Notes under the pieces: model-generated
Databases searched by the model: none
Seen by the model: the letters and a program-made list of their open reading frames with translations, nothing else
Told to the model about the DNA's origin: nothing
Part shown: positions 1-64,000 of the stretch, in pieces
Numbering within the stretch: the first letter of the stretch is position 1
How the letters are laid out: each line of letters begins with the position of its first letter
Position numbers and translations under genes: made by a program
Assembly (NCBI GenBank): GCA_008923315.1
Contig: WBSF01000008.1
Location: 248,001 to 312,000, forward strand
Origin: Betaproteobacteria bacterium SCN1
GTDB lineage: Bacteria > Pseudomonadota > Gammaproteobacteria > Burkholderiales > Thiobacillaceae
Direction of reading: 5' to 3'
DNA: 64,000 nucleotides

Positions 1-864
1 CCCTTCTACATCCTCGACGTCTTCGCCGACCGCGCCTACGCCGGCAACCAGCTGGCAGTCGTCACCCATGCCGACGATCTCTCCTCCGAAACCATGCAAC
101 TGATCGCGGCGGAAACGAATTACTCGGAAACGACCTTCGTGAACGCGGTGCCGGAAGCCGATGGCGGCTACCGCGTGCGGCTCTTCACGCCGGCGCGCGA
201 GCTGGCGTTCGCGGGGCATCCGCTGGTGGGCACGGCGTGGGCGATCCGCCGTTTCATGGAACCGGATGCGAGCGGACCGGTGCGGCTGAACCTGCAGCTG
301 GGGCAGGTGCCGGTGCGCTTCGAAGCGGGCGAAACCGGCGAGACGCTGTGGTTCCGCGCGCCTGAAGTCACGCTCGGCGCGACCTGCCCGCGCGAGGCGA
401 TGGCGACGGCGCTGGGCATCGATCCGGAGGACATCGACCCGGCGACGCCGGTGCGGCAGGCGGCGGCGGGCACGGCGGCGATGATCGTGCCGTTGCGCAG
501 TCTGTCGGCGCTGAAACGCAGCCGGCTGAATCTGGAGGCCTACGCGCCGCTCTTGGCGCAGGGCTTTCCACCGCTGACCTATCTGTTCACGCGCGAGACG
601 CACGACGCGGCGAGCGACCTGTGCGTGCGCTTCTTCTTCGAGGCGCACGGCGTGCGCGAGGACCCGGCGACCGGCAACGGCGCGGCTTTCCTCGGCGCCT
701 ATCTGCTGGAATACGGCCGTGCGGACGTGGACCTGCGCATCGAGCAGGGCCACGAGGTGCGCCGGCCGTCGCGGGTGCGCCTGCGCGCCCGCAAGGTGGA
801 CGGCACACCCGAAATCGAGGTTGGCGGGCAAACCGTGCTCACGGTACGGGGCGAGCTGGTCTAG
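1..864 (+). CDS. PhzF-family isomerase/epimerase-like protein, 5' end cut by window edge
   Basis: The frame is open from base 1, and the first residues (PFYILDVFADRAYAGNQLAVV) match the PhzF N-terminus, so only the start codon and a few residues are missing. Later motifs agree with the family: ETTFV with the conserved catalytic-type Glu, FAGHPLVGTAWA, and EDPATGNGAAFLGAYL near the C-terminus. PhzF folds are isomerases or epimerases with two diaminopimelate-epimerase-like halves. Most members outside phenazine clusters have no known substrate, and no phenazine genes are nearby. It is separated by 3 bp from the DUF523 gene and is probably cotranscribed with it. Confidence 0.9.
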   Translation, partial: PFYILDVFADRAYAGNQLAVVTHADDLSSETMQLIAAETNYSETTFVNAVPEADGGYRVRLFTPARELAFAGHPLVGTAWAIRRFMEPDASGPVRLNLQLGQVPVRFEAGETGETLWFRAPEVTLGATCPREAMATALGIDPEDIDPATPVRQAAAGTAAMIVPLRSLSALKRSRLNLEAYAPLLAQGFPPLTYLFTRETHDAASDLCVRFFFEAHGVREDPATGNGAAFLGAYLLEYGRADVDLRIEQGHEVRRPSRVRLRARKVDGTPEIEVGGQTVLTVRGELV

Positions 865-867
865 CGC

Positions 868-1368
868 ATGGAATACGTGCTCGTCAGCGCCTGCCTGCTC
901 GGCGAAGCGGTGCGCTTCAACGGCGGCGACATGCGTTGCGACGACAGCATCCTGCAGCGCTGGCTGGACGAGGGCAGGGTGGTGTCGGTCTGTCCGGAAG
1001 TGGCGGGCGGCCTGGGCGTGCCGCGCCCGCGCGCGGAAATCGCCGGCGGCGCGGGCGGCTTCAAGGTGCTGGCCGGCGCCGCGCAGGCCTTCGACACCGC
1101 GGGCCGCGACGTGAGTCTCGAACTCGTGCACGGCGCCGACGTGGCGCTGGCATGTGCGCGCGAAAAGGCCATCCGCATCGCCGTACTGAAGGAAGGCAGC
1201 CCCTCGTGCGGCAGCGGCTTCACGCTGGACGGCAGCTTCACCGACACCCGCGTACCGGGCACGCTGGGCGTGACGGCGGCGCGGCTGACCGAAGCCGGCG
1301 TGCGCGTGTTCAGCGAACTGCAGCTCGCCGAAGCCGACGCCTTGCTGCGCACATTCGAATCCGTCTGA
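868..1368 (+). CDS. DUF523 family protein
   Basis: This 166-residue protein has the DUF523 signature: an N-terminal VSACLLGEAVRFNG, then VSVCPEVAGGLGVPRPRAEI, and a central KEGSPSCGSGF with conserved cysteines. The family is cytosolic and of unknown biochemical function. The cysteine pattern suggests redox or metal chemistry, which is inference only. The ATG sits 3 bp after the phzF-like stop, and the GST gene follows 9 bp downstream, so the three genes probably form one operon. Confidence 0.88.
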   Translation: MEYVLVSACLLGEAVRFNGGDMRCDDSILQRWLDEGRVVSVCPEVAGGLGVPRPRAEIAGGAGGFKVLAGAAQAFDTAGRDVSLELVHGADVALACAREKAIRIAVLKEGSPSCGSGFTLDGSFTDTRVPGTLGVTAARLTEAGVRVFSELQLAEADALLRTFESV

Positions 1369-1377
1369 GGAAAGATC

Positions 1378-1980
1378 ATGCTCAAACTCTACGACCGCGA
1401 AGGCTCGGGCAACGCCTACAAGGTGCGCCTGCTGCTCGCCCTGCTGGATGTGCCGTACGAACGCATCCCGGTGGGCATCCGCGACGGCCGCAATGACGTC
1501 GACGCCGCCTATCTGGCGTTGAATCCGCGCGGGCAGATTCCCACGCTGGTGGACGGCGACGATCATCTGTGGGGATCGACCGCGATCCTGGCTTTTCTCG
1601 CCGCGCGTCACGACCCCGCGCGTACCTGGCTGCCGCAGGACCCGCTGCGCCTGGGCAAGACGATGCAATGGCTGGAACTGGCGCAGAACGAAGTGGCCGA
1701 CGGGCTCTTTCGTTCGCGCATGATCGCGCACATGGGCCGGCCGGGCGACCTCGACGCGGCGCATGCGCAGGCCGCCGCGGCCCTGCGCGTGCTGGAAGGC
1801 CGGCTTGCGCAGGCGGACTGGCTGACCGACGGCGGGCCGACGGTTGCCGACGTGGCCTGCTTTCCCTACGTGGCGCTGGCGCACCAGGGCCGCGTGGACC
1901 TCGCGCCGTATCCCGGCGTGCAGCGCTGGGTGGCGCGGGTGAAGGCGCTGCCGCGCTTCGTCGGCATGCCCGGCGTATGA
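1378..1980 (+). CDS. Glutathione S-transferase family protein
   Basis: This is a 200-residue cytosolic protein with a thioredoxin-like N-terminal domain: MLKLYDREGSGNAYKVRLLL, then LNPRGQIPTLVDGDD with the cis-Pro, and a Ser/Thr pair at WGSTAILAFLA that binds glutathione. An all-helical C-terminal GST domain follows, with VADVACFPYVALA as the N-capping box region. The substrate cannot be inferred. A GAGGAAAG ribosome-binding site precedes the ATG. It is the last gene of the phzF-like/DUF523/GST run and converges on the next gene. Confidence 0.9.
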   Translation: MLKLYDREGSGNAYKVRLLLALLDVPYERIPVGIRDGRNDVDAAYLALNPRGQIPTLVDGDDHLWGSTAILAFLAARHDPARTWLPQDPLRLGKTMQWLELAQNEVADGLFRSRMIAHMGRPGDLDAAHAQAAAALRVLEGRLAQADWLTDGGPTVADVACFPYVALAHQGRVDLAPYPGVQRWVARVKALPRFVGMPGV

Positions 1981-2017
1981 ATCGGGCGGACACTGCACGG
2001 CGGCGCTGAGGTAGATG

Positions 2018-2066
2018 GGCGCCGTGCGGCGGTGCCTGGCCTAAACGGGCACCGCGCGGCGGCGCC
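2018..2066. terminator. Large GC-rich hairpin between convergent genes
   Basis: Arms 2018-2036 and 2048-2066 are imperfect reverse complements; the outer 7 bp are perfect and the centre has mismatches. They flank an 11-nt loop just where the GST gene and the leftward membrane protein converge. The right arm lies in the last codons of the membrane gene. There is no T-tract, so this may be only a weak bidirectional terminator. Confidence 0.35.
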
Positions 2067-2634
2067 AGGCGATCAACGCCATCAATAGCGCACAGGCCGC
2101 CGCAACGGCGGCAGGGAACAGCGCAGTGGCGACCGAATACTGTTCCAGCGCCAGCACGACCAGCAGGTTGCGCGCGAGAAACAGGCCGTAGAACCCGACC
2201 GATTCGCTGTGCGGCAGGGCGTAGGCCTTGCGGAAGGTGGGACCGAAACCGAGCAGATCCACGGTCGTCAGCAGCACGACTGCCCAGGCGGGATCGGCGG
2301 TGGCGATCCAGACCGGCAGCGCGGCCAGGGCCAGCGCAAAGAACATCCAGTCCAGCCGCGTGATCGTCACGTCCGCCCGCCGCCGCCAGGCGACCGCGGC
2401 GATGAAGAGCGTGATGCCGCCCGAGATGCCGATGGGCCAGGCCCCCACGCCGCCGCCGGCCTGCAGTTGCGCGAGGAACACTACGGCCGTGGTCAGCCCC
2501 CAGATCACCCAGGAAAATACGTGCGGCCGGACCGTGCCGCGCAGGATGCCGCGCAGATAGGGATAGAAGGCCAGCAGGGTCAGCGCGACCGCCAGCACGG
2601 AAAACAGCGGCTTCAGAATATCGTCACCCGGCAT
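2041..2634 (-). CDS. Multi-pass inner-membrane protein of unknown function
   Basis: This 197-residue protein is almost entirely hydrophobic. About six to seven membrane segments can be seen, including LFSVLAVALTLLAFYPYL, VFSWVIWGLTTAVVFLA and MFFALALAALPVWIA. The repeated pattern with Pro, Trp and Gly in the helices (FYPYLRGILRG, GFGPTFRKAYALP) recalls PQ-loop/SWEET-like small transporters, but this is only a resemblance. The chosen ATG (MPGDDIL) overlaps the end of the upstream methyltransferase gene by 11 bp, implying translational coupling. An in-frame ATG 18 bp further upstream is also possible. Confidence 0.7.
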   Translation of the reverse strand: MPGDDILKPLFSVLAVALTLLAFYPYLRGILRGTVRPHVFSWVIWGLTTAVVFLAQLQAGGGVGAWPIGISGGITLFIAAVAWRRRADVTITRLDWMFFALALAALPVWIATADPAWAVVLLTTVDLLGFGPTFRKAYALPHSESVGFYGLFLARNLLVVLALEQYSVATALFPAAVAAACALLMALIAWRRRAVPV

Positions 2635-3316
2635 CGCGCACCGGCTCGGCAACCAGAATGAGCGAGGCCGGACGGCCGGTGTCGGGATTCGGCGGCTCGC
2701 GCATGTCCGTCAGCCACAGACCGCTGCGCGTCAGCAGCGCGGTCCAGCTTTCCAGCGTGCGGAAATACCAGGGCGCGGGCTGGACGAAGCCCTCGCCGAA
2801 ACCGGACCAGGTTTCCGTGCGCCAGCCGTCGCGATAGGGCGCATCGCCGCAGCCGGCGTGCGGATGCAGGGTCTGCACGATCAGCGCGGCGCGGGGCGCG
2901 GCCGGATCGAGCAGATGCGGCACGGCGGCAAGCAGGCGGTCGACCGGCGCCAGGCCGAGCAGCGAGAAATTGCAGACGATGGCGTCCGCCAACGGCAACG
3001 TGGTCTCGCCGGCCGCAATGGCTGCGTAGTCGCGAACGAGGAAGGAGCCGCCGCCCGCAGCGCGGGCGGCATCGATCAACGGCGCCGAGGCATCCACGCC
3101 CACCACTGCGATGCCCATTGGCGCCAGCGCGCGGGTCAGCCAGCCTTCGCCGCACCCCAGATCGAGCACGCGGGCGGGCGCACGTTCCCGCAGGATTTCG
3201 ATCAGCGCGGGGCCGGTGATGCGGCGGCTGGCGATCAGGCCGTCGCGCACCGCACCGGTCCAGGCGGCGGCGTTGGCCTGCCAGGACGCGACGACCGCGT
3301 CATCGGCCGCCGGCAT
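2624..3316 (-). CDS. Class I SAM-dependent methyltransferase
   Basis: This 230-residue protein carries the SAM-binding motif I (VLDLGCGEGWLTRAL), followed by an acidic residue at the end of strand 2 (VVGVDASAPLIDAA) and a post-motif region IVCNFSLLGL. This is a typical Rossmann-fold methyltransferase of the UbiE/Tam-like kind. The methyl acceptor cannot be told from sequence. The gene is followed by an overlapping membrane-protein gene and preceded by an MscS-like gene 4 bp upstream, so the three leftward genes probably share a transcript. Confidence 0.85.
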   Translation of the reverse strand: MPAADDAVVASWQANAAAWTGAVRDGLIASRRITGPALIEILRERAPARVLDLGCGEGWLTRALAPMGIAVVGVDASAPLIDAARAAGGGSFLVRDYAAIAAGETTLPLADAIVCNFSLLGLAPVDRLLAAVPHLLDPAAPRAALIVQTLHPHAGCGDAPYRDGWRTETWSGFGEGFVQPAPWYFRTLESWTALLTRSGLWLTDMREPPNPDTGRPASLILVAEPVRDAG

Positions 3317-3320
3317 GCGC

Positions 3321-3986
3321 TTATTTTTCGGTCAGCTTCTTGATGACGCTCGCCGCCCACTCGCGGCCGCCGAGACCGAAGGCCAGGGCAAAGGCCAGAC
3401 CGATCGCGCCGAAGCCGATCTGGAAGGCGGCAGTGAGCAGGCCGGTGCCGATGGCGAGCTGTTCGAGCGCAACGAACACAACGAAGACGATCACACCGTA
3501 TTCCGACAGCGTGCTGATGGTGAGTGCGCCCTGCACGCCGATATTGTTGAGATAGGCGAATACGATACGGTTGATAAAGCGCGCGATCAGCACACCGAAC
3601 ACCAGCACGAGGATGGCGACGATGATGTTGGGGATATAGAGGACGATCTTGTTGAACAGATCGGCCACCATGTGCAGGCCGAGAATATTGGCGACCAGCA
3701 CCACAACCACGAAGATGACGATCCAGTAGGCCAGCTTGGCGAGAATGCGGGACAGGCTGACGTCGAGATTACCCTGTTTGAGGAAGGCCTCGATACCGGT
3801 TTTTTCGGCGAGCGTGTCGAACTTGAGCACGTCGAGCAGTTTCAGCACGCCGGTACGGATCAGGTTGGCGAACAGCCAGCCGACGAACAACAGCACCAGC
3901 GCGGCGATCAGTTGCGGCACGAATGCGGCGAGCTGCGTCCAGAAAGTGGTGAACGAGGCGACGATGACATCGATTTGTTGCTGCAT
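3321..3986 (-). CDS. Small MscS-like membrane protein (conserved TM-helix repeat family)
   Basis: This 221-residue inner-membrane protein has two similar amphipathic helix repeats, VPQLIAALVLLFVGWLFANL and IPNIIVAILVLVFGVLIARF, each following a proline. A terminal Gly/Ala-rich helix (GAIGLAFALAFGLGGREWAA) resembles the MscS pore helix TM3. The cytoplasmic beta domain and vestibule of true MscS are absent, so channel activity is inferred from family resemblance only. The ATG (MQQQIDVIV) was chosen because AGGAG lies 7 bp upstream. Longer upstream frames would run into ldhA antisense. Confidence 0.82.
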   Translation of the reverse strand: MQQQIDVIVASFTTFWTQLAAFVPQLIAALVLLFVGWLFANLIRTGVLKLLDVLKFDTLAEKTGIEAFLKQGNLDVSLSRILAKLAYWIVIFVVVVLVANILGLHMVADLFNKIVLYIPNIIVAILVLVFGVLIARFINRIVFAYLNNIGVQGALTISTLSEYGVIVFVVFVALEQLAIGTGLLTAAFQIGFGAIGLAFALAFGLGGREWAASVIKKLTEK

Positions 3987-4053
3987 GATCGAACTCCTGA
4001 TGATTGAGGGTTTTCGGCGGCAGCCAGGGTCGTTTTTCGTATGGGCCGCCGGT

Positions 4054-4059
4054 ATTATA
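4054..4059 (-). promoter_or_regulatory. Candidate -10 element for the MscS-like operon
   Basis: On the minus strand this reads TATAAT, a perfect sigma-70 -10 hexamer, in the 98-bp divergent gap between the MscS-like gene and ldhA. The matching -35 is poor (CATTCG at 17 bp). On the plus strand the overlapping TATTAT could serve ldhA. Confidence 0.35.
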
Positions 4060-4084
4060 AGCAAAGCCTTTTGAGACGAATGCG

Positions 4085-5064
4085 ATGGATCGGATTGCCC
4101 TGACCGGATGCCAGGCGCACGACGCGCTTTTCCTGCGTCCGGCCCTGGAAGCCGCCGGTCATGAAGTCGTGTGCATGGCGGCACTCGCCACGCCGGACGA
4201 TGCTGACAGACTGGCCGGCTGCGCGGCGCTGTCGAGTTTCGTCGGCGACCGCCTGAATGCGCCCATGCTGAAGGCGCTTGCGCAGGCCGGCATCCGGCTC
4301 GTCGCACAGCGCGCCGCCGGCGTCGACAACATCGATCTGGAGGCAGCGCGCACGCTCGGCATCCGCGTGTCGCGCGTGCCCGCCTACAGCCCCGAATCGG
4401 TGGCCGAACATGCCGCCGCCTTGCTGCTCGCCCTGGCGCGCAACCTGCCGCAAGCGCTTGCGCAGTCACGGCACGGGAATTTCGCACTGGACGGGCTGCT
4501 CGGTTTCAGTCTGCACGGCAAGACTGTCGGCGTCGTCGGCATGGGCCGCATCGGCCGCGCGTTCGCGCGCATCGCCCTGGGCTTCGGTTGCCGGGTACTG
4601 GGCGCGTCCGAAGAGGCTTTCACGCTGCCGGGCGTGGAGCGTGCCGCCATCGAACGGCTGTGGGCAGAGGCGGATATCGTGTCCCTGCATTGCCCGCTGG
4701 TACCCGAAACCCGTCATATGGTCAATGCGCGCGTGCTGGCGACAATCCGGCCGGGGCTGGTGCTGATCAACACGGCGCGGGGCGGCGTGGTCGATGCCGG
4801 TGCGATTCTCGACGCGCTCGACGACGGCCGTCTGGGCGCCTACGGTACCGATGTGTACGAGAACGAAGCCGGCCTGTTTTTTCGCGACTGCTCCGCCTGC
4901 GGTTTCGACGATCCGCTGCTGGCGCGCCTGCTGGCACACCCGCGCGTGCTGATTACGCCGCACCTGGCGTTCTTCACGCGCGAAGCCCTGAAGGAGATCG
5001 CCGCCAGCGTGGCCGGCAGCGTGAATGCGTTTTACCGGGGGGACGCGAGTCCCGATTTCGTGGT

Positions 5065-5068
<4 letters not shown>
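4085..5068 (+). CDS. ldhA: D-lactate dehydrogenase (D-isomer-specific 2-hydroxyacid dehydrogenase)
   Basis: This 327-residue cytosolic NADH-dependent enzyme should interconvert pyruvate and D-lactate. It shows the NAD-binding motif VGVVGMGRIGRAFARIA, the substrate-binding Arg in INTARGG, the catalytic Glu region DVYENEAGLFFRD (characteristic of the LdhA branch) and the catalytic His in TPHLAFFT. Length is normal for the family. The gene converges on prmB, and the two stop codons overlap by 4 bp, so there is no intergenic terminator between them. Another 2-hydroxyacid substrate cannot be excluded. Confidence 0.88.
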
Positions 5069-7124
<2,056 letters not shown>

Positions 7125-7472
7125 TCAGGCTCCGAAGATCGCGGCGTACTGGTCTTCGGAGAAGCCCAGATGATAGCGGCCGCCCAGTTCCAGCACCGGA
7201 CGCTTGATCACGCTGGGCTGGGCCAGCATCAGCGCGAAGGCGCCGGCCTCGTCGCCCGCGGCCGCCTTTTCGGCATCGGTCAGCTTGCGCCAGGTGGTGC
7301 CGCGCGTGTTGAGCAGGGCCTGCCAACCGGTCTGCCTGGCCACTTTCTTCAGCCAGACCGGGTCCACGCCCTGTTTCTTGAAGTCGTGGAAAGCCGCGTC
7401 GCGGCCGTGTTCGGCGAGCCAGGCGCGCGCCTTCTTCACCGTGGTGCAGTTGGGAATGCCGTAGAGTTTCAT
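7125..7472 (-). CDS. ArsC/Spx-family protein, YffB type
   Basis: This 115-residue thioredoxin-fold protein starts KLYGIPNCTTVKKARAWL, with the single Cys in CTTVKKAR, and has a conserved Arg in VIKRPVLELGG. These are ArsC-family features. The pairing with dapE identifies the YffB subgroup, which is probably a glutathione-dependent reductase and has no demonstrated arsenate activity. The ATG at 7472 gives the exact family N-terminus. The gene heads the leftward yffB-dapE-prmB operon and is divergent from the ABC exporter. Confidence 0.9.
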   Translation of the reverse strand: MKLYGIPNCTTVKKARAWLAEHGRDAAFHDFKKQGVDPVWLKKVARQTGWQALLNTRGTTWRKLTDAEKAAAGDEAGAFALMLAQPSVIKRPVLELGGRYHLGFSEDQYAAIFGA

Positions 7473-7556
7473 GCCTGTATCGTTTCCGCATCGGCATTGC
7501 GCGCGTGCGGACGTAGAATTCTGGAAAAAGCCAAACTGCAATTCTACTCCGAGCCG

Positions 7557-9353
7557 ATGCCCCACGCCGTTCATTCGCATTCTCCCCCCGCGCCCGCGGC
7601 CGATCCCAGCCTGCGTTCCGTAGGCCGGCTGTTTCCCTATCTGTGGGAATTCCGCGGCCGCGTGCTGGTCGCGCTGGCGCTGCTGGTCGGCGCCAAGCTC
7701 GCTTCGGTGACGGTGCCGCTGGTGCTCAAGGACATCGTCGACGCGCTCGACAAGCCGCGGCCGGAACTGGTGCTGCCGCTGGCGCTGATCGTCGCCTACG
7801 GCTTCCTGCGTTTCGCCAGCACCACTTTCGCCGACCTGCGCGACGTGATCTTCGGCAAGGTCACGCAGCGCGCGATGCGGCGCATCAACATGGCGGTGTT
7901 CGAGCATCTGCACACGCTGTCGCTGCGTTTTCATCTGGAACGCCAGACCGGCGGGCTCACGCGCGACATCGAGCGCGGCGCCAAGGCGGTGTCGAGCCTG
8001 GTCGGCTACCTGCTGTTCCGCATCACGCCGACGGTGCTGGAGATCCTGATGGTGGCCGTCGTGCTCGTGGTCAAGCTCGACTGGGTGTTCGGCGTGATCA
8101 CGCTGGCGACGCTTGCGGCCTACATCGGCCTGACCGTGACGATCACCGACTGGCGCACGCAATTCGTGCGGCGCGCCAACACGCTGGATTCCGAGGCCTA
8201 CACCAAGGCCATCGACAGCCTGCTGAACTACGAGACGGTGAAATATTTCGCCAACGAACAGTACGAGGCGAAGCGCTACGACGCCGCACTGGCCGAATGG
8301 GAGGCGATGGCACTGAAATCGCAGCGTACCCTGGGCCTGCTCAACGCCACACAGGCCGGCGCCATCGCCCTCGGCGTCACCGCCATGATCTGGCGCGCCG
8401 GCGTCGGTGTGGTCGAAGGCACGCTCACCCTGGGCGATCTGGTGATGGTCAACGCCTTTCTGCTGCAGATGTTCCAGCCGCTTTCCTTCCTTGGCGTGAT
8501 GTACCGCGAGATCAAGCAGTCCACCACCGACATCGAGCGCATGTTCGCCCTGCTGAACCGGCCGCGCGAGGTCGAGGACCGGGCCGGCGCGCACGCGCTC
8601 GACGTGTTCGCGGGCGAGGTCCAGTTCGACCATGTGTCCTTCGCCTACAACCCGGACCGGCCCATCCTGCACGACGTCAGCTTCGCCGTCCCCGCCGGCC
8701 GGACCGTTGCCGTGGTCGGCGCGTCGGGCTCGGGCAAATCCACGCTCGCCCGCCTGCTGTTCCGCTTCTACGACGTGCAGCAGGGCGGCATCCGCATCGA
8801 CGGCCAGGACATCCGCCACGTCACCCAGGCCTCGCTGCGCCAGGCCATCGGCGTGGTGCCGCAGGATACGGTACTGTTCAACGACAGCATCTACCACAAC
8901 ATCGCCTACGGCCGCCCGGACGCCGCGCGCGAGGAGATCGTGGCAGCGGCGCGCGCGGCCCACATCCTCGAATTCATCGAGCGCCTGCCGCAGGGCTGGG
9001 ATACGGTGGTGGGCGAACGCGGGCTCAAGCTCTCCGGCGGCGAGAAGCAGCGCGTGGCGATCGCGCGCACGCTGCTGAAGAACCCGGCCATCCTCATCCT
9101 CGACGAGGCGACCTCCGCACTCGATACCCGCACCGAAAAGGCCATCCAGGCCGAACTGATGGAAATGGCCAAGACCCGCACCAGCCTCATCATCGCGCAC
9201 CGCCTGTCGACCATCGTCGAGGCCGACGAGATCCTCGTCATGGACGCCGGGCACATCGTCGAGCGCGGCCGCCACGCCGAGCTGCTGGCGCAGAACGGCG
9301 CCTACGCGCACATGTGGGCGCTGCAGCAGCAGGCCGAAACGGAAACCGCATGA
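7557..9353 (+). CDS. ABC half-transporter, Atm1/HMT1-like (fused permease-ATPase)
   Basis: This 598-residue inner-membrane exporter has a six-helix transmembrane domain over roughly residues 35-320, followed by a nucleotide-binding domain. The latter has Walker A GASGSGKSTLARLL, signature LSGGEKQR, Walker B LILDEATSALD and an H-loop IIAHRLSTI. The phrases NYETVKYFANE and KQSTTDIERMF are typical of the Atm1/HMT1 (ABCB7-like) branch, whose members export glutathione-linked sulfur or metal compounds. The substrate here is not known. The ATG at 7557 starts a His/Pro-rich N-terminus. Its stop overlaps the MFS start (ATGA). Confidence 0.9.
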   Translation: MPHAVHSHSPPAPAADPSLRSVGRLFPYLWEFRGRVLVALALLVGAKLASVTVPLVLKDIVDALDKPRPELVLPLALIVAYGFLRFASTTFADLRDVIFGKVTQRAMRRINMAVFEHLHTLSLRFHLERQTGGLTRDIERGAKAVSSLVGYLLFRITPTVLEILMVAVVLVVKLDWVFGVITLATLAAYIGLTVTITDWRTQFVRRANTLDSEAYTKAIDSLLNYETVKYFANEQYEAKRYDAALAEWEAMALKSQRTLGLLNATQAGAIALGVTAMIWRAGVGVVEGTLTLGDLVMVNAFLLQMFQPLSFLGVMYREIKQSTTDIERMFALLNRPREVEDRAGAHALDVFAGEVQFDHVSFAYNPDRPILHDVSFAVPAGRTVAVVGASGSGKSTLARLLFRFYDVQQGGIRIDGQDIRHVTQASLRQAIGVVPQDTVLFNDSIYHNIAYGRPDAAREEIVAAARAAHILEFIERLPQGWDTVVGERGLKLSGGEKQRVAIARTLLKNPAILILDEATSALDTRTEKAIQAELMEMAKTRTSLIIAHRLSTIVEADEILVMDAGHIVERGRHAELLAQNGAYAHMWALQQQAETETA

Positions 9354-10642
9354 GCCGCGCCCGCATCCTCCAGCCCGGGGTGAAAAAGCGCGAGCTGTGG
9401 GCCTGGGCGATGTACGACTTCGCCAACTCGGGGTACACGACAGTCGTCATCACGGCGGTGTTCAGCGCGTATTTCGTGTCGGCGGTCGCGGGCGACGCCC
9501 CCTGGGCAACGTTCGTCTGGACGCTGGCACTGTCGGTATCGTATGCGGCAGTCCTGCTTTCAGCGCCGCTGGTCGGCGCCTGGGCCGACGCGCACGCCGG
9601 CAAGAAAAGTCTGCTGTGGATCACCACGCTGGGCTGCGTCGCGGCCACGGCGGCCTTGTGGTTCGCCGGCCCCGGCGCATTGGCGCTCGCCATCGCACTG
9701 CTCGTCGTGTCGAATTTCTTTTTCGGTACCGGCGAGAACCTGATCGCCGCTTTCCTGCCCGAGCTTGCGCGGCCGCGCGCGCTCGGCCGCGTATCCGGCT
9801 GGGGCTGGTCGCTCGGCTACGTCGGCGGGCTCGTGTCGCTCGGTGCCTGCCTCGCCTATATCGACTGGGCACAGACGCAGGGGCAGGGCGCGACCGAGTT
9901 CGTGCCGGCGACGATGCTGATCACCGCAGCGATCTTTCTTTTCGCCGCGCTGCCCACGCTGCTGATGCTGCGCGAACGTGCCGCGCCGCAGCCTGCCGCC
10001 ACGGCGCGCGGTGCCTGGGAACAGGTGCGTCACACGCTCGGCCATCTGCCGCAGCTGCCGGACCTGAAACGCTTCCTGATCTGTACCGTGCTGTATCAGG
10101 CCGGCATCCAGGCCGTGATCACGCTGGCGGCGATCTACGCCGACCAGGTTTTTAATTTCACCACCCAGCGCACCATCCTGCTGGTGCTGGTGGTCAACGT
10201 CACGGCCGCGCTGGGTGCTTTCCTGTTCGGGCACGTGCAGGACCGCATCGGCCACGTGCGCGCCATCGCGTTCACGCTGGTGGGCTGGATCGTCATGGTC
10301 GCGCTGGCCTGGGCCGCGCCGGACGAGCGCATGTTCTGGGTCGCCGCCAATCTGGCCGGACTGTGCATGGGCGCTTCGCAATCGGCCGGCCGCGCGATGG
10401 TCGGCCTGCTTGCCCCGCCACGGCACCAGGCCGAGTTCTTCGGACTGTGGGGGCTGGCGGTCAAGCTCGCCTCGATTCTGGGGCCGATCACTTACGGCAT
10501 CGCGAGCTGGGCCACCGGCAACGATCACCGCCAGGCGCTTCTCATCACCGGCAGCTATTTCCTTTTCGGCCTTGCGGCGCTGGCCGGCGTGCGTCCGTTG
10601 CGCGGCCGCCGCGCGGCGCACCGTTTCGAAGCCGCATCGTGA
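9350..10642 (+). CDS. MFS transporter, Atg22/UMF1-like
   Basis: This 430-residue protein has about 12 hydrophobic segments. It begins with KRELWAWAMYDFANSGYTTVV, the hallmark of the Atg22/vacuole-effluxer-like MFS family; bacterial members often have no assigned substrate. An MFS loop signature GAWADAHAGKKSLLW follows helix 2, and GHVQDRIGHVRA occupies the equivalent site in the second half. The gene overlaps the ABC exporter stop by 4 bp and the following acetyltransferase start by 4 bp (GTGA), so the three are translationally coupled. Confidence 0.87.
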   Translation: MSRARILQPGVKKRELWAWAMYDFANSGYTTVVITAVFSAYFVSAVAGDAPWATFVWTLALSVSYAAVLLSAPLVGAWADAHAGKKSLLWITTLGCVAATAALWFAGPGALALAIALLVVSNFFFGTGENLIAAFLPELARPRALGRVSGWGWSLGYVGGLVSLGACLAYIDWAQTQGQGATEFVPATMLITAAIFLFAALPTLLMLRERAAPQPAATARGAWEQVRHTLGHLPQLPDLKRFLICTVLYQAGIQAVITLAAIYADQVFNFTTQRTILLVLVVNVTAALGAFLFGHVQDRIGHVRAIAFTLVGWIVMVALAWAAPDERMFWVAANLAGLCMGASQSAGRAMVGLLAPPRHQAEFFGLWGLAVKLASILGPITYGIASWATGNDHRQALLITGSYFLFGLAALAGVRPLRGRRAAHRFEAAS

Positions 10643-11079
10643 ATCGCTTCACCCTGATCGAAACCGGCATGACACACCACGGCGCGGCGCTCGCCGCCGT
10701 GCGGCGCGCCGTATTCATCGAAGAGCAGGGCGTGCCCGAAGCACTGGAGTGGGACGAATTCGACGCGGTCTCCACGCACTGGCTCGCGATGCTGGGCGAC
10801 GGTACGCCGGTCGGCTGCGCGCGCCTGCTGCCGGACGGACACATCGGCCGCATGGCCGTGCTGCCCGCGTGGCGCGGACAGGGTATCGGCCGCGCACTGC
10901 TCGACGCGGCGCTTGCCGGCGCACGGGCACGCGGCCTGACTTGCGTGCGCCTCAGCGCACAGACCCACGCGGCGGATTTCTACCGTCGCGCCGGCTTCGT
11001 CGCCCAGGGGGACCCCTACGAGGAAGCCGGTATCCCACATCTCGCCATGCTGAAACGCCTGGATGCGGAACCGATATGA
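10639..11079 (+). CDS. GNAT-family N-acetyltransferase
   Basis: This 146-residue protein has the acetyl-CoA binding motif A (MAVLPAWRGQGIGRALLDAAL) and the C-terminal HAADFYRRAGFV of ElaA/YjcF-like GNAT enzymes, with an early VFIEEQGVPEALEWDEFD typical of that branch. The substrate is unknown. The GTG at 10639 overlaps the MFS stop and gives the full N-terminal strand; an ATG at 10669 is the alternative. It closes the ABC-MFS-GNAT transcript. Confidence 0.87.
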   Translation: MNRFTLIETGMTHHGAALAAVRRAVFIEEQGVPEALEWDEFDAVSTHWLAMLGDGTPVGCARLLPDGHIGRMAVLPAWRGQGIGRALLDAALAGARARGLTCVRLSAQTHAADFYRRAGFVAQGDPYEEAGIPHLAMLKRLDAEPI

Positions 11080-11111
11080 CGACCTTCTGTCAGTTCATAT
11101 GAATCTAAGAA

Positions 11112-11140
11112 TTTACTGATGTTCCCCATTTAGATACAGT
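11112..11140 (+). promoter_or_regulatory. Candidate sigma-70 promoter for the flavoprotein gene
   Basis: TTTACT (11112-11117) and TACAGT (11135-11140) are separated by exactly 17 bp inside an AT-rich patch, about 108 bp upstream of the TTG start at 11248. No other gene lies to the right before that start. Confidence 0.4.
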
Positions 11141-11247
11141 CTGTTTACACCGATACCAACAAAGACGTATGCACGCTGCGTCCGAGGAGCACCCCCCAAT
11201 GCCGCCGTCGCGAGCCGGCCGGCCACCAACAAAAAGGACCAGGAGAG

Positions 11248-12216
11248 TTGAGTAAGCTTAAAGCCGGCATCGTCGGCGCAGGCATATCCGGCGCAAGTTG
11301 CGCCGGGGCACTTGCGGCCGCGGGCTGGGATGTCGATATTTTCGACAAGGCGCGCGGCGTGGGCGGACGACTGTCCTCGCGGCGCATGGAAGACGGCTGG
11401 GCAACCCTCGGCTCACCGTTCATGTCCGCCCGGCGAGAACCTTTCCGCAGCCAGCTGCGCGAGTGGGTCCGGCAGGGCTGGCTCGAACCGGTGCGCGGCA
11501 AAATCTGGCGCGGACGCGCCACCGTGTCGTGGACCCAGGCCCAGCTGCAGAACCATTTCCGGCCGCTCATCGAACCTTCCCAACTCGTGCGCAGCCTGCT
11601 GGGCAGTGCGCACCTGCATACCCAGTCGCTCGTCACGTGTATCGCGCCGCGCACCCTTGTCCTCGAAAACGGCGAAACGCGCGGCGATTACGACTGCGTC
11701 ATCTGCAGCGTGCCCGGACCGCAATGCGTCCCGCTGGTCGCGGGCCTGCCGCGTCTGCACGAGCGGCTGCTCGACGACAACCAGTACCGTCCCGTGTGGT
11801 CGTTCCTGATGCGCTGGGAGGGCGGGCCGGATGCCGAGGTGATCCAGTTCGACGACGAACTGCTCAATGTCGCCGTATCGCAGATCCAGGGCGGCGGGCT
11901 GTGGGCCGTGCACAGCACGCACGCGTTCGCCGAGACCTACCTCGATGCCGGCAAGGAAGAAGCAAGCACCCGCGCGGCATCGGCGCTCATGGGCCTGCTT
12001 GGCCTGCCGTGGCCGGTCGAGGTCGAGGCGGCCCATCTGTGGAAGATGGCCCTGCCGACGTCGCAGCAGGGCGGGTTCTGGCTCGGCGACCGCGAAAACC
12101 GGGTCGCGCTCATCGGCGACGGCATCGCCGGTGCGGGCGTGGAACGCGCCTGGGAAAGCGGCACCCGTCTGGCGCAGGCCCTGGTGCAGGCGGAACAGGA
12201 ACTGGCGATGAGCTGA
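11248..12216 (+). CDS. Renalase-like FAD/NAD(P)-binding amine-oxidase-fold protein
   Basis: This 322-residue protein has an N-terminal Rossmann motif, AGIVGAGISGASCAGALAAAG, then the GG-doublet FDKARGVGGRLSSRR. A C-terminal FAD-contacting segment reads ENRVALIGDGIAGAGVERAWESG. The layout is that of bacterial renalase-like (COG3380) flavoproteins, some of which oxidise isomeric dihydronicotinamides. The usual family phrase around GAQYFTARD is altered here to TLGSPFMSARR, so activity should not be assumed. A TTG start was chosen because AGGAG lies just upstream and the dinucleotide-binding strand starts immediately after. Confidence 0.78.
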   Translation: MSKLKAGIVGAGISGASCAGALAAAGWDVDIFDKARGVGGRLSSRRMEDGWATLGSPFMSARREPFRSQLREWVRQGWLEPVRGKIWRGRATVSWTQAQLQNHFRPLIEPSQLVRSLLGSAHLHTQSLVTCIAPRTLVLENGETRGDYDCVICSVPGPQCVPLVAGLPRLHERLLDDNQYRPVWSFLMRWEGGPDAEVIQFDDELLNVAVSQIQGGGLWAVHSTHAFAETYLDAGKEEASTRAASALMGLLGLPWPVEVEAAHLWKMALPTSQQGGFWLGDRENRVALIGDGIAGAGVERAWESGTRLAQALVQAEQELAMS

Positions 12217-12236
12217 ACCGCTCCGCCGCGCACGTT

Positions 12237-13109
12237 TCAGAGCGTGCGCGCCACGCGGAAGCCGAGATTGATATCGAGCTCGTTTTCAAGCCGCCGCCGG
12301 CGGGCCGCAGCGCGGCAATCCTCGGGACCATCGAACCAGGAGCCGCCCTTGGTGACCACGGCCTGTACCCGGCCCGCCACGGGGCGCTCAGGCAGACTTG
12401 CATGGTCACGCGTCCAGTGACTGGATGTGAACTCCCAGACATTGCCCAGCATATCGTGCAATCCCCAGCGGTTGGGCTTCAACCGGCCCACCGCCTGCGC
12501 GCCGCACCGCACGAAACAGCGCGTCATCAGGCGAGGGCGGCGCGGCCGGGCGGCGTCGAAGCTCTGGCTGGCGTTGTACAGCGCTTCGTCCGGCCCGACC
12601 CGGTCGCCATGCGGAAAGGCGGTGGCCGCGCCGGCCCGGCAGGCGTACTCCCATTCCTGTTCGGTCGGCAGGCGATACGACCGGCCGGTCTCGGCGGACA
12701 GCCAGGCGCAGTAGTCGTGCGCATCGCTCTGCCGCACGTTGATCGCCGGCTTGCGGCCGGACAGCCAGACCAGCTCCGGGCGCGGCCGCCAGCCGGTTGC
12801 GCGCGCATAGGCCTCGAATTCCTCCGTGGTCACCGGAAACACGCCAAGCGCGAACGGCCGTTCGATCAGTGCGGCGCGACGCGGCCGGTCCTGGGCGGGC
12901 GCCGCTTCGTGCCCGCCCGCCCCGTATTCGAATGCACCCGCGGGAATCACGGCCACTTCGGGTGCGGCGGCGCCGTCGCGCAAACTGTCGTGGAAATGCG
13001 TGTCGGGCAGATCGAAGGCGCGGGCCGTTTCGACCTGCAGGGCGATCAGTTCGCCCGGGCCCAGGGCAAAACTGTCGGGGACGGGGGAGGGGGCATGATC
13101 AGGATGCAT
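12237..13109 (-). CDS. SUMF1/formylglycine-generating-enzyme-fold protein, probably not a true FGE
   Basis: This 290-residue protein has a SUMF1-type C-terminal domain. Visible motifs are RPFALGVFPVTTEEFEAYA, LPTEQEWEYACRAG, WGLHDMLGNVWEFTSS, VTKGGSWFDG, and the terminal INLGFRVARTL. True formylglycine-generating enzymes carry two active-site cysteines shortly after GGSW. Here only one Cys remains (EDCRAAARRR), so sulfatase activation is unlikely, and no sulfatase gene is nearby. No signal peptide is visible. Role unknown. Confidence 0.82.
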   Translation of the reverse strand: MHPDHAPSPVPDSFALGPGELIALQVETARAFDLPDTHFHDSLRDGAAAPEVAVIPAGAFEYGAGGHEAAPAQDRPRRAALIERPFALGVFPVTTEEFEAYARATGWRPRPELVWLSGRKPAINVRQSDAHDYCAWLSAETGRSYRLPTEQEWEYACRAGAATAFPHGDRVGPDEALYNASQSFDAARPRRPRLMTRCFVRCGAQAVGRLKPNRWGLHDMLGNVWEFTSSHWTRDHASLPERPVAGRVQAVVTKGGSWFDGPEDCRAAARRRRLENELDINLGFRVARTL

Positions 13110-13319
13110 AAGGGAGCGTCGATGTCGAACGAATCGCGTTTGATTATGCCAGCAACCTCCGGTCCCGAAACGGCGCGCGACAATTCGTCGCCGGAACTCG
13201 GCGGACCCCGGCCTGTCCCTGTTTCGGTTCTGCCGGCGTCGATTCGTCCGGCAGGTTTCCGAAGCCGATTTTTCCCTTCACATACCGACAACAATACCGT
13301 CTGCCCTTATCCTTCCCGC

Positions 13320-14759
13320 ATGTTTACTCCTGCCTTGCGCCATGCTTGGGGCGCGCTCGTCTGCTTGACCCTGGCCGGCTGCGCCGCGGTCGGCCCCGAT
13401 TACCTGCCGCCGGCTTCGGACGCACCGGCCGACTGGCATCAGCTGACCCCGTCCGCGACACCCGCAGTCCGGGCGCAGACGGCAGATGATCTCACCGCCT
13501 GGTGGCAACAGCTGAACGATCCGCTGCTGACACAACTGATGGACGAAGCCCTGCGCGCCAGTCCCGATTTGCGGAGCGCCCGGGCAAAGCTGCGCGAAGC
13601 CCGCGCCCGGCGCGACGTGGCCGATGCAGGCCGCTACCCCGAACTTTCCGCGTCGGGCAACGCAAGCCGCTCGCGTTCGAGCAGGGAAACCGGCAGCGGC
13701 GCGACGCGCAATTTCTTCAGCGCCGGATTCGACGCGAGCTGGGAACTCGATGTGTTCGGCGGCACGCGGCGCGCAATCGAGGCTTCCGAGGCCGATCTCG
13801 ACACCGCGCGCGCCAGCCTGGACGACACCCGTGTCACCCTGGTTGCCGAAGTCGCTTCCGCCTACGTCAATGTCCGGGCACTGCAACTCAGGCTCGGGAT
13901 CGCACGCGCCAACCTCGCCGCGCAGACCGAGACCCTTCAGCTCACCGACTGGCGGCAGCAGGCCGGCCTTGCCAACACCCAGGACGTCGAACAGGCCCGC
14001 ACCAATCTGGAGCAGACGCGCGCCCAGATTCCCGCTCTGCAGGCGAGTCTGACGGAAGCCGAACATCAGCTCGACGTCCTGCTCGGTCTTCAGCCGGGCA
14101 ACCTGCATGCGCGGCTGGCCGGTGCCGGCGATCTGCCGGCATTGCCGGCACGGGTCGCCGTCGGCATACCTGCCGACACCCTGCGCATGCGTCCCGACGT
14201 GCGGGCCGCCGAGCGCCGCCTGGCCGCCGAGACCGCGCGCGTGGGCGTTGCCGAAGCGGCACGCTACCCCGGATTCGCCCTCAACGGCTCGATCGGCGTC
14301 GAGGCGCTGACCCTGGGCGCACTCGGCAGCGGCAACGCCGGCACCTCCTCGCTGCTGGCCGGCATCGCTGCGCCCCTGTTCAACGCGGGGCGTCTGCGGG
14401 CCCAGGCCGACGCACAGGATGCGGTCCGCGAACAGGCACAGATCGCCTATACGCAAAGTCTGCTGGCCGCCCTGCAGGACGTGGAGAACGCACTGTCCGC
14501 GCTGGCCCGCAGCCAGGAGCGGCAACGCGCGCTGACGGATGCGGCGGATGCGGCGCGCAATGCGGCTGCGCTGGCCCGTCAGCGCTATACGGCCGGTCTC
14601 ATCGATTTCCAGTCCGTACTCGACACCGAACGCACCCGGCTGTCGGTCGAGGACAGCCTCGCCGGCACGCGCGCCGACGGCGTGCTGGCACTCATTCGCT
14701 TATACAAGGCGCTGGGGGGCGGCTGGTCGCCGCAAGCCTCCGGCAAGGACGCGTCATGA
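13320..14759 (+). CDS. Outer-membrane efflux lipoprotein, NodT/TolC family
   Basis: This 479-residue protein has a lipoprotein signal ending LTLAGCAAVGPDY, with the lipobox Cys at about residue 20. Two outer-membrane-efflux-protein repeats follow, with long alpha-helical stretches (DEALRASPDLRSARAKLREARARR; LARQRYTAGLIDFQSVLDTE). It should form the trimeric outer-membrane channel of a tripartite pump. The ATG at 13320 gives the lipobox; the frame is open far upstream but without sense. The stop overlaps the start of the adaptor gene (ATGA). Confidence 0.92.
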   Translation: MFTPALRHAWGALVCLTLAGCAAVGPDYLPPASDAPADWHQLTPSATPAVRAQTADDLTAWWQQLNDPLLTQLMDEALRASPDLRSARAKLREARARRDVADAGRYPELSASGNASRSRSSRETGSGATRNFFSAGFDASWELDVFGGTRRAIEASEADLDTARASLDDTRVTLVAEVASAYVNVRALQLRLGIARANLAAQTETLQLTDWRQQAGLANTQDVEQARTNLEQTRAQIPALQASLTEAEHQLDVLLGLQPGNLHARLAGAGDLPALPARVAVGIPADTLRMRPDVRAAERRLAAETARVGVAEAARYPGFALNGSIGVEALTLGALGSGNAGTSSLLAGIAAPLFNAGRLRAQADAQDAVREQAQIAYTQSLLAALQDVENALSALARSQERQRALTDAADAARNAAALARQRYTAGLIDFQSVLDTERTRLSVEDSLAGTRADGVLALIRLYKALGGGWSPQASGKDAS

Positions 14760-16051
14760 ATACCGATACTTCCCGGCAATCCCCCGAATCCGACCCGCTG
14801 AAACTGGGCCAGCAGCCCGGGCGTGGCCGCACCCTGCGCCGCGTGGGCTGGGGCGTCGGCATTCTGGCCATCCTGGTCCTTCTCGCCGGCTGGCTGTCGC
14901 GCGACAATGCCGAGCGCACGGCGCCGCGCTACAAGACCGTCGCGACGACGACGGGCACGCTCGTGGTCCATGTGTCGGCCACCGGCAACCTGCAGCCCAC
15001 CAACCAGGTCGAAGTCGGCAGCGAGTTGTCCGGCATCATGGACCAGGTGTACGTGGATGAGAACGACCGCGTGAAGCGGGGCCAGATCCTGGCCCGTCTC
15101 GATTTGTCGAAACTCAAGGACGCAGTCGCGAAATCGCGCGCCAGTCTTGCCGCCGCCGATGCGCAGGTGCTGCAGGCGCAGGCCACCACGGCCGAAGCGC
15201 GCGCGACCCTCACGCGCTACCGCGAAGTCGCCCGCCTGTCCGGCGGCAAGGTGCCATCGCAGACCGAGATGGACGCTGCCGAAGCCAATCTCAAGCGCGC
15301 CGAGGCAAACGAAGCCAGCACCCGCGCCAGTGTGGTGCAGGCGCGCGCCAATCTGCAATCGGACGAGACCAATCTGGGCAAGGCCAGCATCCGTTCGCCC
15401 ATCGACGGCGTGGTCCTGTCGCGCAAGGTCGAACCGGGCCAGACCGTCGCCGCGTCTTTCCAGGCTCCGGTGCTGTTCACACTGGCCGAGGACCTGTCGA
15501 AAATGGAACTGCAGGTGGATGTCGACGAGGCCGATGTCGGGCAGGTCGCAGTCGGGCAGAAAGCCCAATTCTCCGTCGATGCCTGGCCGGGACGCGAATA
15601 CAGCGCCGTCATCAGCCGGGTGGGCTACGGTTCGCAGGAAAAAGACGGCGTCGTGTCGTACCTGACGGTGCTCGACGTGGCCAACGACGATCTCAGCCTG
15701 CGCCCCGGCATGACCGGCACGGCCGAGATCGTGACGCTCACGCGCGAACAGGCGCTGCTCGTGCCCAACGCCGCGCTGCGCTTCACCCCGGCCAGCGCGC
15801 CGGCCGCCGCCAGCCCGTCCGGCGGCGGCATCATGCGCTTCATGATGCCGCGCCCGCCGCGCAGCGAACCGCGCCAGCAGGCCCCCGAACCGGCCAACGG
15901 CACGCATCGCGTCTGGACCCTGAAAGACGGCCAGCCTGTCGCCATCACCGTGAAAACCGGGGCCACCAACGGCCGCGTGACCGAGATCGTCGGCGGCGAC
16001 CTGAAGACCGGCACCCCGCTCATCACGGAAACCGAAAGCGCCCCCAAATGA
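14756..16051 (+). CDS. MacA-like periplasmic adaptor (membrane fusion protein)
   Basis: This 431-residue HlyD-family adaptor has one N-terminal membrane anchor (VGWGVGILAILVLLAGWLS, about residues 28-46). A lipoyl half-motif follows (VEVGSELSGIMDQVYVDEND), then a coiled-coil hairpin of about 100 residues, the second lipoyl half (SIRSPIDGVVLSRKVEPGQTV) and beta-barrel domains. It links the inner-membrane ABC components to the outer-membrane channel. A low-complexity stretch rich in Pro, Arg and Met (about residues 350-385) interrupts the membrane-proximal domain. The gene overlaps both neighbours by 4 bp. Confidence 0.9.
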   Translation: MNTDTSRQSPESDPLKLGQQPGRGRTLRRVGWGVGILAILVLLAGWLSRDNAERTAPRYKTVATTTGTLVVHVSATGNLQPTNQVEVGSELSGIMDQVYVDENDRVKRGQILARLDLSKLKDAVAKSRASLAAADAQVLQAQATTAEARATLTRYREVARLSGGKVPSQTEMDAAEANLKRAEANEASTRASVVQARANLQSDETNLGKASIRSPIDGVVLSRKVEPGQTVAASFQAPVLFTLAEDLSKMELQVDVDEADVGQVAVGQKAQFSVDAWPGREYSAVISRVGYGSQEKDGVVSYLTVLDVANDDLSLRPGMTGTAEIVTLTREQALLVPNAALRFTPASAPAAASPSGGGIMRFMMPRPPRSEPRQQAPEPANGTHRVWTLKDGQPVAITVKTGATNGRVTEIVGGDLKTGTPLITETESAPK

Positions 16052-16755
16052 GCGCGGACGCGCCACTGATCCGCCTGGCCGGCCTGACCAAGACTTACGG
16101 ACGCGGGCAGGCAGCCTTTCAGGCCCTGAAGGGGATCGACCTCAGCATCGAAACCGGCGAATTCGTCGCCGTGATGGGACCGAGCGGATCGGGCAAATCG
16201 ACCACCATGAACATCCTGGGCTGTCTCGACACGCCCTCCGGCGGCACCTACCAGTTCAAGGGCGTGCACGTCGAACGGCTCACACGCAACCAGCGCGCAC
16301 TGCTGCGGCGCGGTTATCTCGGCTTCGTGTTCCAGGGCTTCAATCTGCTGTCGCGCACGACCGCACTGGAAAACGTCGAACTGCCGCTGATCTATCGCGG
16401 CGAGTCCGCCGTGCGCCGTCATGCGGCGGCACGCACGGCGCTCGAACAAGTGGGTCTGGCCGGCTGGGAACACCACACGCCGGCCGAACTGTCCGGCGGG
16501 CAGCAGCAGCGCGTGGCGATCGCGCGCGCCATCGTCACGCGCCCCGCCGTGTTGCTGGCCGATGAGCCGACCGGCAACCTGGACACGCATACCAGCCAGG
16601 AAATCATGGCGCTGATCACCGCTTTCAACCGCGACTACGGCATCACCGTGCTGATGGTCACGCACGAACCCGACATGGCCGGCCATGCGAAACGGGTGAT
16701 CCGCTTCGTCGACGGCCGTGTCGAAAGCGACCGCCTGAACGCGGAGGGCGCCTGA
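16048..16755 (+). CDS. MacB-type ABC transporter ATP-binding protein
   Basis: This 235-residue cytosolic ATPase of the MacB/LolD class has Walker [20 protein letters not shown], signature [15 protein letters not shown], Walker [12 protein letters not shown] and switch His MVTHEPDM. In E. coli MacB the ATPase and permease are one polypeptide; here they are separate. It energises export by the four-component pump with the flanking adaptor and permease. It starts in the ATGA overlap with the adaptor and ends in a TGATG overlap with the permease. Confidence 0.93.
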
Positions 16756-17957
16756 TGCTGTGGAATACGCTGCTGCTCGCCCTGCGGGCGATCCGCCGCA
16801 ACCTGCTGCGTTCCTTCCTGACCATTCTCGGCGTGGTCATCGGCGTGGCCGCGGTCATCACCATGGTCACGCTGGGCAACGGCGCCACCCGTTCGGTGTC
16901 CGACCAGATTTCCAGCATGGGCAGCAATCTCGTCATGCTGATGCCGGGTCAGCGTTTCGGGCCGGGATCCGAAGGCGCCCCCAATTTCAAGCTGTCCGAT
17001 GTCGAGGCCATCCGCAACCAGATCGGCGCAGTCAAGGCGGTCGCGCCCATGGTGAGCAAGACCGCCACCGCCGTCTATCAGGCGCGCAACTGGTCGACCG
17101 TGGTCAACGGCAGCAGCGAAGACTTCTTCGAGGCGGGCAACTGGACGCTGGCGGCAGGCCGCACCTTCAGCGACACGGAAGAACGGGCGGGCAAAGCCGT
17201 CTGCGTGATCGGTGAAACCGTGCGCAGCAAGCTGTTCGATCAGCAGAATCCGGTCGGCAGCGAGATCCGCATCAAGCAGTTCGCCTGTGAAGTGATCGGT
17301 CTGCTCAAATCCAAGGGCCAGTCGGCCATGGGCTCGGATCAGGACGATCTCGTCGTCATGCCGCTGCGCACCGTGCAGCGCCGCCTCACCGGCACGCAGG
17401 ACGTCAACCGGATCACCGTCTCGGTCGGCGAAAGCGCGTCCATCGACGCTGTCAAGGCGCAGCTGACGCTGCTCCTGCGCGAGCGCCGCAACATCGCTGC
17501 CAACGAGGACGACGATTTCCGCGTGCTCGACACCCGCCAGATCGCGGAAACGCTGACCAGCACGACGCGCATCCTCACCATGCTGCTCGGCGCGGTCGCC
17601 GCCGTCAGTCTGCTCGTCGGCGGGATCGGCATCATGAACATCATGCTGGTGTCGGTGACCGAACGCACCCGCGAGATCGGCATCCGCCTGGCCATCGGCG
17701 CACTGGAAAGGGAAGTGCTGCTGCAGTTCCTGATCGAAGCGGTCGTACTCTCCAGCCTCGGCGGACTGATCGGCATCGCACTCGCCATGGCGGCCTCCAT
17801 CGGGCTCGCCGGACTGATGAATGTGCCTTACCTGTTCGATGCCGGGATCAACCTGCTGTCCTTCATGTTTTCCGCCGCCATCGGCGTGGTTTTCGGCTAC
17901 TTCCCGGCGCGGCGGGCAGCCGGCCTCAACCCGATAGACGCATTGCGGCACGAATAA
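16755..17957 (+). CDS. MacB-type ABC transporter permease (FtsX fold)
   Basis: This 400-residue permease has an N-terminal membrane helix (SFLTILGVVIGVAAVITMVTL) followed by a large periplasmic MacB_PCD domain of about 220 residues. The C-terminal three-helix FtsX domain contains GGIGIMNIMLVSVTERTREIGIRLAIGA, the hallmark of the family, and ends with FPARRAAGLNPIDALRHE. It is the inner-membrane half of the pump with the preceding ATPase. Likely substrates are peptides, macrolides or siderophore-like molecules; nothing in the sequence decides. Confidence 0.93.
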   Translation: MLWNTLLLALRAIRRNLLRSFLTILGVVIGVAAVITMVTLGNGATRSVSDQISSMGSNLVMLMPGQRFGPGSEGAPNFKLSDVEAIRNQIGAVKAVAPMVSKTATAVYQARNWSTVVNGSSEDFFEAGNWTLAAGRTFSDTEERAGKAVCVIGETVRSKLFDQQNPVGSEIRIKQFACEVIGLLKSKGQSAMGSDQDDLVVMPLRTVQRRLTGTQDVNRITVSVGESASIDAVKAQLTLLLRERRNIAANEDDDFRVLDTRQIAETLTSTTRILTMLLGAVAAVSLLVGGIGIMNIMLVSVTERTREIGIRLAIGALEREVLLQFLIEAVVLSSLGGLIGIALAMAASIGLAGLMNVPYLFDAGINLLSFMFSAAIGVVFGYFPARRAAGLNPIDALRHE

Positions 17958-17979
17958 AAAACGCCGGCAGCGCCGGCGT
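17956..17979 (-). terminator. Intrinsic terminator of the TonB receptor gene
   Basis: An 8-bp perfect stem (17961-17968 with 17972-17979, loop AGC) is followed on the minus strand by TTTTT. This is the classical form for the leftward TonB receptor gene, which ends at 18001. The same hairpin lies 3 bp after the rightward permease stop but lacks a T-tract in that direction. Confidence 0.75.
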
Positions 17980-18000
17980 CCGTGTGCCTGTCCCCGCAGG

Positions 18001-20157
18001 TCAGAAATTGAAACTGGCCGAGACCCAGAAAGTCCGGCCGACCGGCACGGTACCCTTGGTGGACTGCGCCGACCGGAAGTAGGGGCTGCCCAGCTGCGTG
18101 ACGCCGCCGGAGTCCACCCAGGGTTCGAATTCCGTGAAATCCTTGTCGAACAGGTTGAACACGTTGGCGCCGAGCGTCACGCTCTTGGACATCCTGTAGC
18201 TGCCGCCGAGATGGAACAGGGAATAGCCCTCGAGGTCGCCCAGCGCCTGGTATTCCAGCAGCGTATTGCCGGCGAAGGCGGCGGGATCGCCGTCGAAGCG
18301 GCGGCTGTCGCCGCGGTATTCGCCGCGTAGCCACAGGCTCAGGCGGTCTGTCGTATCCCAGCGCAGCTGCGCGTTGGCCAGATGCTCGGCGGTATCGCTG
18401 AGCTTGCCGTTCTTGCTGCCGTTCTGCGTAATCTCGCTGTCGGTCCAGGTGTAGTTGAGATTCAGCGACCAGCGGGCGGCCAGCGGAATGCGGGCGGTCA
18501 GTTCGACCCCCCAGGTCTTCGCCTCGTCGTTGTTGATGGAATAGGTCGCGCCCGGGTTCGCCACGCAGCTGGAAATGAAGTTCACGGTACAGTCACCGCC
18601 GCTGCTGATCTTGTCTTCGATACGGTTGTGGAACAGTGTTGCCGACGCGCTCAGGCTCGCCGGGCCGCCGTACAGCACACCGAGCTCCGTGCTGGTGCTC
18701 TTCTCGGGCTTCAGGTTCGGGTTGCCGATATTGATACTGGTGCCTTGCCCGCCGATGCCGCTGACGCCATCGATGAGCTGATTGAGCCGCGGGGCCTTGA
18801 AGCCCTGGCTGACCCCGCCCTTGACCGTCCAGTCCGTCGTCGCATCCCAGACCAGATAGGCACGCGGGCTGATCTCGCCGCCGAAGGCATCGTGGTGGTC
18901 GTAGCGCATGCCCAGTGTGGCCGACAGGGCCTGGGTCAGGCGCCACTCATCCTCGGCGAACAGGGACCAGATGGCCTGCGCATGATCCTCGGGCAGCAGG
19001 GAATCGACCAGTTCGGCATCCCACCATTGCCCGCCCACGGTCGCGACATGGGACTCGCCGATCGGCGCGACGAGCTTGGTGTCGAACACGATGTTGGTGG
19101 TTTCCAGCTCGCGGTTCGCCCCGACATCGGGAGAACCCGGCGGACGGGCGGCGGTCGGAATCGTCCGGCCTTTCGTTTCCGTCACGGCCCGCATCAGGCT
19201 CGATTCCAGCAGACCGAAAGGCAGACGGCTGGTATGGCCGATGGCGATCTGGCTGCGGTCGAAAGCGAGGTAGTCGCGGTAGCCATTCACGGCAGTCGTG
19301 ACCGCGCCGGTGTTGCAGTTGTAGTTGTCGCGCGTGCCGAGCCGGCAGTCCTCGTTGTCATACCAGGTATGCGCGCGGTCGAAATCGAGCCAGATGTCGT
19401 GATCCTTGCCGGGCGTCAGGGTCAGACGGGCACCCAGCGTGTACTGCTCGGTTTCTGCCGGGGCCGGGTCCCGCCCGGTCCCGGCGCGAATGCGGTCCGA
19501 CTCGGCGCGCTGGAACAGATTGCCGCGCACCGCGATTCCCAGCCGATCCTGCATGATCGGTCCATTGGCATACAGATTGAGCTTTTGCGATGCGCCGAAA
19601 TCGCGATGCTGCGGCACGCCGGCTTCGATACCGACCGTCCCGCCCCATTCGCGGGCGACCTTGCGCGTGATGATGTTGACCACGCCGCCCATCGCATCCG
19701 AGCCGTACAGGGTCGACATGGGACCACGGATCACTTCGATGCGTTCGATCGCCGAAACAGGCGGCATGAAGCTGGTCAGGGCGTCGCCGAAACCGTTGGG
19801 CGTAACGTCGCCGGCCACGCTCTGGCGGCGGCCGTCGATCAGAATGAGGGTGTATTCGCTGGGCATGCCGCGAATGCTGATGTTCAGGCTTCCCGTCTTG
19901 CCGGTGGCGCCGCGCACGTCGATGCCTTCGACATTCTGCAAGGCCTCGGCCAGATCGCGATACTGCCGGGTTTCAAGCTCTTCGCGCGTCACAACCGAGA
20001 TCGAGGCCGGGGCCTGTTTGAGTTCCTGCTCGAAACCGGAGGCGGACACGACGACGGTGTCGAGTTCGGCGTCCCGGGCAAAAGCGGCGTCCGCCGGAAA
20101 GGCGAGAGCCAGTAATAGGGAAATGCGTCGGAGACGGGGCGTTGCGGCGTGCGTCAT
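18001..20157 (-). CDS. TonB-dependent outer-membrane receptor (FepA/BfrA/CirA-like siderophore type)
   Basis: This 718-residue protein has a signal peptide (about residues 1-27, ending DAAFA) and a TonB-box-like LDTVVVSA. The plug domain runs to about residue 160 and includes SISVVTREELE, LQNVEGIDV, RGMPSEYTLILIDGRR, IRGPMSTLYGSDAMGGVVNII. A 22-strand barrel ends VNVFNLFDKDF-like and FWVSASFNF, with the terminal Phe needed for assembly. It should import an iron-siderophore or similar ligand. A Fur-box-like sequence overlaps its predicted promoter, supporting iron regulation. No periplasmic binding protein or ABC importer is adjacent. Confidence 0.92.
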   Translation of the reverse strand: MTHAATPRLRRISLLLALAFPADAAFARDAELDTVVVSASGFEQELKQAPASISVVTREELETRQYRDLAEALQNVEGIDVRGATGKTGSLNISIRGMPSEYTLILIDGRRQSVAGDVTPNGFGDALTSFMPPVSAIERIEVIRGPMSTLYGSDAMGGVVNIITRKVAREWGGTVGIEAGVPQHRDFGASQKLNLYANGPIMQDRLGIAVRGNLFQRAESDRIRAGTGRDPAPAETEQYTLGARLTLTPGKDHDIWLDFDRAHTWYDNEDCRLGTRDNYNCNTGAVTTAVNGYRDYLAFDRSQIAIGHTSRLPFGLLESSLMRAVTETKGRTIPTAARPPGSPDVGANRELETTNIVFDTKLVAPIGESHVATVGGQWWDAELVDSLLPEDHAQAIWSLFAEDEWRLTQALSATLGMRYDHHDAFGGEISPRAYLVWDATTDWTVKGGVSQGFKAPRLNQLIDGVSGIGGQGTSINIGNPNLKPEKSTSTELGVLYGGPASLSASATLFHNRIEDKISSGGDCTVNFISSCVANPGATYSINNDEAKTWGVELTARIPLAARWSLNLNYTWTDSEITQNGSKNGKLSDTAEHLANAQLRWDTTDRLSLWLRGEYRGDSRRFDGDPAAFAGNTLLEYQALGDLEGYSLFHLGGSYRMSKSVTLGANVFNLFDKDFTEFEPWVDSGGVTQLGSPYFRSAQSTKGTVPVGRTFWVSASFNF

Positions 20158-20253
20158 GGTCAGGTCCTGTACTTGAGAAAGTGGCTGGCTTCCTGGTACG
20201 GGAAATAACCGCGAGGCTACGCTACAGGGGCTGGCTGGCAGATGGTTAGATTT

Positions 20254-20280
20254 ACGTTAAACACGTTAAGAACGCGTTAA
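20254..20280 (-). repeat. Three TTAACG direct repeats in the TonB receptor leader
   Basis: On the minus strand TTAACG occurs at 20280-20275, 20269-20264 and 20260-20255. The first two are 11 bp apart (N5 spacer), like the half-sites bound by OmpR/PmrA-type response regulators. They sit at or just after the predicted transcription start of the receptor gene. Confidence 0.45.
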
Positions 20281-20282
20281 CA

Positions 20283-20301
20283 GATAATAATAATTATTCT
20301 T
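20283..20301. promoter_or_regulatory. Candidate Fur box
   Basis: GATAATAATAATTATTCTT matches the 19-bp Fur consensus (GATAATGATAATCATTATC) at 15 positions. It overlaps the -10/spacer of the receptor promoter, where bound Fe-Fur would block transcription. Confidence 0.65.
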
Positions 20302-20312
20302 AATAATGACAA
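20284..20312 (-). promoter_or_regulatory. Sigma-70-type promoter of the TonB receptor gene
   Basis: On the minus strand, TTGTCA (20312-20307) and TATTAT (20289-20284) are separated by exactly 17 bp, in the only AT-rich part of the 367-bp divergent gap (20158-20524). The rest of the gap shows no gene. Confidence 0.6.
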
Positions 20313-20524
20313 GTGGCGGTATGCTCGCACCGGGTCCATGCCATGCCGGACACGGCGCAAACCCGGGATTCCGGCCCAGGCGGTCTCCGCGCGCGGAACC
20401 GCCCGCGCCGCATCGCGCACAAGCGGCCGGGCCCCGGTTGCGGCCCCCCGACCATGGCCGATACCATCGGCTCATCGCGCCCCGCGCGGTTTCCCTGCCT
20501 TACAGAAACCCCAGACCAGAAGAC

Positions 20525-21436
20525 ATGCTTTTCGATCACATCGCACTGCCCATCGCTTCCGTCGCATGCGAGACGGGATTTTCCGTCGAGACCCTGATCG
20601 CATGGGAAAGCCGCTGCGGTTTCCCGGCGTCTTTCGTGAATGCCCGGGGCGAGCGTATATATATGCCCGAACAGGTCAGATCGCTCTCGAGAATCAAGCG
20701 CCTGATGGGGCGCGGATACCCCCTCGAAACGCTTCTGGCGATGGACGAAACCGCGCAACGCGCGCTCGATGCGGCCAACGCGCCCGCCGGACGCACCGCG
20801 GACACGCAGCGGCTGGACGGCTGGATGCAACTGGTAAAGGCCCGCGATCCCCGATCCATGCATCGCCAGTTCCATCGCGAGCTGGCCAAGCTCGGCATGC
20901 TGCATTTCATCCAGAATACGCTCGTCCCCCTGACCCGGCTGGTGAACGAAGCCTGGGCCCGCGATCAACTCGACGTGCTCGACGAACAGCTGCTCTGGGA
21001 AAACATCGAACAGTATTTCCGCAAGGCGATAGCCGACCTCGAACCGCCCGATGCCGGCCGGCCGCGCTGCCTCCTGACCACCCTGCCGGGCGAAACCCAT
21101 CTCCTCGGCCTGCTGATGGTCGAAGCCCTGCTGATGCTGGAGGACGCCCATCCCGTGCCGCTCGGCGCCGAGACACCGATTGCCCGCATCGCCGGTGCGG
21201 TCGAGGCCCGGCGCATCGACGTGGTCTGCCTGTCGTTCAGCATCGCCTGTCCGCCCGAGCGGATCGTGCAGGGTCTGGGCGCATTGCGGCGCGCGCTGCC
21301 CGGATACGTGCAGATCTGGGCCGGCGGGCAGGGCGTACAGGCGCTGCGCGCGCCCATCGACGGGGTGCACGTGATCCCGGAATTCGAAGATTTGCTCGTC
21401 TGGCTGGCAGGCTGGAGGGCCGAAGCAGGCACTTGA
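20525..21436 (+). CDS. MerR-type regulator with B12-binding-fold domain (CarH/LitR-like)
   Basis: This 303-residue protein has three parts. A MerR-like winged helix occupies residues 1-75 (IASVACETGFSVETLIAWESR, RIYMPEQVRSLSRIKRLMGRG). A helical bundle spans about 95-175. A Rossmann-like cobalamin-binding fold spans about 180-300, with E190-x-H192-x-x-G195, a core Ser (VVCLSFS) and WAGGQGV. In CarH photoreceptors His of this motif is the lower cobalt ligand, and a bundle Trp-His and Glu-His contact adenosylcobalamin. Here W144 and E154 remain, but both bundle histidines are replaced (A145, Q155). Cobalamin-dependent light sensing is therefore possible but not assured. The next gene encodes a di-iron protein and may be its target. 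Confidence 0.78.
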   Translation: MLFDHIALPIASVACETGFSVETLIAWESRCGFPASFVNARGERIYMPEQVRSLSRIKRLMGRGYPLETLLAMDETAQRALDAANAPAGRTADTQRLDGWMQLVKARDPRSMHRQFHRELAKLGMLHFIQNTLVPLTRLVNEAWARDQLDVLDEQLLWENIEQYFRKAIADLEPPDAGRPRCLLTTLPGETHLLGLLMVEALLMLEDAHPVPLGAETPIARIAGAVEARRIDVVCLSFSIACPPERIVQGLGALRRALPGYVQIWAGGQGVQALRAPIDGVHVIPEFEDLLVWLAGWRAEAGT

Positions 21437-21444
21437 CCTGAAAT

Positions 21445-21460
21445 TGACACTAAAATGTCA
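21445..21460. promoter_or_regulatory. Inverted repeat TGACA-N6-TGTCA at the start of the di-iron protein gene
   Basis: TGACA (21445-21449) and TGTCA (21456-21460) form a perfect inverted repeat in the 18-bp gap after the MerR-type gene, overlapping the first possible ATG of the next gene. It is a plausible operator for the adjacent regulator. If so, translation may begin at the second ATG (21479). Confidence 0.4.
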
Positions 21461-22348
21461 CGTCCGACGTCGACAATGCCACGCGATATACCCGTATTGC
21501 ACGCGCCCACGCTCCCCATGCTTTACATCGATCTCTTCAAGTCGCTCGAACGCGCCCGCTGGAACATGGAAACCGACATTCCGTGGGACCGCTTCGATGC
21601 CGCCCGGCTCACCGACGAACAGGCGCTCACGATCAAGATGAACGCCATCACCGAATGGGCCGCGCTGCCGGCAACGGAAATGTTCCTGCGCGACTTCGTT
21701 CACGACAGCGATTTTTCCGCCTTCATGTCCATCTGGTTCTACGAGGAGCAGAAACACGCACTGGTCCTGATGGAATACCTGCGCCGCTTCCGGCCCGAAT
21801 TCGCGCCCACCGAGGACGAGCTGCACGCGGTGCGCTTCCCCTTCGATCCGGCGCCGCCGATGGAAACGCTGATGCTGCATTTCTGCGGCGAGGTGCGCCT
21901 GACGCAGTGGTACAAGTGCGCCGCGGACTGGCACACCGAACCGGTGATCAAGTTCATCTACGAAACCATTTCGCGCGACGAAGGCCGGCATGGCGGCGCC
22001 TACCTGCAGTACATGAAGCGCGCACTGAAGGAGGGCGGCAAGAGCGTTGCCGCCGCCTTCGCCAAGATCGGCTTCCTGATGGCGTCGAGCAAACGTTCCG
22101 ACAAAGCCCTGCACCCCACCAACCTGCACGTCAACGAAGCGCTTTTCCCGCGCGACACCGTGCAATCGCGCCTGCCCGACCCGGCCTGGCTGGAACGCTG
22201 GCTCGACGAGCAGATCCGCTTCGACGAAACCTGGGAAAACAAGGTGGTGGGCGGGATTCTCCGCAATCTGTCGAACCTGCTGGGGCAGACCTTCGAAAAC
22301 GTGCGCGACCTCAATCGCTACCGCAAGCAGATGCTGGCGGCCGCCTGA
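21455..22348 (+). CDS. Ferritin-like di-iron protein (acyl-ACP desaturase/oxygenase-like fold)
   Basis: This 297-residue, largely helical cytosolic protein has a complete set of di-iron ligands: E67 (NAITEW), E98-Q-K-H101 (FYEEQKHA), E147 (CGEVRLTQWY) and E177-G-R-H180 (ISRDEGRHGG). Two E-x-x-H pairs with two extra Glu are the pattern of class II di-iron enzymes such as stearoyl-ACP desaturases. Reaction and substrate are unknown. No clear ribosome-binding site precedes the ATG at 21455; the ATG at 21479 is an alternative. It immediately follows the B12-fold MerR regulator. Confidence 0.75.
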   Translation: MSRPTSTMPRDIPVLHAPTLPMLYIDLFKSLERARWNMETDIPWDRFDAARLTDEQALTIKMNAITEWAALPATEMFLRDFVHDSDFSAFMSIWFYEEQKHALVLMEYLRRFRPEFAPTEDELHAVRFPFDPAPPMETLMLHFCGEVRLTQWYKCAADWHTEPVIKFIYETISRDEGRHGGAYLQYMKRALKEGGKSVAAAFAKIGFLMASSKRSDKALHPTNLHVNEALFPRDTVQSRLPDPAWLERWLDEQIRFDETWENKVVGGILRNLSNLLGQTFENVRDLNRYRKQMLAAA

Positions 22349-22435
22349 GCCCGCCGCGCACATCCCGCCCTTGTGCCGGACCGGCGTATGCCGCGCCGAT
22401 TGCGGCATAATGCGCAGCACCGCCGTGCCGCCACC

Positions 22436-24328
22436 ATGAACAGGTCAGCCTTCGACAACCCGATCGATCCGGTCGAATACACCGCGCTCTCGGCGCAGGA
22501 ACAGGAACGGGTGATACAGCTCCAGCAGACCGTGCTGGAAGACGTCGCACTCGGCAAGGACCACATCCAGGTCATCGAGGACATCTGCCGGCTGGCCGAA
22601 AGCGCGGTCCCGGATTCGGTCGCCTCGTGCATGCTGCTCAACGACGACGGCGCCAGCCTCTACGTGCTGGCCGCGCCCAGCATCCCGGCCCCGGCGATCG
22701 CGCGGCTCGACGGCCTGCGTCCCGGCCCGGGCGGCGGCTCCTGCGGCAACGCGGTCTTTCGCGCCCAGCCGGTTTTCGTCGAAAACACGCTGACCGATCC
22801 GCGCTGGTGCGACATCCGGCAGATCGCAGTCGACTTCAACATCAACGCCTGCTGGTCCATGCCGATCCGCACAGCGGGCGGCAAGGTCATCGGCTCCTTC
22901 GCCCTGTCGAGCTTCGAGCACCGCCAGCCCGGCATATTCCATCGCAAGCTGCTGGAAATCAGCGCCCACCTGATCGGTATCGTCCTCGCGCGGCAGGCCT
23001 CCGAAGCGCGCATTGCCTACCTGGCCAGCCACGACACGCTGACCGGACTGCCCAATCGCACACTGATACGCGACCGGCTCGAACAGGCCATCGCGCGCGC
23101 CCGGCATGCGCGCGGCGGCGGTGCGGTGGTATTTCTCGACCTCGACAATTTCAAACTGGTCAACGACACGCTCGGACACACCCTGGGCGACGCGCTGCTG
23201 GCCCAGACCGCCGAACGGCTCGGCGCCTGCCTGCAACAGGCCGACAGTCTGGGGCGGCAGGGCGGCGACGAATTCCTGATCGTGCTCGCCGACGCCCGGA
23301 CGCCCGAGGCGATCTCCGCCCAGGCCGAACGCATGCTCGACGCAATGCAGGCGCCGTTCCGCATCGACGGCCATGTCGTTGCGGCCTCGCTGTCGCTGGG
23401 CATCGCCGCATTTCCGGCCGACGGTGCGGACCCCGACACGCTGATCCGCAAGGCCGACGCGGCCATGTACCACGCCAAGGACGCGGGACGGAACACCTAT
23501 CGTTTCTTCACCGAGCGCATGAACCACGATTCGGCCGAGCACCTCAAGCTGCGGACCGACATGCGGCGGGCGCTGGACGCGCACGAATTCATCCTCCACT
23601 ACCAGCCCCAGCTGGATCTCGCGCGCAATGCCATCGTCGGCGTCGAGGCGCTGATACGCTGGCCCCACCCCGAACTCGGCCCGATTCCTCCGGCACGCTT
23701 CATCCCGGTAGCCGAGAGCTGCGGCGCCATCGTGCCGATCGGCGAATGGGTCCTGCGCGAAGCCTGCCGGCAAGCGGCGGCCTGGGACGCCCTGGGCCTG
23801 CCGCCGCTGGTCATGGCGGTCAACCTGTCCGCCGTGCAGTTCCGGCGCGGCGATCTGGAAGCCACCGTCGAACGGGCGCTGGCCGATTCCGGCCTGGCGC
23901 CGGAACGGCTGGAGCTGGAACTCACCGAATCCATCCTCCTGCAGGACACTGCGCACATGCTTCAGCTCGTCCAGCGGCTCAAGGCGCTCGGCGTGAAACT
24001 CTCGATCGACGATTTCGGCACCGGCTATTCCAACCTGGCCTATCTGCGCCAGCTCGCCGTCGACCGGCTGAAGATCGACCAGTCCTTCGTGCGCGACATG
24101 ACGCACAACGCGGACAACGCCAGCATCGTCCGCGCGGTCGTACAGATGGCGCACAGCCTGCATCTGCGCGTCCTGGCAGAAGGCGTGGAGGATGCCTCCG
24201 TCCTCGACCGCCTGCGCGCCTTCGGATGCGACGAGGCGCAGGGCTATCATCTCGCCCGCCCCATGGATGCGGCCGCATGTGCCGCTTTCGTGCAGCAGGC
24301 GCGTCCGGCTACAGCTTCCGGCATCTGA
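22436..24328 (+). CDS. GAF-GGDEF-EAL cyclic-di-GMP signalling protein
   Basis: This 630-residue cytosolic protein has no membrane helix. A GAF sensor domain covers about residues 38-185 (GGGSCGNAVF, VDFNINACWSMPI). A diguanylate cyclase domain covers about 195-355, with GGDEF intact at 276-280. A phosphodiesterase EAL domain covers about 370-620, with EALIRW at 404, a DDFGTGYS loop and EGVE. Both catalytic signatures are intact, so it could make or degrade c-di-GMP, and the net output is uncertain. The usual RxxD inhibitory site before GGDEF is absent. Confidence 0.92.
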   Translation: MNRSAFDNPIDPVEYTALSAQEQERVIQLQQTVLEDVALGKDHIQVIEDICRLAESAVPDSVASCMLLNDDGASLYVLAAPSIPAPAIARLDGLRPGPGGGSCGNAVFRAQPVFVENTLTDPRWCDIRQIAVDFNINACWSMPIRTAGGKVIGSFALSSFEHRQPGIFHRKLLEISAHLIGIVLARQASEARIAYLASHDTLTGLPNRTLIRDRLEQAIARARHARGGGAVVFLDLDNFKLVNDTLGHTLGDALLAQTAERLGACLQQADSLGRQGGDEFLIVLADARTPEAISAQAERMLDAMQAPFRIDGHVVAASLSLGIAAFPADGADPDTLIRKADAAMYHAKDAGRNTYRFFTERMNHDSAEHLKLRTDMRRALDAHEFILHYQPQLDLARNAIVGVEALIRWPHPELGPIPPARFIPVAESCGAIVPIGEWVLREACRQAAAWDALGLPPLVMAVNLSAVQFRRGDLEATVERALADSGLAPERLELELTESILLQDTAHMLQLVQRLKALGVKLSIDDFGTGYSNLAYLRQLAVDRLKIDQSFVRDMTHNADNASIVRAVVQMAHSLHLRVLAEGVEDASVLDRLRAFGCDEAQGYHLARPMDAAACAAFVQQARPATASGI

Positions 24329-24630
24329 TTCCGGACCGGCGCGGACCGCTCCGCCCCCGTTCCGGGTCGCCGGCCATGCGCCGCCAGGACCGGACAGGGG
24401 CAATGCTACTATTCGGCGTGATGTCGAATTTGTGGCGAGGATCGCCGCGCGGATACGGTGCCCGGCCGTTTCGGAGCAGCCTGCCGGCGAACGCTCCCGC
24501 GGCCTCCGGCGTCTTGCACACGCGGATACCGGTCCCGCCGCCCCGCCCGCGTCTCCCTGTCCGCCTCCGGCCGGACACGCGCCGCCGTCACGAAGCCGCG
24601 AACCGAATAGCCTGAACCTGGCGAGACCGA
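24329..24630. other. Intergenic region with no recognised gene
   Basis: These 302 bp of GC-rich sequence lie between the GGDEF-EAL gene and the Kef-like gene. Open frames crossing it have no recognisable protein character. No convincing promoter, hairpin with T-tract or repeat was found, though it must contain the promoter of the following gene. Confidence 0.5.
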
Positions 24631-26364
24631 ATGGAACACAACATTTCGCTGATTACCACGCTCGCGGCCGGTTTCGGCATCGCACTGATCCTCGGGTTCC
24701 TGGCCGAGCGCGTGCGGATGCCCGCCCTGGTGGGCTATCTGCTGGCCGGCATCATCATCGGCCCGCATTCGCCCGGCTTCGTGGCCGACGTGCACCTGGC
24801 CTCGCAGCTGTCGGAAATTGGCGTGATGCTGCTGATGTTCGGCGTCGGCCTGCATTTCTCGCTGAACGACCTGCTGGCGGTGCGACGCATCGCCGTACCC
24901 GGCGCGGTGGCGCAGATGGGGCTGGCTACCCTGCTCGGCATGGCGGTGGCCTGGTGGTGGGGCTGGTCGTGGGGCAGCGGGCTCGTGTTCGGCCTCTCGC
25001 TGTCGTGCGCGAGCACGGTCGTGCTGCTCAAGGCGCTGGAAACCCGCGGCGTGCTCGACAGCATGAACGGGCGCATCGCGGTCGGCTGGCTGGTGGTCGA
25101 GGACCTGGCCACGGTGATGATCCTCGTGCTGCTGCCGCCGCTGGCCGGCGTGCTCGGCGGCCCGGCCGCCGCAGCCTCAGGCGCGTCGACTTCGCTCTGG
25201 CTCGCCATCGGGCAGACGCTGTTGCAGGTGTTCGCCTTCATCGTGCTGATGCTGATCGCCGGCCGCCGCATTTTGCCCTGGCTGCTGTGGCAGGTGGCGC
25301 GCACCGGTTCGCGCGAACTGTTCACCCTGTCGGTGATCGCCGCGGCCATCGGCATCGCCTACGGCGCAGCCCACCTGTTCAGCGTCTCGTTCGCCCTGGG
25401 CGCCTTCTTCGCCGGCATGGTCATGCGCGAATCCGAATTCAGCCACCGCGCCGCCGAGGAATCCCTGCCGCTGCGCGACGCCTTCTCGGTGCTGTTCTTC
25501 GTGGCGGTGGGCATGCTGTTCGAGCCGGACATCCTCATCGAAGAGCCGCTGCACGTGCTGGGCGTGGTCGCCATCATCATGTTCGGCAAATCGATCGCCG
25601 CGCTGGCCATCGTGCTGGCCTTCCGCTACCCGCTGAACACGGCGCTGACGGTTTCGGCGAGCCTGGCGCAGATCGGCGAATTCTCGTTCATTCTTGCCGG
25701 CCTGGGCCTCGCGCTCGGGCTCATGCCCGCCGAAGGCATGAGCCTCGTCCTGGCCGGCGCCCTGATATCGATCGCGCTGAATCCGCTGCTCTTCACCGCC
25801 ATCGAACCGCTGCGCCGCTGGATACTGGCGCGTTCCGCAATCGCACGCAGCCTGGAGCTGCGCGACGATCCCTACGCCGAGCTGCCGATGAGCACCGACC
25901 GCCACTATCTGGAAGGGCAGGTCGTACTGGTCGGATATGGCCGCGTGGGCAAACGCATCGCCAGGGCGCTGGAAGCGCGCGGCATTCCCTACGTGGTGGC
26001 CGAGCAGAATCGCGAGCTGGTCGAAGATCTGCGCAAGCAGGGCGTGGCGGCGGTGTCCGGCAATGCCGCCGAGCCCTCGGTACTGATCCAGGCCCACATC
26101 GCCCAGGCGGCCATGATGGTGGTTGCCACGCCCGACCCGCTCAATGTCCGCCAGATGGTCGATACCGCGCGCACGCTCAATCCTGAAATCGAGATCGTGC
26201 TGCGCACCCACAGCGAGGACGAATCGGCGATGCTGCGCAAGGAGCGCATCGGCACGGTCTTCTTCGGCGAGGAGGAGCTGGCCAAGGGCATGACCGCACA
26301 CGTGCTGGAGCGTTTTCCACCGCGCACCGCGCAGGCGGCAGACCCGCACAATCAGGCGGCCTAG
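24631..26364 (+). CDS. Kef/YbaL-type monovalent cation:proton antiporter (CPA2) with TrkA-N domain
   Basis: This 577-residue protein has about 12 membrane segments over the first 400 residues (LIGFLAERVRMPALVGYLLAG-type start, FALGAFFAGMVMRESEFS). A cytosolic Rossmann TrkA-N/RCK domain follows: QVVLVGYGRVGKRIARALEARG, VVAEQNRELVEDLRKQG, VVATPDPLNVRQMV. This architecture belongs to KefB/KefC/YbaL potassium-efflux or cation antiporters. The absence of a TrkA-C domain and the length resemble YbaL. It converges on the ggt gene, with a 9-bp gap. Confidence 0.9.
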   Translation: MEHNISLITTLAAGFGIALILGFLAERVRMPALVGYLLAGIIIGPHSPGFVADVHLASQLSEIGVMLLMFGVGLHFSLNDLLAVRRIAVPGAVAQMGLATLLGMAVAWWWGWSWGSGLVFGLSLSCASTVVLLKALETRGVLDSMNGRIAVGWLVVEDLATVMILVLLPPLAGVLGGPAAAASGASTSLWLAIGQTLLQVFAFIVLMLIAGRRILPWLLWQVARTGSRELFTLSVIAAAIGIAYGAAHLFSVSFALGAFFAGMVMRESEFSHRAAEESLPLRDAFSVLFFVAVGMLFEPDILIEEPLHVLGVVAIIMFGKSIAALAIVLAFRYPLNTALTVSASLAQIGEFSFILAGLGLALGLMPAEGMSLVLAGALISIALNPLLFTAIEPLRRWILARSAIARSLELRDDPYAELPMSTDRHYLEGQVVLVGYGRVGKRIARALEARGIPYVVAEQNRELVEDLRKQGVAAVSGNAAEPSVLIQAHIAQAAMMVVATPDPLNVRQMVDTARTLNPEIEIVLRTHSEDESAMLRKERIGTVFFGEEELAKGMTAHVLERFPPRTAQAADPHNQAA

Positions 26365-26373
26365 GCCTCGGGA

Positions 26374-28152
26374 TCAGCGGCGCAGGCGCACCACCGTCCC
26401 CTCGCGCCGCCGATCGGCAGCACCGTCCTGCCCGCCGGTGGCGGGGTCGAGCGACACCGCCTGTACCGAACCGATGGTCTGCCCGCAGCCGTCCGTGCCG
26501 GCCTCGCCCAGCCCGGCGTGCCCCAGCCTGCGCAGCGCCTCCTGCGCGGCCAGGCCGAACCCCGGCTGCATGAAGGCCTGGCCGCCTTCGCAGCTCACCC
26601 GGCCGGCGGCGTGGGTGACCGACAGGCGCGGCGCGTCGATGGCCTGCTGCAGCGTCATGCCGTGGTCGACGAGATTGAGCGTGACGTTCAGCACCGAATT
26701 GATGATCGTCGCGCCGCCCGGCGAGCCGTAAGCGTAGACCGGCTTGCCGTCCCTGAAGAGCATCGTCGGCGCCATGCTCGAACGCGGGCGCTTGCCCGGC
26801 GCCACGTCGTTGGCGCCCGGGTTGCCGGCCGCCGCGTCGGCCGTGGGCGCGAAATTGAAATCGGTGAGCTCGTTGTTCAGCAGAAAACCGTAGCCCGGCA
26901 CCATGATGCCCGAGCCCCAGGTGTACTCGATGGTGCTGGTGTAGGTGACCACATTGCCCCAGCGGTCGACGACCGCGAAATGCGTGGTATGCGGGCTTTC
27001 GGCGCGGGCGCGCGTCGCGGGGGCAGGGCGCGCCGCCGGTTCCCACGGCGTCGGGTCGCCGGCCTGCGGCGTGTCCATGCGCCCATCGGATTGAATCAGC
27101 GCACTGCGCGCCGCCACATAGTCCGGATGCAGCAAGCCCGTGCGCGGCACCGGCGCGGCATCGTCGTCGCCGATCCACACCGCACGGTCCGCAAAGGCCA
27201 GGCGCATCGCCTCGATCATCGCGTGCAGCGTCTTGGCGCTGCCGAACCCGTAGCCCTGTGCCGCATCGCCGAGCGGAAACCGTTCCAGCAGGCCCAGCGT
27301 TTCCAGCATCGTCAGGCCACCGGAAGAGGGCGGCGGCATGGTCGCCAGCGTCCAGCCGCGATAGCGGCCCATCAGCGGCGTGCGGATCGCCACCTCGTAG
27401 CGCGCCAGATCGGCCGTCGTCATCCGCCCGCGGCCGGCCTCGCCCAGCTCGCTGCGCGCGCGCTGCTGCGCCTTCACGATGGCGCGCGCCAGCGGCCCCC
27501 GATAGAACGCGTTCGGGCCTTTGGCCGCAATCAGCTTCAATGTTTTGGCCAGGTCCGGCTGCACCAGCCAGCCGCCCTCGGCCAGCGGCACGCCGCCGGG
27601 CCGGAAGACCGCCGCGGTTTCCGGCTGCAGCGCCGTGCGGCCGTCGTCGTTTGCGATGTCTTCGGCCAGAAACCGGTTCACACGGAAACCGCGCCCGGCC
27701 AGCTCGATTGCCGGCGCCAGCGTCGCCGCCAGCGGCTGGGTGCCCCAACGCTTCAGCGCCGTATCCACCCCACGCAGCGTGCCCGGCACGCCCACCGCCA
27801 GCCCGCTGGTCGAAGCCAGCGCAAACGGCATCGGCAGGCCATCCGGCGCAAACTGATCGGCACGCGCCGCCGCCGGCGCGCGCTCGCGCGAATCCACGAT
27901 CACCGTCTCGCCCGTCTTCGCCAGATAAATCATCATGAACCCGCCGCCACCGATGCCCGAGGACTGCGGCTCCACCACGTTCAGTGCGAACTGCACCGCC
28001 GCCGCCGCATCCACCGCATTGCCCCCGGCCGCCAGCATGCGCGCGCCGGCAGCCGCCGCGGCCGGGTGTGAAACCGCAACCACCCCGCCGGGCGCGGCAG
28101 CGAGCACCGAAGAAGACAGCAGGCAAAGGGCGAGGAAAGCGCGGAAGAACAT
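26374..28152 (-). CDS. ggt: Gamma-glutamyltransferase
   Basis: This 592-residue periplasmic Ntn-hydrolase has an N-terminal signal peptide (MFFRAFLALCLLSSSVLAAA). The precursor autocleaves before the catalytic Thr (T389) in the motif SPHTTHFAVVD to give large and small subunits. The glutathione-binding Arg region VDSRERAPAAA, the GIMVPGYGFLLNNELTDF segment and PGG near SYGSPGGATIIN are all present. It hydrolyses glutathione or transfers its gamma-glutamyl group. The ATG at 28152 gives the signal peptide; a TTG 15 bp upstream is the alternative. Confidence 0.93.
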   Translation of the reverse strand: MFFRAFLALCLLSSSVLAAAPGGVVAVSHPAAAAAGARMLAAGGNAVDAAAAVQFALNVVEPQSSGIGGGGFMMIYLAKTGETVIVDSRERAPAAARADQFAPDGLPMPFALASTSGLAVGVPGTLRGVDTALKRWGTQPLAATLAPAIELAGRGFRVNRFLAEDIANDDGRTALQPETAAVFRPGGVPLAEGGWLVQPDLAKTLKLIAAKGPNAFYRGPLARAIVKAQQRARSELGEAGRGRMTTADLARYEVAIRTPLMGRYRGWTLATMPPPSSGGLTMLETLGLLERFPLGDAAQGYGFGSAKTLHAMIEAMRLAFADRAVWIGDDDAAPVPRTGLLHPDYVAARSALIQSDGRMDTPQAGDPTPWEPAARPAPATRARAESPHTTHFAVVDRWGNVVTYTSTIEYTWGSGIMVPGYGFLLNNELTDFNFAPTADAAAGNPGANDVAPGKRPRSSMAPTMLFRDGKPVYAYGSPGGATIINSVLNVTLNLVDHGMTLQQAIDAPRLSVTHAAGRVSCEGGQAFMQPGFGLAAQEALRRLGHAGLGEAGTDGCGQTIGSVQAVSLDPATGGQDGAADRRREGTVVRLRR

Positions 28153-28352
28153 GTCGGCAGAGACCAAGGCGGGAGAGCCTCAAGCCTGCCGTGGCAGGGT
28201 GCAGGCGTCAATCTTAGGATTTTGGATTTGAGGTCCGTTTATCGGCCGAAACTGAGTATCTTGTCGATAAAAACGGCTAGCCACCTAGAAAAACTCGATG
28301 GCCGCCTCGTAAACATAGTGATAGCTAGTGATTTTCGCAGCCGCCAGAAATG

Positions 28353-31300
28353 TCATTTCACCAACTCTATCAATTTCCCATAGCCGTTCACCACGTCGTA
28401 CTTCACTTGCGCTGAGGTGATTTTAGCGAAGAACTTTCGCGCGCATTCGATCTTGGCCTCTTCGATCTTTCGCAGTTCCATGGAGGACATGGAGCCTTTT
28501 GTTTCCGCAACAAAGAAGACGTGCTTCACCTTACCCGATTGAAATGCAATGGCCCAGTCGGGGTTGTAATTTCCAACAGGCGTCGGGATATGAAAACTCC
28601 TGGGCAGCTTGGCATACACGACGACTTCCGCACTGGCATCGAGTTCGCCGACAAACGTCCGCTCGTTGGTCGAATCAGTGAACACGTAGTCGTAAATGTG
28701 GCGAGTCGCCTTGAAGCCCTTGCTCAGGTCTTCCTTTTTCTCCTGGGTGAAAATATCGATGGTGTGGGTTTCATCAAGCGGGCTGTAAGCGAGGTGCTCA
28801 ACGACGACGGTCGCTTTCTGCTCATTGATGATTGTGCCGGCCTTCAGAAGAAAATCCTCGGGGTTCGTCCTGAATTGGCTGAAGACGGCGGCGTTGATGC
28901 CGCGCAGGATAGCGGCGATGGTTCGGCGGGTGAGTTGCGTCGACTCGGTGAGCTTGCCGATCACGTCGTACTTCACGACTGAACTGGCTGAAGTCACCAA
29001 GTAATCCGTTTGATTCTGCTTGGCGACGAAGGCCTCGCCACTCTTCATCTCCTCGTATTTCGCCTCGTCCTTCTGCTCGCCCCGGGTAACGGTGTATTGG
29101 AGCGGCGTGACGCGCAGTTCCTTGTCCAGGGCCTTGGTGCACTTGTCGATCAACTCGTCGGTCTTGAAATCCACCGCATAGATGGCTTTGCGGTTGATGC
29201 GGCGCCAAAGCTCCTGAAACTCCTTCTTCTCGAAGTTGGCGTTGAGCGGATTCACTTTTCCCTTACGGTCATCTTCGATGGCGGGAAGTTGGGCCATGCT
29301 GAACACGCTGTCGATGAGCTGGAAAACTTGCTCCTGGTAGGGAGCCAATTCGGGCGGCAAGTCCTTCAATGTGCCGTCCTTCTTCGCTTGGTGATATAGC
29401 TCGGCAATGTGGTCGTCGGCATCCGTGTAATCGTTCTTCACCAGATAGCGCTCGATCAGTTTGGCCATCTGCGGCGTCACCTTCACGTCGCCGGTCGGCG
29501 TCTTCAGCAGCTTGTCCCTGAAGTACTCCTCGTTGGCTTGGCGAGGCCGATTAGACAGCGAAGCGCTGATGTCCTTCTGCAAACCGGAAACGAAATCCCG
29601 GTAGCTCTCGTTGGCCACCACCGTCAGCACATTCACCTGGTGCACGGTGGCGGGGTCGTCCATGCGGTCTCCGCCCTGGGTCACGGCCAGACGCATACCC
29701 CGGCCGACCTCCTGCCGGCGCGACACCGTGTTGTCGCTGTGCTTGAGGGTGCAGATCACGAACACGTTGGGGTTGTCCCAGCCCTCGCGCAAAGCGGAAT
29801 GGGAAAACAGGAAACGCACCGGCTCCTCGAAACTCAGCAAGCGCGCCTTGTCCCGCAGGATCAGATCGTAGGCATCCACATCGTCCGCCTCGCCGGCCGA
29901 TTCGCCGCGGGCCTTCACGGCGGGATTCACCAGGCGTTTCGTCTTCTTATCGATGGAGAAATAGCCGTTATGCGTCCTGCCGGTCTCGATGCCCTTGAGG
30001 TAACGGTTGTAGGGTGTGTCCTCCAGGGTCAGCACCTCGTTGAGCTGGGCGTTGTATTCCTCCTCGAACATCAGGGCGTATTCGCCGGCCTGCTCTCCGG
30101 CCTCGTTGTAGCTGCGGTATTTCGCCACCTCGTCGATAAAGAACAGGGATAGCACCTTGATCCCCTGGTCAAAGAGCGTTTTCTCCTTCTCGAAGTGCGC
30201 CTTGATCGCCTCGCGTATCTGGATGCGGCGCAACGACACCTCGCTCACATCGCCAGCCGCCTCGCCGGCCGCAAGCACGACCCCGTTGGTGAAGCTGACC
30301 GTGTTGTCGATGGCATTGATGTCCGACACCACGAAGCCGTGGTACTGCGCCAGCCCATCCGATAGCTCATGAAGATTGTCGCCCTTGCGCAGCATGCGCA
30401 GCACCCGCTTGATGCCGTTCTTTTGCTGGATTTCCAGCTCGGCCCGCGCTTCGGGCGGCTTGGTCGTGGCGATCCGGATGGACTCCAGGTAGAGATAGGC
30501 ATTGATGCCGGCCAAGCCCCTCACCGTGATGCCGCGTACCGCGATCTTCTTCACCAGTTTTTGGTTGTAGGCGTCGATGGCATCGAGCCGATAAACCTTG
30601 TTGTGCTCGGTCTTGTGGGTGGCCGAATAGCGCAGGATCATCAGCGGCTCGAACTCCGCCAGCTTCTCAGTGGTAGCCTTGCCCTCCATCTTCTGCGGCT
30701 CGTCCAGGATCAGGATCGGGCGGTTCTTCTTGATGACGTCGATGGGTCGGCGCGACTGGAAATCGTCCAGCTCAAGATAGATGCGTCGGGCATCCTCGCC
30801 CCGGGCGGCGAAGGCCTGCTGGTTGATGATCATCACGTTGATGCCGGCATCGGAGGAAAAACTCTCCAGGTTGTGCAACTGCTTCGAGTTGTAAACGAAG
30901 TAGCGGACGCGCCTGCCGTATTGCTCCAGGAAGTGCTCCGCCATGATCTCGAAGGACTTCAGTACGCCTTCGCGGATGGCGATGCTGGGCACCACGACGA
31001 TGAACTTGCACCAGCCGTAGTCCCGGTTCAGCTCGAACATCGTTTTGATGTAGCAATAGGTCTTGCCCGTGCCGGTCTCCATCTCGACGTCCAGATTCAC
31101 GTCGCATACGGGGGTCTTCTTCAGCTCCGGCGAGACGGCGAGGTTCTGCCGCCGCTGCACCCCTTGCAGGTTCTCCAGCAACTGGGCGGGCGGCAGGGCA
31201 ATCCTGTCGTTGGCGAAGCCGTCACCCTCGAAGCCGGCCAGGGGCAGGGTGCTTTCCGATTCGACACGGCCCGGATCGATGGCGTACTTGAAGCCAAGGC

Positions 31301-31382
31301 TCTTGGGCTGGCCGGCGAAGCAATCCACCACCGCCCTGACGGCGTCGGTTTGATACGCCTGTTGCTTGAATTTGAGTTTCAT
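28353..31382 (-). CDS. res: Type III restriction-modification system restriction subunit (Res)
   Basis: This 1009-residue SF2 helicase-nuclease has Walker A ETGTGKT at 102-108, the type III-specific motif II DEPQ at 227-230, motif III YSATH, and motif [11 protein letters not shown]-terminal PD-(D/E)xK nuclease has D942 and E960-x-K962 (PDWAI, VAETKG). All catalytic residues are intact. With Mod it should cut unmodified DNA after ATP-driven communication between two head-to-head sites. It is the last gene of the defence operon, separated from fic by 53 bp, the only sizeable gap in the run. Confidence 0.93.
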
Positions 31383-31404
31383 CGTTGGTTCGGCCGCCTC
31401 TTAG

Positions 31405-31424
31405 TACCCCTACTATTACCCCTA
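31405..31424. repeat. Two TACCCCTA direct repeats between fic and res
   Basis: TACCCCTA occurs at 31405-31412 and 31417-31424, 12 bp apart, in the 53-bp fic-res gap. It is followed at 31431-31440 by the perfect palindrome GGTAATTACC, which contains the fic stop codon. They could bind a regulator or give res separate expression. Confidence 0.4.
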
Positions 31425-31435
31425 TGTGGAGGTAA

Positions 31436-32494
31436 TTACCCTTTCTTCTTCCACACCGCCGCAGGCCCCCGCCCCCGGCATACCAACAAGCCGGCCGCCT
31501 GCTGCTCGCGCAGAACGCGCCGAACCATATCCCGGCTCACACCGGGGCAAGACTGTTCCAAGGCGCTGATGGCGAAGCCCTTGCCGGGCACCGCGGTGAG
31601 GCGCTCGATGCTCGCCAGCACCAGCTCCCGCTTCGAGCCGCGCGGCGCTCCCGTTTGGCCAACCCGCTCCTCGAACTCCCGGTAGGCCGATTTGAGTATC
31701 GACAGCACATAGTTGATGAACGGCCAGGGGTCATGTTTGCCCTCGTGCCAGCCCTGGGAGCTTTGCTCCAGGGTCTCGTAGTAGCGCTCCTTGTTCTGCT
31801 CCACCAGCCGCTCCAGGCTGATGTAGCGGCCCACTTCGTAGCCCAGGTGATAGCTTTGCAGCAGCCACAGCAGCCGGGACACGCGCCCGTTGCCGTCGCG
31901 GAACGGGTGGATGCAGAGAAAGTCCAGATTGAACGCCGCCAGCAGCAGCAAGGGTGGCGCCCAGCGCTGATCCAGGCCGGCGTCCCAGTCGGACACCAGC
32001 GCCGCCATGTGGCGCGGGGTTTCCGCCTCCGGCACGGTCTTGAAGCGCACCCGCTCGCGGCCGTCGGCATAGCGCTCGATGATGTCGCCGTCTTTTTCCT
32101 TGTACTGCCCCGCATCCCATATCTGACCGCGAGTCAGCCCATGCAGTTGCTTGATGGTGGCTTCCGTCACCGCGATGTCGGCGGCCTGGGCATGAATCCA
32201 GGCCAGGGCGTCCCGATAGCCGCGCACCTCTTCCTCGTCGCGGTCGCGGAACAAGGGCTTGGGCGCGACCAGCAATTCGCGCACCCGCGAGACCTTGACG
32301 GCCACCCCCTCGATGCGGTTGGACGATACGGCGCTCTCGATCAGCGCGTGCTCGCGCAGCGCCTTCAAACGCTGCGGCGACTGCCGCGTGTAAAGCTCTT
32401 GCTTGCCGCGAAACTCGCCCAGGTCGGACAAATACCAGGCGGTGGTGGCTGGCACCTGCAATTGCCCGGAAGCGAACAGCCGTAGCGTATGCAT
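31436..32494 (-). CDS. Fic-family AMP-transferase with class II inhibitory motif and C-terminal winged helix
   Basis: This 352-residue protein contains the full Fic active-site motif HPFRDGNGRVSR at 196-207. His196 is the catalytic base, Asp200 binds metal and Arg204 and Arg207 bind phosphate. An N-terminal inhibitory motif SNRIEG (S58-E62-G63) is present, as in self-inhibited class II Fic proteins. A wHTH-like C-terminus (about 285-350) may bind DNA. It would AMPylate a protein target when inhibition is relieved. It lies 4 bp after mod and within the type III operon, so it may act as a guard or regulator of that system; this is inference. Confidence 0.9.
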   Translation of the reverse strand: MHTLRLFASGQLQVPATTAWYLSDLGEFRGKQELYTRQSPQRLKALREHALIESAVSSNRIEGVAVKVSRVRELLVAPKPLFRDRDEEEVRGYRDALAWIHAQAADIAVTEATIKQLHGLTRGQIWDAGQYKEKDGDIIERYADGRERVRFKTVPEAETPRHMAALVSDWDAGLDQRWAPPLLLLAAFNLDFLCIHPFRDGNGRVSRLLWLLQSYHLGYEVGRYISLERLVEQNKERYYETLEQSSQGWHEGKHDPWPFINYVLSILKSAYREFEERVGQTGAPRGSKRELVLASIERLTAVPGKGFAISALEQSCPGVSRDMVRRVLREQQAAGLLVCRGRGPAAVWKKKG

Positions 32495-32498
32495 GGGG

Positions 32499-34358
32499 TT
32501 AAAGGCTCTTCACTTCGGTTTCGGGGCTGAGCAGCTTGAAGATCTGCGCCACGTTGATCTTGGTGCTGTCGCTGTCGTAGCTGCTGTCGCGGAACACGGC
32601 CCGCAGCGGTTTGCGCTGGGCCAGTTCCTTCACCAGGTCTTCGGTGATGTGGGTGTCGAAGCAGGCCGCCAGGGCGTTGCCGTCCACGAAGAACACGGTC
32701 TTGCCGGCGATTTGCTGTTGCTCAATGGGCAGAGCCAGGTCCACGCCCCAATCCAGCAGCACCTGGAATAGCAAATCTTCGGGGGTGCGGTCTGGCTTGA
32801 TGTTGTCGGTGTGGAACGCCAGTTGATCCTGCTGCACTGCGTCGGGCGCGTAGTACACGTCATTCATGTTGGACGTGTCGATCTTGAGGACGCGGAAACC
32901 GATGTCGAGATCAGAAGCGCCTACGGCGCTCTCGGCTTTGATCTTCCTGCCGGCCCTTCGGAGTCGCTCTTTTCCGATGTCAGCGATAGTTTTGAAGTCT
33001 CGGTGTCCCGCCTCTGACTCATCGGCAATCTGAACCATGACATACCGACGACTGCCCTGATCAGCGGCATTCGCAGCAAGCACGGCATGACCGCAGGTGC
33101 CTGAGCCTGCGAAGAAATCCAACACGATGCCTTGCCCATTCGATGTTGCCTGAACAACTAGCTTCGTCAGCAAAGTCAGTGGCTTTGAAAATGGGAATAT
33201 TTTTTCGCCGAACAAATCTTGGATAACGCGAGTGCCTTCGGTCGTAAATCCCACATCATCGAACCAAGATGAAAGGCCTGTATCGAGAGTCCGAGCTTCC
33301 CGAAGGAACTTCTTATGTCTTGGGCGCCCATCAACCTTGTTAGGCCACAGGATTCTGTCCTCCGCGATTAGGCGATCCATTGTCTCTGGCGCACACATCC
33401 AACCGCGGGTTGGTGAAGGCGGATATCGTCTGCCCGTCTTTGGATTCACTACGTCGTAGTGCAGATTTGGACGTTCTCTCTCATTTGCGATTCCCGTGAG
33501 ATTGTCGCTAAACCATGGTCCACGAGGGTCGTTGTCGGGGTTTGAATATTTCTCTTGGTCGATGGGCATCCCTTTAAATGTCGCTTCGACCTTCTTATAA
33601 CAAACCACATACTCATGATCAGTTGATGCTTTGTCGTCATTACGGCTATCTGCCACTTGCCTGCGTCGCCACACGCACGTGATCAAGAACGAACCAACAC
33701 CGAATAGTTCATCACAGATTCGCCGAAGATTAGAAAACTCGTTCTCATCGATACTCACCATGAGTATTCCGTCTGATGCCAACAGATTCCATGCAATCTT
33801 TAGGCGAGGGTAAAGCATCGAAAGCCAATCTGAGTGAAACCTTCCGTTAGCACTGGTGTTGGCAATCATTCGATTGCCTTCATTGTCTACCTGATTAGAT
33901 CTAGTCATGTATGACTCAGCATCCTCAGAGAAATCGTCCTCATAGATGAAGTCATTTCCGGTGTTGTACGGCGGATCGATATAGATCAGCTTCACCTTCC
34001 CCAGATACGTCTCCTGCAACAGCTTCAACGCATCCAGGTTGTCGCCTTCGATGAACAGATTCTTCGTGGTATCGAAGTCCACGCTCTCCTCGCGGCAGGG
34101 CCGCAGGGTCTTGGCGATGGGCGCGTTGGCGGCCAGCAGGGCCTCGCGCTTGCCGGGCCAGTCCAGGTGGTAGCGCTCCCGGGGGCCTTCGACGATGTGG
34201 TCGGAGAGTTCCTGGCGCAGTTGGTCGAAGTCGATGGCCCGCTTGATTTTCCCGGTCTTCTCGTCGTTGGTCTCGGTGACACAGTTGGGGAACAGGGCGG
34301 CGAGCTTTTCGATGTTCTCGGCGGTAATGTCCGGTGTGTGCAGTTTGAGTTTTTCCAT
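32499..34358 (-). CDS. mod: Type III restriction-modification DNA methyltransferase (Mod)
   Basis: This 619-residue enzyme has motif order IV then I: DPPY at 128-131 (IYIDPPYNTGNDFIYEDDF) and FAGSG at 416-420 (LDFFAGSGTCGHAVL). This is the beta class typical of type III N6-adenine Mod subunits. The target-recognition domain lies between them. The N-terminal IEKLAALFPNCVTE and the C-terminal recognition-like part are standard. It methylates one strand of the site and directs Res. DNA coding for residues about 133-488 (roughly 32,890-33,960) is clearly AT-richer than either end, suggesting a recombined target-recognition segment. Confidence 0.93.
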   Translation of the reverse strand: MEKLKLHTPDITAENIEKLAALFPNCVTETNDEKTGKIKRAIDFDQLRQELSDHIVEGPRERYHLDWPGKREALLAANAPIAKTLRPCREESVDFDTTKNLFIEGDNLDALKLLQETYLGKVKLIYIDPPYNTGNDFIYEDDFSEDAESYMTRSNQVDNEGNRMIANTSANGRFHSDWLSMLYPRLKIAWNLLASDGILMVSIDENEFSNLRRICDELFGVGSFLITCVWRRRQVADSRNDDKASTDHEYVVCYKKVEATFKGMPIDQEKYSNPDNDPRGPWFSDNLTGIANERERPNLHYDVVNPKTGRRYPPSPTRGWMCAPETMDRLIAEDRILWPNKVDGRPRHKKFLREARTLDTGLSSWFDDVGFTTEGTRVIQDLFGEKIFPFSKPLTLLTKLVVQATSNGQGIVLDFFAGSGTCGHAVLAANAADQGSRRYVMVQIADESEAGHRDFKTIADIGKERLRRAGRKIKAESAVGASDLDIGFRVLKIDTSNMNDVYYAPDAVQQDQLAFHTDNIKPDRTPEDLLFQVLLDWGVDLALPIEQQQIAGKTVFFVDGNALAACFDTHITEDLVKELAQRKPLRAVFRDSSYDSDSTKINVAQIFKLLSPETEVKSL

Positions 34359-34367
34359 GGCGACTAT

Positions 34368-35024
34368 CTATGACTGTTGCAGCAAGGCCAGCTCGGCATT
34401 CAGCGTGCGCAATTGGGCATTCAGCTCCACCTTGCGGTTGAATTGTTTTTCCTGGGCCAGGCGGGTTTCCAGTTGCCGCCGGGCCCGCTGCTTCGCGGCC
34501 ATGGCATTGTACCGGGCCACCTGTTCGCCGAGGCTTTCGCCGGGGCGCGGCGCTAGGGGGATATGGCGGCGGACGATCTGCTCGTAGAGGCCGGCGAGAT
34601 CGAGGGCAACGGGCAGGGGCGGCCGCTCGGCCTCCAGCGGCTGGGGATAGGTTTGAAAGCTGGCTTCGATCACCCACTTCGACGCGTCCGCCTCGCTGGG
34701 GCGTTTGTAAGATGCGGCAAAACTGACTTGCCCTTCGTGGGTGAGCTGAAACACCAAGGGGAAGGGAATGGCCCGGTCGATGGCCTGGAGGATGGCCGGA
34801 TCGAGTTGCGGCGTTCTGAGGGCTATCTCGAATACCTGGATTTCGTTGATGCCTTTGCGCGGCGGCAGATTGACGGTTTCCGGTGCCAGCTTGTACTTCC
34901 AGAGTATTTCGCCGACCTGGGCGACAAAGAGTTCCTTGAGCCGTTTCAAGGGCCGGGCGTGGGCGTAGATCTTGGTCTTGGGCACCGGGCGATTGAACTC
35001 GGCCTGTTTCGGGTAGGCGAACAT
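34368..35024 (-). CDS. DUF4391 family protein
   Basis: This is a 218-residue protein of the DUF4391 family, whose members are often encoded beside type III mod and SNF2-like helicase genes. It starts FAYPKQAEFNRPVPKTKIYAHA, has a middle region EIQVFEIALRTPQLDPAILQAIDRAIPFPL, and ends with a charged helical segment likely to form a coiled coil (about 165-215). No catalytic motif is apparent. It sits 9 bp upstream of mod and 4 bp after the PIN gene. A structural or adaptor role in the defence complex is inferred from position only. Confidence 0.8.
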   Translation of the reverse strand: MFAYPKQAEFNRPVPKTKIYAHARPLKRLKELFVAQVGEILWKYKLAPETVNLPPRKGINEIQVFEIALRTPQLDPAILQAIDRAIPFPLVFQLTHEGQVSFAASYKRPSEADASKWVIEASFQTYPQPLEAERPPLPVALDLAGLYEQIVRRHIPLAPRPGESLGEQVARYNAMAAKQRARRQLETRLAQEKQFNRKVELNAQLRTLNAELALLQQS

Positions 35025-35028
35025 GGCG

Positions 35029-35439
35029 TCAGATCACCACGTAGGCGTCGGCGCCGCCGGGGATCTGTGCGGCCCGAATGTGGCGATCCAGGGTGACCAG
35101 CTTGCCCTGCCGATGCATGGCCAAGCTGAGCAAATAGTGGTCTGTCAGATGCTTGGACACTGGCAAGGCCGGTGCACTACGCAGGGAAAGGTCGTCTGGC
35201 CAGAAACGATGGCCCTCATAGGCGCAGAGCTGTTTCAGGATGGCACAGGCGGCATCGGTGTTGCCCGGTCCGTTCGGATAACTGGCATGGCTGATGATGC
35301 GGACAAAGCCATTCTCGGTGATCGGGCAGGTGGCCCAGCCACGCTGGTGGTTGGCGAGAAAGAACGATTCCGCCTTGCCGTGGTGCTCGTGGTCGGCATC
35401 GGCCAGGGCGATCAGGATGTTGATGTCGAGCAGGTACAT
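35029..35439 (-). CDS. PIN-domain ribonuclease (VapC-like), without a visible antitoxin
   Basis: This 136-residue PIN protein has the expected acidic quartet: D5 (YLLDINIL), E42 (PITENGF), D100 (HLTDHYLL) and D118 (VTLDRHI). VapC toxins cut tRNA or rRNA with these residues. The usual small VapB-like antitoxin gene is not present: the upstream neighbour is the helicase (8-bp gap) and the downstream one DUF4391 (4-bp gap). It may be restrained by one of the operon's other proteins or act as a dedicated effector. Confidence 0.87.
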   Translation of the reverse strand: MYLLDINILIALADADHEHHGKAESFFLANHQRGWATCPITENGFVRIISHASYPNGPGNTDAACAILKQLCAYEGHRFWPDDLSLRSAPALPVSKHLTDHYLLSLAMHRQGKLVTLDRHIRAAQIPGGADAYVVI

Positions 35440-35447
35440 ACGCGCTG

Positions 35448-38400
35448 CTAGATGCCTTCGCGTTCCATGATTTCGTAGATGAGCTGGCTGGTCACCTTGA
35501 CGCCGCGCTTCTTGAGCATGGTTTCGATGACATGGTGCGTGGTGCCGCCATCCGTCGACGAGGGGTCGTAGAACACAATGAAGGCGATCAGTTCGAAGTC
35601 GTCGAGTCCGTGGATGGTATTGGTCAGGGCGGTGGTTTTGCCACCCGAGAACAGGCTGTCGATGTCTTTCTCTTCCTTCAACTCGATCATGGAGTGGATG
35701 GCCTTGCCCAGCAGCTCGGAATAGGCATCCATGCGGCGGCCGTCTTTGGTGACTTTGTTGAAGGCCTGGTACACCTCGGGGATGGGCTCGTGCCGTTCCT
35801 TGCAGGCGGCGCGGGCGAGGTCGAGCAGACGCTTGGCTTCGGTGTGGTTGGCCACCACGGTACCGTCCTGGGCCACGTAAACCAGGTAATAGGGGTGCAG
35901 GCGGTTCTGCCGATTGATGTTGACGCTGTCGTTGCGGTTGCGCAGGGCGAAAATGACGCCGGGCACCAGGCCGCGCTCTGGGGCGGCAGGAACGACGGCG
36001 TGCATGCCGTTGGGCAGGCTGGCCAAGTCGCCATGGGTTTTGACGTAGTTCAGCAAATCCATGCGGAAATCGTTCAGGCCGAGATCGGTGATGGAGATGC
36101 CGGTCTTGAGGTCTTCCAGCTCGATGACTTCGTCCTGTAACCGCCGTAGCTGCTCGCGGCGGTAGGCGACGTCGTTGGCGCGGGCATCGAGTGGGTTGTC
36201 GTCGCCGCTGGCGGTGACGTCGGCGATGATCATACGGTTTTCGACCCGCTCCTTGAGGTTGATGTATTCGTCTAGCGTGATGTCCGGCCAGTAGTTCACC
36301 AACTGGATGTAGCGGTTCTGGGAGCCGATGCGGTCGATGCGGCCGAAGCGCTGGATGATGCGGACCGGGTTCCAGTGGATGTCGTAGTTGATGAGGGTGT
36401 CGCAGTCCTGGAGGTTCTGGCCCTCGGAAATGCAGTCGGTGGCGATGAGCAGATCGATCTCGCCCGTTTCCCTGGGCAGGATGGCCGCCTTCTCCTTGGA
36501 ACGCGGTGAAAAGAGCGTGAGCAGCGACTGGAAGTCGTAGGCCTTCTTCAGTGTGCTCTTCGGGCTGTCGGCGCCGGTGACTTTGCCGGTGTGCAGATGC
36601 TGCTGCGCCAGGAAGAAGGGCGCCAGGTGTTCGTAGAGGTAATCCGCGGTATCGGCAAATGCGGTGAAGATGAGCACCTTTTTGTTGCCCGGATTGATGG
36701 GCGATGCCAGCTTGCTGAGGATGGTGGTCTTGAGATGCTGGAGCTTGGCGTCATCGGATGGTGTGACCTTGCGCATCTCCGCCAGCAAATCATCGATGAC
36801 GGCGAGGTCGGCGCGCAACTCCTGTTCCCAACGCGGCAGATCCATGTCGGCGAGATTGATCTGGACCTTGTTGCCGATCTGTTCGTCATCGGGGCTTGGA
36901 AAGTCGGTTTCGTCATCCGGCTCCGTGTCGGCAAAGGCGGGGGAGACATCGGCAAAGGTCGCATCGCGCCCCGTTTTCTGGAAGTCGGCGATCTTTGCCA
37001 GAGTCTGAAGGTGAGTGTTGGCCAAGCTCTGCAAAGTCAGGCGGAAGGAGTGCACCGAACTTTCCAGCCGCTTGAGCAGGTTTACGGTCATTAAGGCCTG
37101 GATGCCCTTCTCGCGGCCCGTCTGCTTGAGGTTGCCGTGCCCCTGGTTCGCCTCGGGATCGAAACGCTGCTCGTATTGAAACAAGCGGCTGGGCTGCACG
37201 TAGCTCAATGGCGCATACACGGCGAGCGCGAGCGTGCTCAGGCGCTCGAATATCTCGTTGAAGCCGATCACATCTTTGCGGTGCGTAAGCGGGCAGTGAT
37301 AGGGCACAGGTTTGAGGCGTTCCGGAAACGTGCCGATATCCTTGGTGTCGTAGTAGGTCTGGATATGGCGGCGTGAGCGGGCGATGGTGACGCTGTCGAG
37401 CAGTTCGAAGAAATCGAAGTCCAGGGTGTCGAGAATTGCCGCGGCGGTGCGCTCCTGCGGGGGTAGGGCGCTCCATGTGGTGAAAGCCGCCTGGGCACGG
37501 CGAAAAATCTCGTCAATGTGTTTTTCGGACTTGAGCTTGGAACCGAGTATTTCCGGATTGCCTTCGTAGGCAAGCGCAAGCTGGTTCTTGAGGTCGGCGA
37601 ATCGGTTGTTCACCGGCGTGGCGGACAGCATGAGCACCTTGGTCTTTACTCCCTGCCGGATGACTTGATTCAACAGGCGCTGATAGCGGGTCTCGCGGTC
37701 GCGATAGAGGTCGTTGTTGCGAAAGTTATGGGACTCATCGATCACCACCAGATCGTAATTGCCCCAATTCACGCGGTTCAGCGCCAACCCAAACGAATAC
37801 CCGCTTTCGCGCAGAAGATCCGTATGGCAAAGCACGTCGTAACCGAAGCGGTCCTTGGCGAAAATGTTAGTGACGAGGTTGCCTTTGTAGGTAAGCCAGT
37901 TGTCAGCCAGCTTCTTTGGGCAGAGGACGAGCACCGAGCGATTTCGCAACTCGTAGTATTTGACTACAGCCAGCGCGGTGAAGGTTTTTCCGAGGCCGAC
38001 GCTGTCGGCGAGGATGCAGCCGTTGTAGGTTTCGAGCTTGTTGATGATGCCGTTGGCGGCGTCGCGCTGGAAATTGAAAAGCTTCTTCCAGACCAGACTG
38101 TCCTGATAGCCGGTGCGGTCGTTGGGCAGGACATCGGTGGTGATGTCTTCCAGGAATTCGCTGAAAATGTTGTAGAGCATCAGGAAATAGATGCGCTCGG
38201 GTGAATTCTCCTGATAGACGGATGCAATGTGCTCGCAGAGCTTCGCGGTTACATCTTCGAGTTTTGCCGGGTCTTTCCAAATCTCGTCGAAGAGCGAAAG
38301 GTAGCGACCCGTCGTCGGCTGCTCGTCCACCCGATTGACGAAGTTCGAAACGGCGTCGCCTTTTTCGTAACCAAGGTCGACTGCCGTGAACCCGTGCAAA

Positions 38401-38831
38401 GGAAGGTAAACGGAATCTTTGTCTTCCGTGCTGACAGCGGCAAACTGCTGCATCGGGGCGCGGCTGCGATTCGAACGGAAGATCGCCTTCTGCCGCATCC
38501 ATTCGGCACATTCCTTCGCGATTGCGCGTTGGGTGAGTTCGTTGCGGAGACGGACTTCAAATTCACTGCCATAGAGGCTGCGCTCGCGTTCGAGCTTGGG
38601 GATGTGGAACTCGCGATGTTCCTTTTTGAGACGGTCGGTAACGTCGTCGGGAACGAAGGTCGGTGACGTGAAAATAAACTGGAGGGAATCGATCTTCTCC
38701 AACTCCGCTTTCAGCGCTTCGAAAGCGTAGATCGAAAAGCACGAAGCTGCGATCCTCAGCTTGGAGCCGGGTCGAATGATCTGCTTCAGGTCATCGCCGA
38801 GGAGACGATTGATGTTGTCGAGTATTTCCAT
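35448..38831 (-). CDS. SNF2-like helicase with PLD-like N-terminus, first gene of the defence operon
   Basis: This 1127-residue protein has an N-terminal region of about 150 residues resembling the PLD-like domain of helicase-related defence proteins. The SF2 ATPase follows, with Walker A DSVGLGKT at 276-283, DESH at 365-368 (VVIDESHNF) and SATPVNN. A helicase C-terminal lobe has LLIATDCISEGQNLQ and IIQRFGRIDRIGS. A long extra C-terminal part (about 850-1127) has no motif I recognise. It probably tracks or remodels DNA. Five downstream genes follow within 10 bp or so of each other except res, so it appears to be part of an extended type III system. Confidence 0.9.
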   Translation of the reverse strand: MEILDNINRLLGDDLKQIIRPGSKLRIAASCFSIYAFEALKAELEKIDSLQFIFTSPTFVPDDVTDRLKKEHREFHIPKLERERSLYGSEFEVRLRNELTQRAIAKECAEWMRQKAIFRSNRSRAPMQQFAAVSTEDKDSVYLPLHGFTAVDLGYEKGDAVSNFVNRVDEQPTTGRYLSLFDEIWKDPAKLEDVTAKLCEHIASVYQENSPERIYFLMLYNIFSEFLEDITTDVLPNDRTGYQDSLVWKKLFNFQRDAANGIINKLETYNGCILADSVGLGKTFTALAVVKYYELRNRSVLVLCPKKLADNWLTYKGNLVTNIFAKDRFGYDVLCHTDLLRESGYSFGLALNRVNWGNYDLVVIDESHNFRNNDLYRDRETRYQRLLNQVIRQGVKTKVLMLSATPVNNRFADLKNQLALAYEGNPEILGSKLKSEKHIDEIFRRAQAAFTTWSALPPQERTAAAILDTLDFDFFELLDSVTIARSRRHIQTYYDTKDIGTFPERLKPVPYHCPLTHRKDVIGFNEIFERLSTLALAVYAPLSYVQPSRLFQYEQRFDPEANQGHGNLKQTGREKGIQALMTVNLLKRLESSVHSFRLTLQSLANTHLQTLAKIADFQKTGRDATFADVSPAFADTEPDDETDFPSPDDEQIGNKVQINLADMDLPRWEQELRADLAVIDDLLAEMRKVTPSDDAKLQHLKTTILSKLASPINPGNKKVLIFTAFADTADYLYEHLAPFFLAQQHLHTGKVTGADSPKSTLKKAYDFQSLLTLFSPRSKEKAAILPRETGEIDLLIATDCISEGQNLQDCDTLINYDIHWNPVRIIQRFGRIDRIGSQNRYIQLVNYWPDITLDEYINLKERVENRMIIADVTASGDDNPLDARANDVAYRREQLRRLQDEVIELEDLKTGISITDLGLNDFRMDLLNYVKTHGDLASLPNGMHAVVPAAPERGLVPGVIFALRNRNDSVNINRQNRLHPYYLVYVAQDGTVVANHTEAKRLLDLARAACKERHEPIPEVYQAFNKVTKDGRRMDAYSELLGKAIHSMIELKEEKDIDSLFSGGKTTALTNTIHGLDDFELIAFIVFYDPSSTDGGTTHHVIETMLKKRGVKVTSQLIYEIMEREGI

Positions 38832-39194
38832 CGGCCAATTAATTGTTCTGCGGAGTTTCTATCGTTGATATCGAGCCATTATGCACATGAGGCTATAGTC
38901 CCAACCTCAGCCTGAGCTTGCTCCTTGTTGTAATGCTGATTCGATTGGATTGTATCGGATGCCATGAAACCCGTACGAAAATAGGCTTAGCGCAGCATTC
39001 ATCACTTAATCGCTATTGCCGCACTAATGCCAACTGATACGTAAAATTAGACTTGAAGATATAGACAAGAGCGCTGTCAGATTGCAGCTCTCTGAGCGCA
39101 ATGTTGTGATAGCCAAGCGACACGGGAAGTTAACTTCGGCCAAATAAAATTCCAACCCTACCCATTTCAAATCAAAATTACGGCCATCTACCTA
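38832..39194. other. AT-richer intergenic region between the defence operon and hypE
   Basis: This 363-bp stretch holds no gene and is visibly AT-richer than its surroundings. It must contain the defence-operon promoter: on the minus strand CATAAT (38883-38878), 47 bp before the helicase ATG, is a fair -10, with TTGGGA 15 bp upstream as a weak -35. No terminator was seen after hypE. The composition is typical of an island junction. Confidence 0.45.
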
Positions 39195-40199
39195 TCAACA
39201 AATCCGCGGCAGCGGATCGTCCTCCAGTTCGTCGATCACGCGCCGGCCGCCCAGCCCGGTTTCCAGGATCACGCGCCCGCCGCCGGTTTCGATGCGGCCG
39301 ATGAGGGCGGCATCGCCGCCTTCGGGCAGGGCGCGCCAGCGGCTCAACACTGCCTCGGCCGCAGACGGGGCGACGGCGGCGACGATGCGGCCTTCGCAGG
39401 CCAGAAAGTAGGGGTCGTAACCGAGCATGTCGCAGACGGCGACGACTTCCGGGCGCAGCGGCACGGCGTGCTGTTCGAGCAGGACGCTGTGGCCGCTGGC
39501 GCGTGCGATTTCGTGGGCGACGGTGGCGAGCCCGCCGCGCGTGGGGTCGCGCATGAACCTGAGTTCCGGCAGGTCGCGCACGGCGCGCGCCAGCGGCAGC
39601 ACCGAGGCGGAATCCGAACGCAGGCTGCCGGACAGGCCGAACTGTTCGCGTGCGAGCATGACGGCGATGCCGTGGTCGCCGACGCTGCCGGAGACGATGA
39701 CCGCGTCGCCCGGCACGATGCGGTTCATGCCCAGCGGCGCGGCGGCGCGCCGCACGCCGACGCCGGTGACCGAGAGATACAGGCCGCCGCCTTCGCCGCG
39801 CCGCACCACCTTGGTGTCGCCGGCGACCACGGTCATGCGGTTTTGCCGCGCGGCGCGCGCGAAGCTGGCGATGTAGCGGTCCAGCTTTGCGATTTCCAGG
39901 CCTTCTTCGATCAGCGCGGAAAGCGTGCAGTAGACGGGGTCGGCGCCGGCCACGGCCAGGTCGTTGACGACGCCGTGCACGGCGAGCGAGCCGATGTCGC
40001 CGCCGGGAAATTCGAGCGGCTCGACGGTGAAGCCGTCGGTGGTGACCAGCAGTTCGCCATCCGGCTGCGGCAGGGCGACCGCGTCGGCGTCGGTGTCGAG
40101 CAGCGGGTTGCCGAGGTGGCGCACGAAGATGCCGGCGATGAGTTCGCGCATGAGGCGGCCGCCGTTGCCGTGGGCGAGAAGGATGCGGGTGTCGTCCAT
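39195..40199 (-). CDS. hypE: Hydrogenase maturation factor HypE
   Basis: This 334-residue member of the AIR-synthase-like family ends in the diagnostic PRIC; the terminal Cys carries the carbamoyl group that HypE dehydrates to thiocyanate, the source of the Fe-CN ligands. The N-terminal LLAHGNGGRLMRELI and the ATP-binding region VVAGDTKVVRRGEGGGLYL and MRDPTRGGLATVAHE are typical. The ATG at 40199 gives the standard N-terminus. It is the last gene of hypCABDFE, 2 bp after hypF. Confidence 0.96.
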   Translation of the reverse strand: MDDTRILLAHGNGGRLMRELIAGIFVRHLGNPLLDTDADAVALPQPDGELLVTTDGFTVEPLEFPGGDIGSLAVHGVVNDLAVAGADPVYCTLSALIEEGLEIAKLDRYIASFARAARQNRMTVVAGDTKVVRRGEGGGLYLSVTGVGVRRAAAPLGMNRIVPGDAVIVSGSVGDHGIAVMLAREQFGLSGSLRSDSASVLPLARAVRDLPELRFMRDPTRGGLATVAHEIARASGHSVLLEQHAVPLRPEVVAVCDMLGYDPYFLACEGRIVAAVAPSAAEAVLSRWRALPEGGDAALIGRIETGGGRVILETGLGGRRVIDELEDDPLPRIC

Positions 40200-40201
40200 G
40201 C

Positions 40202-42433
40202 TTATGTTTGTGCGTACAGGTATTCGATGACCTGCCCGAAGCTTAACCCGGCGTCGTTGACCGGGATGCGCTGTGGCAGGCAGGCGACGAAGCCGGCCGC
40301 CTCCAGCCGCGCGCACACGGTTTCGGCCAGCAGGCGGTTCTGGAACACGCCGCCGGTGAGGCCGACGTGGCGGATGCCGGTTTCTTCGCACAGGCGTGCG
40401 GCTTGATCGACGAGCGCCTGCGCCAGGCTGAGATGAAAATCCGCCGCGCGCGCAGCCGGCGTGCGGCCCGCGTCGTTCAGCACCGGCAGCAGCGGCGACC
40501 AGTCGCTGCGCCATACACCAAGCGCATCGCGGGCCAGCGGCAGGGGCACGGCACGGCCTTCGGCCGTGGCGGCTTCCGCTTCGAGCCGCATCGGCGCCTC
40601 GCCTTCGAAGCTGGCCTGGGTGCAGATGCCGCACAGCGCGGCGGCGGCGTCGAACAGCCGCCCGACCGAGGTCGTGACCGGGCTGTTGAGATGGTGCGTC
40701 CAGGCCTGATGCAGGGGCGCGGGCGCAAAGGGGGCGGGCAGGCCCGCTTCCCACAGCAGGGCGGCGGCGGCGCGCCAGGGCTCGCGCCCGGCCTTGTCGC
40801 CGCCAGGCAGGCGAAAGGGCTTGAACGACGCCGCATGCCGCCAGCGGCCGGGCAGGCCGGCGAAGGCTTCGCCGCCCCACAGGCTGACATCCGCACCCAA
40901 CCCGACGCCGTCCCAGGCGAACACGATCCAGTTCGATACGGCCGGGTATTCCCAGGCCAGCGCCGCGGCATGCGCGTGGTGATGCCAGACCCCGGACACG
41001 GGCAGGCCGCTGTCGCGCACAAAACGGCGGTAGCCGTAGCCGGGATGGCGGTCGATCACGAGGCGCTTCGCCTCGACCTGGTACAGCCGCTGCAGGTCTG
41101 CCGCGACCTGCGCCAGGGTGTCGAGGCTGCGCGGGCTGTCGAGTTCACCGATGTGCGGCGAGACGACGGCGCGCCTGTCCCAGGCAAGGCACACGGTGTT
41201 CTTCATGTGGCTGCCGAGCGCGAGCACGGGTTCGGCAAGCGGCGCGGGCAGGTCCAGTTCCAGCGGCGCATTGCCGCGCCCGAGCCGCAGCGGGCGCGGC
41301 ACGCCGGCAATCGTGCGGTACACCGGGTCGTCGGCCGGACGCACGATGGGGCGGTCGTGATGCAGAAAGGCATCGGCCAGATGCGCAAGCCGGGTTTCGG
41401 CTTCGGCATTGTCGGTCAGCACCGGTTCGCCGGACAGGTTGGCCGACGTCGCCACCAGCGGGCCGCCGAAGTCGGCGAGCAGCAACGCGTGCAGCGGCGA
41501 GTAGGGCAGCAGGCAGCCGATTTCGGCAAGGCCGGGGGCGAGGTTTTCCGCGAGCGTGGCGTCCGCCTGTTTCGGCAGCAGCACGATGGGGCGTTCGGGC
41601 GACTGCAGGCGGGCCATCGATGCCGGCGTTGCGTGCACGCAGGCCTGCACGGCGTCGGGATCGGGAAACATCACGGCCAGCGGCTTGGCCGGGCGCGGCT
41701 TGCGCGCGCGCAGGGCGGCGACCGCCGCTGCGTTGCGCGCGTCGCACAGCAGGTGGTAGCCGCCCACGCCTTTGGCCGCGACGATTTTGCCGGCGCGCAG
41801 GGCGGCGATGGTGGCGGCCAGCGCGGTTTCGTCGCCGGCGAGCGATGCGTCCGCCGCCACGAAACGCAGATGCGGCCCGCACACCGGGCAGGCGATGGGC
41901 TCGGCATGAAAGCGGCGGTCGAGCGGGTTGTCGTATTCGGCCTGGCAGTCGGGGCACAGCGCGAAATCGCGCAGGGCGGTGTTGGGCCGGTCGTAGGGCA
42001 GGGCGCGGATCAGCGTGTAGCGCGGGCCGCACTGCGTGCAGTTGATGAAGGGATAGCGATGGCGGCGGTTGGCCGGGTCGTGCAGTTCGGCCAGGCAGTC
42101 GGCGCAGACGAAGCCGTCCGGCGGCAGGTGGGCATCGGCCTGCTGCGTCGCCACGCTGTCGCGGATGACGAATCCGCTGGCCGCTTCGGGCGCGCAGTCC
42201 GACACGGTAAGCGGGCCGGGCACGGCCAGCGGCGGCGCCTCGTCGAACAGGGCCGCCTCGAATTGCCGCAATTGTTCGGGTTCGCCTTCGGCGTGGATTT
42301 CCACCCGGCCGTCGGCATTGCGCACCCAGCCGGCGATGGCGTGCGCGTGCGCAAGCCGGTGGACGAAGGGCCGGAAGCCCACGCCCTGCACCCGCCCGCC
42401 GACCGTGATGAACTGCGCGATCCGTTCAGGCAT
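40202..42433 (-). CDS. hypF: Carbamoyltransferase HypF
   Basis: This 743-residue protein makes the carbamoyl group transferred to HypE. Domains in order are an acylphosphatase-like part (about 8-95, GGRVQGVGFRPFVHRLA), two zinc fingers (about 105-190, pairs CADC/CTQC and CPDC/CPVC), a YrdC-like domain (about 200-385) and a Kae1-like domain (about 400-740, VWHHHAHAAALAWE, VGLTGGVFQN). All landmark residues are present. The ATG at 42433 overlaps the hypD stop by 8 bp. Confidence 0.96.
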   Translation of the reverse strand: MPERIAQFITVGGRVQGVGFRPFVHRLAHAHAIAGWVRNADGRVEIHAEGEPEQLRQFEAALFDEAPPLAVPGPLTVSDCAPEAASGFVIRDSVATQQADAHLPPDGFVCADCLAELHDPANRRHRYPFINCTQCGPRYTLIRALPYDRPNTALRDFALCPDCQAEYDNPLDRRFHAEPIACPVCGPHLRFVAADASLAGDETALAATIAALRAGKIVAAKGVGGYHLLCDARNAAAVAALRARKPRPAKPLAVMFPDPDAVQACVHATPASMARLQSPERPIVLLPKQADATLAENLAPGLAEIGCLLPYSPLHALLLADFGGPLVATSANLSGEPVLTDNAEAETRLAHLADAFLHHDRPIVRPADDPVYRTIAGVPRPLRLGRGNAPLELDLPAPLAEPVLALGSHMKNTVCLAWDRRAVVSPHIGELDSPRSLDTLAQVAADLQRLYQVEAKRLVIDRHPGYGYRRFVRDSGLPVSGVWHHHAHAAALAWEYPAVSNWIVFAWDGVGLGADVSLWGGEAFAGLPGRWRHAASFKPFRLPGGDKAGREPWRAAAALLWEAGLPAPFAPAPLHQAWTHHLNSPVTTSVGRLFDAAAALCGICTQASFEGEAPMRLEAEAATAEGRAVPLPLARDALGVWRSDWSPLLPVLNDAGRTPAARAADFHLSLAQALVDQAARLCEETGIRHVGLTGGVFQNRLLAETVCARLEAAGFVACLPQRIPVNDAGLSFGQVIEYLYAQT

Positions 42434-43538
42434 CGGCCGCAACGCGCACGCCGCCGGCCCACCAGATGCGGCAGGCGCCTTCGTCCGACACCATGCAGGG
42501 GCCGACCGGGGTGCGCGGCGTGCAGGCGCGGCCGTAGATGCGGCACTGGTTGGGATAGATTTTTCCGAGGACCACCTGTGCGCAGTCGCAGCCGGGCGGC
42601 ATGTCGCCGGCCCGGCGGCGCGCGGGATCGGCGTGGTCGGGAAACCGCACGCGCGCATCGTGACGCGCCAGCGCCGGTTTCAGGGCATAGCCGGACTGCG
42701 GGATGACGCCGATGCCGCGCCAGTTGGCGTCGACGACGTCGAGCGTTTCGCGCAGGAAGCGCTGCGCCGTGGCATTGCCCTCGGGATGCGCGACCTCGCG
42801 GTAGCAGTTGTCCAGAAAACGCTCGCCGGTCTTCAACTGGCGCAGCACGGAATAGAAGGCCGCCAGCAGCGATTCGGTCGAAAAGCCGGCGACGGCGGCA
42901 GGGATCTCGTGGCGGTCGACGACGAAGCGCCATTCCTCGGGTCCCATCACCGCCGAGACGTGGCCGGGCGCGACCAGCGCGTCGAAGCCGGGTTTGCCCG
43001 GGCTGGATTCAAAACTGCCGAGCAGCATCGCCACCGCCGGCCAGGTCAGCCGGCCCGACAGCAGGATGGACAGATTGTCGGGAATGCCCTCGGCGAGCAT
43101 CGCCGCCACGGGCGCCGTGGTGGTCTCGAAACCGGCGGCGAAGAAGACGACCGCGCGCCCGGGGTTCGCCTGCGCGATGTGCCGCGCATCGAGCGGGCTG
43201 GCGACCGGCCGCACGTCGGCGCCGGCGGCCTGCGCCTCGGCCAGCGAACGCACTTCGCCCTTCTTCACGTTGACCGGCACGCGCAGCATGTCGCCGAAGG
43301 CAACGAGGATGACCTGATCCTGCAACGCGAGCTGGATCGCCTGGTAGACGTCCTCCTCCGGGCACACGCAGACCGGGCAGCCGGGGCCGGGCACCAGTTC
43401 GATCCATGCAGGCAACGCGCCGCGCAGGCCGGCGTGGGTGATCGAGCGCTCGTGTCCGCCGCACACGTTCATGATCTTGACCGTGCGGCCGAATTCGAGG
43501 GCGCGGAGTTTCTCCAGCCAGTGGTGCGCGTCGTCCAT
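42426..43538 (-). CDS. hypD: Hydrogenase maturation factor HypD
   Basis: This 370-residue iron-sulfur scaffold, with HypC, assembles the Fe(CN)2CO group of [NiFe]-hydrogenase. Conserved cysteine motifs are IMNVCGGHE, PGPGCPVCVCPEED, FSTESLLAAFYSVL-adjacent residues, and the C-terminal [4Fe4S] set PPGCDCAQVVLGKIYPNQC with CTPRTPVGPCMVS. Its start overlaps the hypB stop by 1 bp, showing tight coupling. Confidence 0.96.
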   Translation of the reverse strand: MDDAHHWLEKLRALEFGRTVKIMNVCGGHERSITHAGLRGALPAWIELVPGPGCPVCVCPEEDVYQAIQLALQDQVILVAFGDMLRVPVNVKKGEVRSLAEAQAAGADVRPVASPLDARHIAQANPGRAVVFFAAGFETTTAPVAAMLAEGIPDNLSILLSGRLTWPAVAMLLGSFESSPGKPGFDALVAPGHVSAVMGPEEWRFVVDRHEIPAAVAGFSTESLLAAFYSVLRQLKTGERFLDNCYREVAHPEGNATAQRFLRETLDVVDANWRGIGVIPQSGYALKPALARHDARVRFPDHADPARRRAGDMPPGCDCAQVVLGKIYPNQCRIYGRACTPRTPVGPCMVSDEGACRIWWAGGVRVAADA

Positions 43539-44344
43539 CAGGCGGTCGCGGCGTGCAGTTTCTGCCCGTCGGGCTGGATGGCCGGGCGGCGGGATTGCCC
43601 GACGGCGACACGGGCACGCTGGGCGGCGAGCTGTTCACGCAGCCAATCCAGCCAGGCATCCATGCCCAGATTCTTGCGCGCGGACAGGCGCAGCACCGGC
43701 GCCGGGTTGGCCAGGTCGCGCAGGTGCGCCTCGGCCTTGTCCGGATCGAAATCGTCGAGCACCGCGAGCAGGTCGGTCTTGGTCAGCAGCATGGCGTCGG
43801 CCGCGCGGAACATGACCGGGTACTTGGCCGGTTTGTCGTCGCCTTCGGTGACCGAGAGCAGGGTGACGTTGAGGTGGTGGCCGAGGTCGAAGCTGGCGGG
43901 GCAGACGAGGTTGCCGACGTTCTCGATGAACAGGATATCGACGCCGTCGAGATTCATGTGGTGCAGCGCGTCGTGCACCAGATGCGCGTCGAGGTGGCAG
44001 GCGGTGCCGGTGACGATCTGGTGCGCCTGCACGCCTTGCGCGCGGATGCGCTCGGCGTCGTTCTCGGTATCGAGGTCGCCTTCGATCACGGCGCAGGTGA
44101 ATTCATTCTTGAGCGCGGCGAGCGTGGCTTCGAGCAGGGCGGTCTTGCCGGAACCGGGCGAGGACATCAGGTTGATGGCGAGGATGCCGCGGCGGTCGAA
44201 GTGTTCGCGATTGTGGGCGGCCTGGTCGTCGTTCTTCTGCAGCAGGCCTTTCAATACCGATACGGCCGTCGCGCCCTTGGCAACGGGCTTGAAGGCGAGG
44301 TGTTGGTTGCCGGGAGTGAGGTTGCAGCCGCAGGTATCGCACAT
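43538..44344 (-). CDS. hypB: Hydrogenase nickel-incorporation GTPase HypB
   Basis: This 268-residue SIMIBI GTPase delivers nickel to the large subunit together with HypA. The N-terminal MCDTCGC is the high-affinity nickel-binding motif. P-loop NLMSSPGSGKTALLEATL, EGDLDTENDAERI, the metal-site FIENVGNLVCPASFDLG and the specificity loop LLTKTDLLAVLDDF are present. There is no His-rich nickel-storage stretch, so storage capacity is low. It is separated from hypA by 33 bp. Confidence 0.96.
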   Translation of the reverse strand: MCDTCGCNLTPGNQHLAFKPVAKGATAVSVLKGLLQKNDDQAAHNREHFDRRGILAINLMSSPGSGKTALLEATLAALKNEFTCAVIEGDLDTENDAERIRAQGVQAHQIVTGTACHLDAHLVHDALHHMNLDGVDILFIENVGNLVCPASFDLGHHLNVTLLSVTEGDDKPAKYPVMFRAADAMLLTKTDLLAVLDDFDPDKAEAHLRDLANPAPVLRLSARKNLGMDAWLDWLREQLAAQRARVAVGQSRRPAIQPDGQKLHAATA

Positions 44345-44377
44345 GGTGGTGAGTAGTAAGCAGTAAGCGGGGAGGGG

Positions 44378-44728
44378 TCAGGGGGCGGTTTCGAGTTCGA
44401 CGCTTTCCAGCAGGAGTTCGTCGCCGGACACGATCTGCGTGTGCCAGTCGCCGCAGGCGCCGCAGATCAGGCGGTTCAGCGCGGCTTCGGTGTCGGCGCC
44501 GCAGGTCTGGCAATGCACCCGGATCGGGGCGTCGACGAGGTCCAGCACGGCATGTTCCATGCGGCTGCCGGCCGCCGCGAGCGGAAAGGCGTTCGCCAGC
44601 AGCGCCGGCACCACGCCGGCGAGCGGGCCGATGCGTACGCGGATCAGCGAAGCGGCGCGGGCCTTGTTCTGGCGGATCACGTCGTCCACCTGTTCCACCA
44701 GTGCCTGCGCAACGGCGAGTTCATGCAC
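44378..44728 (-). CDS. hypA: Hydrogenase nickel-insertion protein HypA
   Basis: This 116-residue nickel metallochaperone starts with GTG encoding the required N-terminal M-H-E-L (His2 binds nickel). It has the zinc site C-Q-T-C and C-G-A-C in its C-terminal half (VHCQTCGADTEAA, LICGACGDW). The GTG start is chosen because the family N-terminus is invariant; a longer upstream frame would begin inside hypC. It overlaps the hypC stop by 8 bp. Confidence 0.94.
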   Translation of the reverse strand: MHELAVAQALVEQVDDVIRQNKARAASLIRVRIGPLAGVVPALLANAFPLAAAGSRMEHAVLDLVDAPIRVHCQTCGADTEAALNRLICGACGDWHTQIVSGDELLLESVELETAP

Positions 44729-44951
44729 CGCTTTCCTCCAGGATCTGGTCGAGCAGTTCCCATGAACTGCGCGCATCGGCCTCGGTGATTTTCTGGATGG
44801 CGTAGCCGACGTGCACCATGACGAAATCGCCGACGGCGGGCAGGTCGTCCTGCATCATGAACAGGCTCACGTCGCGCCACACGCCCTTGGCCTGGCAACG
44901 GGCGACAAAGCCGTCTATGGTTTCAATCTGCATGGGAATGGCGAGGCACAT
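44721..44951 (-). CDS. hypC: Hydrogenase assembly chaperone HypC
   Basis: This 76-residue HypC/HupF-family protein begins MCLAIPMQIETI; Cys2 binds the iron of the forming Fe(CN)2CO unit and the precursor large subunit. VGDFVMVHVGYAIQKI is the conserved C-terminal strand-helix motif. It heads the leftward hypCABDFE operon and is divergent from the maturation protease gene. Confidence 0.95.
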   Translation of the reverse strand: MCLAIPMQIETIDGFVARCQAKGVWRDVSLFMMQDDLPAVGDFVMVHVGYAIQKITEADARSSWELLDQILEESGA

Positions 44952-45099
44952 GAGACAGTCCGAAGTGTTTCCAATCCAGTATATGCGATTTGCCGGCGCC
45001 TGCCCCGGATCGCGGATGTTACAAATTTATTGTATAAATCATATAGTTGACTGAATTACTTGGTTGTTATTCTGTGATGCGGCTGATAGATTGATCCCC
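44952..45099. promoter_or_regulatory. AT-rich divergent promoter region between hypC and the hydrogenase operon
   Basis: The 148-bp gap contains an AT-rich core (about 45020-45075) unusual for this genome. On the minus strand TATACT (44983-44978) is a good -10 for hypC. On the plus strand TTGACT (45047-45052) and TATTCT (45068-45073) have a short 15-bp spacer. No clear sigma-54 or FNR site was found. Confidence 0.45.
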
Positions 45100-45573
45100 A
45101 TGAAAACGCTCGTGCTCGGCATCGGCAACACCCTGCTTACAGACGAAGGCGTGGGGGTACACGTGGTACAGGCGCTCGAACCCCTGCTGGCCGGTCAGCC
45201 CGACGTGACCCTGCTCGATGGCGGCACGCTGTCCTTCACGCTGGCGGGGCCGATCGAGGAAGCCGAAGCCCTGATCGTGGTCGATGCCGCCAACATCCGG
45301 TCGTATCCGGGCGACTGGACCCTGTTCGAAGGGGAGGCGATGGACCGCTTCCTGATGGGCAACCGGAAATCCACGGTGCACGAAGTCGGGCTCACCGATC
45401 TGCGGGCGATCGCCATGCTGGCCGGCCACTGGCCGGCGCGGCGCGCGATGGTGGCCATCCAGCCCGACGTCGTCGACTGGGGCGAACAGCCCACGCCGGC
45501 GGTTGCGGCCGCCATTCCCCCCGCCTGCGCGGCGATCCACGACCTGATTCGCGAGTGGCGCGATGTCGCTTGA
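45100..45573 (+). CDS. [NiFe]-hydrogenase maturation endopeptidase (HyaD/HupD family)
   Basis: This 157-residue protease removes the C-terminal tail of the large subunit after nickel insertion. The nickel-sensing residues match the HybD template: E16 (GNTLLTDEG), D62 (LIVVDAA) and H94 (TVHEVGL). The start GIGNTLLTDEGVGV is the family signature. The ATG at 45100 gives the canonical N-terminus. It opens the rightward hydrogenase operon and overlaps the next gene by 11 bp. Confidence 0.95.
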   Translation: MKTLVLGIGNTLLTDEGVGVHVVQALEPLLAGQPDVTLLDGGTLSFTLAGPIEEAEALIVVDAANIRSYPGDWTLFEGEAMDRFLMGNRKSTVHEVGLTDLRAIAMLAGHWPARRAMVAIQPDVVDWGEQPTPAVAAAIPPACAAIHDLIREWRDVA

Positions 45574-45970
45574 GACCATTCCCATCCATGCCGTCCCGCC
45601 CGCGGCCGGCCTCAGCGGCAACGCGCCGCCCCTGCTGCACGAATTGCACGCGATGCTGCGCCGCCTGCTCGATACCGGCGCATCCTCGTCCATCGACCTG
45701 TCCGCGCTGCCGCTCACGCCGGCCGACCTCGACTGGCTGCGCGACAAACTGGGCAGCGGCGAAATCGCGGTCACCCTGCAGGCCAATGGCGAATCCACGC
45801 TGGACGAGACCCAGTGTTCCGGGATCTGGTGGGTCACGCATCGCAATCCGCAGGGCGCGGTCGTCGCGCAATTCATCGAAGTGGCCTTCGTGCCGGAACT
45901 GTTGCAGGCCCAGCCCCAGGACGTGGAAATCGGACTGGACTATCTTGATTCAATTCGCGCCGACCTCTAA
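45563..45970 (+). CDS. HupH/HyaF-like hydrogenase expression protein, single domain
   Basis: This 135-residue protein carries the HupH C-terminal-region signature: LGSGEIAVTLQANGESTLDETQCSGIWWV followed by AQFIEVAFVPELL. HupH/HyaF proteins help assemble iron-sulfur clusters of the small subunit and are usually about twice this length with two such regions. This is a short, one-domain version with no sign of truncation. It overlaps the protease gene by 11 bp and precedes the small-subunit gene by 42 bp. Confidence 0.8.
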   Translation: MSLETIPIHAVPPAAGLSGNAPPLLHELHAMLRRLLDTGASSSIDLSALPLTPADLDWLRDKLGSGEIAVTLQANGESTLDETQCSGIWWVTHRNPQGAVVAQFIEVAFVPELLQAQPQDVEIGLDYLDSIRADL

Positions 45971-46012
45971 GGTAAACGTAAAGGCCACCGCGCCCAGCCA
46001 GGAGATAGCAGC

Positions 46013-47092
46013 ATGCAAGGTCCGTTGATCGATTCACTCACCCGGCAGGGCATCACGCGCCGCACCTTTCTCAAATACTGCGCCACGCTGGCCTCGATGA
46101 TGGCCTTGCCGCCGACCGCCGGCCGCGCGATGGCCGAAGCGATGGCGGCGGCGAAACGTCCCTCGGTGATCTGGCTGCCGTTCCAGGAATGCACGGGCTG
46201 CACCGAATCGATCACGCGGTCGCATTCGCCCACCATCGAGGGCATGATCTTCGACATGATCTCGCTCGACTACCAGGAAACCCTGATGGCCGCGGCGGGT
46301 TTCCAGGCAGAGGAAGCCCGACACAATGCGATGAAGGAAAACGCGGGCAAGTATCTGCTGATCGTCGACGGCTCGATTCCGCTTGCCATCGACGGCGCCT
46401 ATTCGTGCATCGGCGGCCGTTCCAACGTGGACATCCTCAAGGAAGCCGCGGCAGGCTGCGCCGCCATCGTCGCCATGGGTTCGTGCGCCTCCTACGGCGG
46501 CATTCCCAAGGCGAACCCGAACCCGACCGGCGCGGTATCCGTGGCCGACGTCATCAAGGACAAGCCCATCGTCAACATTCCGGGCTGCCCGCCCATTCCC
46601 GTGGTGATGACCGGCGTGCTGGCGCACTACCTCACCTTCGGCGCGCTGCCCGAGCTCGACGACAAGGGCCGGCCCAAGGCCTTCTTCGGCGACACCATCC
46701 ACGATCGCTGCTATCGCCGTCCGTTCTACGACCAGGGCAAGTTCGCCAAGACCTTCGACGACGAAGGCGCGCGCAACGGCTGGTGCCTGTTCGAACTCGG
46801 CTGCAAGGGGCCGGTGACGCACAACGCCTGCGCCACGGTGAAATGGAACGGCGGCACTTCCTGGCCGGTGGAATCCGGGCATGGCTGCCTCGGCTGCTCG
46901 GAGCCGGACTTCTGGGATGCCGGCGGGTTCTACAAGGCGCTGTCGACGCCGGCCGATCCGCTCAGGTTCGCCGCCGCGGCGGCCGTGGTGGGGGCGGGGG
47001 CGGGCGTCGCAGTGAGCTTTGCCAACCGCGCCAAGAAGGATGCGGCCAAGACGGCGCACGAGACGACCACGCTGGCCGACCTGGAGAAATAG
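46013..47092 (+). CDS. [NiFe]-hydrogenase small subunit, Tat-exported
   Basis: This 359-residue electron-transfer subunit has a twin-arginine signal (R16-R17, TRRTFLKYC). Proximal-cluster cysteines are in LPFQECTGCTES (C60, C63) and further on in GSCASYGG and GCPPIP. Medial and distal cluster ligands follow (DRCYRRPFYDQG, FELGCKGP, CLGCSEPDFWD). A C-terminal hydrophobic helix (about 322-345) anchors it to the membrane from the periplasmic side. It pairs with the large subunit at 49481, which is separated from it by isp1, isp2 and an unknown gene, as in HydSL-type clusters. Confidence 0.96.
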   Translation: MQGPLIDSLTRQGITRRTFLKYCATLASMMALPPTAGRAMAEAMAAAKRPSVIWLPFQECTGCTESITRSHSPTIEGMIFDMISLDYQETLMAAAGFQAEEARHNAMKENAGKYLLIVDGSIPLAIDGAYSCIGGRSNVDILKEAAAGCAAIVAMGSCASYGGIPKANPNPTGAVSVADVIKDKPIVNIPGCPPIPVVMTGVLAHYLTFGALPELDDKGRPKAFFGDTIHDRCYRRPFYDQGKFAKTFDDEGARNGWCLFELGCKGPVTHNACATVKWNGGTSWPVESGHGCLGCSEPDFWDAGGFYKALSTPADPLRFAAAAAVVGAGAGVAVSFANRAKKDAAKTAHETTTLADLEK

Positions 47093-47093
47093 C

Positions 47094-47753
47094 ATGACCG
47101 ATCTGCAATTCCTCACCTGGGTCCGCGGCACGGGGCTCAACATCGCCGTGACGATCTTCCTGCTCGGCGTACTGTGGCGCCTGGTCGAAATCTACTCGCT
47201 CGGCCGCAAGCCCGACCTGTCCGCGCCGCGCCATACGCCCGGCGCATCGGGCCTGCATACCGTGTTCCGCCGCTCGCTGCCGCCGCCCGGCATGCTCAAG
47301 CGTTCGCCCGTGAGCTACATCGGCGGCTACATCTTCCACATCGGGCTGGCCATCGTGGTGTTCGGCTTCGGGCCGCACATCCTGCTGGTGAAAGGCCTCA
47401 CCGGCCTGTCCTGGCCCGGGCTGCCTTCGCAGTTCGTGGACATGACGGCGGTGGTGACGATGGCGGCAATGGTGGTGGTGCTGGCCGACCGCATCAACAA
47501 GCCCGTCAAACGCTTCCTCAGCACCTTCGAGGACTGGTTCGCCTGGGTCGTCACCTTCCTGCCCGTGCTGACCGGCTGGATGGCTTTCCAGCATCTGCTG
47601 CTGCCGTACACGACGATGCTCGCGCTGCACATCCTGTCGGTCGAACTGCTGCTGGTGGTGCTGCCGTTCACCAAACTGTTCCACGCCTTCACCCTGATCG
47701 GCTCGCGCTGGTACAACGGTCGGGTCAACGGCCACAAGGGGGTCCCGGTATGA
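47094..47753 (+). CDS. isp1: Isp1-type membrane cytochrome b subunit of the hydrogenase
   Basis: This 219-residue protein has about five membrane helices and resembles nitrate reductase gamma subunit NarI and DsrM. It has histidines suited to heme b (GGYIFHIGLAIVVFGFGPH, ALHILSVELLLVVLPFTKLFHAF). It should pass electrons between the periplasmic hydrogenase and the quinone pool or Isp2. It follows the small-subunit gene by 1 bp and overlaps isp2 by 4 bp (ATGA). Confidence 0.92.
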   Translation: MTDLQFLTWVRGTGLNIAVTIFLLGVLWRLVEIYSLGRKPDLSAPRHTPGASGLHTVFRRSLPPPGMLKRSPVSYIGGYIFHIGLAIVVFGFGPHILLVKGLTGLSWPGLPSQFVDMTAVVTMAAMVVVLADRINKPVKRFLSTFEDWFAWVVTFLPVLTGWMAFQHLLLPYTTMLALHILSVELLLVVLPFTKLFHAFTLIGSRWYNGRVNGHKGVPV

Positions 47754-49018
47754 GCGCCTCTCTCGAAAAGGGCATCCGCGTCCTCAAGGAAGTCATCGAC
47801 GCGCCCATTGCCAGCTATTTCAACAGCTGCGTGCACTGCGGCCTGTGCGCCGAGGCCTGCCTGTTCTACACCGAGACCGGCGACCCGAAGTACACGCCCA
47901 TCCACAAGCTGGAGCCGCTGCGCCGCGTGTACGAGCAGGAATACACGCTGCTCGGCCGGCTGAAGAAGATGGTCGGCCTGTCCAGGGCGGTCACCGACGA
48001 CGAACTCGGGGAATGGCAGGAACTGGTCTACAACAGCTGCACGCTGTGCGGCCGCTGCTCCACGGTCTGTCCGGTGGGCAACGACATCGTCTACATGGTG
48101 CGCAAGTTCCGCGAAGGCATGTCCGCCGCCGGCCATGCGCCGGAAGGCATCAAGGGCGCGGTGAACCGCACCGTCACCGTCGGCAGCCCGATGAACGTGA
48201 AGCTGCCCGCGGTGCAGGCGCAGATGAAGCACGTGGAGGCGGACACCGGCCTGCCGATTCCGCTCGACGTCGAAGGCGCGGAATACATGGTGATGCTGTC
48301 CTCGATGGAGATCATCAACTTCCCCGAGTATCTCGGCGCCATCGCCCGCATCATGCAGCAGGCCGGCAAGACCTGGACGCTGTGTTCGACCGCCTTCGAG
48401 GCGACCAACGCCGGCATCCAGATCGGCAACTCGGACCTGGCGAAGGTGATCGTCTCGCGCATCGTCGACGGCGCGGAGCGGCTCAAGGTCAAGACCGTGA
48501 TCAGCCCCGAGTGCGGCCATGCCTACACGGCCCTGCGCTGGGAGGGCGCCAACCTCGTCGGCCGGCCGTTCGACTTCAAGGTCCAGCACATCATCGAGGT
48601 GCTGGACGAATTCCGGCAGCAGGGCCTGTTGAAGACCGAGGGTTTCGAGACCGACCGGCTGACCTTCCACGATCCCTGCCAGCTGGTGCGCCGCGGCGGC
48701 GTCATCGCGCAGCCGCACACGCTGATGAACATGGTGGCGCAGAATTTCGTCGAGATGCCCGACGCCGGCTTCATGAACTGGTGCTGCGGCGGCGGGGGCG
48801 GGGCCTCGGCGATCGAGGAGGGCGAGGAACTGCGTCTCGAAGCCTTCAAGAAGAAGAAGGCCCAGCTCGAGGCGGTGAAGCCGGATCGCCTGGTGACCGC
48901 CTGCGCCAACTGTCGCATCGTGCTCGAGGAAGGGCTGGAGCATTACCAGATGGACATCCCGGTGGTCGGCCTGACCGAGATGATCGCCGAGCATCTGCCC
49001 GAGAAGAAGGAGGGCTGA
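47750..49018 (+). CDS. isp2: Isp2-type heterodisulfide-reductase-like iron-sulfur protein
   Basis: This 422-residue cytosolic protein resembles HdrD/DsrK. Two [4Fe4S] ferredoxin motifs are near the N-terminus (CVHCGLCAEAC, CTLCGRCSTVC). Two CCG-type domains follow (ISPECGHAYTAL; FHDPCQLVRRGG, MNWCCGGGGG, VTACANCRIVLEEG), which in HdrD-like proteins bind a special active-site cluster for thiol/disulfide chemistry. With Isp1 it should link H2 oxidation to thiol or quinone redox. Isp1/Isp2 genes between the structural genes define the HydSL (group 1e-like) type. Confidence 0.93.
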   Translation: MSASLEKGIRVLKEVIDAPIASYFNSCVHCGLCAEACLFYTETGDPKYTPIHKLEPLRRVYEQEYTLLGRLKKMVGLSRAVTDDELGEWQELVYNSCTLCGRCSTVCPVGNDIVYMVRKFREGMSAAGHAPEGIKGAVNRTVTVGSPMNVKLPAVQAQMKHVEADTGLPIPLDVEGAEYMVMLSSMEIINFPEYLGAIARIMQQAGKTWTLCSTAFEATNAGIQIGNSDLAKVIVSRIVDGAERLKVKTVISPECGHAYTALRWEGANLVGRPFDFKVQHIIEVLDEFRQQGLLKTEGFETDRLTFHDPCQLVRRGGVIAQPHTLMNMVAQNFVEMPDAGFMNWCCGGGGGASAIEEGEELRLEAFKKKKAQLEAVKPDRLVTACANCRIVLEEGLEHYQMDIPVVGLTEMIAEHLPEKKEG

Positions 49019-49021
49019 ACC

Positions 49022-49468
49022 ATGGCCATCAGCAACGACGCCGAATTCAAACGCACCCTGGCCTCGCTGGCCGTGCCGCGGCAACGGCAGGTCGCCGCCC
49101 GCTTCGTGCAGGCGGTGTTTCCGCTTTCCGGCGATGCGCGCATCAAGACCGCGCTGGACGCGGCCGTCCGCCCGGACGTCTCGGACGGCGAACTGGCGAT
49201 GGCGGCGCAGGCCGCCAATACCGCACGGGTGGAAAGCTTCACCCGTTGCGGCCGCGAAACCGACTGGCGCGCCCAGGCCGGCCATTTCGTCGCCAAGGCG
49301 GCGGCAGCCTGCGTGAAGTCGGAGACGCAGGGCGAGAACCTGGCCTGGGAAGCCGCGATGCAGGCCCGCCTGGCGCGCACCTGCGAAACCGTCGCCGAAG
49401 GCACGGGCACCGACAACCGCGAAGCCGAGGCGCAGTACCGCAGCCTCGAAGCGTTTCTGAACAGCTAA
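49022..49468 (+). CDS. Unrecognised 148-residue protein within the hydrogenase operon
   Basis: I do not recognise this protein. It is soluble, Ala-rich and predicted largely helical. It has three Cys (C76, C96, C120) and repeated acidic/aromatic helices (FKRTLASLAVPRQRQVAARF, EAEAQYRSLEAFLNS), and no signal peptide. An AGGAGG ribosome-binding site precedes its ATG, and it sits 3 bp after isp2 and 12 bp before the large-subunit gene, so it is certainly translated with them. In the Allochromatium and Thiocapsa gene orders I know, isp2 is followed directly by the large subunit. A role in assembly or as a cytosolic partner of Isp2 is a guess. Confidence 0.8.
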   Translation: MAISNDAEFKRTLASLAVPRQRQVAARFVQAVFPLSGDARIKTALDAAVRPDVSDGELAMAAQAANTARVESFTRCGRETDWRAQAGHFVAKAAAACVKSETQGENLAWEAAMQARLARTCETVAEGTGTDNREAEAQYRSLEAFLNS

Positions 49469-49480
49469 GGAATCCAGGAC

Positions 49481-51271
49481 ATGACCACAGCACAGCGCGT
49501 CGTCGTCGACCCGATCACCCGCATCGAAGGCCATCTGCGCATCGAGGCGGAAACCGACGCCAGCGGAAAGATCACCAGTGCGTATTCCGCCGGCACCATG
49601 GTGCGCGGCATCGAGATCATCCTGCGCGGCCGCGACCCGCGCGACGCCTGGGCCTTCGCGCAGCGGATCTGCGGCGTCTGCACGCTGGTGCACGGCATCG
49701 CCTCGGTACGCTCGGTGGAAGACGCGCTGCACCGCGCCATCCCCGACTACCGCATTCCGCCCAACGCCGAACTGATCCGCAACCTGATGATCGCCGCGCA
49801 GCACGTGCACGACCACGTGATGCACTTCTATCACCTGCATGCGCTCGACTGGGTCGACGTGGTTTCCGCGCTCAAGGCGGACCCCAAGGCTACCTCGGCG
49901 CTGGCGCAAAGCCTGTCGAGCTACCCGAAATCGTCGCCCGGCTATTTCGCCGACGTGCAGAAGAAGGTCAAGACCTTCGTCGAGCAGGGCCAGCTCGGCA
50001 TCTTCGCCAACGCCTACTGGGGCCACCCGGCCTACAAGCTGCCGCCCGAAGCCAACCTGATGGCCGTGGCGCACTATCTCGACGCCCTGGCCTGGCAGCG
50101 CGACGTGGTGAAGCTGCATGCCATTTTCGGCGGCAAGAATCCGCACCCCAATTTCGTCGTCGGCGGCGTGCCCTCGGCGATCTCGATCCACCCCGGCAGC
50201 GGGCACGGGGCCGGACCGCAATACCGCGGCGGCCAGGATGCCACCGCGCTCAACATGGTCGGCCTGCAGACGGTCGCCAACGTCATCCAGCAGATGCGCG
50301 ACTTCGTCGACCAGGTCTACCTGCCGGATACCCTCGCCATCGCCGGCTTCTACAAGGAGTGGGGCGGCATGGGCGATACCGGCGGCAACTTCCTGTCGTT
50401 CGGCGACCTGCCGTCGAAGAGTTTCTGGGATACCGATTCCTACCTCGTTCCGCGCGGCGTCATCCTGGACCACGACATTTCCACCCTGCATCCGATCGAT
50501 CTGGACGACGACAAGGAAATCCAGGAGTTCGTCAGCCACTCCTGGTACAAGTACGGCGCCGGCGACGCGCAGGGCCTGCACCCGTTCAAGGGCGAAACCG
50601 AACTCAACTACACCGGACCGAAGCCGCCCTACGACTATCTCGACGTGGGCGAGAAGTATTCCTGGCTGAAATCGCCGCGCTGGAAGGGCAAGGCGATGGA
50701 AGTCGGCCCGCTCGCCCGCGTGCTGATGCTCTACGCCAGCGGCAACGCGCAGGCGAAGGAGCTGGTGGGACACACCCTGAAGACCCTGGACGTGCCGGTC
50801 AATGCGCTGTTCTCCACGCTCGGCCGCACCGCCGCACGCACGCTGGAATCCAAGATCATCGCCGACGCCATGCAGGGCTGGTACGACCAGCTGGTGGCCA
50901 ACATCAAGGCCGGCGACGTACGCACCTTCAACGACCAGTACTGGGATCCGTCCACCTGGCCGAAGCACATGCAGGGCGTGGGCCTCATGGAAGCGCCGCG
51001 CGGCGGACTCAGCCACTGGATCGTGATCGACGACGGCAAGATCGCCAATTACCAGGCGGTGGTACCGAGCACCTGGAACGCCGGCCCGCGCGATGCGCAG
51101 GGCCAGCCCGGCGCCTACGAGGCGGCCTTGCAGCACAACCACGTGATGCACGATCCGAAGCAGCCGCTCGAAATCCTGCGCACCATCCATTCCTTCGATC
51201 CCTGCATCGCCTGCGCCGTCCACGTCACCGATCCGGACGGCGAGGAACTGGTGCAGGTAAAAATCAAGTAG
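49481..51271 (+). CDS. [NiFe]-hydrogenase large (catalytic) subunit
   Basis: This 596-residue precursor carries the NiFe site. The L1 motif is QRICGVCTLVHG (C64, C67) and the L2 motif DPCIACAVH (C575, C578, H581). Maturation should cleave after H581 and remove the last 15 residues (VTDPDGEELVQVKIK), using the protease at 45100. VDPITRIEGHLRIE at the start is standard. The assembled heterodimer is carried to the periplasm by the small subunit's Tat signal. Confidence 0.97.
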   Translation: MTTAQRVVVDPITRIEGHLRIEAETDASGKITSAYSAGTMVRGIEIILRGRDPRDAWAFAQRICGVCTLVHGIASVRSVEDALHRAIPDYRIPPNAELIRNLMIAAQHVHDHVMHFYHLHALDWVDVVSALKADPKATSALAQSLSSYPKSSPGYFADVQKKVKTFVEQGQLGIFANAYWGHPAYKLPPEANLMAVAHYLDALAWQRDVVKLHAIFGGKNPHPNFVVGGVPSAISIHPGSGHGAGPQYRGGQDATALNMVGLQTVANVIQQMRDFVDQVYLPDTLAIAGFYKEWGGMGDTGGNFLSFGDLPSKSFWDTDSYLVPRGVILDHDISTLHPIDLDDDKEIQEFVSHSWYKYGAGDAQGLHPFKGETELNYTGPKPPYDYLDVGEKYSWLKSPRWKGKAMEVGPLARVLMLYASGNAQAKELVGHTLKTLDVPVNALFSTLGRTAARTLESKIIADAMQGWYDQLVANIKAGDVRTFNDQYWDPSTWPKHMQGVGLMEAPRGGLSHWIVIDDGKIANYQAVVPSTWNAGPRDAQGQPGAYEAALQHNHVMHDPKQPLEILRTIHSFDPCIACAVHVTDPDGEELVQVKIK

Positions 51272-51305
51272 ATTCGCCTGACAGCACGACACTGGAGATT
51301 CATTT

Positions 51306-51887
51306 ATGCCCTCCCTGAAAAAACCCTACGTCCGACTCGTATTCCCGGCGCTGCTCGCGTTCTACGCGGGCGCGGCGTCCGCGCACACCGGCCACCACGC
51401 GGTCGCCGGGTTCGTCAGCGGATTGAGCCACCCGCTGTCGGGGCTGGACCATCTGCTCGCCATGGTCGCCATCGGCCTGTGGGCGGCGCAGCAGGGCGGA
51501 CGGGCGTTGTGGGCGGTTCCCGCGGCCTTCGTCGGCACCATGGTGCTGGGCGGCGCACTGGCGCTCGCCGGGCTGGCGCTGCCGCACGTCGAAACCGGCA
51601 TCGCCGCTTCGGTGCTGGTGCTGGGCCTGCTGGTCGCGACGCGCCGGCAGTGGGGCGTGGCCATCGGCATGGCGATCGCGGCGGCGTTCGCGCTCTTCCA
51701 CGGCTACGCGCATGGCCTCGAAATGCCACAGGCCACGTCGCCGGTGCTCTATGCGGCCGGCTTCGTGCTGGCCACGGCCACGCTGCACATTGCGGGAATC
51801 GCCGCGAGCCGTGTCGGCCGTTTCGCCATCCAGGGTGCCGGCGTGGCGATCGCCGCCAGCGGCGCGGCCATGCTGCTGGGGTTCTGA
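51306..51887 (+). CDS. hupE: HupE/UreJ-family membrane protein, probable nickel transporter
   Basis: This 193-residue protein has a signal peptide (to about residue 26, GAASA) and six hydrophobic helices. The first contains the HupE motif HPLSGLDHLLAMVAIG, with metal-binding His and Asp; FHGYAHGLEMP is the second conserved His segment. HupE proteins mediate nickel uptake for hydrogenase. It ends the hydrogenase operon, 34 bp after the large subunit. Confidence 0.92.
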   Translation: MPSLKKPYVRLVFPALLAFYAGAASAHTGHHAVAGFVSGLSHPLSGLDHLLAMVAIGLWAAQQGGRALWAVPAAFVGTMVLGGALALAGLALPHVETGIAASVLVLGLLVATRRQWGVAIGMAIAAAFALFHGYAHGLEMPQATSPVLYAAGFVLATATLHIAGIAASRVGRFAIQGAGVAIAASGAAMLLGF

Positions 51888-51973
51888 GCGCGCGTAACGG
51901 TGCACGTCATATGATTACGATTGCCGTCGTCCAGGCATACCGGGCCTGCATGCTGTGGAGATAGGAATGCGCA

Positions 51974-51991
51974 TACCCCGTTCGAGGGGTA
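51974..51991. repeat. Perfect inverted repeat TACCCC-N6-GGGGTA
   Basis: A 6-bp perfect inverted repeat with GTTCGA between the arms is followed at once by an AT-rich patch (51991-52019) unlike flanking DNA. It lies in the 263-bp gap between hupE and the transfer genes. Confidence 0.5.
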
Positions 51992-52041
51992 ATCAATTAT
52001 TTAACATAATATACATTCCACGAATTCAGGAGGGCCAAAGT

Positions 52042-52061
52042 AAAAGCCCTGTGGGGCTTTT
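52042..52061. terminator. Bidirectional intrinsic terminator-like hairpin
   Basis: AAAAGCCC (52042-52049) pairs with GGGCTTTT (52054-52061) around a 4-nt loop, giving an A-flanked and T-flanked stem in both directions. It can end the hydrogenase operon from the left and the DUF4400 gene from the right. Confidence 0.65.
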
Positions 52062-52085
52062 CAGCATGACGTCTGGCCACTTCCC

Positions 52086-52101
52086 TGACCTACATAGGTC
52101 A
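52086..52101. repeat. Perfect palindrome TGACCTA-CA-TAGGTCA
   Basis: A 16-bp perfect inverted repeat with a 2-bp centre lies 50 bp downstream of the DUF4400 stop, in non-coding DNA at the edge of the transfer region. It may be a protein-binding site or part of an element end. Confidence 0.45.
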
Positions 52102-52150
52102 GCATCAAACCGAATAAACACCTGTTTGTCAACGTTGTCGCATCATCCGC

Positions 52151-52876
52151 TTAAAAATATTTCTTGTAAAACTGCCATTGCAGCCGGGTTGCTACTGCGT
52201 ATATCAACGCCAAAGGTACAACGACCCAAAACGGACTCATGGCTACTGGCAGGCATAGATACACCGTGATGGCCGATGCTGCGAACATCAGTTTGGCGAG
52301 CTGTCCGAATTTGTGCATGTCAGCAGACTCGCGGCCTGAACAAGCCCGGCGTATGTAGCGTTCTGCCAACCCGTCGACAGCCCCTAGAACGTATAACAGC
52401 AGGAAAAGCGGCAGCGACGCCATGAGGAAGCCCAGGCGGATACCGTAAACCTGGACGATGTTCATGGCCATGTAGATTTCTCGGGTGTTTCGGGCCACGA
52501 ATTGCGTCAGGTACATCTGGTCGACCTCGTTGACGTGCTGGCCGGAGAGATACGCGTAGGTGGCGTCGTGCAGTGTTGTGGCCTGAAAGAAGAGCCAGTA
52601 CGTCCAGCGCTGGGCGGCAAGCGGCAGCATGACGAACCCGTCAGCATGGGCACCGGACTGCAAAAGTTCGGTTACACGAGCCGTTTCCGACCGAAAAAGC
52701 GCTTCGCTCGCTGCGACCGGATCGTTCCAGTGGTATTTCGCGAACAGGAAGGCCATGGTCAGGGCGATCAGGGCCAGCAGGACGTAGAGCAGAACAGTGC
52801 CGAACAGCCATTTGAGCGGCCAAAGAAATGCCACAGCCACATTGCTGTCGAAGAGCCCTGAACGCCTAGAAGCCAC
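52151..52876 (-). CDS. DUF4400 conjugative-element membrane protein
   Basis: This 241-residue protein has four hydrophobic segments: two near the N-terminus (about 15-50) and more around 150-185 and 200-230. It also has a soluble middle region. The family is found beside traD in SXT/TOL/PFGI-type integrative elements. Function unknown; probably an accessory of the coupling protein. It starts with GTG, overlapping the traD stop by 11 bp. Confidence 0.82.
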   Translation of the reverse strand: MASRRSGLFDSNVAVAFLWPLKWLFGTVLLYVLLALIALTMAFLFAKYHWNDPVAASEALFRSETARVTELLQSGAHADGFVMLPLAAQRWTYWLFFQATTLHDATYAYLSGQHVNEVDQMYLTQFVARNTREIYMAMNIVQVYGIRLGFLMASLPLFLLLYVLGAVDGLAERYIRRACSGRESADMHKFGQLAKLMFAASAITVYLCLPVAMSPFWVVVPLALIYAVATRLQWQFYKKYF

Positions 52877-54926
52877 TGCCTTTACCCTCCACAGTCAACT
52901 GATCCAGATTGCCTGCCTGGCCATCGTATTTCTGCCGCATGCTGGCCGCGATGTCATCCAGCGAAGCCGGAATCGGCGGATGTTCGTCCGGATCCGACAG
53001 CGGCAGGCGGAGCTTATAAAGTTGCCCGCCCTCGATGAGGGCAAAGGCTTGTCCCTTGGGGAGCTGCACCAGGTCCGCCGGCGACAGCATCGGCGCTTCC
53101 TGCGTGCTGATGCGGTCCTCGTTGCGGGTGGTAAAAGCCAGGACTTCCCGGTCGTCCGAGCTGTCCGTCACAGCGCTGGCCTGAATCGAAGTCACCAGCT
53201 GCACGTCGGGCAGCTGGTTGGTCAGGATTTCCGCCGTCTCCTTGTTTTTCACGCGAAGCATGACCAGCGTATTCAGGTTCCCGCCGATCTGGGCGGCCTT
53301 CGCCCGGTCGCCAATACGCGCCTCGACGTCCTGCCAGGTCTGGGTGTAGACCGTCACCTGGAATCCCGCGCCGCCTGCCTTGTTCAGGAGCGGGATGAAC
53401 TCGTCGCCGATCAGTTCGTTGAACTCGTCCGCATGGATCGAGAGTTTCCGCTTGGGCGGTGCCGAGGGCAGGCCGTAGCCCTGATCGAACTTGTATATCT
53501 GGCCAGCGATCGAGGTCAGGTCCGCGAACATCGCGTTGCCGACGGTGCCGGCCACCTCGTAGTCCGACAGGGAGTCCAGGCCGACATAGGCCACCGCACC
53601 GCGTTCGATCACGCTCATCCAGTCGAAAATCGGCCGCGGATCGTCAGGATCGTCGTACTGGGGCGACAGGATGCCGGCGGTTTTTCCGGTGGTGAGCTTT
53701 TCGAGGAGCGGATACAGCGAACTGACCAGCTTTTCGAAGTAGCTCCGGTCGTTCGACAGAATCGACGCGAGACCGTCGGCGATGGGGTCGTGCAAGTTGT
53801 TCTCCCGGACGAACAGCATGGTTTTCATTGCGTCCATCGTGCGGCCGGACTTCATGACTTGCTGGATCTGTGCCTTGTCGAGTTCGATAGCCTCGACTTC
53901 CTGCTCCCAGCCCGGCCGTTCCCGGTCAAGCCAGAACTTGAAATACTCGCTCGCGAGCGCGTCGATGTTGACGGCGTCTTCGTAGATCATCCCGTAGTCG
54001 GGGCGGTATCCCAGGGTGGTTCGGGCGCGCGCGATGACGTTGACGAAGCGCCAGACGAATTCCTTGAAGGCCGCGGACTGGCCTTCGCCGGGCAGCTGAC
54101 CGGCAATCCGGGTGCTGACCTCTGTGGTGCGCGCGAAATTGCCGATGGGGTTGTAGCGCGCGCTCTGGTCGGGATAGCCGAGATGGAACATGTAGAACTC
54201 GCGTCCGGCCAGCGCAGCCTCGATATAGCAACGGGTCATCAGCCCCGCATCGCCTTTGGGATCGAACACGATCACCACGTCGCCGCGACGGATGTCCTGG
54301 GTGATGAGAACTTCGGCCAGCCGGGTTTTGCCGACGCGGGTGGTACCCAGAACCAGCATGTGCCCCGGCCGCTCGACCAGATCCATACTGACTTCCGTTT
54401 CCTCCGGCTCCAGGCCGTGGATCACAGGGTCGCCGCCTACGGGCGGCAATGGTGCCACGGGGTTCCACCAGGTTTCCCGGCGGGTCAGTTGTGCAACCCA
54501 CCCGGTCAGGCCTCCCCTCCCCTCGTTTCTGATCTCGAAACGGCGTGCCCAGGTATAGGAAGGCGATTGAGTAATGTACGACCGGTTCTTCGGGTCGCGC
54601 GCGAGCGCCAGACGCTGGGTATGCCGCTGATCCCACTTGAAGCCCAGGCCGAGGAACAGACGCGTCCTGGAGACAGGAATGTCGGCCGACTTGACGATGT
54701 ACTTGGGCAATCGGATGAGGTTGCGCTGGAAACGCGAAACCCGGATACCCTGCCGGGCACGCCAGGCAGCATGACCGAGCAGACCGATAGCGGCAGCGCC
54801 CACGACTTCCTTGGGCAGGAAGAACCATTCATGCGCGCTCAGCAGCAGGATGGCTCCGGACAGGGAAGCAAAGGCGGGCACGTATTCGACCGCCGGCCGG
54901 AACAGATTCTCGATCGGATAACTCAT
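52866..54926 (-). CDS. traD: Type IV coupling protein TraD (SXT/TOL subfamily)
   Basis: This 686-residue inner-membrane ATPase brings the relaxase-DNA complex to the type IV secretion channel. Two N-terminal membrane helices (about 18-34 and 42-56) precede the ATPase domain, which has Walker A LGTTRVGKTRL (194-201) and Walker B IHADEFNELIGDEF. The ATG at 54926 lies in an ATGA overlap with traI, and the start MSYPIENLFRP is typical. Upstream in-frame codons belong to traI antisense to its end. Confidence 0.92.
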   Translation of the reverse strand: MSYPIENLFRPAVEYVPAFASLSGAILLLSAHEWFFLPKEVVGAAAIGLLGHAAWRARQGIRVSRFQRNLIRLPKYIVKSADIPVSRTRLFLGLGFKWDQRHTQRLALARDPKNRSYITQSPSYTWARRFEIRNEGRGGLTGWVAQLTRRETWWNPVAPLPPVGGDPVIHGLEPEETEVSMDLVERPGHMLVLGTTRVGKTRLAEVLITQDIRRGDVVIVFDPKGDAGLMTRCYIEAALAGREFYMFHLGYPDQSARYNPIGNFARTTEVSTRIAGQLPGEGQSAAFKEFVWRFVNVIARARTTLGYRPDYGMIYEDAVNIDALASEYFKFWLDRERPGWEQEVEAIELDKAQIQQVMKSGRTMDAMKTMLFVRENNLHDPIADGLASILSNDRSYFEKLVSSLYPLLEKLTTGKTAGILSPQYDDPDDPRPIFDWMSVIERGAVAYVGLDSLSDYEVAGTVGNAMFADLTSIAGQIYKFDQGYGLPSAPPKRKLSIHADEFNELIGDEFIPLLNKAGGAGFQVTVYTQTWQDVEARIGDRAKAAQIGGNLNTLVMLRVKNKETAEILTNQLPDVQLVTSIQASAVTDSSDDREVLAFTTRNEDRISTQEAPMLSPADLVQLPKGQAFALIEGGQLYKLRLPLSDPDEHPPIPASLDDIAASMRQKYDGQAGNLDQLTVEGKGSGF

Positions 54927-56995
54927 GAGTGCTCCAGTTGCTGTTCGAATCGGACGATGCACGGATTGTTTTCGGGCAGAGGGTTCACGAAGCGCGATGG
55001 ATCGACGATCACGACGCCGGAAATCAGTTTCCGGCCCTGGCCGTCGGCGCCGATGACGGTGTAGCGCTGGATATTGTTTTTCTTCTCGCCGGTGACGAGG
55101 TGCCAGCCGGCATTCGTGACCTGGCGCTGGATGCCCGTGCCCTGTTTCAGCGCCGGCCGGTCGGAAGGCGCGCCGGCCCCGTCTTCACCGAAGAGATCGG
55201 CGAATCGGCGGAAGATGAGCGGAGATACGAGCATCATGCCTTCCGGCACGAAATGGATCATGGCGTCTGCCCGGTTGTAGGCCATGCTGCCTTCGGCCAG
55301 ACCTTCCTGTATCCAGCGCATGAAGCGCAGCGCAGCGTCAGTTGGAGGCTTCTTGCTGCTGCTTGCGGCCGGCGCCGCCATTTGCCCGGCTGGCGCAACC
55401 GGCTTGAGGGTCGCAGCTGTCCTGGCGCGCGGCTTGGCGATGGCGGTGTCTTCGTCGTTCAGAAATGACTCGGCTGGATTTTCCGGTGCCGTCCGGCGCA
55501 CCGCTGCCGGTACCGTTTTGGCGGTATCCGGCGCGCGCAAGGCGGGAAGTGCGAAAGAGGGCTCACGCTTCGGCGCAGCCGGCGCGCCGGGTGAATTCAC
55601 CTGCACCTGAACCGGAAAGCCGTCATCGGCGGATAAGGCAAGCTCCAGATTGTCTTCGCGGTATGAGGAGCCCGGCTCGGCCTGATCTGGCGCGTCCGGA
55701 CTCTCCGGCTCGCCTTCCGGCACGCCAGATTCGACTTCGCCAGGGGCGACTGACGCCACTGTGCCGCGGACCGGCTCAGGGTACAGGCCTGGATGGCTGA
55801 ACAGTCGTTCGAGCGGAAAACACAGCACGGTAAAAGTCTGTTTCCAACCGTCGTCGAGGCTCACCGCGACCTGCCACACGGCGCGGTTGTCTTCGGTGGG
55901 GATCAGAGCCCCGTATTCCTGCCAAGTGTCGAATAGCCGGTCGTTCTTGTCCTTGCCCGGAATACCCTCCCCGCTTTCGCGGTCGGTCAGGAATTGCCGC
56001 ACCTCGTCGGCCAATCGTTTGGACACAAACCAGGCTTTTCCGTCGTGGATCCAGCCATGAGAACCCGCACGGTTAAGGCTCAGCCGGCCTTCTTCCAGCA
56101 TCAGGCGCAGCGCCTGCATCAGTCGTTCGATCAGCGGTACGGTCTTCGCCGAGGCAAAGCGCGTTCTCGGCCCATGCATCAGGTTTGCACGCACCGACTC
56201 AGAATCCGCCTTCACTGCGATTTCCAGTAACGCACCTGGTGTCTTCTCGCCCGACAAATAGGTCGTCAGCTCGGCCATCAGTGCTGCATCCTCGGCTAGC
56301 CAGGCAAGGATGTTCGGCGGCACCAGCCGCTGGAACAGCACGATGGGCAGCTTGCGGTGCAGCTCGTAGTCTCGTCTTACCTCGAAGTTCAACGAATATT
56401 CAGTGATGCCCTGCTCCGGCATCGAGCCCGCGAGTGGATGCCATTTGCCGCAGGCCTTGCCGGATCGGTAAACAACGACGTTGATATCGGCGATCGGCCG
56501 GCCAATGTCGTGAAGCAGCGCGGCCAGAAAGACCGCGTAGGTCCAGCGGTGCTTTCGGGCCGGAATCTCTTCCGGAGGGGCGCCGACCGGAAGTAGATAG
56601 CCTTGACGAAACCGCAATGCATGCGTGGCGGTTTCCATCATGTGCGTCAACAGCCCGCCCGGCTGGGCGTGGTGATGGGACTCGGAAGCAGGAAGCAGCT
56701 GCACCCATTCGGCAGCGAGCTCGACAACGGGCAGACACGCCTGCTCGAACATGTCCCGATGAAAACCCATACGATCCCTGATGCCATCGACATAAGGCTG
56801 CAGACGCATGGACTGGATCAGGTTTTGTCCAGACTGCACGGGCATCCGCCCTGCCTCGGCACCCCGAGCGACGGGAGGATGCCCGTGCTTTCCCTGTGGG
56901 GCTCCAGCAGGCCTGCCCCTGGAGAACCACAACAACAAACCGCCGGCGGCCAGAAGTCCGCCGGCGGTATAGGGAAGCCAGGCTGGATCAGGCAT
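54923..56995 (-). CDS. traI: MOBH-family relaxase TraI
   Basis: This 690-residue protein has an N-terminal membrane segment (about 7-24, YTAGGLLAAGGLLLWF). The TraI_2 relaxase domain has SHHHAQPGGLLTH at about 106-118 and the HD motif ALLHDIGRP (H162-D163), both metal-binding. A long Pro/Ala-rich linker (about 400-560) leads to a C-terminal domain (about 565-650, LRFMRWIQEGL) typical of the family. It nicks oriT and leads transfer. The ATG at 56995 overlaps the upstream stop (TGATG). A frame continuing upstream lies inside that gene. Confidence 0.9.
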   Translation of the reverse strand: MPDPAWLPYTAGGLLAAGGLLLWFSRGRPAGAPQGKHGHPPVARGAEAGRMPVQSGQNLIQSMRLQPYVDGIRDRMGFHRDMFEQACLPVVELAAEWVQLLPASESHHHAQPGGLLTHMMETATHALRFRQGYLLPVGAPPEEIPARKHRWTYAVFLAALLHDIGRPIADINVVVYRSGKACGKWHPLAGSMPEQGITEYSLNFEVRRDYELHRKLPIVLFQRLVPPNILAWLAEDAALMAELTTYLSGEKTPGALLEIAVKADSESVRANLMHGPRTRFASAKTVPLIERLMQALRLMLEEGRLSLNRAGSHGWIHDGKAWFVSKRLADEVRQFLTDRESGEGIPGKDKNDRLFDTWQEYGALIPTEDNRAVWQVAVSLDDGWKQTFTVLCFPLERLFSHPGLYPEPVRGTVASVAPGEVESGVPEGEPESPDAPDQAEPGSSYREDNLELALSADDGFPVQVQVNSPGAPAAPKREPSFALPALRAPDTAKTVPAAVRRTAPENPAESFLNDEDTAIAKPRARTAATLKPVAPAGQMAAPAASSSKKPPTDAALRFMRWIQEGLAEGSMAYNRADAMIHFVPEGMMLVSPLIFRRFADLFGEDGAGAPSDRPALKQGTGIQRQVTNAGWHLVTGEKKNNIQRYTVIGADGQGRKLISGVVIVDPSRFVNPLPENNPCIVRFEQQLEHS

Positions 56996-57426
56996 CAAGG
57001 CTTGGGAAGCTGTTCCAGAAGCCATTCCTGGACTGCTGCCGGAGAGGGCCACGCAGCAGCCCATTTCCAGCAAATAGGCTGCTTGTCCCCAAGAAAATCC
57101 ATCAGCGAGGTGACTGTTGGATCCCAACGTTCGTCGGAATCAGGATGCCGAATGCGCCAGTTCAGAAATTCCAGTGAGGCGAGGCTTGCCGCAACCGCCT
57201 CGTCGTCGACGCCGGGCGATAGATCGGACAGCGCGCGGTAGACGGCCAGAGTGGGCGAGGTTTCCGCGTCCTCGAAATAACAGCTGGAAAGTCCGTCGTA
57301 GCGCGCCAGCCATGCGAAAACGACCGCTGTCCAGTGCGGCAGCCCGAGTTTTTCGAATCGTTCGGCTATGAGCGCAAAGAGCGCGATGGGGTGTGCTTCG
57401 TAGGGTGATCCTTCGGCTTGGGACAC
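56995..57426 (-). CDS. Unrecognised 143-residue protein upstream of traI
   Basis: I do not recognise this soluble, Trp-rich helical protein (for example LPHWTAVVFAWLARYDGL and WKWAAAWPSPAAVQEWLLEQL). It is coupled to traI by a TGATG overlap, so it is made with the relaxase and may assist it. No helix-turn-helix or catalytic motif can be seen. It is the first gene of the leftward transfer arm, next to the repeat-rich gap. Confidence 0.7.
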   Translation of the reverse strand: MSQAEGSPYEAHPIALFALIAERFEKLGLPHWTAVVFAWLARYDGLSSCYFEDAETSPTLAVYRALSDLSPGVDDEAVAASLASLEFLNWRIRHPDSDERWDPTVTSLMDFLGDKQPICWKWAAAWPSPAAVQEWLLEQLPKP

Positions 57427-57507
57427 GGTTCCACGGGCCTCGAAGTGACAAATGCCCGGATGCTATTCGGCCATGGGACCGTGGTCAGCATTAAATCCAA
57501 TTCAGAT

Positions 57508-57529
57508 TTTTTGGTTTGATTGCTGAAAA
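57508..57529 (+). repeat. Left arm of a 22/23-bp inverted repeat
   Basis: TTTTTGGTTTGATTGCTGAAAA is written here only by position: its reverse complement recurs at 57790-57812 with a single inserted T. The arms enclose 260 bp of hairpins and pyrimidine-rich repeats. Confidence 0.8.
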
Positions 57530-57655
57530 GTTTTTTGAATTGTGCTAAGCGATAGCGCAGAGGCACCGTGTGACATTCAGGCTCGGAAGGTGTGCCCCAT
57601 TTATGCATTTCCCTTCCCCCTTAAGCCCTTTCCCGTAAGCCCCCATTACGCCTTT

Positions 57656-57680
57656 GTGTTCGCGTCTATTTAGCGAACAC
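57656..57680. repeat. Perfect 8-bp hairpin GTGTTCGC-N9-GCGAACAC
   Basis: Arms 57656-57663 and 57673-57680 are exact reverse complements around a 9-nt AT-rich loop, at the centre of the long inverted repeat. The form suits a relaxosome or repressor site. Confidence 0.75.
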
Positions 57681-57789
57681 GCCCTTTTGGGTAAGGCCCT
57701 TCCCCCTTGGCCCGTTTCGCCATTTGGCCTTTGCCTGGCCGTTGGTCTGTCGAATGGAAAACCGATCAGGATATCAAATCTGATAGGTT

Positions 57790-57812
57790 TTTTCAGCAAT
57801 CAAATCCAAAAA
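57790..57812 (-). repeat. Right arm of the 22/23-bp inverted repeat
   Basis: This matches the reverse complement of 57508-57529 over 22 bases with one extra T. It ends 54 bp before the transglycosylase ATG. Confidence 0.8.
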
Positions 57813-57866
57813 CATTTTTTGGTTTTCTGCTGGTTCAGTTTCAAGCGGCTTCCTACGATTGCCGCC

Positions 57867-58340
57867 ATGTTTTCTCTCCGTGTCTCCGTTTGGGTCGCAA
57901 GCGCGTTAATCGCGGCCCCTTTTTATTCCCAGGCGCACGCTTTCTGTTTCGATGAAGCGGGCGCACTCTATGGCGTGCCGGCTAACCTGCTCCGCGGCAT
58001 TGCTCAGGTCGAATCATCCATGAATCCGCATGCCCTCAATGAAGGGCATGTAAAGCGTACCCGCTCTGTGGACATCGGCCTGATGCAAATCAATTCGCGC
58101 TGGCTGACTAGCGAACCACTCAAATCGCTTGGCTATACACAGGCCCACCTCCTGAATCCTTGTGCAAATGTAAAAGTCGGGGCATGGATCCTCGCACAGG
58201 AATTTCGGCAGCTTGGGACGAACTGGGATGCCGTCGGTGCCTACAACGCGAGCTGTAGAACGCTCAAGGGCGACGATTGCTCCAGAGCACGCCTGACCTA
58301 TGCCTGGAAGGTTTTCCGGGCGATGGAGCGACACCAATGA
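57867..58340 (+). CDS. Conjugation-associated lytic transglycosylase (SLT domain)
   Basis: This 157-residue exported enzyme opens peptidoglycan for the secretion channel. The signal peptide runs to about residue 25 (FYSQAHA). The catalytic Glu is in GIAQVESSMNPHA, followed by GLMQINSRWL and VGAYNASCR, the standard SLT/VirB1 pattern. The ATG at 57867 gives the signal peptide. Its stop overlaps the next start (ATGA). It opens the rightward transfer operon. Confidence 0.9.
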   Translation: MFSLRVSVWVASALIAAPFYSQAHAFCFDEAGALYGVPANLLRGIAQVESSMNPHALNEGHVKRTRSVDIGLMQINSRWLTSEPLKSLGYTQAHLLNPCANVKVGAWILAQEFRQLGTNWDAVGAYNASCRTLKGDDCSRARLTYAWKVFRAMERHQ

Positions 58341-58894
58341 AGGCGCTCTTAGTTCTTGGGCTCGGGCTGTGCCAACCTGCTTTGGCAGATGGCGTATGGT
58401 CTATTGGCCAGCTGCCTCTATCGCCGGAGTACGTCTTATGCCGCGCAGGCGAATCCTGTACATCCCGTAGTCCTAAAGTTGCGGACATCGGTCCGCCACG
58501 CCAGCCTGCCGCGGCGGAGCCCGCCCCGGCGCAGGCTTCGGAATCTTCAAAGCCTCTCGAACCTGTCACGGTATTTTTTTCGCTGGCATCAAGCCAGCTG
58601 GACGAGCGGGCGCGCAAGACGCTCGCTGAGATAACGGCGCTGCACGCTGGCAATTACCGGTTGATCATCGAGGGGATGACCGACCGTCTCGGCTCGCGTG
58701 CATTCAACCTGAAACTGGCACGCGCACGTGCAAAAGCCGTCGCAGAGCATCTCGTTCGATTGCGCTTCGATGCAGCGCGTATCTCTGTGTCATCGCGCTG
58801 CTGCACAGGCTATCCGCCAAACGACAACCCGTCAGCCCGCCGTGCGGTGATCCACTTCGAAACGATTCACGAGACATCGAGACCCCATGACTAA
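58337..58894 (+). CDS. OmpA-family peptidoglycan-binding protein of the transfer operon
   Basis: This 185-residue exported protein has a short signal peptide (GLGLCQPALA) and a Pro/Ala-rich linker. Its OmpA/MotB C-terminal domain (about 75-178) has VTVFFSLASSQLDERARKTL and the peptidoglycan-binding GMTDRLGSRAFNLKLARARA. It probably ties the conjugation apparatus to the cell wall. Four Cys occur, including a CC pair. It overlaps both neighbours. Confidence 0.85.
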   Translation: MKALLVLGLGLCQPALADGVWSIGQLPLSPEYVLCRAGESCTSRSPKVADIGPPRQPAAAEPAPAQASESSKPLEPVTVFFSLASSQLDERARKTLAEITALHAGNYRLIIEGMTDRLGSRAFNLKLARARAKAVAEHLVRLRFDAARISVSSRCCTGYPPNDNPSARRAVIHFETIHETSRPHD

Positions 58895-59123
58895 ACCCGT
58901 TCACGCTCAGGAACCCGGATACAAGGCAGTGCTTGTCCGGGAAGAAACCAAACGGATGTTGCAGGATTTCCGCAAGACGATTGCCGAGCGGGACCTGTTC
59001 CAGGAACGGCGTCTGGCAACGGCCGCACTCGAGTTTTGCCTCACCGATCCCGATGCGCGCGAGCAGATGCTGAAGCGGGCGCGCAGTGTAGTGCTGTTAG
59101 ACCTTGAGACTCCGAGACCATGA
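58887..59123 (+). CDS. Small unrecognised protein of the transfer operon
   Basis: This 78-residue, highly charged helical protein has no signal or membrane segment. The start YKAVLVREETKRMLQDFRKTI loosely recalls ribbon-helix-helix proteins (a strand followed by two helices), which would suit a DNA-binding accessory factor, but I cannot confirm this. It overlaps the OmpA-like gene by 8 bp and precedes the pilin gene by 34 bp. Confidence 0.6.
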   Translation: MTKPVHAQEPGYKAVLVREETKRMLQDFRKTIAERDLFQERRLATAALEFCLTDPDAREQMLKRARSVVLLDLETPRP

Positions 59124-59157
59124 GACCTGTTTCCATTTCCCGCTCAAGGAGAGCCTC

Positions 59158-59475
59158 ATGAAAATCAAATCCTTCCTGACCTCAAAGCTGCTGGTGCTGT
59201 TCGCCCTGATGTCCCCTCTCATGATCCAGTCCGCCCATGCAGGTACCACCGGCGGCGGTACCACGGGTACGGAGTTCCTGGACCTCTTCAACATGCTGGT
59301 TGGCTGGGCCGAAGGTTATCTCGGCAAGGCCCTCGCAATCGGCGCCTTCATCGTCGGTGCAATCATTGGTTTCGCCAAATCCACCGCCATGCCGGCGCTG
59401 GTAGGTATTGTTTTCGCGATTGTGTTCGGCCTCGGCCCCACGATCATCAACGGCATGTTCACTGCGGTCATCTGA
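59158..59475 (+). CDS. traA: Conjugative pilin, TraA-like
   Basis: This 105-residue precursor has a signal peptide (MKIKSFLTSKLLVLFALMSP, cleaved after SAHA, about residue 28). The mature part is about 77 residues with two hydrophobic segments (ALAIGAFIVGAIIGFA, ALVGIVFAIVFGLGPTII), the plan of F-type pilin. A strong AGGAGA ribosome-binding site precedes the ATG. Its place just before traL follows F-plasmid order. Confidence 0.78.
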   Translation: MKIKSFLTSKLLVLFALMSPLMIQSAHAGTTGGGTTGTEFLDLFNMLVGWAEGYLGKALAIGAFIVGAIIGFAKSTAMPALVGIVFAIVFGLGPTIINGMFTAVI

Positions 59476-59490
59476 TCGCTTAGCCCGGGC

Positions 59491-59790
59491 ATGAGCAGCA
59501 TGGACGACCGCGATTCCTCGACGATCCCCACCCGCCTGGACGACCCTCCCAAGTTCATGTGGTGGGACTTCGACGTGGCCATGCTGTTCATGTCCTTCTT
59601 CGTATTCGGCCTGGTAACAGGCTGGATCCTGAGTTTCAGCATCGTAGGTATCTTGTTCGCCTGGCTGTACCGGAAATCCAAGGCAGGCCAGCACCGCGCC
59701 TACGGCATGCACCTCATCTACTGGCATCTGCCAGTCAACCTCGGGATGAAGGCCACGCCTCCGTCCAGCATACGCGAGTACATAGGCTGA
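59491..59790 (+). CDS. traL: Conjugative transfer protein TraL
   Basis: This 99-residue inner-membrane protein has the TraL plan: a short cytosolic start with RLDDPPKFMWWDFD, two adjacent membrane helices (about 30-62), and a C-terminal HLIYWHLPVNLGMK. TraL is the VirB3-like part of F-type secretion systems. Its stop overlaps the traE start by 1 bp. Confidence 0.88.
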   Translation: MSSMDDRDSSTIPTRLDDPPKFMWWDFDVAMLFMSFFVFGLVTGWILSFSIVGILFAWLYRKSKAGQHRAYGMHLIYWHLPVNLGMKATPPSSIREYIG

Positions 59791-60380
59791 TGCGCATCGA
59801 CAAACTCAGTGGCCACGTCGCTGCTGCGACAGGCGTGAAGCAGTGGATGGTCGCGATGTTCGCACTGTCACAGCTGGCACTGGTCCTCACTCTCATCATA
59901 TTCCTCGCACGTGGCGACACGCACCGCGAAACGCTCGTACCGCCGACGATACACAGCACCTTCTGGGTACAGGACGACAAAGTATCCAAGGAGTACCTCA
60001 TTGAGATGGGGGTGTTCCTCGCACAGCTTTACTTCGACGTCACGCCGCAGAACGTCGAATTCAATCACCGCACGCTCAAGAATTACGTCGATCCGCGTTT
60101 CTACGGCGTCCTTGAAACGCAGGCCGGCGCCTATGCGCAGAAGGTGAAGTCAGACAACGCGAGCACGTTTCTCGCCATTGCCACAGTCATTCCAGACGAG
60201 GCCAATCAACGGATAGGCATACAGGGTGTGCTGAACACCTATCTGGGAGATACGCGCACCTCCCAGGCCAACAAGACCTACGTTTTCGAATTCGGCCGCC
60301 ACGGCGGCCGTGTGCTCCTGATCGGGATGAAGGAAGGCAAGAATGCAACCAAACCGTTTGAAGAAATCACGACCCCTTGA
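59790..60380 (+). CDS. traE: Conjugative transfer protein TraE
   Basis: This 196-residue VirB8-like protein has one N-terminal membrane helix (about 20-42, WMVAMFALSQLALVLTLIIFLA) and a periplasmic domain with VPPTIHSTFWVQDDKVSKEYLIEMG, characteristic of TraE. It belongs to the inner-membrane core of the F-type channel. The ATG at 59790 is set by the TGATG overlap with traL. The gene overlaps traK by 38 bp. Confidence 0.9.
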   Translation: MRIDKLSGHVAAATGVKQWMVAMFALSQLALVLTLIIFLARGDTHRETLVPPTIHSTFWVQDDKVSKEYLIEMGVFLAQLYFDVTPQNVEFNHRTLKNYVDPRFYGVLETQAGAYAQKVKSDNASTFLAIATVIPDEANQRIGIQGVLNTYLGDTRTSQANKTYVFEFGRHGGRVLLIGMKEGKNATKPFEEITTP

Positions 60381-61080
60381 ATCAATCCTGGCCGGCATCG
60401 CACTACTGGTGACCGGGCAGGCCCACGCCCTGCAAGTCGTCGATGGTGTCGAAGGTAAGACGCTTTTCGTCAAGGTCAGCACGCGCGACCTGAACCGGAT
60501 CGCGATCGAGGGCGGTAAGGTCCGGCGAATCAAGGCTGCCGACGATGCCATGCTGACCGGCAGCGCCGATCCGGATACCGGCCAGGCACTGATCCAGCCA
60601 TTGACCCAGGATCCGTTCGGAATTTTCGTCTTTTCTCAGACGGGCAAGACCTACACGCTCGTGCTGCAGCCTCAGGATATTCCTGGCGAATCCATCGTAA
60701 TCCGAGAGCAGCGCATCGAGGCCTCTCCGGCATCCGTACCTGGCGCGATCGAGAAATCCTCCAGTTACCAGCAGGCGATCAAGGGCATGCTGCAGGCCCT
60801 GACTGGCGAGACGACGCCAGGTGGCGTCGAAGCACGAAAGACATGGGAAGAAATCCGTCTCTGGAAAGGTTCGCGCTTTGCACTGGAGCAGACGCTCACC
60901 AGCAATTCCCTGGTTGGTGAACGCTACCGGCTGTTCAACGTCAGCGATGCACCAATGCGGATTGCCGAGCAGGAGTTTTATAAGAAAGGCGTCATTGCCG
61001 TTGCAGTACGCGATCTCGATCTGGAGCCGGGCCGCAGCACGCTTGTGTTCATCATCAAGCGGAATGCGGAGGTGAATTGA
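60343..61080 (+). CDS. traK: Conjugative transfer protein TraK
   Basis: This 245-residue secreted protein (signal to about residue 29, TGQAHA) resembles TraK, the VirB9-like outer-membrane core component. Visible are an early LQVVDGVEGKTLFVKVSTRDLNRIAIEGG and the beta-rich remainder. It joins TraV and TraB in the envelope-spanning core. The start lies within the end of traE; the signal peptide supports it. The stop overlaps traB (TGATG). Confidence 0.88.
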   Translation: MQPNRLKKSRPLESILAGIALLVTGQAHALQVVDGVEGKTLFVKVSTRDLNRIAIEGGKVRRIKAADDAMLTGSADPDTGQALIQPLTQDPFGIFVFSQTGKTYTLVLQPQDIPGESIVIREQRIEASPASVPGAIEKSSSYQQAIKGMLQALTGETTPGGVEARKTWEEIRLWKGSRFALEQTLTSNSLVGERYRLFNVSDAPMRIAEQEFYKKGVIAVAVRDLDLEPGRSTLVFIIKRNAEVN

Positions 61081-62300
61081 TGAGCCGCATAACGCCCTCG
61101 CCACGAAGCGCCTCCGTTCGTAAGAAGCAACTCATGATCGCCGGAGGCGTCACCGCCGTTCTGGCGGGTGTTGCGCTCGCTGCTGCCTGGTTCGCAGACG
61201 GCGGTAGCTCCAAAACCAAATTGCAGGAAATCCAGAGACCTGAGCAGCTCAATCTCAATCTTCCGCTTCCGGGGCAGCAGCTGAATGACAAGGACGTGTG
61301 GCGGGCAAACGAATCCTCCAAGATCGAAGCGCTCAACCGAGAAATGTCCGCGCTCAAACTCAGTTTGCAGGAAAACGAGCGCACGAAATCGAATCTCCAG
61401 ACACCGTCAACGTCGGCCATGAACGAGCTGCCGCTTCCCCCACCTCCTCCCGCGCTTCCTGCCGCCACTGGCCGCGCGTTTCAGCCCATACAGGGTTCTA
61501 TAGCAGGCCAGACTGCCGGCGCACCGGCCCAACCGCAACCGATTGTGAAACGCAGCTTCACACTGGATGTGGCGGAGGCTGCGGGCGGTACGGTCAGGCC
61601 GGCCGAACCGGCTTCGGCAAGCGTTTCCGTCGGGAAACCGAATGAAACGCGCGAGGCAGACGTCAACACGCAGACAGCCGAGAACTATCTCCCCGCAGGC
61701 ACCTTCTTCCGTGTGGTGCTTCTGGCGGGCCTGGATGCGCCGACCGGCGGACAAGCCCAGAACAATCCCCACCCTGTCCTGCTGCGGGTGCTGGATCCTG
61801 CGCAACTGCCCAATCGCTATCTGGCCGATATGAAGGATTGCGTACTGACCGCAAACGGATACGGCGATATCTCTTCCGAGCGGGCCTACATTCGCCTAGA
61901 TCGCATGTCCTGCATCGATCAGCAAGGAGGTGCCGTCGACGTATCGGTCAAGGGCTACATTGCAGGCGAGGACGGCAAGGCCGGGATGCGCGGCCGGCTG
62001 GTCACGAAGCAGGGGCAGGCCCTGGCCAATGCCTTTCTCGCCGGCATCGGATCCGGCATCGGCACGGCTTTCAAACAGAACGCCACGACTACATCGGTCT
62101 CTCCGCTGGGTTCCACGTCGACCATCGCCGACGGCAAGGAACTGCAGGCAGGACTCGCGGAGGGCGTCGGGAGTGCGATGCAGCAGCTCTCGAAGTATTA
62201 CATCAAGTTGGCGGAACAGATTTTTCCCGTGATCGAAGTCGATGGCGGCCGCGTGGCCGACGTGATTCTGACGCGCGGAATCAGTATCGAAAGGCGTTAG
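61080..62300 (+). CDS. traB: Conjugative transfer protein TraB
   Basis: This 406-residue VirB10-like scaffold has an N-terminal membrane anchor (about 20-38), a coiled-coil stretch (about 75-105, SKIEALNREMSALKLSLQENE) and a proline run (LPLPPPPPALP). The C-terminal core barrel has AGTFFRVVLLAGLDAPTGGQ and GYGDISSERAYIRLDRMSC. It spans both membranes in the F-type core. The ATG at 61080 is preferred over the TTG one codon upstream. Confidence 0.92.
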   Translation: MSRITPSPRSASVRKKQLMIAGGVTAVLAGVALAAAWFADGGSSKTKLQEIQRPEQLNLNLPLPGQQLNDKDVWRANESSKIEALNREMSALKLSLQENERTKSNLQTPSTSAMNELPLPPPPPALPAATGRAFQPIQGSIAGQTAGAPAQPQPIVKRSFTLDVAEAAGGTVRPAEPASASVSVGKPNETREADVNTQTAENYLPAGTFFRVVLLAGLDAPTGGQAQNNPHPVLLRVLDPAQLPNRYLADMKDCVLTANGYGDISSERAYIRLDRMSCIDQQGGAVDVSVKGYIAGEDGKAGMRGRLVTKQGQALANAFLAGIGSGIGTAFKQNATTTSVSPLGSTSTIADGKELQAGLAEGVGSAMQQLSKYYIKLAEQIFPVIEVDGGRVADVILTRGISIERR

Positions 62301-62303
62301 ACC

Positions 62304-63095
62304 ATGACCCAAAAATTACTCTTCTCCGCGCTCGCTGCGCTTCTGTTCGCGCATGGCGCTGCCCTGGCCCAAACGCCCGGCAACACCGGCTCGGCTGCCA
62401 CGGGTCGGGATCCGGAGCTGATCGCCGTCCAGAAGAATCTCCGGCTCATGTATCCCAAGACCCGTTTCGACCGGGTCAGACCCACACCACTCCCCGGTGT
62501 TTATGAAGTGGTGATGGGGCGCAATGTGGCCTTCGTGGAGGGATCGGGGCGGTACTTCATCTTTGGCCGTCTGTTCGACATGGAGGCCCAGGAAGACATC
62601 ACGTCCGTGCCGGAAGGCGGCGTTCCGCGTACTGCCGCCACGGTCGATTTCGGACTGCTCCCGCTCGACAGCGCAATCAGGACCGTCAAGGGCAAGGGGT
62701 CGCGCGTGCTCGCAGTGTTCTCCGATCCCGATTGTCCGTACTGCAAGAAGCTGGAGCAAGCGCTGGAAAAGGTGGACGACGTGACGGTCTACACCTTCCT
62801 GATGCCTCTGGAGCAGTTACATCCAGAGGCACGTGCCAAGGCCGATGGGGTTTGGTGCGCCAACGACCGTGCTGCAGCCTGGAAAGCACTGATGACCACA
62901 GGCAAGCAACCGCCTCCGCCGGCACGTGGGTGTGAGGCGCCGCACGCGGTCGTTATGCCGCTTGCCGAGAAGCTGGGCATTTCCGGCACCCCCTTCCTGG
63001 TTGCCGGCGATGGCCGGACCATGCCCGGCGCAGTGTCGTCTGACAGACTGGATGCCTGGCTGGATAAACAGGCAGCAACGGGAGGCGGACAATGA
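62304..63095 (+). CDS. dsbC: DsbC-type thiol:disulfide isomerase of the transfer system
   Basis: This 263-residue periplasmic protein has a signal peptide to about residue 22 (AALA), an N-terminal dimerisation domain and a thioredoxin domain with C144-P-Y-C147 (FSDPDCPYCKKLE) and cis-Pro GTPFLV. SXT- and TOL-type systems carry such a gene to fold Cys-containing transfer proteins. It lies 3 bp after traB and overlaps traV by 4 bp. Confidence 0.92.
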   Translation: MTQKLLFSALAALLFAHGAALAQTPGNTGSAATGRDPELIAVQKNLRLMYPKTRFDRVRPTPLPGVYEVVMGRNVAFVEGSGRYFIFGRLFDMEAQEDITSVPEGGVPRTAATVDFGLLPLDSAIRTVKGKGSRVLAVFSDPDCPYCKKLEQALEKVDDVTVYTFLMPLEQLHPEARAKADGVWCANDRAAAWKALMTTGKQPPPPARGCEAPHAVVMPLAEKLGISGTPFLVAGDGRTMPGAVSSDRLDAWLDKQAATGGGQ

Positions 63096-63646
63096 AAACA
63101 GCCACCTTGTTGTGCGGTGCCGCAATCGTCGCCGGCCTGGCGGGCTGCACATCCATCACCGGACTGTCCGGCAGCAAGTCGGAACTGGCGTGCAAGGCCC
63201 CTGAAGGCGTGACCTGTACATCCGTTTCGGGGATCTACGCGAATTCTCTGGAAGGCAATCTGCCGGGGCAACAGCGGTCGGCTGCTGCAGGAGCGCCAGT
63301 CGAAACCAAATCCGGCCCTACGACTACAAAATCGGGTGGCTCTGCCGATGCCGCAGTCTTCTCGCCTCGCGATCTCACAACCCCGAACAGCGGCGACCCC
63401 ATTCGCCTTGCGCCGCTCGTGCTGCGTGTATGGATAGCCCCGTGGGAAGACATGGATGGCGATCTGCACGATCAGCACTACGTCTATACCGTGCTTAACC
63501 GGGGCAAATGGCTCATCGAGGCCAACAGGCAGACGATACGCGACCGCTTCAAGCCGGTGTATCCCCTTGCGGGCAAGGAGGAAAGCAGTGACAAGCCTGT
63601 ACCGGATCGCAACCCGACGCTTCCTTCTTCTGGCGGTAAACCATGA
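63092..63646 (+). CDS. traV: Conjugative transfer lipoprotein TraV
   Basis: This 184-residue lipoprotein has the lipobox LAGC (Cys at 19) followed by Cys pairs in SELACKAPEGVTCTSVSGIY, the TraV signature. The rest is low-complexity then a conserved RVWIAPWEDMDGDLHDQHYVY segment. It is the VirB7-like piece of the outer-membrane core with TraK and TraB. It overlaps dsbC and traC by 4 bp each. Confidence 0.9.
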   Translation: MKTATLLCGAAIVAGLAGCTSITGLSGSKSELACKAPEGVTCTSVSGIYANSLEGNLPGQQRSAAAGAPVETKSGPTTTKSGGSADAAVFSPRDLTTPNSGDPIRLAPLVLRVWIAPWEDMDGDLHDQHYVYTVLNRGKWLIEANRQTIRDRFKPVYPLAGKEESSDKPVPDRNPTLPSSGGKP

Positions 63647-64000
63647 GCAACGCCGGATTCGCACCGCTGAGTGCCCTGCGTGAGATGTTCACGCGGGAGG
63701 ACGCGGTTGCAGGACTGCCTGAACAGGAACAGGCCCACTTCACGTCGAGTCAGGAATACAACCGGTTTTCCGATCTGCTGCCCTGGACGGCATATTGGGA
63801 AACCGAGCAGCTTTTCGCGATCGAGGGCGAGAAGGAAGGCAGCATCGAGGCGATCGGGTACGCCATCGAGATGAATCCACAGACCGGCGCGGGCGAAGAC
63901 ATGAGCCGGCTGATCCAGGAAATCTTTCGTGACATGCCCCGCGGTGCCGGCGTACAGGTCATGCTCTGGGGCTCGCCCGACGTGCAGGCATTCCTGGAGG
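63643..64000 (+). CDS. traC: Conjugative transfer ATPase TraC, N-terminal part only
   Basis: The 119 visible residues match the TraC (VirB4-like) N-terminus: FTSSQEYNRFSDLLPWTAYW and GEKEGSIEAIGYAIEMNPQTG. The ATPase motifs lie beyond the window edge. It energises pilus assembly and secretion. The ATG overlaps the traV stop (ATGA). Confidence 0.87.
   Translation, partial: MSNAGFAPLSALREMFTREDAVAGLPEQEQAHFTSSQEYNRFSDLLPWTAYWETEQLFAIEGEKEGSIEAIGYAIEMNPQTGAGEDMSRLIQEIFRDMPRGAGVQVMLWGSPDVQAFLE

Follow-up and report, generated by a model that had tools for sequence, protein, structure and literature searches.

A type III restriction operon with a four-gene core, exchangeable PIN and Fic genes and a helicase tail resembling VapB

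Restriction operons may hold genes that restriction itself does not call for, and the locus described here raises the question of whether such genes belong to one system with Mod and Res or merely travel with them. The locus lies in a stretch of 64,000 nucleotides (the window) from contig WBSF01000008.1 of Betaproteobacteria bacterium SCN1. The preliminary description had placed six genes at 28353-38831 and had suggested that they act as a single, layered defence system. The ORF list bears out the first point: six intact ORFs share the minus strand over this span, separated in the order from helicase to Res by 8, 4, 9, 4 and 53 nt. From 5' to 3' they encode an SNF2 helicase, a VapC-type PIN protein, a DUF4391 protein, a type III Mod, a Fic protein and a type III Res. 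The second point needs a longer answer.

The operon and its six proteins

The features are as follows, with positions in the window.

35448..38831, minus strand: SNF2-family helicase, 1127 aa; first core gene
35451..35561, minus strand: C-terminal tail of the helicase, residues 1091-1127, a putative VapB-like toxin-binding end; best match at about 1109-1127
35029..35439, minus strand: VapC-type PIN RNase, 136 aa; cargo, without an adjoining antitoxin gene
34368..35024, minus strand: DUF4391 protein, 218 aa; second core gene
32499..34358, minus strand: type III Mod, beta-class N6/N4 methyltransferase, 619 aa; third core gene
31436..32494, minus strand: Fic protein, 352 aa; cargo, in the slot between Mod and Res
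28353..31382, minus strand: type III Res, SF2 ATPase with a PD-(D/E)XK nuclease, 1009 aa; fourth core gene

Pfam curated cut-offs are exceeded for SNF2-rel_dom, Helicase_C, PIN, DUF4391, N6_N4_Mtase, Fic, ResIII and RE_endonuc. The operon was probably acquired horizontally. No repeats bracketing it were found in 27900-39400, and a search for the empty site in three congeners found the neighbour from one side elsewhere, or the other neighbour absent within 1.5 kb.

All active sites that could be read had been described as intact, and the motifs of the helicase, Res, Mod and Fic, with the acids of the PIN protein given below, agree with this. In Mod, DPPY at 128 precedes the AdoMet-binding FAGSGT at 416, the order of the beta class. 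Res has the SF2 ATPase motifs GTGKT, SAT and GRGMR and a C-terminal PD..AETKG nuclease. By sequence the two are type III R-M proteins, and PADLOC identifies them as MTase_III (738 bits) and REase_III (1079 bits). Mod would mark host DNA, and Mod-Res would cut DNA without the mark. Class II Fic AMP-transferases combine the motif HxFx(D/E)GNGR with an N-terminal inhibitory motif, (S/T)xxxE(G/N). The Fic protein of the window has HPFRDGNGR at 196 and, at residue 58, SNRIEG, which fits the self-inhibition motif; the protein is probably a second, self-inhibited effector.

The helicase carries GLGKT, DESH, SAT and QRFGR and is 52-87% identical to 36 aligned relatives. Its top PADLOC model is HKD+Snf2; the HKD-type pattern (one pattern was tried) is absent from it, so a PLD-like domain, if present, looks non-catalytic. 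The predicted model of the helicase is poor (mean pLDDT 60), and a reading of its fold was dropped for this reason. The model of the DUF4391 protein is confident (mean pLDDT 93), and no fold in PDB or BFVD matched it at E<=0.001; the best matches (E 0.062 in PDB, 0.079 in BFVD) are not credible, and the attempt to read a function from the fold was abandoned. Its sequence had no match in PDB, where a profile search gave weak matches only (E 0.94 or worse).

A four-gene core with exchangeable cargo

The order helicase-DUF4391-Mod-Res recurs in 88 of 104 fetched loci, those from genomes with DUF4391 being the best 80 of 332, and the four-gene system was found in bacteria and on an archaeal plasmid. 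Among 398 genomes of the phylum, 23 have DUF4391, 21 the helicase (E<1e-200) and 20 both; in each of the three with DUF4391 and no helicase match, DUF4391 lies <=400 nt from a contig end. One genome (G071) has the helicase (725 bits) and two (G080, G104) have Res at >1390 bits, all three without a DUF4391 match, and at two loci (L128, L129) DUF4391 is present as a fragment only.

Other genes, or cargo, stand between the core genes in 56 of the 88 complete loci; in the remaining 32 there are none by the rule used. Nearly all cargo ORFs (96/103) share the strand of the core. The slots occupied in the window are filled by different genes in other loci. PIN is found behind the helicase in two of the 104 fetched loci (L030 and L032), the helicase-DUF4391 slot is occupied by other genes in 5/100 loci, and relatives of Fic stand at other positions in other loci. 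Elsewhere the cargo includes a PIN gene preceded by a small ORF (L043, L048), Xre with RES (L032) and a nucleotidyltransferase with a HepT-like partner (L082).

The fixed unit in relatives is helicase-DUF4391-Mod-Res, whereas PIN and Fic belong to a large set of toxin and defence genes that can be exchanged. A conserved unit of all six is ruled out by the variation of PIN and Fic between loci. The preliminary description had held that its view would fall if mod-res alone were conserved and the rest random, and half of this has come about: PIN and Fic vary, and helicase and DUF4391 are constant. The one-system view stands for helicase and DUF4391, which go together with Mod-Res, and is lost for PIN and Fic. 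Helicase and DUF4391 would be fixed partners of Mod-Res. Our search of the literature found no published account of DUF4391 as a core gene of an R-M system.

The helicase tail and the PIN ribonuclease

The PIN protein passes the NCBIfam model for the VapC family, TIGR00028, with 92.8 bits against a cut-off of 73.6. In an alignment of five sequences its acids D5, E42, D100 and D118 do not vary, and its gene is under purifying selection. The gene starts 8 nt past the helicase stop, with no separate upstream VapB gene encoding a DNA-binding domain. In 36 of 40 PIN relatives from other places, a single ORF of 70-125 aa terminates where PIN begins; in this reading no alignment was obtained for L208, and no upstream ORF was seen in L215, L232 and L233. 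A distant, unlinked antitoxin may be encoded elsewhere in the genome, in which PIN matches only itself (E<=1e-10). By sequence, PIN had no match in PDB at E<=1.

The helicase itself ends in a tail, present in all three helicases with PIN behind them (the window, L030 and L032) and in none of 91 other aligned helicases, two of which (L044, L054) end early because the gene is split. A profile of VapB ends was built from the C-termini of 36 small ORFs preceding PIN relatives, without any helicase, and searched against a set of 3549 C-termini from ORFs that had been listed mechanically. The three tailed helicases took the first three ranks: L032 with 19.2 bits (E 1.8e-4), L030 with 13.1 (E 0.015) and the window with 11.7 (E 0.041, a weak match when taken singly); rank 4 had 8.9 bits (E 0.3). 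Aligned with the VapB ends, the tail of the window has a mean score of 27.5, where shuffles average 16.3 (z 10.7, 0/1000), and 83 other helicase C-termini score <=17.5. The VapB ends of some close PIN relatives (L217, L216, L194) score 19-20, no better than shuffles. PINs nearer to that of the window tend to have VapB ends nearer to the tail (Spearman 0.40, p 0.015, n 36), the control stretch giving 0.25 (p 0.13).

The tail is under purifying selection, with a constraint about equal to that on the helicase body: in three pairs dN/dS is 0.064, 0.069 and 0.104 for the tail and 0.051, 0.079 and 0.067 for the body, values that are rough because synonymous sites are near saturation (tail dS 1.15-2.05). 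On the tree of helicase bodies, tail and PIN, known together from three loci only, changed jointly at least twice. Searched alone, the tail had weak matches only in Pfam (E 0.07 or worse) and none in plasmids. No further locus with tail and PIN was found by PIN searches of 229 genomes of the class and of 288 genomes from the phylum to which G615 belongs; 40 locus-bearing genomes yielded only the copies of L030 and L032 themselves, 76 and 79 relatives of the two host genomes yielded these two again along with four more copies, and viral_contigs yielded no match. The ORFs upstream of PIN matches included no additional helicase tail, and a helicase search of 90 host relatives gave no other tailed helicase among the loci compared. 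No published account of an antitoxin-like tail on this helicase was found in the literature searched. The tail, by its resemblance to VapB, is the sole sequence evidence here that would tie the RNase to the restriction core. The preliminary description had not noted it.

Proposed function and known systems

We consider it fairly probable, from these sequence comparisons, that the locus is a four-gene type III R-M operon with exchangeable PIN and Fic genes, in which the VapB-like tail of the helicase would silence PIN until the helicase is lost. At the end of the helicase, the tail would replace the usual antitoxin gene of PIN. It would dock on PIN, and the RNase would be silent while intact helicase is abundant; once the helicase is removed, degraded or remodelled, through a phage or through loss of the gene, the RNase would be freed and growth would stop, as a PrrC-like second line of defence. 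The layered defence of the preliminary description is plausible. It is a tentative extension that the helicase serves as a sensor and antitoxin: release of the VapC RNase, via the transplanted VapB tail, would depend on the state in which the helicase finds itself on invading DNA, or on whether a phage anti-restriction protein has eliminated it. If this is true, the slots of the operon would be sockets wiring various toxins to one restriction core.

The tail might neutralise PIN with no tie to restriction, if a vapBC pair had jumped in behind the helicase and vapB had become fused to it, leaving a plain addiction module that retains the operon. The toxin pairs carried as cargo elsewhere lend this some weight, as does the acceptance of other genes by the helicase-DUF4391 slot. 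The VapB end alone has been kept, however, and with the DNA-binding part gone neutralisation depends on the level of the helicase; the tail is, moreover, about as constrained as the helicase body. We think such a module rather unlikely. It is improbable that PIN and Fic are simply carried along in a defence island without any functional tie to Mod-Res: cargo does vary among loci and is missing from many complete ones, but it sits inside the operon, mostly on the core strand, and the tail couples PIN to a core protein. Very little credence is given to PIN as an accessory nuclease that joins the helicase in acting on nucleic acid of the phage and is recruited, rather than inhibited, by the tail. 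Its intact catalytic acids, the purifying selection on its gene and the lack of an adjoining antitoxin gene would all suit that role, but the tail resembles the C-termini of VapB proteins, whose usual role is inhibition.

Extra helicases in type III R-M systems (PMC8259958) and toxins in R-M operons (PMC3710099) are already known, and the means by which such embedded toxins are silenced have been worked out in few cases, PrrC among them (PMC3710099). Set beside these, the sequence suggests a contact, a short tail of a core protein gained or lost together with the toxin gene, and the idea of the helicase as guard is open to testing by one deletion. A four-gene type III system with the unstudied DUF4391 is defined; defence genes, both known ones and candidates, gather in its slots, which may be a place to look for new ones.

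Among known systems, DISARM was rejected. The helicase is distantly similar to DrmD, with 143.5 bits against a cut-off of 610; DrmB and DrmC are not among the PADLOC matches listed for the six proteins (the best 25 of 30 for Mod, the best 25 of 44 for the helicase), and DrmA appears among these only as a weak match of the helicase itself. A nearer parallel is the type III system with an extra helicase, as in Eco86II and BspHIV, where a gene for a helicase-like ATPase lies 5' of mod, near mod-res in >500 genomes (Murray et al. 2021, PMC8259958). Like group 3 of that work, to which it is likened by gene order alone, the helicase of the window lies 5' of mod and beside mod-res, here with DUF4391 intervening; DUF4391, the cargo genes and the antitoxin-like tail are differences from the group as the portions of the paper drawn on here describe it. 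When Eco86II enzyme was partly purified, its extra helicase was not observed (PMC8259958); if that helicase is of the same family, one stable complex of helicase and Mod-Res is therefore not a given.

The likeness to VapBC lies in a PIN protein above the family cut-off of TIGR00028, with four catalytic acids, and in a tail that appears similar to VapB C-termini. Unlike VapBC, the locus has no VapB gene adjoining PIN and no DNA-binding part, and the tail caps a helicase of ~1090 residues. R-M operons with RNases and Doc/Fic-type toxins have already led to the proposal of a layered defence at the level of DNA, RNA and protein (Anantharaman et al. 2013, PMC3710099). The cases described there include PrrC, which accompanies the type Ic system PrrI, and operons that contain HEPN, Doc and RhuM genes. 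The present operon resembles these in placing an RNase toxin within an R-M operon, where R-M subunits silence such toxins or have been proposed to do so (PMC3710099). It differs from them in being a type III system with an SNF2 helicase and DUF4391 and in using PIN rather than HEPN, and its toxin would be controlled by an antitoxin tail transplanted onto the helicase.

The operon in the window and its setting

All six genes of the operon (28353–38831) are present and intact on a single strand, the minus strand, in the order SNF2 helicase, VapC-type PIN, DUF4391, type III Mod, Fic and type III Res. Family scans agree with the names given to the six proteins in the preliminary description, and the catalytic motifs of the enzymes are intact, as it had stated for those with a readable active site. 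The intergenic gaps in the ORF listing of the window are 8, 4, 9, 4 and 53 nt.

The operon has a G+C content of 58.4%, against 66.9% and 68.0% in the stretches to its left and right. A helicase match at E ≤ 1e-100 was found in 3 of the 53 congeners searched, one 74% identical and two 44–45%. The closest helicases (86–87% identity) are those of L030, from an unclassified bacterial MAG, and of L031 and L038, in records named Spartobacteria and Chthoniobacteraceae. These features fit horizontal acquisition of the operon. The flanking ORFs (39195–44344 and 22373–28167), named by eye, place it between hydrogenase-maturation-like genes and gamma-glutamyltransferase-like plus cation-antiporter-like genes.

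A four-gene core with exchangeable cargo

The DUF4391 profile yielded 104 loci: the best 80 of 332 genome loci, all 21 viral-contig loci and 3 of 41 from plasmids. In 88 of these 104, the genes for helicase, DUF4391, Mod and Res are arranged in this order on one strand. The preliminary description took all six genes as one extended type III unit; the fixed unit has four, helicase–DUF4391–Mod–Res, and PIN and Fic belong to a cargo of exchangeable genes occupying the gaps between them. Among the other 16 loci, 13 have helicase and DUF4391 without a Res match; a Mod stretch is present in 11 of these, and 12 end no more than 350 nt from their last core match. No helicase is present in L130, and a DUF4391 fragment is all that L128 and L129 contain. 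The core order is kept on one plasmid each of Methanomethylovorans and E. coli and in the chromosome of E. coli CFT073, near tRNA-Leu.

Across 398 genomes from the phylum of the host, DUF4391 was found in 23, the helicase (E < 1e-200) in 21, which omits a 22nd match at 2.7e-49 (G353), and both in 20. In the three genomes with DUF4391 and no helicase (G018, G022 and G257), DUF4391 lies <400 nt from a contig end on the helicase side; one genome, G071, has a helicase and no DUF4391 match, its helicase (L185) being 42% identical to that of the window. Res matches of at least 1200 bits occur in 13 of the 398 genomes, 11 of them with a DUF4391 match, and weaker Res relatives are found also without the helicase.

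The aligned DUF4391 proteins (alignment A1; rows such as L017 and L003) form two groups, with 43–53% versus 22–27% identity to the window protein, the latter accompanied by helicases of about 42–46% identity. The confidently predicted structure of DUF4391 (mean pLDDT 93) has a mixed alpha/beta domain and then two long helices; fold searches of PDB and BFVD gave no credible match. In E. coli 0H24 (L132, 9717–12910), the operon's methyltransferase gene is annotated as two pieces separated by an IS30 element. In some loci, the gene annotated immediately before the helicase encodes a regulator of the WYL or another helix-turn-helix type:

L131, 12604–13509: regulator
L027, 3776–4681: regulator
L132, 2062–2967: regulator
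L133, 3839–4003: MAD1-like regulator

A gap was counted as occupied when it spanned at least 250 nt and contained an ORF no shorter than 75 aa; L081, L128–L130 and the window were left out, and the helicase–DUF4391 gap of L030, where the called DUF4391 start lies too far upstream, was set by hand. Occupied gaps number 5/100 between helicase and DUF4391, 32/98 between DUF4391 and Mod and 39/88 between Mod and Res. Cargo occurs in 56 of the 88 complete loci, in at least two gaps in 14, and of the 103 cargo ORFs, 96 share the strand of the core genes. Clustering of a set of 103 ORFs that is almost the same gave 48 clusters; 30 of them were scanned with Pfam and 10 with PADLOC, and some gave no match. 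The families found were:

Schlafen AlbA_2 (largest cluster, 13 ORFs, one scanned)
OLD-like nuclease with DUF2130
UvrD-like helicase
SIR2 with HerA
Fic
YhcG-type nuclease
RhuM
Bro-N
PLD (weak match)
Xre antitoxin (weak) with RES
PIN preceded by a small ORF
nucleotidyltransferase with a weak HepT-like partner
23S rRNA IVP
PDDEXK_3
DUF2779
AAA with subtilase

The window Fic has a 331-bit relative in L053, immediately before the helicase, and weak relatives (42–49 bits) in slots of L036, L046, L051 and L065. The DUF4391–Mod slot of L050 and L088 holds a SIR2 gene, a HerA gene and one further gene, which belongs to the OLD/DUF2130 cluster; the SIR2 and HerA of L050 are both PADLOC families. A 223–225-aa family in the Mod–Res slot of L113, L115 and L120–L122 occurs here only in viral-contig loci, and the one member scanned had no Pfam or PADLOC match.

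The helicase tail and the PIN protein

In an alignment of 94 helicases, a C-terminal tail of 40 residues beyond residue 1087 is common to the window, L030 and L032, the three helicases with PIN directly behind them. L037 and L111 also extend past this residue (by 59 and 27 residues), with unrelated sequence and no PIN match, and the remainder by at most 17; L044 and L054, whose genes are split, end early. The helicase–PIN spacing is 8 nt, so no antitoxin ORF fits between them. PIN relatives elsewhere are VapC toxins preceded by an antitoxin gene, annotated at L193 as CopG family. Exactly one ORF of 70–125 aa ends at the PIN start in 36 of the 40 relatives examined. L206 had two ORFs and L215 none, L208 gave no alignment and L213 had another spacing; these four were dropped. 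Several of the 36 ORFs have tail-like ends, and over 18 ungapped positions the window tail and the ORF end beside L210 agree at 8.

A profile built from the 36 VapB C-termini, with no helicase included, was searched against the final 60 residues of 3549 ORFs listed mechanically (≥100 aa; the 104 loci plus the six window proteins). The three tailed helicases ranked 1–3 (E 1.8e-4, 0.015 and 0.041), the next having E 0.3. Local alignment scores against these 36 ends averaged 27.5 (window), 28.4 (L030) and 26.3 (L032), versus 16.3, 16.4 and 16.9 for shuffled tails (z 10.7, 11.6 and 7.9; 0/1000 each) and at most 17.5 for 83 control helicase C-termini. The tail score rises with PIN similarity (Spearman 0.40, p 0.015, n = 36; control, another helicase stretch against VapB N-termini, 0.25, p 0.13); scores are 38–55 for the five closest PINs, but just 19–20 for the next three (L217, L216 and L194). 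Pairwise dN/dS, rough because synonymous sites are near saturation throughout, is 0.064, 0.069 and 0.104 for the tail, 0.051, 0.079 and 0.067 for the helicase body, and 0.084 and 0.054 for PIN, the third pair being saturated.

In a tree of 90 helicases with the tail removed, the window groups with L030 (support 0.93), and this pair has L031 + L038 as its sister; L032 is sister to L033 + L036 + L040. These five relatives have neither tail nor PIN. Tail and PIN have thus changed jointly on at least two occasions, through gain, loss or exchange of a cassette.

A proposed role of the helicase as antitoxin, and known systems

On the simplest reading, the helicase acts as the antitoxin of PIN. Toxicity of PIN, and inhibition rather than recruitment by the tail, are presumed from general knowledge of VapBC systems. 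Should PIN be toxic when free, a cell carrying it would need the helicase at all times, and the shared operon would secure the helicase wherever PIN is present. Removal or remodelling of the helicase, by whatever cause, would then free the RNase.

The titles and abstract openings searched contained no description of the four-gene core or of a restriction helicase with an antitoxin end, which does not establish their absence from print. In the literature searched, DUF4391 is named in one paper, as a table row (PMC7784981). Murray et al. (2021, PMC8259958) describe type III systems that carry an additional helicase, which was undetected in a partly purified enzyme. For R–M operons with RNase and Doc toxins, a multi-level defense is proposed by Anantharaman et al. 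(2013, PMC3710099). The same source describes for PrrC and PrrI the logic that we propose here for the helicase and PIN.
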